A DNA stretch of 33,178 nt, taken from Opitutia bacterium. Its GTDB lineage: Bacteria > Verrucomicrobiota > Verrucomicrobiia > Opitutales > Opitutaceae. The DNA lies in NCBI GenBank assembly GCA_025360615.1, contig JANYBX010000357.1:1-33178 (forward strand), in the 5' to 3' direction. This document shows positions 1 to 33,178 of the stretch, piece after piece. The notes beneath the pieces were generated by a model. It searched no databases, was not told where the DNA came from, and saw only the letters and a program-made list of their open reading frames with translations. Position numbers and translations under genes: made by a program. Each line of letters begins with the position of its first letter. Within the stretch, counting starts at the first letter, position 1.

Positions 1-286
1 CCAAAATCGCCGGTTCGGCGCGGAGCATTTTCCGTCCGAAAAATTTCTCCTCGGCGCACCGGCCCGCTTCCGCCTCGCGCAGCGTCACGCGCGCCGCCTT
101 CGTGCCGCCATCAGTATAAATGATGAAGTGCGGCGAACGCACTTTGATCCATCCGTCGAATTCCGTGTTGAGGCTGGCCACCTCGAACGCGGGCATCACC
201 GTCACCTCGCCGGGCTTCGGCTCCGACGCGGCGAACGCCACCGCGCCCCCGAGCCACGCTGCGAAGATTGCCCACCTGTGTCGCAT
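1..286 (-). CDS. Secreted hypothetical protein, N-terminal part (runs off left edge)
   Basis: This partial gene reads leftwards from an ATG at 284-286, with GGAGGAA directly upstream. The first 95 residues are visible. They begin with a signal peptide (MRHRWAIFAAWLGGAVAFAA) and continue with the motif WIKVRSPHFIIYTDGG. A 'sits on the surface, holds a time' sequence of the form V.SPHF.(I/V)YT is typical of the start of secreted peptidase-MA-like or TPR proteins in Acidobacteria and Verrucomicrobia, so such a protein is the best guess, but the domain is cut off. The start lies 15 bases after the stop of the upstream TonB receptor on the same strand, so the two genes are probably co-transcribed. 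The exact function is unknown. Confidence 0.7.
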   Translation of the reverse strand, partial: MRHRWAIFAAWLGGAVAFAASEPKPGEVTVMPAFEVASLNTEFDGWIKVRSPHFIIYTDGGTKAARVTLREAEAGRCAEEKFFGRKMLRAEPAIL

Positions 287-301
287 TTCCTCCGACGCTG
301 G

Positions 302-2902
302 CTAAAATTTATAGGTAAGCGAAGCGCGCAAATTCGTCGGCGAACCGGGAATGATCACCTGGTTGCTGCGCGAGGCGTAAATGTAGCCGCGGTTGAAAAC
401 GTTATCCACGTTGAGCTGGTATTTGCAGCGCGCGGTTTCGTAGTTGATCGTCGCGTCGACCACCGTGCGGCCCGGGATGTAGCCGTAGAAGATCATGTTG
501 CCGTTGTCGGTGATGGCGCGCTTGGCGAGGTAGCTCACGCCTACGCCGACCGCGAGTCCCTTGAAGGTGGCATCGATAAACTTGTAGCGCGTCCACGCGG
601 CGAAATTGCGCTGGGAGACGTTGTTGACCGGGAGATTTTTGTAGATCTTCCCATCGTAGGGCTGCGGGGCGAGATTCCAGGGCGCGGGCAGCGGCACGTG
701 CGCCTCGATCCACGCGAAGGAGCCGAGCATGTCGAGGTGCTTGCTCAGCGAGAGGGTAAAATCCCCGTCCCAGCCGCGCGAAACGGTGCCGGGCACGAGC
801 ACTTGCGAGGGCGGTGTCGTCTGCGGATAGGCGGGCACGCTATTGTTAAATTGCGTCACCTCGAAGTGGCTGACCGAGACGCTGACGCGTCCGTCGAGCC
901 CGTCGGATTTGAAGCCAATCTCCTTCTGAGCGCCTTCCTGCGCGGGGAGAAACTGGCCGAACTGAATCGGGTTGGCGGAGAAATTTTCGTTGTAGCCGTA
1001 GAAGACCGAGACGTTCGGCAGCGGCTTCACGACGACGCCGTATTGCACGAGGTTTTTGTAGAGCACGGTTTCCGGCACGATGACGGGTGCGGCGGCGATG
1101 CCGGTGTTTTGATTGTAAGTCGCCGAGGTGGTCGCGAGCGCGAAGCGGGTGCGCGTGGCACCGAGGCTCACGATGAGCCGGTGCTTCAGCCAGCTCGCGG
1201 TTTCGAGCGCGTAGAGTTTCCCAAACGCCTGTGCACGGTTGGTCACGTTCGCCGGCGGCTGGTTGAAATTGACCGAGGCCGTGCCGGGGTGAGCCAGCCG
1301 AAACGGATCGATGGCACTCGTGACGGCGGTGCTGTTGGCGCTGCTGGAATACGTCTGCGTCGTCTGCGGGTAGTCGATGTAGTCCGCGCCGAGGAGCAGC
1401 GTGTGGTTCGCCGGGCCGGTGTTGAAACTGAAGACGTAGTCGTGCTGCAGTTCGCGGCGCGGCTGGGAGTCGCCGTTGATCGCGGTGACGGTGCGCGGGA
1501 TGAGCTGGCCCGCGACGTAGGTCGGGGGAATCACGTATTGCGCGAAGGGCGCGAAGGCCAGCGAACCGTCGGCCTGCACGGTGGGGATCGTCGCGCCGGA
1601 GGGACTGAGCACGGATTCGACGCGGCGTTGCGTATCGCGGGAGTCGAAGGCCGCGAAGCGGATCGCGAGAAAATCGGCGGGCCGGGTCGTGAACTGGCCC
1701 CAGAGGCGCGTGAACCGGTCGGTGCGCCAGTTCTGCGGCGTGTCTTCGTTGAAGTTGGTGCTCGCCGGCACGGCAGCGGGGCGGTTCGTGCGACCGTCGA
1801 GCGGGATGCCGTTGTAGGCCGAGTAGTGGCTGTGGAAGGTTTCGAACTTCACCCAGGCCTCCGTCTCCGCGCTGAACTTGTAGGCAAGCATCGGCAGGAT
1901 CGAGGTGCGCTTCTCGTAGGTGAGATCGTGGTAGCCCTGCGAATCCTGCCCCGCGAGCAGCAGGCGCCAGAGCAGTTTCCCACCCGGGGCGAACGGCCCG
2001 CCGACATCGATGTCGGCGCGATTCCCATCCCAGCGGCCCGCCTGCACCGTGATGCTGCCGACGTGATAATCGGTGGGGCTCTTGGAGATTTTGTTGATCA
2101 CCCCACCGACGGTCGCGGCTTGGTTCGCGATGAAAATCGCCGACGGGCCCTTGATGATCTCCACGCGGTCGATGAGGTTGAAATCCGTGTTGCGGTCGGT
2201 CTGCGTGCGAAACCCGTCCACGTAGTCGCCCTCGCCCACGAAGCCGCGAATCATGTAGCGGTCCACCGACCAGTTGATCGTGCCGGATTGCGCGCCGCCG
2301 ACGTAGTTCAGCGCCTTGGCGAGAATCGTGGGGTTAACGTCGTCGAGAAAGATTTTGTTCAACACGCGCACCGATTGCGGCAGGTCGGCCAGTTCCACGC
2401 CGGTGCGCGTGGTGCTCATCGCCTGCCGGCCGACGTAGCTCACGTCTTTTTCCGAGCGGATGGTGAACGCCGGGAGTCGCAGCGTCTCGTCGCTCGCCGG
2501 GGTCGGCTCGGCCGGCGTTTTTCGCGCCTTGGCCGGGCGCGCTTCCGGTGATTTGCGCCGGATCGCGAGCGCGCCGCTGCGCTCATCCTGCGTCACTTCC
2601 AGGCCGGAGCCGGCGAGCATGCGGTCGAGCGCCGCCCGCGGAGTCACGTCGCCTTTCACCGCGTTGGTTTTCACGTTTTCCACCGCATCCGCCGAATAAA
2701 GCAGCCGGCCCCCGGCCTGGGCGGAAAACTGCTTGAGCGTCGCGAGGGCCTCGCCAGCGGGCACCTCAAACGCTTTCTTTTCCGGCTCCAGCGCGTGGGT
2801 CAGCGTGGCCGCGCCGCCGCTCAGGCAAAGCACGGTGATCGCCCAGCGGCACCATAGCAGCCCCATGGTCGGAGCCCGAAAATTACGGAGGGGGTTGGTC
2901 AT
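302..2902 (-). CDS. TonB-dependent siderophore-type outer-membrane receptor with N-terminal STN domain
   Basis: This 866-residue receptor would import iron chelates or similar ligands across the outer membrane, using TonB energy. A signal peptide (about residues 13-37, ending THA) is followed by an STN domain at about 45-117 (FEVPAGEALATLKQFSAQAG, then LEVTQDERSGALAIRRK). A Pro/Lys-rich linker comes next, then a plug from about 150 (LPQSVRVLNK, YMIRGFVGEG, VEIIKGPSAIF, GGVINKISK). A beta-barrel follows and ends in the canonical terminal Phe (YKF). An STN domain in FecA-type receptors signals to an anti-sigma factor, but no FecR or sigma gene is visible here. No clear Shine-Dalgarno precedes the ATG at 2902; a Met 12 codons further in (2866) is an equally possible start. 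It is a close paralogue of the receptor at 3113-5455. The true substrate cannot be read from sequence. Confidence 0.93.
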   Translation of the reverse strand: MTNPLRNFRAPTMGLLWCRWAITVLCLSGGAATLTHALEPEKKAFEVPAGEALATLKQFSAQAGGRLLYSADAVENVKTNAVKGDVTPRAALDRMLAGSGLEVTQDERSGALAIRRKSPEARPAKARKTPAEPTPASDETLRLPAFTIRSEKDVSYVGRQAMSTTRTGVELADLPQSVRVLNKIFLDDVNPTILAKALNYVGGAQSGTINWSVDRYMIRGFVGEGDYVDGFRTQTDRNTDFNLIDRVEIIKGPSAIFIANQAATVGGVINKISKSPTDYHVGSITVQAGRWDGNRADIDVGGPFAPGGKLLWRLLLAGQDSQGYHDLTYEKRTSILPMLAYKFSAETEAWVKFETFHSHYSAYNGIPLDGRTNRPAAVPASTNFNEDTPQNWRTDRFTRLWGQFTTRPADFLAIRFAAFDSRDTQRRVESVLSPSGATIPTVQADGSLAFAPFAQYVIPPTYVAGQLIPRTVTAINGDSQPRRELQHDYVFSFNTGPANHTLLLGADYIDYPQTTQTYSSSANSTAVTSAIDPFRLAHPGTASVNFNQPPANVTNRAQAFGKLYALETASWLKHRLIVSLGATRTRFALATTSATYNQNTGIAAAPVIVPETVLYKNLVQYGVVVKPLPNVSVFYGYNENFSANPIQFGQFLPAQEGAQKEIGFKSDGLDGRVSVSVSHFEVTQFNNSVPAYPQTTPPSQVLVPGTVSRGWDGDFTLSLSKHLDMLGSFAWIEAHVPLPAPWNLAPQPYDGKIYKNLPVNNVSQRNFAAWTRYKFIDATFKGLAVGVGVSYLAKRAITDNGNMIFYGYIPGRTVVDATINYETARCKYQLNVDNVFNRGYIYASRSNQVIIPGSPTNLRASLTYKF

Positions 2903-3029
2903 AACCGAGCACGCACTCGGCGGCTCGCGGGTAGTCGGACCGCACCTTAGGATGCCGCAAAACGCAGTGACAAGGATGCATTGCCCCGGTTTTCGCTTTC
3001 AACCGGTCGCGGTCGTTTTAGACGGACGC

Positions 3030-3062
3030 AAAAAAGCCCGCCTCGGTTGCAGCGAGGCGGGC
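3030..3062 (-). terminator. Rho-independent terminator of the second TonB receptor gene
   Basis: Read on the minus strand, a perfect 10-bp stem (arms 3036-3045 and 3053-3062, GCCCGCCTCG and its complement) with a 7-nt loop is followed by a run of six T (3030-3035). It lies about 50 bases beyond the stop codon of the receptor at 3113-5455 and before the next receptor gene. The two paralogues are therefore probably separate transcription units. Confidence 0.9.
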
Positions 3063-3112
3063 CCAAGTCAGAACGAACGGGTTCCGACTTATTCGATGAA
3101 GCACCTACTCAC

Positions 3113-5455
3113 TCACCAGAATTTATAAGTCACCGAAAAGCGCACGTTCGTCGGCAGTCCGGGCACCTGCACCAGCGCGCTGCGCGAGGCGAAGATGTAT
3201 TTTTTGTTGAGGAGATTATCGACGTTGAGCTGATAGGTGATCGCCTTCGTCGCGTAGCTCAGGCTGAGGTCGAGGAGCGTGCGAGCGGGCAGATAGCCGT
3301 AGAAAACCTGGCTGCCGGAGTTGTCGTTGATCGAGCGCTTGCCGAGGTAGCTGGTGCCGAGACTCGCGGACAAACCCTTGAACGTCGCGTCCGTGAACTT
3401 GTAGCGCGCCCACAGCGCCATGGTCTGTTCGGCGACGTTATTAACCGGGATCGTCTTGTGCACCTGGCCGTCGCCGGGCTGCACGATCTGGTTCCACGGC
3501 GAGGCGAGCTCGATGTGGGCTTTGAAATGCGCGAACGAGCCGATGAGATCCCAATTCTTGTCCACCGAGAACGTGAAGTCGCCGTCGAAGCCGCGCGATG
3601 TCTGGCCGCCGACGACGACGACGGACGGCGGATTCGTCTGCGGGAAGGCCGGGACGGTGTTGTTGAACTGCGAGACTTCGAAGTAGGCCGCGTTGAACGT
3701 GAGTCGGCCGCCGAGCCACGTGGTCTTCACGCCGGTTTCCTTTTGCTGGCCTTCGGAGGGCGGCAGCAATCCACCGACGCCCGCGGGCGTGGTGCCAAAG
3801 CCGTTGAACGCGAAATTTTTCGAGCTGCCGTAGAACACCGAGATGTTCGGGAGTGGCTTCACGAGGAGGCCGTATTGCACGAGGTTTTTGTAGGCGACCG
3901 AATTGGGAAACACGTTGCTATCCGCCGCCGCGCCGGCCACCGCGGTGCCCGCATTCACGTTGGGCGAGCCGGCCTGGATGTAGTTGTTCTGCAGGCGGGA
4001 GCTCTCATAGCGGCTGCGCGAAACACCGACGTTCGCGATCACGCGGTTGCTGAAAAAATTCGCCGTCTCGAGGGCGAAGAGCTTCGCGAAGTTTTGCGTG
4101 ATGTGGTTAAACGTGACTGGCGGCTGGCTGAATGCGACGCTCACCACACCCGGGAATTGCGGGTTCAACGGATCGATCTGGCTGCTCGACGCCGCGCTGT
4201 TGCCGCCGCTGCTGTAGGTCTTCGTGTCCTGCGGATAATCGACGAGCACGCCGCCGACGAGGAGCTTGTGGCTGGCCGGGCCGGTGCTGAAACTGAAGAC
4301 GTAGTCGTGCTGCAGTTCGCGACGCGGCTGGTAGTCGCCGTTGATCGCGGTGGTAGCGCGGTTGTATTTCGTGCCCGGCGTGTAGCTGGCGGGAATCTGG
4401 TAGCCCGGGACGGAGACGTTCACGCCGTTGACGACCTGCGTGGTGTTGACCGTGCCGAGGATGGACTCCACGCGGCGCTGCGTGTCCTTCGAATCAAAGG
4501 CCGCGAACCGGATCGCGACCCAGTCGGCCGGACGCGTGGTGAACTGGCCCCACAGCCGATAATACGAGTCGGTGCGCCAGTTGTTCGGGCGGTCTTCGCC
4601 ATCGAAATTCGTATTGTAGGGGACGTTGACCACCGTGTTCGTGCGGCCGTCGAGCGGGAGGCCGTTATAGGAGGAGTAGTGGCTGTTGAAGGCTTCGAAT
4701 TTCAGCCACACCTGCGTGTCCTTGCTGAAATCATAGCTTAGCATCGGCAGGATCGCCGTGCGTTTTTCATAGGTGTGGTCGAAGTAGCCTTTGGAGTCCT
4801 GGCCGGAGAGGAGGAAACGATAGGCAAACTTCTTGTCGGCCGTGATCGGGCCGCCGATGTCGAGGTCGGCGCGGTTCGCATCCCAGCGGCCGACTTGCAG
4901 CGTGAGCGTGCCCACGTTGTAGGAGGTCGGGTTCTTGGAAACCTTGTTGATCACGCCGCCGACGGTGTTCGCCTGATTCGCGATGAAGATGGCCGCGGGG
5001 CCCTTGATGATCTCGACGTGGTCGACGATGTTCAGATCGGTATTCTTGTCCGTCTGCGTGCGAAAGCCGTCGATGAAATCGCCTTCGCCGACGAAACCGC
5101 GAATCATGTAGCGGTCAACCGACCACGAGATGGTTCCGGTCTGCGCACCGCCCACGTAGTTGAGCGACTTCGCCATGATGGTCGGGCTCGCGCTGTCGAG
5201 GAAGAGCTTGTTCAGGACGACCACGGATTGCGCGAGGTCGCCGAGATCGACGCCGATGCGCGTCGTGCTCAACGCCTGCTTGCCGATGAAGCTGGTATCC
5301 TTTTCCGAGGAGACTTTGAACTCGGGCAGCTTGGTCGCTTCTTCGTTCGCGGCGGAAGCGGTGGTATTGGTGGGCGCGGACTGCGCGCGGCCGAGTGAAA
5401 CGCAGCCGGCGGCTAGCAAGGCGGACAGGAGAATTCGATAACGGTGGTGGTGCAT
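3113..5455 (-). CDS. TonB-dependent siderophore-type outer-membrane receptor without STN domain
   Basis: This receptor of 780 residues is a paralogue of the neighbour at 302-2902. Its plug nearly repeats the neighbour's (YMIRGFVGEGDFIDGF, VEIIKGPAAIFIANQANTVGG), but it has no STN domain: the signal peptide (MHHHRYRILLSALLAAG, cleavage near GRA-QSAP) leads straight to the region LPEFKVSSEKDTSFIGKQ. I chose the ATG at 5455 because it gives a standard signal peptide; the frame stays open to 5539, where upstream Mets would give an unusual N-terminus. No good ribosome site is seen at either. The C-terminus ends YKFW, one Trp after the usual terminal Phe used for outer-membrane assembly, which is unusual. 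A strong terminator follows. Role: uptake of iron chelates or a related ligand, inferred from the family. Confidence 0.92.
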   Translation of the reverse strand: MHHHRYRILLSALLAAGCVSLGRAQSAPTNTTASAANEEATKLPEFKVSSEKDTSFIGKQALSTTRIGVDLGDLAQSVVVLNKLFLDSASPTIMAKSLNYVGGAQTGTISWSVDRYMIRGFVGEGDFIDGFRTQTDKNTDLNIVDHVEIIKGPAAIFIANQANTVGGVINKVSKNPTSYNVGTLTLQVGRWDANRADLDIGGPITADKKFAYRFLLSGQDSKGYFDHTYEKRTAILPMLSYDFSKDTQVWLKFEAFNSHYSSYNGLPLDGRTNTVVNVPYNTNFDGEDRPNNWRTDSYYRLWGQFTTRPADWVAIRFAAFDSKDTQRRVESILGTVNTTQVVNGVNVSVPGYQIPASYTPGTKYNRATTAINGDYQPRRELQHDYVFSFSTGPASHKLLVGGVLVDYPQDTKTYSSGGNSAASSSQIDPLNPQFPGVVSVAFSQPPVTFNHITQNFAKLFALETANFFSNRVIANVGVSRSRYESSRLQNNYIQAGSPNVNAGTAVAGAAADSNVFPNSVAYKNLVQYGLLVKPLPNISVFYGSSKNFAFNGFGTTPAGVGGLLPPSEGQQKETGVKTTWLGGRLTFNAAYFEVSQFNNTVPAFPQTNPPSVVVVGGQTSRGFDGDFTFSVDKNWDLIGSFAHFKAHIELASPWNQIVQPGDGQVHKTIPVNNVAEQTMALWARYKFTDATFKGLSASLGTSYLGKRSINDNSGSQVFYGYLPARTLLDLSLSYATKAITYQLNVDNLLNKKYIFASRSALVQVPGLPTNVRFSVTYKFW

Positions 5456-5544
5456 GGGTCTGGGGTTGGGTGTGGTCTGGCAAAGGGACGGCAAAGCCAT
5501 CCCAAGAAAAAACGGGGTGAACAAAAACTGACTCACCAATGAGA

Positions 5545-5560
5545 CGTGCGAGACCGCACG
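5545..5560. repeat. Short hairpin upstream of TonB receptor
   Basis: CGTGCG (5545-5550) and CGCACG (5555-5560) form a 6-bp perfect stem with loop AGAC. It lies between the receptor start and the IS element. No Fur-box-like 19-bp AT-rich palindrome is visible nearby. It could be part of the 5' leader or simply chance. Confidence 0.25.
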
Positions 5561-5622
5561 ACGCTCTAAGGGAACTTTTTCGTTATTTTTCCCGCACCGG
5601 CAATGGATCGAATTGGAGGCGG

Positions 5623-5644
5623 GGTGCCCCCCAATGCTGTCCCA
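5623..5644 (+). repeat. Left terminal inverted repeat of the IS4-family element
   Basis: The 22 bases match the reverse complement of 6925-6946 without mismatch. The left flank reads GGAGGCGG, part of a dispersed repeat. Confidence 0.88.
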
Positions 5645-5751
5645 CTTAGCGAGGTCGACAAAAACACAAGGGACATTCGAGGAGGGTTTTGTGTCGTTGC
5701 CGAGCTGCTCACGATTTGAGCAGCGAACGGAGTTTTTCGGGTCTGAGCCGG

Positions 5752-6924
5752 ATGAACATCGGCCAGACCGTCTTCAGCCAAGTGATGGCGCGCATTCCTC
5801 ATTGGGAGTTTCAGCGTGCTTACAGCTCGTGCGATGTGCCGTCCCCGAGGAGCGATGCCCTCTCGCCGTGGGATCATTTTCTGACGCTGAGCTTCGCGCA
5901 GATGACCTTTCGCGAGAGCCTGCGCGACATCGAAGCGTGCCTCCAAGCGCAGGCCGGCCTGGCGTATCACATGGGCTTTCGCGCCAAGATCACCCGCAGC
6001 GCCTTGGCGCGTGCCAACGAGCAGCGCGATTGGCGACCGTGGGAGCATTTGGCGCGCAAACTCCTGCCCAAGGTCCGGGGGCTTTATGGCGACGAACCCA
6101 ACGCGCTCGATCTGGACGTGCCCGTCATCGCGGTGGACTCCACCTTGATCGATCTGAGTTTCGCGCTTTGCCCTTGGGCCAACTGGACTGGCACCGACGC
6201 GGCGGTAAAATTGCACGCGGCCCTGGACCTGCGCGGCCCGATTCCCGCCTTTGTCAACATTACGCCCGCCGCTTCCGGCGATGTCTGCTGGTTGGACGAG
6301 CTGCCGATCGAGCCCGGTGCGTTCTATATTATGGATCGGGGCTATATTGACTTTAAGCGCCTGCGTCGCATCGCCGAGGCGGGCGCTTTCTTTGTCATTC
6401 GGGACCGGCCCGACGTGCGTTACTACGTCGCCGCCTCCCGGCCGGTGGATCGCTCCACCAACCTGCGCTCCGACCAGTCGATCCGCCTCAATGGGACCGA
6501 CGCCCCGAAGCACTGGCCCGGCCTGCTGCGTCGCGTCAGCCTCTACGACTTCAAGCACTCCCGCCGTCTCGCTTTCTGGACCAATCAGTGGCAGGTCAGC
6601 GCCGCGATCGTGGCCGAACTCTACCGCCACCGCTGGCAGATCGAGCTGTTCTTTCGCTGGCTCAAACATGGCCTGCGCATCCGCACTTTTTACGGCACCA
6701 CGGCCAACGCGGTGCGCCTGCAATTGTGGGCTTCGCTCTGCACCTACTTCGCCATGGCCATCACCCGCAAACAACTCGGCATCACTGCAAATCTGACGAC
6801 GTTTGTCCAAGTCCTGTCGCTTCATGCGATTTCAAAAAATCCTGTGGCGGAGCTGTTTGCAGAATCCACTACAAGCGCGTCGTCCTCATCAGCAACGCAA
6901 CAGCTATTACTCAAAGACTTATAA
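5752..6924 (+). CDS. IS4-family transposase with DUF4372-type N-terminus
   Basis: This 390-residue enzyme would cut and join the IS ends. The N-terminal domain has family hallmarks (FAQMTFRESLRDIEACL, ARANEQRDW). The RNase H-like core carries D129 (AVDST), D195 (MDRGY) and E298 within the IS4 YREK signature: Y291, R294, E298, K305 in YRHRWQIELFFRWLK. All three acidic catalytic residues are present and there is no frameshift, so it looks functional. The start MNIGQTVFSQ at 5752 matches the usual family start; the frame is open further upstream to 5689 but those residues do not resemble the family. The stop TAA (6922-6924) touches the right terminal repeat. Confidence 0.95.
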   Translation: MNIGQTVFSQVMARIPHWEFQRAYSSCDVPSPRSDALSPWDHFLTLSFAQMTFRESLRDIEACLQAQAGLAYHMGFRAKITRSALARANEQRDWRPWEHLARKLLPKVRGLYGDEPNALDLDVPVIAVDSTLIDLSFALCPWANWTGTDAAVKLHAALDLRGPIPAFVNITPAASGDVCWLDELPIEPGAFYIMDRGYIDFKRLRRIAEAGAFFVIRDRPDVRYYVAASRPVDRSTNLRSDQSIRLNGTDAPKHWPGLLRRVSLYDFKHSRRLAFWTNQWQVSAAIVAELYRHRWQIELFFRWLKHGLRIRTFYGTTANAVRLQLWASLCTYFAMAITRKQLGITANLTTFVQVLSLHAISKNPVAELFAESTTSASSSSATQQLLLKDL

Positions 6925-6946
6925 TGGGACAGCATTGGGGGGCACC
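6925..6946 (-). repeat. Right terminal inverted repeat of the IS4-family element
   Basis: Perfect 22-bp inverse of 5623-5644. It begins immediately after the transposase stop codon. The right flank CACCCCGC continues into the palindromic repeat element. Confidence 0.88.
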
Positions 6947-8040
6947 CACCCCGCATTCGCGTCGCTCACAAGATCACGTCGCCGCGGGGTGAGGGCACCC
7001 CGCCTCCAAAAACACCGCCAGCCATCGGCATCTCCGCCGTCGCCGAACTCGTCGATCTCGTCCGCGAACGCCGCGCGCACGATCCGAAATTCCTCATGAT
7101 GGAGCCGGAAGACCTCCGCGCCCCTGACACCGATCTCGTCGACCCCGCCGCGTTTCCCGCCGAACTCCCGCTCGCCAACTCCGCCCTCCCGCTCAACTAC
7201 GCCTACAAGCCCGGCCAGGCCGACGATGGCGTCACGCTCGACGTCAGCGTGCGCGAAGCCGAGACGCTCACGCCCGCCGCGCTCGACTGGGCCGTGCCCG
7301 GCCACCTCGAAGCCAAGGTCGAACACTACCTGAAATCCGTGCCGAAGGAGCTGCGCCGCCTCTTCGTGCCGCTCGCCGAAACCGCCAAAAGCGTCGCCGC
7401 CCAAGTCGCCGCGCGCGACCGGCTCACCGACCGGCGCGAGACCTTGCTCGAGGCGCTGGCCGCGCAGTTGCGCGAGCGTTTCCGCGTCGCCGTCGAGCCC
7501 GCGCTCTGGGCCGACAAACCACTGCCGGATCATCTCCGGGTGCGCATCCGCGTGATCGACGACGCGCACCGCGAACTCTGCGCGAGCCGCGAATTCTCCG
7601 AGATTCGCAGCGCGCTCGGCACCCGCCAGCGCGAAGCCAGCGCCGCCGTGGCCCGCGTGGAACCCGAAGCGTGGCGCCGCGCCCGCGCCCAATGGGAGAA
7701 ACCGCCGCAGACCGCGTGGACTTTCGGCGATATCCCCGAGCGCGTGCTCGTGAGCGAGCAAGCCGGCGTGCCCGCGCACGCGTTTCCCGCGCTGGTGGCG
7801 GAGAAGGAAGGCATCTCGCTGCGTCTCGCCAAAACGCCCGAGGAAGCCGCCACCGCCACGCGCGCCGGCCTCGCGCTGTTGTTGGAGCGGCAGCTCAGCC
7901 ACGAGCTCACCTGGCTCGAGCGCGATCTCCGCGGCCTGCGCGAACTCGGAGCGTTGACCGCCACGCTCGCGCCGCTGGCGGAGCTGCAAGCGCAAGCCTT
8001 CGCCTCGATCCGCCGCTGGGTGTGCGACGCCCAACGGATC

Positions 8041-8136
8041 GAGGTAGGGCGCGTTATCCCTAACGCGCCGGTGGCGCTCGGCTCTTCCGACAGTCCCGAA
8101 TCGCAGCGGCGGGTTAGGGATAATCCGCCCTACCTC
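8041..8136. repeat. Double-hairpin palindromic repeat (copy A), in frame inside hrpA
   Basis: The ends are GAGGTAGGGC and its exact complement GCCCTACCTC. Inside are two hairpins: GGCGCGTT-ATCCCT-AACGCGCC (8048-8069) and GGCGGGTT-AGGGAT-AATCCGCC (8108-8129). The loops ATCCCT and AGGGAT are complementary. The element is 96 bases, so it adds 32 codons without breaking the hrpA frame. A second copy is at 21700-21788 between genes. The layout (two inverted REP-like hairpins around a variable spacer) resembles REPINs. Confidence 0.88.
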
Positions 8137-8470
8137 ACCGCCACTGCCTTCACCACCGCGCTCGAAAAATCCAAAACCGATCTCCGCGGCATCGTCCCGC
8201 GTCTCACCGATCTCCTCCGCGAAATCCTCGGCCTGCGTCAGGATTTGCTCGTGTATCCGAAGCCTTACTCCGGCCAGGGCCCCGATCTCGCCGCGCTCCT
8301 GCCTCCGGATTTTCTGCGCACGACGCCCTACGGCCAGCTCGCGCATTTCCCCCGCTATCTGAAAGCGATGAAACTCCGCGCCGACCGCGCCCGGCAAAAT
8401 CCCGCGAAAGACGCCGAGCGCGCCGCGCAACTCGCGCCCTACCTAGCCGCCGCCAAACGCTCCTCTCCTC

Positions 8471-8496
8471 TTGGAGGCGGGGTGCCCCCACCCCGC
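8471..8496. repeat. Hairpin repeat of the GGAGGCGGGGTG family, in frame inside hrpA
   Basis: TTGGAGGCGGGGTG followed by CCCC and CACCCCGC gives a perfect 8-bp stem (8477-8484 with 8489-8496) and 4-nt loop. It equals the arm of the element split by the IS (right arm 6984-7009). Downstream, CTCCCTCCAA near 8525 looks like a decayed inverse end, so the full unit may be about 65 bases. In hrpA it encodes a low-complexity linker (GGGVPPP). Confidence 0.75.
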
Positions 8497-8890
8497 AAAG
8501 ACGCTGCAGCCACTGCCGGCACGCTCCCTCCAAAAAACACCGACGCCACTGCCGCATCAGCCGCCACCCCCTTCCGCTGGCTCGTCGAGGAATTCCGCGT
8601 GAGCCTCTTCGCGCAGGAACTCGGCACCGCCGAGCCGGTGTCCACCGTGAAACTCGACCGCGCCCTCGCCGAGTTGCACTCCGCTCCGCGCACCCACGCC
8701 ACGCCAGCGACGAAAGCCGTTCCCAAGAGCGACCCCGCCGCCGCCAAACTTCCGGTCAACGTGATGCCTCTCACCTCGGAAAAAAAATCCACCCCGCTCA
8801 AAAACCTCAGCGCGCTCGACAAGCTGTTTTCGCGCTGAGATTCACGGCTCTCAGGAGCATTTTCGCCCGTGAAGAACGGATTCGTTCCGC

Positions 8891-10033
8891 TTAAACCACC
8901 GGATACGCCTGCGCGATGCGCGTGCCCATCTTGTGATGAACGTTGGGCTGCGCGGTGAAGCTCACGTTCGACGCGGCTTCGAAGAGGACGATGATATCGG
9001 AGCCGCCGAATTGAAAATAGGAAAGCTCCTCGCCTTTGCGCACGGTCACGCCGACTTCGGCGGTTAGGATGACCGAGGATACCTGACACATCCCGATGGG
9101 CAGCACGGCGACGAGCCCGATGGGAGTTTCCAGCACGATCAAACCGCGGGCTTGCGCGAACTGATAGCCCGCGTTGTCCGGGGCGTCGAAATTTCTCCGC
9201 GGGTGCAGCGTATGCCCGCCTGCCCCGTCAGGCACCGCTTCCACCTCCAAATAAACCTGGCCGGGAATCACGCGGGCTTCGAGGACCCGGCCGCCGACCG
9301 GGGCGTGCTGCCGGTGGTAGTCGGTGGGGCTGAGAAAAGCGTGCATGAAAAGACCGCCCATGAAGCGATCCTTGTAGGGGCTGCCTTCGAGAAGTTCGCT
9401 GATTTTCCAGTGCAGGTTTTTGACCGTCACGTGGGAGTCAGGCCGGATTTCCCATTGCCCGGCGAAGGTGGAATCGGCGGGTGAAACCACCACCGTTTGA
9501 TCCGCGATGGCGGCGACGGGGCGATAGCCCGGCTTGGGGAGGCGCGCGAAAATCTGATTGAAAGATTTCCAGCCGCCATGGGGCCGGAGATACTCGCGCA
9601 TGTTGTAGTTGGGAGAATCGTAGAACGATTTCTCCGACTCGGGCGTGAGCGATTCCGGCGTATCAAGAAAAGCGCCCATGGCGTTCGCGTAGGTCACGAG
9701 CCATTGGGAAAAGGTCGTCAATGGCTGGGCCTTGTCGTGGGGGACGACCTTGTTTTGCAGCGAGAGGACCGGCTCCTGATCGACGATGAAATAGAATGCG
9801 CACAGGTGATCGTAGATGCTCTTGCCCGGGAAATTCTCCGAGGGCACCCAATAGAGGAAGCGGTTGATCCAATCGAGATACTGGGCGAGGTCCGTGATGT
9901 CCTTCAGCAGCGGCACGTTTTTGTCATGCGCGCGCTTGATCGCCGTTTGAAAATCTTTCTCCCAGTGATTTTTGGCGATGAGGCCGATCAATTCCTGAAC
10001 GACGGGATGAGACGTTTTTTTGACGGTGGGCAT
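8891..10033 (-). CDS. Phosphatidylserine decarboxylase homologue with PsiD-type N-terminal domain
   Basis: This 380-residue protein has two parts. Residues about 45-165 (DWINRFLYWVPSE, KSIYDHLCAFYFIVDQ, GWKSFNQIFARLPKPGYRP) resemble the PSDC domain found in front of PsiD-like decarboxylases. Residues about 175-375 are the PSD catalytic domain, with HAFLSPTDYHRQHAP (231-245), ETPIGLVAVLPIGM and FGGSDIIVLFE. Ser345 of the GGS motif is where the family cleaves itself to make the pyruvoyl cofactor. No membrane segment or signal peptide is seen. Substrate: phosphatidylserine, or an aromatic amino acid as in fungal PsiD; the sequence does not decide. ATG 10033 gives the natural start, because upstream codons in the long open frame do not resemble the family. 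The gene stands alone and converges with the hrpA remnant. Confidence 0.87.
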   Translation of the reverse strand: MPTVKKTSHPVVQELIGLIAKNHWEKDFQTAIKRAHDKNVPLLKDITDLAQYLDWINRFLYWVPSENFPGKSIYDHLCAFYFIVDQEPVLSLQNKVVPHDKAQPLTTFSQWLVTYANAMGAFLDTPESLTPESEKSFYDSPNYNMREYLRPHGGWKSFNQIFARLPKPGYRPVAAIADQTVVVSPADSTFAGQWEIRPDSHVTVKNLHWKISELLEGSPYKDRFMGGLFMHAFLSPTDYHRQHAPVGGRVLEARVIPGQVYLEVEAVPDGAGGHTLHPRRNFDAPDNAGYQFAQARGLIVLETPIGLVAVLPIGMCQVSSVILTAEVGVTVRKGEELSYFQFGGSDIIVLFEAASNVSFTAQPNVHHKMGTRIAQAYPVV

Positions 10034-10266
10034 GAGGTTTCGGGAGCGAAAGTGAGGAGAAGGAATTCCGTTTCCCACCGGTGAGAACGGTGTGCTCTCC
10101 ACGGTGGAAAACGGATTTAAGCGGTGGGATGAGGACCAGATGATTCCCGAGGCGTGGTGCCGGCCGAAAATCGCCTGACCCACTCCAAAGCGAAATATCC
10201 CGCGCAATGGGGCCATGCGTTCGGCTTTTTTCAGTTCGGCCACTTCAACCCACGCCCGCACGAATC

Positions 10267-10422
10267 CTAGCCCTGCCGCTTGGCCGCACCGTATTCCAGC
10301 TCGGACAACACGTCCGAAGAAAGCCGGCAGAAGCGCAAGTTCTCCTCCGGCTTCTCCCTCACCCGCTCGTCTTCTCCGCGGAGGTAACGCGAAAATACAT
10401 TCGTGTCGGGCAGATAGATCAC
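10267..10422 (-). pseudogene. Truncated VapC-type PIN-domain toxin
   Basis: The 51-residue product starts VIYLPDTNVFSRYLRG and continues to SELEYGAAKRQG, which is the N-terminal third of VapC toxins (RNases of about 130 residues), including the first catalytic Asp (LPDTNVF) and the ELEYGAAKR helix. It stops at TAG (10267-10269). No continuation of the PIN domain with its later acidic residues was found in the other frames up to the decarboxylase gene. The GTG start overlaps the stop of the upstream small gene (GTGA), the usual coupling of toxin-antitoxin pairs. It is likely an inactive relic. Confidence 0.72.
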
Positions 10423-10568
10423 TGCTCAGACAGCCGCAGCTGTTCGACCGACGGAAAGTCCGGGCACGCACCATAGAGTTTGGCGAGCGCCTTGACTCGT
10501 TTCGCTTCCGTTTTCGGATCGAGAATGAGCAGCCCGCGTCCGGTCTTTTCGATCTGAACCGTGGCCAT
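10419..10568 (-). CDS. Putative antitoxin upstream of truncated VapC
   Basis: A 49-residue product (starts MATVQIEKTGRGLLILDP, ends SVEQLRLSEQ) whose stop overlaps the GTG start of the PIN-domain toxin remnant. By position it is the antitoxin of the pair. It lacks an obvious AbrB, ribbon-helix-helix or helix-turn-helix pattern, so the family is uncertain. The Lys-rich central segment (EAKRVKALAKLYG) is probably helical. With a broken toxin it may be decaying. Confidence 0.55.
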   Translation of the reverse strand: MATVQIEKTGRGLLILDPKTEAKRVKALAKLYGACPDFPSVEQLRLSEQ

Positions 10569-10702
10569 GTGATGACGGCGTAGCGACAGAGCCGGCTGTC
10601 AACGGAGGCAAAGCTCGCCAAACTCGAACCGGGAACCGGCGTCCTCGCGCTTGGTCGGTTAATTCGCACCGGCAACATTATCTCATAACCCGCCCACCCA
10701 TC

Positions 10703-10882
10703 ATGAAGGAAAGCACACGCGACAAAATCAAGGGCCTCGCCAAGCAAGCCAAGGGAAAGGTGGAGGTGGTGGCCGGCCAACTGGTCGGCAATCTCCGGCT
10801 CAAGGTGCGGGGAGCCGCCCATCAGGAGGAAGGCAAAGTGCAAAAGCGCATCGCGAAATTGAAGAAAGCGCGCGGCCGGTAG
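10703..10882 (+). CDS. CsbD-like small stress protein
   Basis: The 59-residue, very Lys-rich product (MKESTRDKIKGLAKQAKGKV, then AHQEEGKVQKRIAKLKKARGR) has the spacing of CsbD proteins: a short helix 'KGLAKQAKGKV', then 'GNLRLKVRGAAHQEEGKVQK'. CsbD genes are induced by general stress in many bacteria; the molecular role is unknown. It is too short for most ORF filters. It stands alone on the plus strand between the toxin-antitoxin remnant and the DUF1592 operon. Confidence 0.7.
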   Translation: MKESTRDKIKGLAKQAKGKVEVVAGQLVGNLRLKVRGAAHQEEGKVQKRIAKLKKARGR

Positions 10883-11129
10883 TCGGTGGACCGCAGGGCC
10901 GCGCGCCATGCTCGGCGAGCCCGCGCCGGCATGGTCGCGAGACTGAAAAAAACTCCAGCGGTGAACTCGCCCCGCTCCCCATGCTCCGTCACCGCGGCGG
11001 TGAGCTGGGTCAGCCGGTGCCGGGGCGGCCGGCATTTTCTTTACGGTTCGAGCAGCCCCACGCATCTTTTTTCACCCCGATACGACTCCCACCTCCGTGT
11101 GCTGTCGTCGCGATGTTGCGAGTTACCCC

Positions 11130-13550
11130 ATGCCCCTTTTGCCCGAGTCGACGTTTGAGCTGGTGCGCGGCGCGTCCGCGGTGCCTTCGCGGGTCGCGCT
11201 AACGTGCCTGTTGGCCGGTCTCGCCGGGCTCTCCGCGCTGGGGGCGGAATCGGGCGCATCGCTCGTTCGCCCCGCCAATCCCACGGCGTCAGCCTTCGAA
11301 AACTATTGTTTCGAATGCCACGATTCGGGCTCAAAAAAGGGCGGGCTCGTGCTCGATGGCATCGCGGGCAACCACCCCGCGAGCGACCCGGAACTCTGGG
11401 AGCGCGTGCTAAAAAAACTCAGCCACCGCCAAATGCCTCCCATCGACGAGGACCGCCCCGACGAGGCCACTTATCAACAACTGGTTTCGCGCATCGCCTC
11501 CTCGCTTGATCGCGCCGCCACGGACCAGCCCAACCCCGGTCGCACCGACACGTTTCGCCGCCTCACGCGCACCGAATATCAGAACGCCATCCGCGATCTC
11601 CTCGCGCTCGACATCGACGCCACCGCGCTCCTGCCCAACGACGAGCCAAGCCACGGTTTCGACAACGTCACGGTGGGCACGCTCTCGCCCACGCTGCTCG
11701 ACCGCTACGTCTCCGCCGCGCAAAAAATCGCCCGCCTCGCCGTCGGCACGCCACGCAAGACGCCCGGCGGGGATACGTTTCGCGTCGCGCCCGATGTCAC
11801 GCAGGAGGAGCACGTCGAGGGCCTGCCGATTGGGACGCGTGGCGGTGCGGCGTTCCCCTACATTTTTCCTCGGGATGGCACCTACGAAATCCAAGTGCGC
11901 CTCGCCCGCGACCGCAACGAACAGGTCGAAGGCCTCAAGAAACCGCACGAGGTCGAGGTGCTGATCGACCGCGCGCGCGTCGCGCTGGAAACGGTCAAGC
12001 CACCCGGCGCCGACAAAAACGCCGAGCGCGTCGACGCCCATCTGAAGTTCCGCGTGCCGGTGAAAGCGGGGCCGCACGACCTTGCCGTCACGTTCCCAAA
12101 AAAACCCTCCGAACTGCTCGAGACCGAGCGCGAGCCGTTCATCGCGCGCTTCAATTATCACCGTCATCCGCGCACCGCGCCCGCGCTCTACCAAGTTTCC
12201 ATCACCGGCCCCTTCGACTCCACCGGCCCCGGTGACACCCCGAGCCGCCGCCTGATTTTCGGCGACGCGAAAATTTCTTCCGCCGCCCCCGTCTCCGACG
12301 AGGCCCGCGCTCGCGCCATCCTCACCCCGCTCCTCCGCCGCGCCTATCGTCGTCCAGTGAACGACGACGACCTCCGCAAGCCCATGCAGTTTTTCCGCGA
12401 GGGCAGCGCCGAGGGCGCGGGCTTCGAAGCCGGCATCGAGAGCGCCCTCAGCGCGATCCTCGTGAGCCCGCGGTTCCTCATTCGCGTCGAGGAAGACCCC
12501 GCCGGCCTCGCGTCCGGCAGCGTTTACCGCATCGGCGATCTCGAACTCGCCTCGCGCCTCTCGTTCTTTCTCTGGAGCAGCCTGCCCGACGACACGTTGC
12601 TCGATGCGGCGGTGCGCGGCGACCTGCGCCAGCCAAAGCTGCTCGAGCAACAAGTCCGCCGCATGCTCGCCGACGAACGCTCGCGCAGCCTCGTCACGAA
12701 CTTCGCGAGCCAGTGGCTCCAGCTCCGAAAACTCGACTCGATCACGCCCGATCTGCGGCTTTTTCCCAATTTCGACGACAACCTCCGCCAGGCGTTCCGC
12801 CAGGAAACCGAACTCTTCTTCGAGAGCATCCTGCGCGAAGACCGCAGCATCACCGATCTGCTCGGCGCCGACTACACGTTCGTGAACGAGCGCCTCGCGA
12901 AACACTACGGCATTCCCCACATCTACGGCAGCCGTTTCCGCCGCGTGTCGTTTGCCGGCGACCCGGCGCGCGAACGCGGCGGCCTGCTGCGCCAGGGCAG
13001 CATTCTCACCGTCACGTCCTACGCCACGCGCACTTCGCCCGTGATTCGCGGCCACTGGATTCTCGCCAACCTCGTCGGCGAGCCGCCGCCACCGCCGCCG
13101 CCCAACGTGCCCGCGCTGGACGACAACACCGTCTCCGCCGCGCTGCCGATTCGCGAGCGCCTCGCCGCCCATCGCGCGAATCCCTCCTGCGCGAGCTGCC
13201 ACGACATCATGGACCCCGTCGGCTTCGCGCTCGAAAATTTCGATGCCGTCGGCCGCTGGCGCACCGCCGAGGAGCACAAGCCGATCGACGCCTCCGGTGG
13301 TCTCCCCGATGGCAGCACGTTCACCGGCGTCGCCGCGCTCGAGCGCGGATTGCTGCAGCGGCCCGAACTTTTCGCCGGCACGGTCAGCGAAAAACTCCTC
13401 ACGTTCGCCCTCGGCCGCGGCGTCGAATCTTACGATGCACCCGCGATCCGCAAAATCGTTCGCCGCGCCCAAGCGGACAATTTCCGCTTCTCGTCCCTGA
13501 TTCTCGGCATCGTCAACAGCACCCCGTTTCAAATGAGGAAATCCCCATGA
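11130..13550 (+). CDS. DUF1592-family multidomain cytochrome c-like secreted protein
   Basis: An 806-residue exported protein of the type abundant in Planctomycetes and Verrucomicrobia. After a signal peptide (ending near GLSALGAES) it has a first haem site YCFECHD (C60, C63, H64; planctomycete-type cytochrome), then DUF1587 (FRRLTRTEYQNAIRDLLALD), a beta-rich carbohydrate-binding-like region (GTYEIQVRLARDRNEQ), DUF1595 (LLRRAYRRPV), DUF1592 (LASRLSFFLWSSLPDD, ADYTFVNERLAKHYG), DUF1588 (RGGLLRQGSILTVTSYATRTSPV) and DUF1585. The second haem site CASCHDIMDP is at C687-H691. ATG 11130 is preferred because the extra residues from 11097 precede the signal peptide. The stop overlaps the next start (ATGA). 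Role unknown; an extracytoplasmic redox or polymer-degradation function is often proposed. Confidence 0.93.
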   Translation: MPLLPESTFELVRGASAVPSRVALTCLLAGLAGLSALGAESGASLVRPANPTASAFENYCFECHDSGSKKGGLVLDGIAGNHPASDPELWERVLKKLSHRQMPPIDEDRPDEATYQQLVSRIASSLDRAATDQPNPGRTDTFRRLTRTEYQNAIRDLLALDIDATALLPNDEPSHGFDNVTVGTLSPTLLDRYVSAAQKIARLAVGTPRKTPGGDTFRVAPDVTQEEHVEGLPIGTRGGAAFPYIFPRDGTYEIQVRLARDRNEQVEGLKKPHEVEVLIDRARVALETVKPPGADKNAERVDAHLKFRVPVKAGPHDLAVTFPKKPSELLETEREPFIARFNYHRHPRTAPALYQVSITGPFDSTGPGDTPSRRLIFGDAKISSAAPVSDEARARAILTPLLRRAYRRPVNDDDLRKPMQFFREGSAEGAGFEAGIESALSAILVSPRFLIRVEEDPAGLASGSVYRIGDLELASRLSFFLWSSLPDDTLLDAAVRGDLRQPKLLEQQVRRMLADERSRSLVTNFASQWLQLRKLDSITPDLRLFPNFDDNLRQAFRQETELFFESILREDRSITDLLGADYTFVNERLAKHYGIPHIYGSRFRRVSFAGDPARERGGLLRQGSILTVTSYATRTSPVIRGHWILANLVGEPPPPPPPNVPALDDNTVSAALPIRERLAAHRANPSCASCHDIMDPVGFALENFDAVGRWRTAEEHKPIDASGGLPDGSTFTGVAALERGLLQRPELFAGTVSEKLLTFALGRGVESYDAPAIRKIVRRAQADNFRFSSLILGIVNSTPFQMRKSP

Positions 13551-14899
13551 TCATCACCAAAAAGGCCCTTCCCCGTCGGACATTTCTGCGCGGCATGGGA
13601 GCCACGCTCGCCCTTCCCCTCCTCGATGCCATGGTGCCCGCCGCGACGGCCGCCACCAAAACCGCCGCGCTCCCCGTGCGCCGGCTCGGCTATGTGTTCA
13701 TGCCGATGGGGTGCGACCAGTCACGTTGGACGCCGCCCGGCACCGACGGGAAACTCGGCGAGCTTTCCCCCATTCTTCAGTCGCTCTCCTCTGTAAAGGA
13801 GCACGTCACCGCGTTCACCAATCTCGAACTTCGCAACGCCTACCCCGGTTCGCACGCCACCTCCAACGCCGCCTTCCTCAGCGCCGCGAAAGCGAAGCAC
13901 ACCGAGAGTTCCGACTACTATCTTGGCACCTCCGCCGACCAACTCGCCGCGCAGCAGATCGGCCGCGAGACGCAGCTCCCCTCCCTCGAACTCTCGATGG
14001 ACATGCTCCAGACGACCGGCCAGTGCGACAACGGCTACGCGTGCGTCTATCAAAACAATCTCTCCTGGTCCTCGCCCACCACGCCGCTCCCTTCCGAGGC
14101 GCACCCGCGCATCGTCTTCGAGCGGCTCTTCGGCGAGGGCGGAAACCTCGCCGAGCGCCGCGCCGTGCTGCGGAAACGCGCGAGCCTCCTGGACTGGGTC
14201 GTCGAGGATCTCGCCAGCCTGAAGCGCGAGCTCGGGCCCCGCGACCAGGCGCGCTTAAGCGAGTATCTCGACACCGTCCGCGAAGTGGAGCGCCGGATCC
14301 AGAAAGCCGAGGCCGATGTCGCCACGAGTGGATTACCCACCGACCTTGAACGCCCGCTCGGCGTCCCCGCCGCCTACGCCGACCACGCCCGGTTGATGTT
14401 CGATCTCCAAGTGCTCGCGATGCAGGGCGACATCACGCGCGTCTGCACCTTCCAGCTCGCGCGCGAGACGAGCAACCGCACCTACGTGGCCGAGACCGGC
14501 GTCGCCGATCCCCACCACCCGCTCTCGCACCACGGCAACGACCCGGAAAAAATCGCGCGCATGGCGAAGATCAACGCGTTCCACGTCTCGCTCTTCGCCT
14601 ACTACCTCGAGCGCCTCAAGGCCACGCCCGACGGCAACGGTTCGCTGCTCGACCACTCGCTCATTCTCTACGGCAGCGGCATCGGCAATCCCAACATCCA
14701 CGATCACACCAATCTCCCCGTCCTCGTCGCCGGCGGCGCGGCCGGCGGCATGAAAGGCGGCCGTCACATCCGCTACACCGAGCCCGTGCCGCTCGCGAAT
14801 CTCCACCTCACGCTCCTCGACAAGGTCGGCGTGAAAATCGATTCGTTCGCCGACAGCACCGGCAAGATGGGCGATTTGTTTTCGCCAGTGACGATCTGA
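13547..14899 (+). CDS. DUF1552-family secreted protein with twin-arginine-like leader
   Basis: This 450-residue protein begins with a leader containing RRTFLRGMGATLALPLLDAM, which suggests Tat export. The body has DUF1552 features: RLGYVFMPMGCDQSRWTPP, SHATSNAAFLSA, DADQ-like repeats of acidic and His clusters such as PHHPLSHHGNDP, and the C-terminal LYGSGIGNPNIHDHTNLPVLVAGG. The last part recalls the alkaline-phosphatase-like DUF1501/1552 fold with metal-binding His/Asp. The start ATG overlaps the DUF1592 stop, so translation is coupled; this pairing is nearly constant in PVC and Acidobacteria genomes. The biochemical activity is unknown. Confidence 0.92.
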   Translation: MIITKKALPRRTFLRGMGATLALPLLDAMVPAATAATKTAALPVRRLGYVFMPMGCDQSRWTPPGTDGKLGELSPILQSLSSVKEHVTAFTNLELRNAYPGSHATSNAAFLSAAKAKHTESSDYYLGTSADQLAAQQIGRETQLPSLELSMDMLQTTGQCDNGYACVYQNNLSWSSPTTPLPSEAHPRIVFERLFGEGGNLAERRAVLRKRASLLDWVVEDLASLKRELGPRDQARLSEYLDTVREVERRIQKAEADVATSGLPTDLERPLGVPAAYADHARLMFDLQVLAMQGDITRVCTFQLARETSNRTYVAETGVADPHHPLSHHGNDPEKIARMAKINAFHVSLFAYYLERLKATPDGNGSLLDHSLILYGSGIGNPNIHDHTNLPVLVAGGAAGGMKGGRHIRYTEPVPLANLHLTLLDKVGVKIDSFADSTGKMGDLFSPVTI

Positions 14900-14902
14900 G
14901 CG

Positions 14903-16366
14903 ATGCCGATGAACCGAATCGTTTTGTTTTTCGCGGTTGGCAGCTTTGCGTTGGCCGCCCCGTCTCCTCTCGCCGACGCGATCGAAAAAAAGGATTTCGC
15001 CTTCGCTCGCACGTTAATCAGCGACACCCACGTCAACGCCGCGCAAGCCGACGGCATGACCGCCCTCCACTGGGCCGCCTACCACGACGACCTCGCGACC
15101 GCTAAACTCCTCCTCGCCGCCGGTGCGAATCCCAAGGCGTCAAACCGCTACGGCGTCACCCCGCTCTCCCTCGCGTGCACGAACGGCGATAGCGCGCTCG
15201 TCGAGCTCCTCCTCGCCGCCGGTGCCGATCCCAACGCTCCCCTCCGCGGCGGCGAGACGCCGCTCATGACCGCAGCGCGCACCGGCCTCCCCGGCCCCGT
15301 CAAAGCCCTGCTCGCGCGCAAAGCCGACGTGAATGCCAAGCTCCCCGGCGGCCAGACCGCGCTCATGTGGGCCGCCGCCGATGGCCATCTCGCCGTCGTC
15401 GAAATGCTCCTCGCCGCCGGCGCCGATTTTCGCACGCCCCTCGACACCGGGTTTACGCCGCTGCTCCTCGCCGTGCGCGCGTGTCACACCGATGTGGTGC
15501 GCGCGCTTCTCCAAGCCGGCATCGACGTCAACGTCGTCGCTGCGCCCGCCAAGACCGTGAACAAGCTCCTGAAAAAAGGCATGGGCCCGCTCACGCTCGC
15601 CGTCGAAAACGGCCACTTCGAACTCGCCTCGCTTCTCCTCGATCTCGGGGCCGACCCCAACGATCTCCGCTCCGGCTACGCCCCGCTGCACACGCTGTCG
15701 TGGATTCGCAAACCTGACATCGGCGAAGACGAAGGCGACCCGATCCCCGAGGACCACGGCAGCGTCACCAGCGAACAGCTGATCCGCAAACTCGTCGCCA
15801 AGGGCGCCAACATTAATCTTCGTCTCACCGGCGGCCCCTCCTCCGGCGGTCGCATCAACCGCAAGGGCTGCACGCCGCTGATGCTCGCGGCCGACACCGC
15901 CGACACTGCGTTCATGAAATTGCTCGTCGAACTCGGCGCCGACCCGACCATCCGCAACATCGACGGTTGCACGCCACTCATGGCCGCCGCCGGCCTCGGC
16001 ACCCGCTCCGTCGAGGAAGAAGCGGGCACCGACCTCGAAGCCGTCGAAGCCTGCGGCTACCTCCTCAGTCTCGGGGCCGACATCAATGCCGTCTCGAATC
16101 TCGGCGACACCGCGATGCACGGCGCGGCCTTCGCAAATTTTCCGAAGGTCATGAAGTTTCTCGATGCGAAGGGCGCGAAAATTGAAATCTGGAATCAGAA
16201 AAACAAAAAAGGCTGGACCCCATTGCTCATCGCCGAAGGCCATCGTTACGGAAATTTCAAACCCAGTTTTGAAACCATTGCCGCGATCAAGGAAGTGATG
16301 CTCGCGCATGATGTCACTCCGCCGCCCCCGACCCCACCGATCCCCGTCAAGGACTACGGAAATTAG
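14903..16366 (+). CDS. Secreted ankyrin-repeat protein
   Basis: A 487-residue protein with a signal peptide (NRIVLFFAVGSFALAAPS) followed by about nine ankyrin repeats of the form DGMTALHWAAYHDDLATAKLLLAAGANP, each ending in an AGADP- or GADI-like turn; a longer loop sits near residues 265-315. The fold is a protein-binding scaffold. It starts 3 bases after the DUF1552 stop, so it is the third gene of the DUF1592-DUF1552 operon. A second ATG at 14909 is possible. By context it may hold or guide the two exported partners, but this is inference. Confidence 0.9.
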   Translation: MPMNRIVLFFAVGSFALAAPSPLADAIEKKDFAFARTLISDTHVNAAQADGMTALHWAAYHDDLATAKLLLAAGANPKASNRYGVTPLSLACTNGDSALVELLLAAGADPNAPLRGGETPLMTAARTGLPGPVKALLARKADVNAKLPGGQTALMWAAADGHLAVVEMLLAAGADFRTPLDTGFTPLLLAVRACHTDVVRALLQAGIDVNVVAAPAKTVNKLLKKGMGPLTLAVENGHFELASLLLDLGADPNDLRSGYAPLHTLSWIRKPDIGEDEGDPIPEDHGSVTSEQLIRKLVAKGANINLRLTGGPSSGGRINRKGCTPLMLAADTADTAFMKLLVELGADPTIRNIDGCTPLMAAAGLGTRSVEEEAGTDLEAVEACGYLLSLGADINAVSNLGDTAMHGAAFANFPKVMKFLDAKGAKIEIWNQKNKKGWTPLLIAEGHRYGNFKPSFETIAAIKEVMLAHDVTPPPPTPPIPVKDYGN

Positions 16367-16669
16367 GACTCGCCCTTGAATTTTTCTTTTCCGGCCCGTC
16401 TCTGAGCGCAGCGAAGAATCCAGCGGGACGTGACCGAGAGTGCGGCGCGTCACCAGCTCCCTCCCGCGCCGCCCGCCAGCGTGAACCCGCTCACGTCGGA
16501 AAAATCCGCTCCGCTGCAAAACCCCAGCGCGCTCGACAAACTGTTTTCACCGCATTTCCGGTCAACGATCCCGACCACATGACTTAGACGATGGGTTTCG
16601 GCGGCTTCGACCGGAAATCGCGTGACAGCCGCCCGATTTATTTTTTTACCTCACCTTTCCCAATTCCAC
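16367..16669. other. Non-coding stretch with hrpA 3'-end ghost
   Basis: About 300 bases without an intact gene. The only recognisable content is the hrpA tail remnant at 16481-16548. An AT-rich block (TTTATTTTTTTACC, 16637-16650) precedes the next gene and could hold its promoter, but no clear -35/-10 pair is obvious. Confidence 0.5.
16481..16548 (+). pseudogene. Ghost of the hrpA 3' end
   Basis: The stretch encodes VNPLTSEKSAPLQNPSALD then KLFS. It parallels the last codons of the hrpA remnant at 8758-8832 (VMPLTSEKKSTPLKNLSALD then KLFS), with only a short deletion and a few substitutions at DNA level. It has no start or upstream HrpA domain. After the shared part the frame continues about ten unrelated codons to TGA. 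It is a small duplicated or displaced fragment. Confidence 0.75.
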
Positions 16670-17275
16670 ATGAGCGACCATCTCGACGAACTAAAAGGCC
16701 TCGTCGCCACCCTCGAAACCGACCGCAGAGTGCAAAAGGAAAAGGAAAAGCGCGAGGCGTGGACCAAATACGTGTCCCTCTCGATGATTTGCCTGGCGGT
16801 GCTTGCCGCCATCGCCACCCAGCGCGGCGCCAGCCACTCGTCCGCCACGATGAAGCAGCTCAACGAAGCCACGTTTAACCAGGCCGAGGCCTCCGACCAG
16901 TGGGCCTTTTTTCAGGCGAAGGGCATCAAGCAGAGCATCTACGAGCAGGAGCGCGACCGGCTCAACGCCATCGGCAATCCCGACGCCAAGGTGCTCGCCT
17001 CCGTCACCAGTCGCATCGATCGGTATGAGAAGGAAAAGAAAGACATCACCATTGAGGCCAAAAAACTGGAGGCGAAACGCGACGAAGCCCGCGCCGCCGC
17101 CACGCTCGCCGCCGACCGGGGTCGCGAGATGGGCCTCGCCACGACGATCTTCCAGATCGCCATCGCCCTCGGCGGCGTGTGCCTCGTCGTAAAGAAGCGC
17201 TGGCTGTGGTATTTCTCGATGGGCACGGGCGTCCTTGCGGCCGTGCAAATGGTCAAAGTTCTCCTGCTGAAATAA
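16670..17275 (+). CDS. DUF4337-family membrane protein
   Basis: A 201-residue protein with a charged cytoplasmic N-terminus, one membrane segment at about 40-58 (YVSLSMICLAVLAAIATQ), the DUF4337 signature DQWAFFQAKGIKQSIYE, a Lys/Glu-rich coiled coil (RYEKEKKDITIEAKKLEAKR) and two C-terminal membrane segments. ATG 16670 begins the recognisable domain; an upstream in-frame ATG at 16622 adds no conserved residues. Its role in the cell is unknown. Confidence 0.85.
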   Translation: MSDHLDELKGLVATLETDRRVQKEKEKREAWTKYVSLSMICLAVLAAIATQRGASHSSATMKQLNEATFNQAEASDQWAFFQAKGIKQSIYEQERDRLNAIGNPDAKVLASVTSRIDRYEKEKKDITIEAKKLEAKRDEARAAATLAADRGREMGLATTIFQIAIALGGVCLVVKKRWLWYFSMGTGVLAAVQMVKVLLLK

Positions 17276-17310
17276 ACGTCACGACCCCTTGCCGGTCTCC
17301 GACGACCTCG

Positions 17311-17748
17311 TCAGTCCACTTCTTCGACCGCGTCCGACAACTCGTTGTTGTCGTCCGCTGCCCGCGGAAAATGCTCGGCGAGCAACGCGCCGGCGCGATC
17401 AATCCCATGGACGATCCCGGCGGTGAAATCGCCGCGCTTGAAATGCTCCGTCATCGCGGCGGTAAGCTCCTTCCAGAAAGCGTCGCCGCATTTTTCGTGC
17501 ACGCCCGCGTCGCCGATCACGGCGAAGGTGCGCGAGCGAGGCGCCACGAAGAACAGCACGCCATTGCGCTGGGCGGTGCGCTCCATGCCGAGCCGCTGAA
17601 AGTATTTTTGCGCCGCGAGCATCGGCTCGGGCGCTTTGTGGCGCGACAGGACGACGCGGATTTCTCCCGACGTGCGAAGTTCCGCCGCCGCGATGGCCGC
17701 GGTGATTTGCGCGTGGTCGATCTTGGGCAGGGAGGAAAAAAGGTTCAT
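17311..17748 (-). CDS. Small TPM-domain protein
   Basis: The 145-residue product is a single TPM (TLP18.3/Psb32-type) domain: ELRTSGEIRVVLSRHK, NGVLFFVAPRSRTFAVIGDAG, AMTEHFKRGDFTAGIVHGID. There is no signal peptide, unlike its upstream neighbour, so it may face the cytoplasm or be held by that protein. It is the third gene in the lemA-TPM-TPM operon, starting 4 bases after the previous stop. Such triplets are common; the biochemical role is not settled. Confidence 0.88.
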   Translation of the reverse strand: MNLFSSLPKIDHAQITAAIAAAELRTSGEIRVVLSRHKAPEPMLAAQKYFQRLGMERTAQRNGVLFFVAPRSRTFAVIGDAGVHEKCGDAFWKELTAAMTEHFKRGDFTAGIVHGIDRAGALLAEHFPRAADDNNELSDAVEEVD

Positions 17749-17752
17749 GGGT

Positions 17753-18586
17753 TTACCAGCTGCCGCTCGCCCCTCCGCCGCCGGTGCTGCCACCGCCGCC
17801 GGAAAAACTTCCGCCTCCTCCTCCCCCACCACCGCCGAACGAGCCGCCCCCGCCCCACGATCCGGTATTGATCCACGGTGAACTCCGGCCGCCGCGGCCA
17901 TAGATCACGTTGCGACGGAAGATCGAGCGGAGGATGCCCAAGACGACAAACAGGGCAATGAACGCGCCGAAACCGAAACTGATTCCGGTGGCTCCGCCCT
18001 GATCGTCAGCGTTGGTGCGGCCGGTGCCGCGATATTCGCCCCGTGCAGCCGCCATCATCGCGTGCACGCCGGCGGCCATGCCACCCGTGAAGTCACCAGT
18101 TTTGAAACGCGGCGTGATTTCGTTTTCGAGAATCTGTTTGCAGAGAGCGTCAGGCAGCGCGCCTTCGAGCCCGTAGCCGGTGGCAATGCGCAACCGGTGG
18201 TCCTGCGAGAACACAAAAAGCACCGCGCCGTTGTTGCGGCCTTTCTGGCCGCCGCCCCACGCCTGAAATACCCGCACCGTGTAGTCCTCGATCGACGAGT
18301 TCGACTGCATGTGCGGATAAATCACGACGAGGATTTGATTCGAGGTGTCGCGCTCGAATTGCGTCAGCTCAGCCTCGAGCTGGTGCCCGATGTCGGCGCG
18401 GACGACGCCGGCGTAGTCGTTGAAATGATCGCGGGGTGCGGCAGGAATCACCTCGGCGGCGCGCAGCCCGGCGGACCCGAAAAATCCGATCACACCGATG
18501 AGCAGCATCGCGCCGCCCAAGGTCCACGTCCGCCGCCGACGACAATGGCGCATCCAAAGTCCCGATCGTGCGACGCCAAAAATCAT
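17753..18586 (-). CDS. TPM-domain membrane protein with Gly-rich tail
   Basis: The 277-residue protein has an N-terminal signal/anchor (about 22-43), a TPM domain (FNDYAGVVRADIG, NQILVVIYPHM, RIATGYGLEGALPDALC, ITPRFKTGDFTGGM), a second membrane helix (FGAFIALFVVLGILRSIF) and a low-complexity Gly/Ser tail of some 40 residues. It resembles YgcG. The ATG overlaps the lemA stop (ATGA), fixing the start and showing coupling. YgcG/LemA pairs are membrane-linked proteins of uncertain role, perhaps in envelope quality control. Confidence 0.9.
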   Translation of the reverse strand: MIFGVARSGLWMRHCRRRRTWTLGGAMLLIGVIGFFGSAGLRAAEVIPAAPRDHFNDYAGVVRADIGHQLEAELTQFERDTSNQILVVIYPHMQSNSSIEDYTVRVFQAWGGGQKGRNNGAVLFVFSQDHRLRIATGYGLEGALPDALCKQILENEITPRFKTGDFTGGMAAGVHAMMAAARGEYRGTGRTNADDQGGATGISFGFGAFIALFVVLGILRSIFRRNVIYGRGGRSSPWINTGSWGGGGSFGGGGGGGGGSFSGGGGSTGGGGASGSW

Positions 18587-19215
18587 GGTTTCGCCGCGGG
18601 AGCTTTCTGGCCGAAATCGAATTTCACCTCAGGCGGACGCTCAGCGCCCGCGGTGGCGGCGAAATACGGCCGCGGCGTGTGGCCAAACATGCCAGCGAAA
18701 ATCGCGGCGGGGAAGCGCTGCACCGCGGTGTTATAGGCCTGCACGGCTTCGTTGAAACGACCGCGTTCGACGCTGATGCGATTTTCCGTGCCTTCGAGTT
18801 GTGCCTGAAGATCGCGAAAAGCGGCCGTGGCTTTGAGATCCGGATAGCGCTCGGAAACGACGAGCAACCGAGACAGCGCAGACCCGAGCTGACCCTGCGC
18901 TTTCTCGAACTGCGCGAACTGCGCGGGGTCGGTCGGCGCGCCGCCGGCGGGAAGAGTCACCCGGCCGACCGAGGCGCGGGCCTCGACGATTTCGGCGAGC
19001 GTGGACTTCTCGAAGTTGGCCGCGCCGGAGACGGTGTTGACGAGATTTGGGATGAGATCGGCGCGCCGCTGGTAAACATTTTGCACCTGTGCCCAAGCGG
19101 CATCCGTGCCCTGCCGCAAGGTGACGAGCCGGTTAAAGATACCGCTTACCCACAGGCCCACGGCGACCACCAGGGCGACTAAAATTCCGAGGACGACGAG
19201 GATGATTTTTCCCAT
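18583..19215 (-). CDS. lemA: LemA family protein
   Basis: The 210-residue product starts MGKIILVVLGILVALVVAVG, one membrane helix with a short outside N-terminus, followed by the LemA hallmark NRLVTLRQGTDAAWAQVQNV and YQRRADLIPNLVNTV, then long helices ending RFNEAVQAYNTAVQRFPAAIFAG. The frame is open to 19338 but family starts begin at this Met (19215). First gene of the operon with the two TPM genes. LemA folds as a helical bundle at the membrane; its function is poorly known. Confidence 0.93.
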   Translation of the reverse strand: MGKIILVVLGILVALVVAVGLWVSGIFNRLVTLRQGTDAAWAQVQNVYQRRADLIPNLVNTVSGAANFEKSTLAEIVEARASVGRVTLPAGGAPTDPAQFAQFEKAQGQLGSALSRLLVVSERYPDLKATAAFRDLQAQLEGTENRISVERGRFNEAVQAYNTAVQRFPAAIFAGMFGHTPRPYFAATAGAERPPEVKFDFGQKAPAAKP

Positions 19216-19380
19216 GTTGATTGATGCGCCGGGCCATTTGGCAGCCGTTTGGCACAAAGGCATAGTGCTTGAAATCGCGGCCGAAGTTCCCATCGGCAGG
19301 CTTGCGGGGCGCCGAAACGAGGCCATGGTTCGGGCCACCCCCGGTGCCGAATTCCTCGGCGCCTTCAGCCCCCGAAAGAA

Positions 19381-19824
19381 ATGAATACTCCGCTATCCGC
19401 ATTGCTGGAGCGCAAGGGCCCCGCACTGCACACTGTCCCCTCGACCCTCACCATCGCTGAGACTGTCGCTGAAATGAACCGTCACCGCATCGGCTGCATG
19501 CTCGTCCTCGAAGGCGGCGAACTCGCCGGCATTTTCACCGAACGCGATGTCCTCCGCCGCGTCGTCGGTGCCGGGCTCGATCCGAAAATCATGCGCGTCG
19601 CCGATGTGATGTCCAAGGACATCATCACCGTTTCCGACGAAGCCACCGTCGAGGAGACGATGGTGATGTTTGCCGAGAAACGCTGCCGCCATCTTCCGGT
19701 CGTGCACGACGGGCGCCTCCGCGGCCTCATCTCCATCGGCGACATCTCCCGCTGGATGGCCGAGACGCATCGCAACGAAGCCGAGCATCTCAAAAGCTAC
19801 ATCGCCGGCGGATTTTCTGCCTGA
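19381..19824 (+). CDS. CBS-domain pair protein
   Basis: The 147-residue protein is almost entirely two CBS domains. The first (about 12-70) carries TIAETVAEMNRHRIGCMLVL and GIFTERDVLRRVV; the second (about 76-135) carries DVMSKDIITVSDEATVEETM and LPVVHDGRLRGLISIGDISR. Such Bateman modules bind adenine nucleotides and act as energy sensors. No catalytic domain is fused. It stands alone, divergent from lemA. Confidence 0.92.
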   Translation: MNTPLSALLERKGPALHTVPSTLTIAETVAEMNRHRIGCMLVLEGGELAGIFTERDVLRRVVGAGLDPKIMRVADVMSKDIITVSDEATVEETMVMFAEKRCRHLPVVHDGRLRGLISIGDISRWMAETHRNEAEHLKSYIAGGFSA

Positions 19825-19835
19825 GCGAGCCATCG

Positions 19836-19870
19836 CCACGCGCGGCCGGCGAAGAACCGGCCGCGTGGTT
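19836..19870 (+). terminator. Hairpin after the CBS gene, likely terminator
   Basis: Arms CGCGGCCGG (19841-19849) and CCGGCCGCG (19857-19865) with loop CGAAGAA, extended by CCACG/CGTGG with a 2-base bulge, then TTT. The U-tract is short, so efficiency is uncertain. Confidence 0.5.
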
Positions 19871-19906
19871 TGACGCCAGGCCGCGCCCGCGCACGGTTTC
19901 GCCCCC

Positions 19907-20713
19907 ATGAAAAAACTCCTCCTCCTGCTCGCCAGTCTTGCGGCGACATTTGCCGCGCACGCCAAGATCGTCACCAAGCCCGTCGCCTACGAACACGCGG
20001 GCGTGAAGCTCGAGGGCTTCCTCGCCTATGACGACGAGAAAGTTTCCTCCGACAAAAAAGCCCCCGGCGTGCTCGTCGTGCCCGAGTGGTGGGGCCTCAA
20101 CGACTATGCGAAAAACCGCGCGCGCCAGCTCGCGCAGCTCGGCTATGTGGCCTTCGCGGCGGACATGTATGGCGCGGGCGTCACGGCGAACGATCCGAAG
20201 AAAGCCAACGAACTCGCCGGCCAGTTTTACGGCAAGCCACTCATGGCCGAACGCGCGCAGGCCGGGCTCGACCAGTTGCTCGCCGCCGGCGGACTCGTCG
20301 ATCCCGCGCGCGTCGCGGCGATCGGCTACTGTTTCGGCGGCGCGGTGTGCCAGGCGCTGGCCTACAGCGGCGCACCGCTGGCCGGCATCGTGAGTTTTCA
20401 CGGCTCGCTCATCCCGGCATCGCCCGAGGCGGCGGCGAAAAACAAAGCCAAGTTTCTCATCTGCCACGGCGCGGTCGATCCCTTCTCGACGAAGGAGCAG
20501 GTCGAGGCGTTCAAGCAGTCGCTCGACGCGGGCAAGCTCGACTACCAGTTCATCAGCTACGCGGGTGCGATCCACGCGTTCACCAACCCGGAGGCGGACA
20601 AAGTCGCGCAGGCGACCGGGCTCACGGGCATCGGCTACAACGCCGCCGCAGACCAACGCTCGTGGGCGCACCTGCGCGGATTCTTCGGCGAGATTTTCGC
20701 CGTGAAAAAGTGA
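19907..20713 (+). CDS. Secreted dienelactone hydrolase-family protein
   Basis: The 268-residue alpha/beta hydrolase has a signal peptide ending HA-KIVT. The catalytic triad is visible: Cys142 in GYCFGG, Asp191 in GAVDPF, His223 in YAGAIHAF. Glu60 (VVPEWWGLND) matches the Glu that activates the Cys in this family. It would hydrolyse ester or lactone bonds in the periplasm; the substrate is unknown. The next gene starts on its stop codon (GTGA), so the two are coupled. Confidence 0.93.
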   Translation: MKKLLLLLASLAATFAAHAKIVTKPVAYEHAGVKLEGFLAYDDEKVSSDKKAPGVLVVPEWWGLNDYAKNRARQLAQLGYVAFAADMYGAGVTANDPKKANELAGQFYGKPLMAERAQAGLDQLLAAGGLVDPARVAAIGYCFGGAVCQALAYSGAPLAGIVSFHGSLIPASPEAAAKNKAKFLICHGAVDPFSTKEQVEAFKQSLDAGKLDYQFISYAGAIHAFTNPEADKVAQATGLTGIGYNAAADQRSWAHLRGFFGEIFAVKK

Positions 20714-21186
20714 GTCGCCCGCCCCGAGAGAGAGGCGTGGCGCAAGTGATTTTGATCGCGGCGTGCTGCTCCCTGCTCGGCGGCTGTCTCGTGGCCTCGG
20801 CGGTGAAGGGCGTGGGCGATGTCGCGGTGGCCGGCGTCGAGGTGGCGGGCAAAACCACGGTCGCCGTCGTGAAGACGACTGGCCACGTCGCCGGAGCCGC
20901 CCTTGGATCCGGCGGTGAAGTCGCCGCCGATGGCGTGAAAGCCGCCGGCAAACTCGCGCGCGCCGGCACGATCACGTTTCTCGACACCGCTTCCGGCGCC
21001 GTCGTGCGCGTGCCGTGGCAGCAGGGCCTCACGCTCGTGAGCGCGGGCGCGGCGGCCAAAGTGCAGGTGGCCGCGCGCGCGGTGGAAGTGATCCGCGCCG
21101 GGCGCATCGCCTACTCGGCCTCGAAGCGGGCGAGCGGCGCCGTGTCGCTGGCCTCGGGCGATGTCGTGCGGCTGGGCGGCGGATAA
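20710..21186 (+). CDS. Putative lipoprotein, NfeD-like alanine/valine-rich
   Basis: About 158 residues, GTG start overlapping the preceding stop (GTGA). A signal segment VAQVILIAACCSLLGGC ends in a lipobox (LGGC), so it is probably lipid-anchored. The mature part is rich in Ala, Val and Gly with a repetitive heptad-like pattern (VKGVGDVAVAGVEVAGKTTV), reminiscent of amphipathic helices, followed by a short beta region (ITFLDTASGAVVRVPWQ). An internal GTG at 20737 is another possible start. No known family is recognised with confidence, so the name is only descriptive. Confidence 0.65.
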   Translation: MSRPPRERGVAQVILIAACCSLLGGCLVASAVKGVGDVAVAGVEVAGKTTVAVVKTTGHVAGAALGSGGEVAADGVKAAGKLARAGTITFLDTASGAVVRVPWQQGLTLVSAGAAAKVQVAARAVEVIRAGRIAYSASKRASGAVSLASGDVVRLGGG

Positions 21187-21278
21187 ACGATTCACGCTCC
21201 ACCTGAAACCCCGGTAAAATACCCGCGGCCGGGAACCGCTGCTTGCCACGCCAGCCGCTTTCCCACTTTTTCGCGCCC

Positions 21279-21698
21279 ATGGACCTCGCGACCGCCCGCC
21301 AGCATATTCAAAACAGCTTCGAACGCATGCGCGCACTCTACGCGAAGCCGGTCTTCGACGAGTGGGTGATCCTCGGCCTCGGCGTGAAATCGGGCGGCGT
21401 GCTCGCCTATACCGGGCCGCGCCCGGAGAGTTCGCGCGCGCAACTCGCGGACGATGTCGAGCCGCTGCGCGCACTCGCCGCCGGCCGGGATTTCGACGTG
21501 GGCGATTTCGATTTCACGCTGGACGGAGCCGGCCCGCGCTACGACGCGCTCATCAAGATCGGCGAAACGAGTTACCTCGTGTGCAACAACACCGACAAAT
21601 CGATGAAGGAGATCCGCAGCGACGTCCGGTGGCTGAAGGCGCAGGCGGCGTTTTTCGAGCTGAGCGAAAAATTCCGCGCCGACCCGCTGGTGGGTTGA
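21279..21698 (+). CDS. Conserved hypothetical protein of about 139 residues
   Basis: The product starts MDLATARQHIQNSFERMRAL and ends LSEKFRADPLVG. It is cytoplasmic, with mixed alpha/beta composition: FDEWVILGLGVKSGGVLAYTGP and YDALIKIGETSYLVCNN suggest a small profilin- or roadblock-like sheet, but this is a guess. No motif identifies a function. The stop lies 2 bases before the palindromic repeat at 21700. The frame is open upstream to 21243, but the ATG at 21279 gives a cleaner start. Confidence 0.65.
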   Translation: MDLATARQHIQNSFERMRALYAKPVFDEWVILGLGVKSGGVLAYTGPRPESSRAQLADDVEPLRALAAGRDFDVGDFDFTLDGAGPRYDALIKIGETSYLVCNNTDKSMKEIRSDVRWLKAQAAFFELSEKFRADPLVG

Positions 21699-21699
21699 A

Positions 21700-21788
21700 G
21701 TAGGGCGCGTTATCCCTAACGCGCCGGTTGGTCTCAATTTTTCCGATGAGCCGGGTCGCAGCGGCGGGTTAAGGATAACCCGCCCTAC
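21700..21788. repeat. Double-hairpin palindromic repeat (copy B), between convergent genes
   Basis: The first 29 bases (GTAGGGCGCGTTATCCCTAA onward) are identical to copy A (8044 onward), and the 3' part (TCGCAGCGGCGGGTTA, then CCGCCCTAC) matches with two changes; only the spacer differs. Both internal hairpins are intact. It starts 2 bases past one stop codon and includes the stop codon of the convergent membrane-protein gene, so it may serve as a two-way terminator. Confidence 0.88.
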
Positions 21789-22804
21789 CCCAGTAATCCC
21801 GCGCCCACAAACCACGCATACCCCGCCAGCAGCGGCCAGCCCAGCCAGCGCGGCAACCGGCCGCCGAACCCGATGCACGCGGCGTGAATCACCGCCGCGC
21901 CGATCAAAATCGCGAGGCCCGTTTCAAAAAACTTCGGGACCGCCAGCGGTTGAAGCAGCGCGCTCAACCCGAGACATAGCGGGATGCAGATGTGGCCGTC
22001 GCCGACTTGCGAGGCGTAGACGATGTCGGCCCGGCGTTTCGCGCCGTAGTAAAACGCGAGCAGCGCATTCGGCACCACCATCAACCAGCCGCTCAGCCAG
22101 CCGAGATGTTGCGCGTTTAGAAAGCCGCCGCGCTGCGCCGTCAGCCACATGACGAGCCAGTCGAGGCTCACATAGACGACATATGCGCCTGCTAGCAGCA
22201 CCAGCATATCGACCAGGAAAAGCGGGCCGAAGGATTTTCGCCGGGTGACGTTGTGCTTCAGCACGTCGAAAACTTGGAAGCATTGCCAAAAAAGAAACAG
22301 CGCGATGAGCACGAGGCCGTCGCTCGCGTCGAGCGTTCCATCCGCCGCGAGCGCCCACGTGACGCCGCTGAAAAACAGCACGGCGGCGAGCGTGAGCACG
22401 AGCGAGAGGCGGTTGATGCGCCGGGCGGTCTCGGCGGCGGGCGCGGCGGATTTCTTCCGCGAGGGAGTTTTTTTTGCCTTGGCGGCGCCGTTCAAGTCGA
22501 GCCCCCAGATGAGCGCGGGCAGAGCGAGAATGAGCGTGAGATTGGTGACGTTGTTGACGAGACAGTTGGTCACGACCTCCTGCGCGGGCGCGTGCGTCGA
22601 GGCGACGATCCAGACGAAAATTAAATTCCCGAGACCGGAGCAATACGGCATCACGAGCGTGCCGAGGGCGGTGCCTTCGAGGCCCTGTTTTTGCAGCGAC
22701 TCGAAGCGCCAGAGCATGAGCAACGACGCCGCGAGAAACAGCCCGAGGTAAGTCCACGGGCTCGCGAAACCGAGCGTCTCGATGCTCTCCGAAAGCGGAT
22801 TCAC
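21785..22804 (-). CDS. Cation/Ca2+ exchanger-like (CaCA-type) membrane protein
   Basis: The 339-residue protein has about ten membrane segments in two halves split by a Lys-rich loop (AAKAKKTPSRKKSAAP). The first half contains PYCSGLGNLIFVWIVASTHA and NNVTNLTLILALPALI, the second VVPNALLAFYYGAKRRADIVYASQVGDGHICIPL. These two stretches sit where alpha-repeats lie in Na+/Ca2+ exchangers, but the usual acidic GNxxGSNxxN motifs are modified, so the family call is tentative. The GTG start (22804) overlaps the stop of the ABC ATPase gene (GTGA), so they are co-translated. Confidence 0.6.
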   Translation of the reverse strand: MNPLSESIETLGFASPWTYLGLFLAASLLMLWRFESLQKQGLEGTALGTLVMPYCSGLGNLIFVWIVASTHAPAQEVVTNCLVNNVTNLTLILALPALIWGLDLNGAAKAKKTPSRKKSAAPAAETARRINRLSLVLTLAAVLFFSGVTWALAADGTLDASDGLVLIALFLFWQCFQVFDVLKHNVTRRKSFGPLFLVDMLVLLAGAYVVYVSLDWLVMWLTAQRGGFLNAQHLGWLSGWLMVVPNALLAFYYGAKRRADIVYASQVGDGHICIPLCLGLSALLQPLAVPKFFETGLAILIGAAVIHAACIGFGGRLPRWLGWPLLAGYAWFVGAGLLG

Positions 22805-23589
22805 GCGCGCGGGGGAAACGCGAGTTGGTAGCGCCCCGCGCGCTGGCGCAGTCGGAGCGGTGCGCCGAATGTAGCCGAGAGGCGGCGCGTCGTGAGCACC
22901 ATCGCGCGCGGGCCGGCGGCGACGACCGCGCCCTCGCGCAGCAGCAGCGCGTGCGAAAAACCCGGGAGAATTTCCTCGACGTGGTGCGTGACGAGCACGA
23001 GCGCGGGGCCGCGCGGGCGGCGCGCGAGTTTGCCGAGAAACCGGAGAAACTCCTCGCGCGCGACGGGATCGAGACCGGCGCACGGCTCGTCGAGAATCAG
23101 GAGCTTGGGCTTGGCCATGAGCGCTCGGGCGATGAGCACGCGCTGACGCTCGCCTTGGGAGAGAAACTGCCACTCCCGCCCCGCGAGGTGCGCGCCGCCA
23201 AGGAAGCGCAGGAGTTTTCGCGCGGCGGTAGCGTCGGCCCGCGTGACTTTCATCCAGAGATCGAGCTGCGCGTAGCGACCGCTGACGACCGTCTCGATCG
23301 CGGGCTCCGCCGCGGGCACGCTCGCTTGCAACGCACTGGTAACGATGCCGAGCTGGAGCCGCACGTCGCGCCAGTCTGCGCCACCATAGCGGCTGCCGAG
23401 CAGCGTCATCTCACCGGCAGTAGGCGAGAGGTATCCGAGCAGCGCCTTGAGCAAGGTGGTTTTGCCGCAGCCATTCGGACCGAGAATCGTCCAGTGCTCG
23501 CCGCGCCGCACGCGCCAGTCGAGCCCGTGCAAAATGGTCGTGCGACCGCGCTGCACGCGCAGGCCGGAGACTTCGAGGATCGGGGACAT
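22801..23589 (-). CDS. ABC transporter ATP-binding protein
   Basis: The 262-residue ATPase has all nucleotide-site motifs: Walker A GPNGCGKTT (37-45), signature LSQGERQRV (143-151), Walker B LLILDEPCAGLD (163-174) and switch His202 (THH). It resembles the stand-alone YlmA/ModF-type ATPases that follow metal or molybdate uptake genes. No permease or binding protein is adjacent; its only partner is the coupled membrane protein downstream. It is divergent from the ArsC-like gene with 66 bases between the starts. Confidence 0.9.
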   Translation of the reverse strand: MSPILEVSGLRVQRGRTTILHGLDWRVRRGEHWTILGPNGCGKTTLLKALLGYLSPTAGEMTLLGSRYGGADWRDVRLQLGIVTSALQASVPAAEPAIETVVSGRYAQLDLWMKVTRADATAARKLLRFLGGAHLAGREWQFLSQGERQRVLIARALMAKPKLLILDEPCAGLDPVAREEFLRFLGKLARRPRGPALVLVTHHVEEILPGFSHALLLREGAVVAAGPRAMVLTTRRLSATFGAPLRLRQRAGRYQLAFPPRA

Positions 23590-23655
23590 CGCGCGAGTTT
23601 GCGGCGGCGGAGTTGCGCCGGTCAATCGCGCGGGCCAACCTGCTCCTTCACCGTT

Positions 23656-24024
23656 ATGTCCGCCCTCACGATCTACACCTACGCCAACTGCGACACCTGC
23701 CGCCGCGCGACGAAATGGCTGCGCGCGCGGGAAATCGCCTTCGTCGAAAAACCGATTCGCGAAACGCCGCCCACGCCCGGCGAGCTGCGCGCGATGCTGG
23801 CCGCGCACGGCGGCGAGCTGCGGAAGCTGTTCAACACCTCCGGTCGCGACTATCGCGAGCAGAAGCTCGGCGAAAAACTCCCCACCCTCACGCCCGAGGC
23901 CGCGCTCAAGCTGCTCGCGGCTAACGGCAACCTCGTGAAACGGCCATTTCTGCTCGGCCCGGGCGGCGTGGCGCAGGTTGGCTTTGACGAACCGGTGTGG
24001 GCCGGGGCACTCTTGGCGAAATGA
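23656..24024 (+). CDS. ArsC/Spx-family thioredoxin-fold protein
   Basis: The 122-residue product has the CXXC motif (C12 and C15 in NCDTCRRATKWL) of the Spx/ArsC group, the KLFNTSGRDYREQ segment and the late KRPFLL region with a conserved Arg. It could be a glutaredoxin-coupled arsenate reductase-like or a YffB-like protein; no arsenic-resistance genes are nearby, so an arsenate role is not supported by context. The stop overlaps the next start (ATGA). Confidence 0.9.
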   Translation: MSALTIYTYANCDTCRRATKWLRAREIAFVEKPIRETPPTPGELRAMLAAHGGELRKLFNTSGRDYREQKLGEKLPTLTPEAALKLLAANGNLVKRPFLLGPGGVAQVGFDEPVWAGALLAK

Positions 24025-24269
24025 ATCCGCTGCAATCCATCGTTCGCTGGCTGGCGACGCACACGCTTTTCCCGGTCAGCCGGCTCGATCCGCGCGCCGA
24101 GGCCATGCTGTGCATCGCCGCGCTCGCCGCCGCCGATGAAGCCGCCGCGCTCGCCGGGGAACGCCATCTGATCAAGTCGCGCGATGGCGCGAAGGACTCC
24201 GCCCTGCGCTCCTATAATTACCGTCGCAATCAGGTTCATTACGTCTGCGATAACAGCGCGAAGGTCTGA
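24021..24269 (+). CDS. Small hypothetical protein coupled to the ArsC-like gene
   Basis: 82 residues, beginning MNPLQSIVRWLATHTLFPVS and ending YNYRRNQVHYVCDNSAKV. The ATG overlaps the ArsC-like stop. An Ala-rich helix (AMLCIAALAAADEAAALAG) is the only recognisable feature. No family is recognised. Confidence 0.6.
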   Translation: MNPLQSIVRWLATHTLFPVSRLDPRAEAMLCIAALAAADEAAALAGERHLIKSRDGAKDSALRSYNYRRNQVHYVCDNSAKV

Positions 24270-24348
24270 GCGAGCCCCGGGAATTTACCGCGACCGGAAA
24301 AATCCCGTAACTTTGCGCGGCTTGGCGGGTTTTCAGCCCAGACCACCC

Positions 24349-25284
24349 ATGAAATTCCCCTCCCTCCTGCTCACCGCCGGCCTGTTGGCGGCCCTCTCCT
24401 CTCCCGCGCACGCCAAGATCGAGCGCCTCGTCGAAAAAACTTTTTCCGTCACGCCCGGCGGCACGCTCCGCATTGAGACCGAGGGCGGCTCGATCCGGGT
24501 GCAAACTTCCACCGACTCCGTGGTGAAAATCACCGCCAAGGAAAAAATCCGCGCCGACTCCGAGGCCGAGGCGGACGAGCTTTTGAAGAAACTCGACCTG
24601 ACCATCGAGGCCCAGGGCTCGGATGTGACCGCCATCGCCAAATACGAGCGGCCCACCGGCCTGCGCTGGGGTAACACGCCGGTGCAGGTGGATTTCATCG
24701 TGAGCATACCGACGCGTTTTGCCGCGGATTTGAAAACCTCCGGCGGCGACATCGTGGTCGGCGATCTCGACGGAAAAATCCGCGCCCGCACTTCGGGCGG
24801 CGATGTGCGACTGGGCAAAATCTCCGGCGAGATCAACGCGAGCACCTCCGGTGGCAACATGGAGCTGGCCGAGGGCCGGTCCGAAACCAAACTCAGCACC
24901 TCTGGTGGCAACATCGCGCTCGGCCGCGTCGCCGGCCCGACGGAAGTGAGCACCTCCGGCGGCGACATCAAGGCCGCCGAGGTGGAGAATATTTTCACGG
25001 CCAAGACGAGCGGCGGAAACGTCACCGCGACGTTCGTCGGCGGCTTGCGCGGGGACTCCTTGCTCAGCACCTCGGGTGGCCGGGTAAAAGCCAGCGTGGA
25101 GCCCGCGACCGGGTTTCAACTCGATGCCTCGACCAGCGGCGGCGCCGTGAAGGCCGACGGCCTCACCATCACGATTGAAAAAGGCGGCGCGGGGAAAAGC
25201 CGTCTCGCCGGTGCCGTCAATGGCGGCGGCCCGTTGCTCAAACTGCGCTCCAGCGGAGGCGACATCGTCATCACCCGGCGCTGA
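24349..25284 (+). CDS. DUF4097-family secreted beta-repeat protein
   Basis: A 311-residue exported protein: signal peptide to SPAHA, then about a dozen short beta-strands, each turning at TSGG(D/N): KTSGGDIVVGDLDGKIRART, then SGGDVRLGKISGEI, and so on. This is the right-handed beta-helix-like pattern of DUF4097. Members are thought to be cell-envelope proteins, sometimes linked to stress signalling; the function here is unknown. The repeats are also visible as similar DNA, from repeated SGGD codons. A paralogue follows at 25361. Confidence 0.9.
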   Translation: MKFPSLLLTAGLLAALSSPAHAKIERLVEKTFSVTPGGTLRIETEGGSIRVQTSTDSVVKITAKEKIRADSEAEADELLKKLDLTIEAQGSDVTAIAKYERPTGLRWGNTPVQVDFIVSIPTRFAADLKTSGGDIVVGDLDGKIRARTSGGDVRLGKISGEINASTSGGNMELAEGRSETKLSTSGGNIALGRVAGPTEVSTSGGDIKAAEVENIFTAKTSGGNVTATFVGGLRGDSLLSTSGGRVKASVEPATGFQLDASTSGGAVKADGLTITIEKGGAGKSRLAGAVNGGGPLLKLRSSGGDIVITRR

Positions 25285-25360
25285 AAAGACGCGGTCAGTC
25301 CGCCGGCCGGCGGCAGTGGCAATTTGCCCGATATGAGGTCTTGAGCGGCGTGAACCCGGC

Positions 25361-26329
25361 ATGGCATGGTGTGGTTTCGTGAAAATCCAACCGAGACTCT
25401 TCGGCCTCATTCTGGCTCTCGGGATCTTCACGCCCGCCTTCGGGGTTGAGCGCTTGGTGCAGAAAAGTTTTCCGGTCGGCGCCGGCGCGGCGCTAAAACT
25501 GGAAACGTATCGCGGGAGCATCATCGTCGAGGATTCCGACGAAGCGCAAATCCGCGCCGAGGTGAAGATCGAGCTCGCCGCGGAAGACCCCGCCGTCGCC
25601 GACCGCATCCTGAAAAACCTCGATCTCGAGCTGACCGCCGAGGGCGACGTCGTGACGGTGCGCGCGCGCAACCCGAGCGAATCGCGCGCGCGCTTTACCT
25701 GGACCGACCAGAAGCTCGACCTCGCGTTTCGCATTCACGTGCCTCGTTCGTGCCATCTCGATCTCACGACGATCGACGGCGACATCACCGTCGGGGCGGT
25801 CACCGGCCGCGTGGCCGCGTGGGCCCGCGCTGGCACGATTTCCTGCCGGCAGATCGACGGCAGCGTGCACGCCCGGATGGACCTCGGCGAAATCGTCGTC
25901 TCGCGCTGCACCGGCGCGGTGGACTTGAGCGTGACGCGCGGCAACCTCCGGGCGGGGACGATTTTCGGGCCGGCGAAACTACACAATGCGAGCGGCGACA
26001 TTGAAATTCAGAGCGCGCGCGGCGGGGTGGACGCCACGACCGCGGCCGGGAATGTGACCGTCGGTTTTCCGAAACAGTTTCAGGGCGCGAGCAATATCAA
26101 GGCCGACGGCGGGAGCATCCTCGCCCGGCTCGACCCCGCGGTGCACTGCGACGTGCGCGCCTCCACGATTTGGGGGCAGGTGCAGACGACGCTGCCGTTC
26201 GCGACTGCAGCGGGCGGCAACAGCAGGCGCCTGTTCACCGGCCAACTGAACGGCGGCGGCTCGCTCATCACGCTACACGCCAGCGGCGGTAACGTGAAGC
26301 TGGTGTCGTTCGCGGAATTCGTCGAGTAA
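25361..26329 (+). CDS. Second DUF4097-like secreted protein
   Basis: A 322-residue exported protein with the same start motif as the neighbour (VERLVQKSFPVGAGAALKLETYRGSI versus IERLVEKTFSVTPGGTLRIETEGGSI) and the same strand-turn layout, but the TSGG turns are eroded (ASGDIEIQSARGG, TTAAGNVTVG). It therefore looks like an old tandem duplicate. A GTG at 25379 is an alternative start that gives a tighter signal peptide (KIQPRLFGLILALGIFTPAFG). A perfect 14-bp GC palindrome (25300-25313) sits between the two genes. Confidence 0.87.
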   Translation: MAWCGFVKIQPRLFGLILALGIFTPAFGVERLVQKSFPVGAGAALKLETYRGSIIVEDSDEAQIRAEVKIELAAEDPAVADRILKNLDLELTAEGDVVTVRARNPSESRARFTWTDQKLDLAFRIHVPRSCHLDLTTIDGDITVGAVTGRVAAWARAGTISCRQIDGSVHARMDLGEIVVSRCTGAVDLSVTRGNLRAGTIFGPAKLHNASGDIEIQSARGGVDATTAAGNVTVGFPKQFQGASNIKADGGSILARLDPAVHCDVRASTIWGQVQTTLPFATAAGGNSRRLFTGQLNGGGSLITLHASGGNVKLVSFAEFVE

Positions 26330-26349
26330 CCGCCCGCGCGGAATGCGGT

Positions 26350-27492
26350 TCACGTGCCGCGCGGACGATAGAACCGCCGCTCGATCCCGTGGTGGACCAG
26401 CAGCGTGACGGCGAGTGATGCGACCAGGGTCGCGGCAAGTTGCACGAGATAATTGCGCCATCCGAATCCGAGCCAGAGCGCCCACGACGTCAGCATGATG
26501 ACGGGAGTGTGGACGGCGTAGAGCGCGTAGCTGATGCGACCGGCAAAGCGCAGCCCGCCGATGACCGGCCCGGTGCCCGGAGCCGGGCGACGCTCCTCGA
26601 CCCGCAGCGCCCAAGTAATGCCCAGCATGCACACGAGCCCCCAAGCCGCCTGCTTGATGAGGTTGAGACCGTAGAAAGGCGGCACGAGTTCGAGTTTCGT
26701 TAAAAGAAAAAACGCCCACGCGGCGCCAAACTGCGCGCCCGTTGCCCGCCAGCCACGGCTGACAAAGAGGTGGGCCGCGAGCGCGCCCGCATACCAAAAA
26801 ATGCCGAGCATGAAGACGCTGTTGAACACCCAGTAGGGCGTCACCCAGATGAGCAGCAGCACCGCCGTGCCCTGCATAAAAAGAAAACCCAGGCCCAGGC
26901 CGAGCCATGCGCCCCGGACCGCGAAGCGATGGATGAGCGGATAGGCCGCATACATCACCATCTCGACCGCGACGGTATTCAGCAGGTAGTTGCCAGCAAT
27001 AATCTCATCGGGGTAAACCCCGGCGAGGCCGGTGAAACGGATCAGCACGTGTGCGAGCGTCGATCTGGCGTGCAGCTGAAGCGTGGGATCGGCGACCGGC
27101 CAGAAGTGTTGCGCGGCCACAAAAATCAGCCCCAGTCCGCAGGCCGCCCAATACACCGGCATGATCCGCCAAAACCGACCGCGAAAATAGTCGCGCCAAA
27201 CCGGCGGAGTCGCCGGAGCGTGGCGCAGCTTCCACTCGAAGGGGAAATGAATGCAGAAGCCGCTGAGCACAAAAAAGCCGAGCACGGCCGGATGATGTCC
27301 GCCGGTGGGCCACGTGATCCCGCTGATGGCGTGGTAGATTTCATCGAGGGTGAACCGGAGGCCGCGCTCAAACTCACCGCGCGGCGGGAAATTCGACCAG
27401 AGGTGCCAGTGGCTCAAAAACACCACGAGCGCGCACCCCCCGCGCAGCGCATCGAGCGACCAAAAGCGCGGCGGGCGGGTAGCATCTTCCAT
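26350..27492 (-). CDS. Acyltransferase family 3 membrane protein
   Basis: The 380-residue protein has about ten membrane helices and the acyltransferase-3 pattern: an N-terminal RFWSLDALRGGCALVVFLSHW with its conserved Arg and His, FFVLSGFCI, and RGRFWRIMPVYW. Family members O-acetylate sugars of lipopolysaccharide, exopolysaccharide or peptidoglycan. The substrate is unknown. It diverges from nirK; starts are 140 bases apart. ATG 27492 is the family start. Confidence 0.92.
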   Translation of the reverse strand: MEDATRPPRFWSLDALRGGCALVVFLSHWHLWSNFPPRGEFERGLRFTLDEIYHAISGITWPTGGHHPAVLGFFVLSGFCIHFPFEWKLRHAPATPPVWRDYFRGRFWRIMPVYWAACGLGLIFVAAQHFWPVADPTLQLHARSTLAHVLIRFTGLAGVYPDEIIAGNYLLNTVAVEMVMYAAYPLIHRFAVRGAWLGLGLGFLFMQGTAVLLLIWVTPYWVFNSVFMLGIFWYAGALAAHLFVSRGWRATGAQFGAAWAFFLLTKLELVPPFYGLNLIKQAAWGLVCMLGITWALRVEERRPAPGTGPVIGGLRFAGRISYALYAVHTPVIMLTSWALWLGFGWRNYLVQLAATLVASLAVTLLVHHGIERRFYRPRGT

Positions 27493-27559
27493 GCGCCTGA
27501 AATCTCCGGCACCGCCGCGCCGTGGCAAGCCGGTTTCACCCCACACGGCGAGAACAAGA

Positions 27560-27572
27560 AATGCGCAGCATT
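27560..27572. promoter_or_regulatory. Short palindrome upstream of nirK (possible operator)
   Basis: AATGC-GCA-GCATT lies about 60 bases upstream of the nirK start, in the divergent acyltransferase-nirK gap. Its halves weakly recall NsrR half-sites, but it lacks the full 23-bp pattern. No FNR/NNR-type TTGAT-N4-ATCAA box is seen. Only a weak candidate. Confidence 0.2.
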
Positions 27573-27632
27573 AGCCAACCACCCCATAGACCCCGTTCCC
27601 CGAATCCGTTACTCTCTGCCCTCAAACCCATC

Positions 27633-29141
27633 ATGAAACTTCCCTGCCTCCTCCCTTTCCTCGCGTTCCTCGCTCTCGCCACGATCACCGCCGTCCGCGC
27701 GGCCGAAGGCCCGATCGACGCCAAGGGCCCTGTCGCCCTCCCGCCGGAAATCGCCGCTTTGCCCGTGGAACAGGCCGTCCTCACCTCGCCGCCGCACGTG
27801 CCGCCCGCGATTACGCGCAAGACTTCCGCGCGCGTCGTGGTGAACCTTGAGGTGCGCGAGGTCGTCGCGCGGCTCGCGGACGGCGTCGAGTATACCTTCT
27901 GGACCTTCGGCGGCAGCGTGCCCGGCTCGTTCATCCGCATCCGCGAGGGCGATGTCGTGGAGTTTCACCTTAACAACCACCCGTCCTCAAAACTCCCGCA
28001 CAACATCGATCTCCACGCGGTCACCGGCCCGGGCGGCGGCGCGGCTTCGACGTTCACGGCTCCGGGGCACAGTTCACAGTTCACGTTTCAAGCCCTGAAT
28101 CCCGGCCTCTACGTTTACCACTGCGCGACCGCGCCCGTGCCCATGCACATCGGCAACGGCATGTATGGCCTCATCCTCGTCGAGCCGAAGGACGGCCTGC
28201 CGCGTGTGGACAAGGAATATTACGTGATGCAGGGCGAGTTCTACACGACGGGAAAATATGGCGAGGAGGGCCTGCAATCCTTCGACATGGCCAAGGCTAT
28301 CGACGAGCGCCCGCCCTACATCGTGTTCAACGGCTCCGTCGGCTCGCTCGTGGGTGATCAGGCCCTCACCGCGAAAGTCGGCGAGACCGTGCGTCTCTAC
28401 TTCGGCGTCGGTGGGCCGAACGTCACCTCGTCCTTCCACGTGATCGGCGAGATTTTCGACCGGGTTTACCCCGAGGCCGGCCTGAAATTCGTGCAAGAAA
28501 ACGTCCAAACCACGCTCGTGCCCTCGGGCGGCGCGACCGTCGTCGAGTTCAAGGTCGATGTTCCCGGCACATTCATCCTCGTCGATCACTCGCTCACCCG
28601 CGCGTTCAACAAGGGCGCGCTCGGCATGTTGAAAGTCGATGGGCCGGCGAACCGCGTCATCTATTCCGGCAAGGAAATCGACGCCGTCTATCTCGGCGCA
28701 CAGGCCGTCGAGGGATCCGATTCGGCGAAGCGCGAAGTCGCGCTGAAGGACCGGATCGCCACCGAGATGAGAGCTAATCCCGTCATCGCCGGCCTCACCA
28801 AGGAAATGCAGGTTGAGAAGGGCAAACAGGTTTACATGGGACTCTGCTTCGCCTGCCATCAGCCCGACGGCAAAGGCCTGCCAGGCGCGTTCCCCGCTCT
28901 GGCGAATTCCGACTACATGCTCGCCGACCGCGACCGCGCCGTCCGCACCATCCTCAAGGGCCTCACCGGTCCGATCACCGTCAACGGCCAGGCGATCAAC
29001 AGCGTGATGCCCCCGCAGGAAGCCGTCCTCACTGACGCGCAAATCGCCGACGTGCTCACCTACGTCTTCAATACGTGGGGCAACAAGGGCGATGCCTTCA
29101 ACGCCGCCCAAGTGAAAGCCATCCGCAACGAGACGCATTAA
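27633..29141 (+). CDS. nirK: Copper nitrite reductase NirK fused to a C-terminal cytochrome c domain
   Basis: A 502-residue periplasmic enzyme that reduces nitrite to NO. After the signal peptide come two cupredoxin domains. Type 1 copper ligands are H123, C164, H172 and M177 ([25 protein letters not shown]); type 2 ligands are H128, H163 and H319 ([12 protein letters not shown]). The catalytic Asp126 and His269 ([11 protein letters not shown]) are present. From about residue 392 a class I cytochrome c domain follows: CFACHQ (C405, C408, H409) and a likely distal Met459 (NSVMPP). The fused haem would feed electrons to the type 1 copper. All metal residues are intact. nirV follows after 10 bases. 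It is divergent from an acyltransferase. Confidence 0.96.
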
Positions 29142-29151
29142 CCTAAATAAA

Positions 29152-29970
29152 ATGATCCGGCTTCGGCAAAAATTCTTCGCTGCCCGCGCGGCTCTCGCGC
29201 TCGCGGGGGTGGTTGTGGCCGGAGAGATTTTTGCCGAGACGCCGGCGGGCATGATCGCCATCCCCGCCGGCGCTTACGTCCCGCTCGTTCGCACGCCGAA
29301 AGATCCTGCGCAGATCGCCGTCGCCGCGTTTCTCCTCGACGCGTTACCCATCACCAACGCCGGCTTCCTCGCCTTCGTCACCGCGAATCCGAAATGGCGG
29401 CGCTCCGAGGTCAGCCCCTTGTTCGCCGACTCCTCGTATCTGGAAAACTGGACGGCCGATCTGGAACCCGGCCCGACTGCGCCGCCGCTCGCGCCGGTCG
29501 TGCGCGTCTCATGGTTCGCCGCGCGCGCCTACGCCCGCTGGACCGGAAAACGCCTTCCCACCACCGCCGAGTGGGAACTCGCTGCCGCCGCCGGCTACAC
29601 GCGCCCCGACGGCAAAAACGACGAAGCGCTCAACCGCGATCTCTATGCTTGGCTCGCGCGCCCCGTGCCCGCGATCCAGCCGGACGTGACGACCGCGAAA
29701 CCAGATTTCCACGGCGCGCGCGGCCTCCACGGCCTCGTCTGGGAATGGGTCGATGATTTCAACACCGCCATGGTCACCGGCGAATCGCGCGCCGACTCCG
29801 GCCTCGAACGCGACCTCTTCTGCGGCGCCGGCTCCGTCGGCGCGAAGGATACCACTGACTACGCCGCCTTCATGCGCCTCGCGCTCCGCTCCTCCCTCAA
29901 AGCCAACAACACCACGACCGCCCTCGGCTTCCGCTGCGCGCAAAATCTCCCCGCGTCTCCGAAACTGTAG
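29152..29970 (+). CDS. nirV: NirV-like formylglycine-generating-enzyme (SUMF1) family protein
   Basis: A 272-residue exported protein of the SUMF1/FGE fold: signal peptide ending FAETPAGM, GMIAIPAGAYVPL, VSWFAARAYARWTGKRLPTTAEWELAA, LVWEWVDDFN and the C-terminal LGFRCAQN. In place of the sulfatase-type RGGS core it has FCGAGS, as in NirV proteins found next to nirK. It starts 10 bases after nirK, so it is cotranscribed. NirV's exact role is unclear. The stop codon lies inside the palindrome at 29967-30025. Confidence 0.88.
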   Translation: MIRLRQKFFAARAALALAGVVVAGEIFAETPAGMIAIPAGAYVPLVRTPKDPAQIAVAAFLLDALPITNAGFLAFVTANPKWRRSEVSPLFADSSYLENWTADLEPGPTAPPLAPVVRVSWFAARAYARWTGKRLPTTAEWELAAAAGYTRPDGKNDEALNRDLYAWLARPVPAIQPDVTTAKPDFHGARGLHGLVWEWVDDFNTAMVTGESRADSGLERDLFCGAGSVGAKDTTDYAAFMRLALRSSLKANNTTTALGFRCAQNLPASPKL

Positions 29971-30025
29971 GAGCGGCTTCACGCCGCGATGGTCTTTCGG
30001 AATCGCGGCGTAAAGCCGCTCCTAC
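29967..30025. repeat. REP-like palindrome between nirV and the SCO gene
   Basis: A 24-base arm starting GTAGGAGCGGCTT (29967-29990) and its inverse (30002-30025) differ at one position; the loop is 11 bases. The core GTAGGAGCGGCTT resembles REP sequences of pseudomonads and xanthomonads that are moved by RAYT transposases. The nirV stop codon lies within it and the SCO start is 9 bases beyond. It could act as a transcription attenuator inside the operon. Confidence 0.88.
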
Positions 30026-30034
30026 AATTAAAAC

Positions 30035-30640
30035 ATGAAACTCTCCTCGCCTCTTCTCCTTCTCTTCACCGCCGCGCTGACGCCCGCCGCCGAACCCGCG
30101 AAAAAAGACGACGCTTGTTGCCAACCTCTGCTCGCCGCCGCGCCCTTCACCAAGAATTCCCTCTACCAACTCGACGCCGAATTCACCGACGACTCCGGCC
30201 AAGCCTTCACGCTCGGCACCCTGCGCGGCCGGCCCGTCGTGCTGGCGATGTTTTTCTCCACCTGTGGCTACGCTTGCCCGCTCCTCGTCGGCGACATGAA
30301 GCGTATCCGGGCCAGCCTGCCGCCGCCCGTCCGCGAACGCGCCGCGTTTGTCCTCGTCTCCTTCGACTCCGCCCGCGATACGCCCGCCGCGCTCGCGCAA
30401 TTTCGCGCCGAGCGCTCGCTCGACGCCCAGTGGACGCTCCTCCACGCCTCCGCCGATTCCGTGCGCGAACTCGCCGCGCTCCTCGGCGTGAAATACAAGC
30501 AGGAAGCCGACGGTGCGTTTTCCCATTCGAATCTGATCACGATCCTCAATCCCGCCGGCGAAATCGCGCACCAGCGCACCGGCCTCAAGGATGGCCTCGC
30601 CGAAGCCGCCGCCGCCCTCGCCAAAACCGCGCAGCAATAA
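30035..30640 (+). CDS. SCO1/SenC-family copper chaperone
   Basis: A 201-residue thioredoxin-fold protein with a signal peptide and the SCO copper site: C77 and C81 (STCGYACPLLVGDMKRI) and H164 (GAFSHSNLITI). SCO proteins deliver copper to cytochrome oxidase CuA; here, beside nirK, it may supply copper to the nitrite reductase, which is an inference. An extra CC pair (residues 28-29, KDDACCQP) lies near the mature N-terminus and could bind metal too. Confidence 0.92.
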   Translation: MKLSSPLLLLFTAALTPAAEPAKKDDACCQPLLAAAPFTKNSLYQLDAEFTDDSGQAFTLGTLRGRPVVLAMFFSTCGYACPLLVGDMKRIRASLPPPVRERAAFVLVSFDSARDTPAALAQFRAERSLDAQWTLLHASADSVRELAALLGVKYKQEADGAFSHSNLITILNPAGEIAHQRTGLKDGLAEAAAALAKTAQQ

Positions 30641-30677
30641 CCGAACGTCTCCCGCGTTTCTCCACCACGTCACTCTC

Positions 30678-31082
30678 ATGCCCGAGCCGACTTCTGCCGC
30701 CCCCTTGTTCGACCGCATCGGCGGCCGGCCGAAGCTGCAACATCTCCTCAAGCATTTTTATGCCGACGTGCGTCAGCACGCCGGGATCGCCCCGCTCTTC
30801 GCGGCGAACATCGACGACTGGCCGGCGCATCTGGAAAAGATCGCCGACTTCTGGTCGGGCGCGACGGGCGGTCCCGCGCGCTATCGCGGGCCGATGCCGA
30901 TGAAGCACATTCCCCTCGGCCTCGAGGAACGCCATTTCCTCGCGTGGCTGGATCTCTGGTCGCGCCACTGCCGCGCCCATCTCGCCCCCGCCGAAGCAGG
31001 GGAATTAATCGCCATCGCCGAAACCATCGGCCAACGCCTCCGCCAGATCGTCGCTGTCCATCCGGCCGCCGGCCCGGTCTAG
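30678..31082 (+). CDS. Group III truncated haemoglobin
   Basis: A 134-residue 2-on-2 globin with the group III pattern LFDRIGGRPKLQHLLKHFYADV, PLFAANIDDWPAHLEKIADFW and RYRGPMPMKHIPLGLEERHF. H77 is the likely proximal haem ligand, Y28 the B10 position and W90 the G8 Trp. It is cytoplasmic and would bind O2 or NO. Its place behind nirK, nirV and sco fits protection from NO made by NirK. ATG 30678 matches the family start. A 37-base gap follows the SCO stop. Confidence 0.92.
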   Translation: MPEPTSAAPLFDRIGGRPKLQHLLKHFYADVRQHAGIAPLFAANIDDWPAHLEKIADFWSGATGGPARYRGPMPMKHIPLGLEERHFLAWLDLWSRHCRAHLAPAEAGELIAIAETIGQRLRQIVAVHPAAGPV

Positions 31083-31210
31083 CGACACCGGCGGCGAGCC
31101 GTGAGCCCTCACTCGCAGCCGAGGCTTGCGCCCGCCGCGCCGGGTCCGGCAAATAATCTCGCGGCGGCCAATCACGGTCGTCCGCCGATTCCCGACGCGC
31201 CTCGCATCCC

Positions 31211-32569
31211 ATGAGACTCCCTCCGCTTTCCCGCCTCGGCCTCATCCTCGCGGCCTTCGGCTGCGGGCGGGTGATCAACTCCGCCGCCGCCGAAACCGCG
31301 GGCAAACTCAGCCCGGAACAACTGGCCGTGGTTCGCACGTTACTCAGCGACGCGCGCGAGGTGGTCGCCCATTCCTACGTTCCCCGGAAAAAAGTTGGCA
31401 AGGAATTCGACCTTCGCTGCGCCGATGCGGATAAATTGCTTTCCAGCGCCGCCACCCCGGGCGACGCCTACGCGTTGATCGCCGATGCGCTCCTCTCGCT
31501 CGATTCCCGCATCCGGCTTTATCCCCCGCTCCGCGCGGTGCGCGTGGACTACAGCTGGCAATGGAGCCTGATCGGAAACGCCGCTTACGTCACCCGGATC
31601 GACCATGTCGGCGACGCCGCGAAACAGGGACTCAAGGTGGGTGACAGGATTCTCTCCTTCGAGGGTCTCACGCTCGATCGCGACAACTATCAGCAAGTCT
31701 CCTATGCCTTCCGCGAACTCGCACCCCGGCCGGGATTGCACGTCCAAGTGCAGTCACCCGGTGGCCCGCCTCGCTGGCTGAGCATCGCCTCCACCATCCG
31801 GCCGCAGCGAAAATCGCGGACCGAGCGTGAGGGAGGTTTGGCTTACGTCCGTCTGATTCCCACCGAGCGTGAAAAACAGCACGAGGAGGATTTCAAGAAT
31901 CTCAAAAACCACGTTCGCCGCTTTGGCCAGGTGCAGATCTGGCACCCGGATGAATTGCGGCGGGAGGTCGGCGCCATCGCCGACGGGCTGAAAGAGGCCC
32001 GAGGCGCAGGCACTCTGGTGCTGGATCTGCGCGGCCAAACCGCGTGGCGCACCGAAACCGTCATGCGCCTCCTCGACGGACTCTTCACCGAGGATTTCGA
32101 GGTGGGGGAGATTAAACGCGATCACGGCGACCATGACCGGCTGCGTGTGCGTGGCAGCTCCAGCGCGTTTCCAGGCACAGTGCTCGTCCTCATCGACGCG
32201 GAAACCTCCGGCTACGCCGAGCTGCTCGCCCGCGTCATCCAGCAACGCCAGCGCGGTGTGATCATCGGGGATCGCTCGATGGGCCGGGTTTTCGAGGAGA
32301 CGTTTTCCGGCGATGCGCGCGGCGCGTATTTCAGCTTCAGCTTTTCTTCCGTCGCGTTTCCCACCGGCGAACTGGTCCTCGCGGACGAGAGCAAACTCGA
32401 TGGCGTCGGCGTGACGCCCGATCTTTTGGCCCTGCCGAAAGCCGAGGACATCGCGCTCCACCGCGACCCCGTGCTCACCAAAGCCCTCGCGATGGTGAAG
32501 CAACCGCTGGCTCCCGAGGAGGCGTTCAAGCTGTTTTGGATCGATTACGACGACGACGAGACCTTCTGA
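31211..32569 (+). CDS. Exported PDZ-domain S41 (C-terminal processing) peptidase homologue
   Basis: A 452-residue protein with a signal peptide or lipobox-like region (LGLILAAFGCGRV), a helical N-terminal part, a PDZ domain at about 122-195 (AAKQGLKVGDRILSFEGLTL) and an S41 domain (TLVLDLRGQTAWRTE, VLVLIDAETSGYAELLARVI). Ser333 is the expected nucleophile. The Lys that pairs with it in CtpA-type enzymes should fall in the segment GDRSMGRVF, but an Arg (R359) stands there. Activity is therefore doubtful or uses another base. The C-terminal motif DGVGVTPDLL is family-typical. Confidence 0.85.
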   Translation: MRLPPLSRLGLILAAFGCGRVINSAAAETAGKLSPEQLAVVRTLLSDAREVVAHSYVPRKKVGKEFDLRCADADKLLSSAATPGDAYALIADALLSLDSRIRLYPPLRAVRVDYSWQWSLIGNAAYVTRIDHVGDAAKQGLKVGDRILSFEGLTLDRDNYQQVSYAFRELAPRPGLHVQVQSPGGPPRWLSIASTIRPQRKSRTEREGGLAYVRLIPTEREKQHEEDFKNLKNHVRRFGQVQIWHPDELRREVGAIADGLKEARGAGTLVLDLRGQTAWRTETVMRLLDGLFTEDFEVGEIKRDHGDHDRLRVRGSSSAFPGTVLVLIDAETSGYAELLARVIQQRQRGVIIGDRSMGRVFEETFSGDARGAYFSFSFSSVAFPTGELVLADESKLDGVGVTPDLLALPKAEDIALHRDPVLTKALAMVKQPLAPEEAFKLFWIDYDDDETF

Positions 32570-32693
32570 GTCGGCGCCTAAAAATGGCGTCGGACCCAGG
32601 GATTGGCTGACCTGATCACGCCGCCCCTCTGCTCCGGAAAACTATCACGGACCGCTTGCCAGTGCCGCCCCGCTGTCTAACCGTTTCCGCTTC

Positions 32694-33178
32694 ATGCGCA
32701 CCCCCGCCCTGCATCGTGTCCTCGTTTGCCTCGTCCTCGCCTGCCTTGCGCCCCTCGGCGCCGTCGAGCTGGAGGTCGATGCCGCCGCCCTCGTCGGCAA
32801 ACTAAAACCGTTCGACCGCTCCGTCGCGCCCGATGTCGCGCCCGCTTCCTCCGAAGCCCTGCTCGCGATGCAACGCTTCAAGCTCCCCGCCGGCCTCAGC
32901 GTCTCCCTCTGGGCCGCCGAGCCCATGCTCGCGAACCCCGTCGCCTTCAATTTCGACGAGCGGGGCCGCGCCTTCGTTTCTGAGACGCACCGCTACCGCA
33001 CCAGCGTGCTCGATATCCGCGACTACATGTGGCTCCTCGAGGAAGAACTCGCCAACCGCACGCAGGACGATTTCCGCGCCACGCTCCTCCGCCGCTTCGG
33101 CCCCGCCGGCATCGCCGAACTCCGCAAGGAAGGCGAAATCATCCGCCTCGTCGCCGACACCCACGGCACCGGCCAGGC
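32694..33178 (+). CDS. PVC-type membrane-bound dehydrogenase-like protein, N-terminal part (runs off right edge)
   Basis: The first 161 residues are visible. After a signal peptide ending GAVELEV, the segment FKLPAGLSVSLWAAEPMLAN, PVAFNFDERGRAFVSETHRYR is the start of the beta-propeller found in large PVC heme/dehydrogenase proteins. These usually continue into a cytochrome or HEAT region. The rest is outside the window. Confidence 0.85.
   Translation, partial: MRTPALHRVLVCLVLACLAPLGAVELEVDAAALVGKLKPFDRSVAPDVAPASSEALLAMQRFKLPAGLSVSLWAAEPMLANPVAFNFDERGRAFVSETHRYRTSVLDIRDYMWLLEEELANRTQDDFRATLLRRFGPAGIAELRKEGEIIRLVADTHGTGQ

Follow-up and report, generated by a model that had tools for sequence, protein, structure and literature searches.

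The analysed stretch, hereafter the window, is a 33,178-nt contig (JANYBX010000357.1) from the assembly of an Opitutia bacterium (GCA_025360615.1). It carries part of the helicase gene hrpA, an insertion sequence (IS) and short palindromes of two families, REP1 and REP2 (Table 1). HrpA is defined by a DEAH helicase and DUF3418 in one protein; here the window encodes DUF3418, and the N-terminal part is found on contig C157, at whose end it breaks off inside a REP2 palindrome. The gene is broken across the two contigs exactly at this element (window 6984-7007; C157 26554-26611, locus L079), and the joining of IS and TonB-receptor genes to hrpA at this REP2 copy may reflect misassembly or REP2-REP2 recombination.

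Table 1. Coordinates of the palindromic elements and associated genes in the window.
Feature	Position	Strand	Remarks
REPIN (REP1 doublet), 90 bp	8044..8133	+	Translated as VGRVIPNAPVALGSSDSPESQRRVRDNPPY within HrpA
REP1	8044..8069	+	GTAG-GGCGCGTTA-TCCC-TAACGCGCC
Inverted REP1 partner	8108..8133	-	GTAG-GGCGGATTA-TCCC-TAACCCGCC on minus strand
Second REPIN copy, 89 bp	21700..21788	+	Intergenic, convergent gene pair
hrpA C-terminal part (DUF3418)	7096..8838	+	PF11898, E = 6e-100; TIGR01967; N-terminal part on contig C157
REP2 (GGAG-GCGGGGTG-CCCT-CACCCCGC)	6984..7007	-	In frame, different hrpA linker; other REPIN half at C157 end
REP2 with decayed partner	8473..8496	+	In frame, third hrpA linker (GGGVPPPRKD)
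IS4-family insertion sequence	5630..6939	+	Splits a REP2 copy into GGGTGCCC (5622-5629) and GGGCACCC (6940-6947)

A sequence-only reading of the window had placed at 8041-8136 a 96-bp palindromic element with inverted ends, read in frame inside hrpA without a stop codon. Both claims were confirmed. The arms (8041-8073 and 8104-8136) are 88% complementary across 33 nt, with 30 nt separating them, and the minimum free energy of the corresponding RNA is -65.7 kcal/mol (z = -8.7; no shuffled sequence was equally good). The GTAG and CTAC heads common to all copies set the true ends at 8044 and 8133, giving a 90-bp element whose plus strand consists of a REP, a variable spacer and an inverted REP (GTAG-GGCGCGTTA-TCCC-TAACGCGCC ... 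GGCGGGTTA-GGGA-TAATCCGCC-CTAC). The reading had also described two hairpins with complementary loops; each arm does form its own hairpin, with loops TCCC and GGGA, but the predicted lowest-energy fold is a single long hairpin pairing both arms. Only one of the three frames on each strand is open across the REPIN; it corresponds to the GTA|GGG phase ('VGRVIPN...RRVRDNPPY'), and the frame of the hrpA part stays open through the element. The second copy, which the reading had called intergenic, indeed lies between two convergent genes, and the TAG of its GTAG head forms the stop codon (21785-21787) of the minus-strand ORF ending at 21785. A search of the window against Rfam gave no match.

The element is abundant in its genome. 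A whole-genome search with the pattern GTAGGGCGNNTTATCCNTAANNCGCC, allowing up to two mismatches, yielded 162 REP1 motif matches (88 + 74) on many contigs, versus none in the reversed control. A DNA query recovered at least about 42 distinct full-length copies when the best 40 of 146 candidates were scored. In the fetched regions of the genome we resolved at least 55 REPIN doublets (78-96 bp) and 29 single REPs, the doublet number being a lower bound because it was counted in those regions. As is characteristic of REPINs, the 55 doublets consist of two REPs inverted around a less conserved spacer, a conserved GTAG-type tetranucleotide heads each short palindrome, and the majority of the doublets lie outside any open coding frame. 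Convergent gene pairs flank 14 doublets; none was scored as divergent. Rickettsia palindromic elements are defined by sequence, with a CGTC-type head; the head here is GTAG, and the likeness to them is one of behaviour alone.

The sequence-only reading had taken the hrpA segment for an insertion, and alignment with relatives bears this out. Against same-genus HrpA proteins the alignment ends at residue 315-316 and restarts at 347. Between the two blocks lie 3-6 nt, and the net difference is 87 bp (for example, in genome G009). The AlphaFold model of the HrpA part (37 aligned sequences) has a mean pLDDT of 80, and the PDB entry that it matches best is 9gft, a disome-bound E. coli HrpA. Residues 319-343, inside the insert, fall below 50 between adjoining helices above 90, and the insert is therefore a predicted disordered loop. 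In the arms common to four species, the counts over the three codon positions are 17/24/32, compared with 252/183/541 in the flanks; these counts, from a crude alignment of low power, suggest weak purifying constraint on the insert, its arms being less third-position-biased than the flanks. The two REP2 sites of hrpA correspond to short, variable sequence in relatives. Together with the REP1 linker, these two in-frame sites mean that hrpA carries REP-derived segments at three linkers.

A RAYT-type transposase gene, which the sequence-only reading had proposed looking for, was found on contig C288, flanked by REP1. It is a 176-aa ORF (4431-4961) between mreB and mreC, most of which is enclosed by two inverted REP1 motifs about 500 bp apart. 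The ORF passes the NF047646 REP_Tyr_transpos model narrowly (80.8 bits; cutoff 80) and scores 20.3 against Pfam Y1_Tnp, under the cutoff of 23; a search with PF01797 by itself did not find it. Its sole PDB match is TnpAREP (4er8, E = 2e-4). Orthologues with at least 60% identity occur in genomes G001, G004 (with an internal stop), G007 and G015, and the order mreB-RAYT-mreC with inverted REP1 on both sides is seen in five genomes of two genera, in line with a RAYT as a single gene that stays at one locus over time. The five RAYT-bearing genomes are exactly those with at least 37 REP1 motifs among the 54 searched (Fisher, 3e-7). Four other RAYT-like genes of the genome were considered as the REP1 mobiliser and rejected: they lack flanking REP1, and one of them (on C306) is flanked by REP2.

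We are highly confident that the hrpA segment is a REPIN of two inverted GTAG REPs, probably mobilised by the C288 RAYT and tolerated in an exposed HrpA linker as a disordered addition of 30 residues, at a linker that is permissive across Opitutaceae lineages. The REPIN, a non-autonomous miniature transposon, would be moved by the RAYT encoded between mreB and mreC and would have entered the solvent-exposed linker between two helices of the HrpA C-terminal domain. The insertion would be tolerated because it sits in the sole open codon phase and its length is divisible by three, so that the protein would simply gain a disordered 30-residue linker. In other Opitutaceae lineages, other GTAG palindromes would have entered the same linker, been replaced there or decayed. 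Mobility is inferred indirectly, from the empty sites and the co-occurrence of the RAYT with high copy number, and HrpA carrying the insert presumably stays active. The proposal of the sequence-only reading, a mobile repeat able to make protein linkers, is thus supported by the motif number, the empty sites and the REP1-flanked RAYT.

We compared 80 HrpA-related loci with named records and built a tree of 70 HrpAs without the linker. In many of the 80, the same linker holds an insert that frequently begins with GTAGGG and ends with CCC TAC CT. GTAG palindromes of several stem families were found at the linker in 15 of the 70 HrpAs, a figure based on labels set by eye, so that some rows labelled 'other' may be palindromes too. 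The inserts of our genome and of L249, L250 and L251 all belong to the REP1 family. L038 and L267 have stems of the GGACG type, the stem of L299 is GGCGGGCCC-GCT-GGGCCCGCC, and L307 and L274 carry another stem family; the insert of G015 (L036), which begins at a distance of 5 nt and in a different frame, represents yet another. Relics were seen in G004, L293 and L290. On the HrpA tree the 15 REP-bearing rows need 8 gains or losses, at least 5 of them forced by well-supported branches, and shuffled labels need 13.9 on average.

On balance, we favour the interpretation that the linker between the two HrpA helices acts as a permissive dock into which REPINs of several stem families were inserted, or exchanged, in frame and repeatedly across Opitutaceae; mobile palindromes would then be a main source of linker evolution in HrpA, and likewise at an SNF2-type helicase, MurC and the BioD-BioF junction. 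A possible, less probable alternative is that the linker palindromes of the relatives go back to one ancient REPIN insertion that descended vertically, while its stems changed through divergence or through conversion by the resident REP family. This would fit the identical position and end (CCCTAC|CT) in several species, the single family common to our genome, L249, L250 and L251, and the resemblance of the G032 linker element to the resident variant of that genome (11 motifs), but it has to accommodate the 8 changes on the tree with their forced branches, the different stem families of the close relatives L249 and L274, and the shifted start and frame of the G015 copy. Some of the recurrence could be due to vertical descent combined with divergence of the stems. 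Among near-identical HrpAs, a short palindrome in this linker distinguishes L254, L255 and L298 from L260 and L262, and this difference is a recent gain or loss.

Copy length differs between genic and other copies. Non-genic copies are most commonly 89 bp (24 of 47), or 88 bp, and the eight copies scored as genic measure 90 bp (seven) or 96 bp (one). Lengths divisible by three were thus found in 8/8 genic copies versus 11/47 others (p = 6e-5), a rule that follows partly from how an in-frame copy is defined and in which the eight include two 90-bp copies on C376 (2768 and 3077) lying in an open frame without a Pfam match, whose genic status we do not count as shown. With genic copies restricted to the six that have a Pfam-supported host, the numbers are 6/6 versus 13/49. 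Beyond HrpA, in-frame REPIN copies occur in MurC, PabB, an SNF2-type helicase, the BioD-BioF junction and an ABC solute-binding protein, and single REPs occur in a lipoyl acyltransferase, a CysJ-like flavoprotein, a glycosyltransferase and an RHS protein; the host families come from Pfam, and the exact enzyme names are our reading of those families. For those hosts that were compared with relatives, the matching place in the relatives held a variable-length linker or no insert. Inside genes, only copies with a length divisible by three and the GTA codon phase were seen. The codon-neutral insertion claimed by the sequence-only reading therefore applies to the hrpA copy (90 bp, GTA phase) but not in general, as the typical 89-bp copy shifts the frame. 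Given this frame shift, an insertion into a gene would mostly do harm, and we infer that the genic copies are those that passed, most other gene insertions having been purged by selection.

It is improbable that the genic copies instead represent a special REPIN sublineage fit for translation, that is, a 90-bp coding subfamily spreading between genes. Their mean distance is slightly below that of random sets (0.183 versus 0.225; p = 0.05), and the hrpA copy has the two open-frame copies on C376 as its nearest neighbours; however, the other genic copies mostly have intergenic copies of 88-89 bp nearest to them, and taken together the 90-bp copies lie no closer than random (p = 0.19). The genic copies thus form no clear lineage of their own. 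A chance fold, or a protein segment that is simply GC-rich, can be dismissed with near certainty as an account of the hrpA palindrome, since, frequent as inverted repeats are in high-GC genes, the fold z-score, the copy number against an empty reversed control and the same-genus homologues lacking the segment refute it.

REPINs and RAYTs are established systems (PMC3116915, PMC8049555). Like the RAYT-mobilised REPINs and GTAG REPs already described (Bertels and Rainey 2011, PMC3116915; Di Nocera 2013, PMC3733652), the elements here have a stem-loop headed by GTAG, inverted doublets, a RAYT flanked by its REPs and many copies in the gaps of convergent gene pairs. Those accounts treat REPs as mainly extragenic, whereas here a sizeable share is in frame in conserved genes. 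For the related bacterium Opitutus terrae, Di Nocera (2013) reports REP dimers read in frame as 20-30 residues in uvrA, a ligase and RNA helicases, and some genes hit twice by intragenic GTAG REPs. The kind of insertion has therefore been known since 2013, RNA helicases included. Three points go beyond the cited part of the O. terrae account and are new detail: a filter on length and frame, the RAYT at mreB-mreC, and a HrpA linker that recurs as a landing place across the family. The O. terrae HrpA copy may itself already be among the reported cases. Rickettsia palindromic elements are likewise inserted in frame in many unrelated proteins, but they differ from the REPIN here in sequence and phylum, and PMC3733652 assigns the Rickettsia intragenic repeats to the CGTC class, which has no known dedicated transposase. 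With its empty sites, cognate RAYT and structural model, the hrpA copy offers a clean case of a RAYT-associated repeat as raw material for protein linkers and ties the REPIN literature to the 'protein-coding palindromes' of Rickettsia. With so many states of the HrpA linker to compare, one can ask whether inserts of this sort are retained or ride along as neutral passengers.

Several further observations were made at REP-bearing sites. At the BioD-BioF junction (L003:1038-1127 on C376, and L200), a REPIN links the two reading frames, with no in-frame ATG, GTG or TTG near the BioF start; a REP2-like palindrome occupies the same junction in G013, and a gene fusion via REP insertion is possible. 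In the SNF2-type helicase, a REPIN lies at the same place in two species (L191, on C160 of G004, and C510). The IS element of the window matches NF033592 (234 bits) and has 15-bp terminal repeats bordered by the REP2 stem halves GGGTGCCC and GGGCACCC. IS insertion into REPs has been described (Tobes and Pareja 2006, cited in PMC3733652); our IS4-type element likewise sits inside REP2, but unlike those cases it is present in one copy in the assembly. A possible third palindrome family, with repeated GRGRPRSQ peptides, surrounds a RAYT-like gene at L033 (C280) and recurs at the end of a triosephosphate-isomerase-like ORF there.

Follow-up and report, generated by a model that had tools for sequence, protein, structure and literature searches.

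A stranded hrpA tail in an Opitutaceae contig as the probable relic of an old head-to-tail segment copy

Behind the hrpA gene of an Opitutia bacterium, and separated from it by several unrelated genes, stands a short scrap of sequence. It is probably a relic with no function, namely the final ~75-90 bases of an additional hrpA copy, at the join where the segment hrpA tail - TPM2 - TPM1 3' end was once copied head to tail; comparison of sequences leads us to give this reading a probability of roughly three in four. The window (the whole stretch of DNA analysed, 33,178 nucleotides) reads on its + strand hrpA - PSD - CsbD - TPM2' - DUF1592 - DUF1552 - Ank - TPM1' end / hrpA' tail - DUF4337 - TPM2 - TPM1 - LemA, the slash being the seam, and the features concerned are as follows.

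7096..8838, + strand: hrpA 3' part, with DUF3418 domain and conserved tail (Pfam DUF3418, E 6e-100; matching 5' part on contig C157)
8757..8838, + strand: hrpA tail, attached copy (direct repeat and alignment)
8891..10050, - strand: phosphatidylserine decarboxylase-like gene (PSD), 5' limit approximate (Pfam PF02666)
10703..10882, + strand: CsbD-like small gene (Pfam PF05532, E 5e-11)
10871..11060, - strand: TPM2 ghost with its core at 10908-11007; the outer limits come from alignment and are uncertain (similarity to own TPM2)
11097..16366, + strand: trio of DUF1592, DUF1552 and ankyrin repeats (Pfam)
16401..16430, strand not assigned: dispersed repeat of the group (TCTGAGCGCAGCGAAGAATCC; genome search, in which query 35-62 matches in many genomes)
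16449..16473, - strand: ghost of the TPM1 3' end, GGAGGSW and stop, antisense (match to relatives' TPM1 ends)
16474..16550, + strand: ghost of the hrpA tail (repeat D11, alignments to own and G234 hrpA; join point ~16464-16477)
16670..17275, + strand: DUF4337 gene (Pfam PF14235; directly behind hrpA in G234, 86%)
17311..17748, - strand: TPM2, a TPM domain protein under our own label, living copy (Pfam PF04536)
17753..18586, - strand: TPM1, likewise our label for a TPM domain protein, living copy (Pfam PF04536)

The first-pass annotation had reported some 70 bases of hrpA-like tail with no gene attached, and this tail is real, 16477-16548 being a decayed copy of the last ~24 hrpA codons. Against 8757-8831 it is identical in 61 of 75 columns with one 3-base gap, at a local score of 80 where 200 dinucleotide-preserving shuffles reach at most 28, and within it 16500-16548 pairs with 8783-8831 at 88% as direct repeat D11. 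The hrpA of G234, a relative in the same genus, aligns with window positions 16464-16550 in 68 of 91 columns, and the ghost is closer to the window's own hrpA than to that of any relative in the set (80 against 67 for the next). Translated in the ghost frame it reads ..VNPLTSEKSAPLQNPSALDKLFS. A stop is missing where hrpA has its own, and the body of hrpA does not precede it; the sense frame at 16484 is NPLTSEKSAPLQNPSALDKLFS, in which the hrpA stop is absent and the frame continues. K54 and K59 are invariant in 15 aligned hrpA tails, the window's own included, whereas in the ghost one lysine of the KK is missing and Q takes the place of K59, and these changes at invariant residues point to decay. 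Changes between ghost and own tail number 2, 4 and 6 by codon position in 24 codons, which fits old divergence and decay alike. Tails of other genera (49/53 in G059, 51/57 in G185) resemble the window's attached tail more closely than the ghost does. As the ghost is decayed and nothing comparable was seen at the remaining scanned loci, no function would be expected of it, and it is likely to be without one. Just behind it lies an inverted repeat at 16554-16620 (TTTCCGGTC ... GACCGGAAA; fold z -2.2), a hairpin that is a possible terminator.

The tail is specific to hrpA. In the full-length gene of G234 it lies behind DUF3418, which follows helicase, HA2 and OB domains, and the motif xKx[LFIM]xxL, preceded by P, Q, K, S or T, is present at 87 of 106 hrpA loci and lacking at 19. 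Seven genome matches spanning the tail portion of the ghost (G031, G059, G185, G021, G069, G102 and G182) were fetched, and every one of them is at hrpA. A first scan of 55 hrpA loci, the window included, had 54 scorable members (one has no downstream sequence), and here a second hrpA-tail match downstream scores 80 in the window and at most 35 in the remaining 53, which contradicts the refuting case that had been named in advance, a common dispersed motif unrelated to hrpA. A wider set of 106 distinct hrpA loci, from which duplicates, loci with <300 bases downstream and the window were left out and which includes distant, non-Opitutae records, added one second-tail case, L227 (score 69), the rest again scoring at most 35. 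Nothing was found in favour of chance or a common motif, and neither can hardly be entertained as an explanation when 0 of 200 shuffles come near the observed score and no scanned locus except L227 has a second copy. A profile search for the tail across the group (252 genomes placed in the window's family) scored at most 24 candidates per genome and so is no census; among the matches listed, short-frame tails in G119, G113, G071, G083, G053 and G111 each lie within ~850 bases of a contig end and were left uncounted, and further tails stand in shortened frames, for example in G215, G219 and G250. A literature search on hrpA, helicase and Opitut combined, and on this combination alone, found no paper.

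The window's own hrpA had been called a remnant, which it need not be, since a matching 5' part is found on contig C157. Residues 1-827 of the 863-residue G234 hrpA query match G000:C157:24140-26548 at 88%, and the match stops 63 bases before the contig end (26611), at a palindromic dispersed repeat of the kind also seen at window positions 6977-7009 and 8471-8503. It may be that the window carries one half of a complete hrpA, divided either by a break in the assembly or by a rearrangement, and this split state leaves the ghost unaffected. An IS with a DUF4372/DDE transposase at 5613-7009 has perfect 23-base inverted ends (5622-5644 / 6925-6947) and lies within a second family of palindromic repeats (GGAGGCGGGGTGCCC...), at a repeat of which hrpA is divided between the two contigs. 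Another palindromic dispersed repeat occurs at 8036-8137, in frame inside hrpA, and at 21692-21792; searched against the genome the hrpA query gave 22 further match rows, some of them the two strands of one place, all over the 8036-8137 stretch and several in long open frames, and the hrpA matches of relatives in the genus break off at this in-frame repeat. At 302-5539 stand two adjacent minus-strand genes, TonB-dependent receptor-like by eye, with long stretches of 72-82% DNA identity.

Gene order behind hrpA in relatives had been proposed as the check, the question being whether hrpA stands directly before the DUF4337 gene, and in G234, the nearest relative found, it does. There an intact hrpA has its stop ~300 bases before DUF4337 (86%), and downstream of DUF4337 a weak CBS match (68%, 98 bases) is followed by an ABC gene. 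Along the opening 311 residues of the window segment the G234 hrpA is 86% identical, and along the full 580 it is 74-78% identical. At 79% completeness and 6% contamination, and with a second hrpA, G234 is good if imperfect evidence. Of the window-type genes, the one met first behind hrpA across the 106 loci is CBS in 34, TPM2 in 17, DLH in 8, DUF1592 in 2 (G023 and L284) and DUF4337, LemA and s21243 in one each, with none found in 42, short contigs included; CBS or TPM2 thus comes first in 51 of the 64 loci having any such gene, another gene in 13. TPM2 is a usual convergent neighbour of hrpA, and the gap between the two ranges from 19 bases to 7.8 kb across the loci seen. Matches to DUF4337 itself at E<=0.001 came from 21 of the 61 genomes that were searched (a set without G234), and hrpA was not seen at the eight strongest other DUF4337 loci fetched, one of which, L091, has only ~1 kb upstream. 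The adjacency in G234, together with CBS or TPM2 mostly coming first, implies that 8.84-16.47 kb is extra in the window, and the ghost stands at the place predicted for the hrpA end.

Scraps of two further genes lie inside this extra stretch. The core of the TPM2 ghost, 10908-11007, is identical to the living TPM2 in 75 of 102 columns (score 61 against a maximum of 34 in 200 shuffles), has the orientation of the living gene, is not carried by any single frame and is closer to the window's own TPM2 than to any relative's in the set (61, next 54). The TPM1 scrap matches the TPM1 end of L204 in 25 of 25 bases; compared with 12 relatives' TPM1 ends its best score is 51, which 0 of 300 shuffles reach (maximum 36) and which among 494 window segments is reached only at the scrap and at TPM1 itself. 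Against the window's own TPM1 the scrap, only 25 bases long, is at chance level (score 20, reached by 38 of 200 shuffles). Equally, the 5' half of TPM2' sought left of the seam gave a score of 20, reached by 116 of 200 shuffles, and a second DUF4337 copy sought in copy 1 gave 31, reached by 5 of 60, which is no trace above chance. Between the attached hrpA and the seam, then, the interior gene seen duplicated is TPM2, as its ghost, and DUF4337 is without a detectable second copy.

The TPM1' 3' end at 16449-16473, a piece that matches the TPM1 of relatives, directly abuts the hrpA' tail, which begins at 16474/16477, as at a tandem join. When hrpA tail - TPM2 - TPM1 end is copied head to tail, TPM1 sequence comes to stand directly before hrpA at the seam, which matches what is seen at 16464-16477. 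The sequence of this seam region is CG-rich and ambiguous, as became clear when shared bases at the join were assessed.

The intact genes of the extra stretch have different distributions. PSD is rare: at E<=1e-40 it is matched in 5 of the 252 genomes, one of which is the window's own, and identity in the remaining four is 48-51%; PSD and CsbD were seen at no locus in the local set of fetched neighbourhoods, and no donor was identified there. An Ank match at E<=1e-60 occurs in 74 of the 252 genomes, and 22 such loci were examined besides the window. In one locus set the trio is present as a group in 20 of 20, and hrpA and TPM2/TPM1 are absent in the 5.8-19.9 kb fetched; at the Ank locus G234:C75 the contig begins at DUF1552. 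In a second genus the trio is found behind hrpA (G023; L071, 6751-12030) with junctions that differ from the window's. The G023 gap, searched for seam relics, holds no clear TPM2 or hrpA scrap, and its gap gene is also carried by five other fetched loci (L166, L067, L072, L210 and L205). Trees of the G023 and window trios fit one shared insertion and separate ones alike: for DUF1552 window and G234 group at 83/87, and Ank shows no clear grouping. At L284 a DUF1592-type gene stands 3.9 kb behind hrpA. A recombinase was sought among the named proteins of the stretch, and those of PSD, DUF1592, DUF1552, Ank and CsbD belong to other Pfam families.

We suppose that illegitimate recombination joined TPM1' sequence directly before hrpA' sequence, and that PSD, CsbD and the trio DUF1592-DUF1552-Ank then came into the extra copy, presumably because it was redundant. 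The trio would have inserted later in TPM2', the 5' half and most of TPM2' being lost, and hrpA with its tail intact and the distal TPM2 and TPM1 would have remained whole. A past duplication or a move of hrpA had been suggested at the outset; the duplication is the probable one, as that of a segment with neighbours, and a move of hrpA is not needed. Against the head-to-tail copy stands DUF4337: had it been present beforehand, each copy should carry it, and it is undetected in copy 1. The same side takes in the undetected 5' half of TPM2', the shortness of the TPM1 scrap and its chance-level match to the window's own TPM1, and the attached tail's closer likeness to tails from G059 and G185 than to the ghost. 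Relatives with an intact double segment were sought and none found.

Where the second copy came from divides about evenly. It could tentatively be traced to the same chromosome, by plain tandem duplication, or with equal reserve to DNA arriving from a relative, paired by hrpA homology at one end and joined illegitimately at the other; own duplication and incoming DNA predict the same gene order. The window's two tails have diverged to a degree similar to that between window and G234, for which DNA identity is ~80% in the conserved part of hrpA, 79% around DUF4337 and 72% in the hrpA 3' part. Incoming DNA is favoured by the TPM1 scrap, which is unmutated relative to another genus's gene and unlike the window's own TPM1. 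For the tail of G234 the score is 74 with the attached tail of the window and 65 with the ghost, and being nearer the attached tail it counts against the ghost as the resident tail left by incoming DNA.

A single block inserted behind hrpA, with the hrpA tail duplicated at both of its ends and no neighbours duplicated, would also place a tail at either end of 8.84-16.47 kb and would agree with the adjacency of hrpA and DUF4337 in G234. We regard it as unlikely, given the TPM2 and TPM1 relics inside, in join order, the inserted genes with their unlike distributions (PSD in 5/252 genomes; the trio elsewhere without hrpA) and two tails that differ in 14 of 75 columns, too many for a fresh target duplication. 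Of the insertion block originally proposed, the extra stretch itself therefore survives, supported by the G234 order, and its unity as one block between two tails does not, in view of the inner relics and the differing gene distributions. An assembly chimera, contigs of two strains joined, is less probable still; the genome is a 557-contig draft (4.58 Mb, the window being contig C196) and hrpA adjoins on its left (~6.97 kb) a dispersed repeat where a false join might arise, but no 15-mer at the ghost seam is repeated elsewhere in the window and the TPM1-end pattern of 21 bases has one mismatch-free occurrence in the assembly, which together speak against an assembly join there, and the scraps are decayed, unlike strain copies.

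L227 bears on two other readings. At L227 9449-10690 two small antisense genes lie behind an intact hrpA end, and after them comes a further hrpA tail, in frame, 66 codons long and closed by a stop, with 81% DNA identity over 210 columns; L227 is a draft contig. The small proteins of this cargo have no Pfam match, and by eye we take the two genes to be toxin-antitoxin pair-like. L231 has DNA matching both cargo genes and leaves the second tail unmatched beyond its own hrpA end, and the contig of L226 ends inside the two genes. A site-specific integrative element, using the hrpA 3' end as attachment site and leaving the two tails as its end sites, would account for a second tail behind a short cargo at L227 as well as in the window; it is nonetheless very improbable, as such an arrangement is seen in only 1 of 106 other hrpA loci and with different cargo, the tested proteins of the stretch (the named ones only) include no integrase, and the end repeats are 61/75 alike, not identical. 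Rather less improbable, yet still doubtful, is that foreign genes repeatedly enter at the hrpA 3' end in the group, with window and L227 as two independent cases. Incoming DNA would there pair with hrpA and be joined illegitimately at its other end, hrpA gaining a new tail and the old one being stranded behind the cargo; 2 of 107 loci (the 106 and the window) keep the idea of repeated tail displacement alive and do not establish it. A dispersed motif, a simple target duplication (on divergence and inner relics) and an attachment-site element were all rejected.

Overall the head-to-tail copy would mean that a segmental duplication can still be read from short remnants of three genes when the extra copy is almost wholly lost, and it suggests that a redundant copy may serve as a landing place for other genes. 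The size of the gap between hrpA and TPM2 is a possible measure for counting such events. The history is ordinary genome wear, if unusually readable, and requires no new mechanism.

Two known systems come close. In amplification mutants of Acinetobacter baylyi, as described in the part of PMC9997567 available to us, the joins of tandem duplications are formed by illegitimate recombination with 0-5 shared bases, and amplicons span 12-290 kb. The window resembles these in being a head-to-tail copy with the unit's downstream end abutting its upstream end, and differs from the mutants as that portion of PMC9997567 presents them in that its copy, a unit from hrpA tail to TPM1 end, is old, diverged, filled with genes and collapsed. 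At Acinetobacter CDI loci displaced 3' remnants lie behind cdiA, and the hypothesis put forward in the available part of PMC6336857 is homologous pairing plus illegitimate joining of incoming DNA. As at the cdiA loci, so far as that excerpt of PMC6336857 describes them, the 3' end of the gene is intact and older 3' ends are stranded downstream of inserted DNA; in contrast to those loci hrpA is a helicase gene with no toxin/immunity exchange, and in the window the neighbours were duplicated too.
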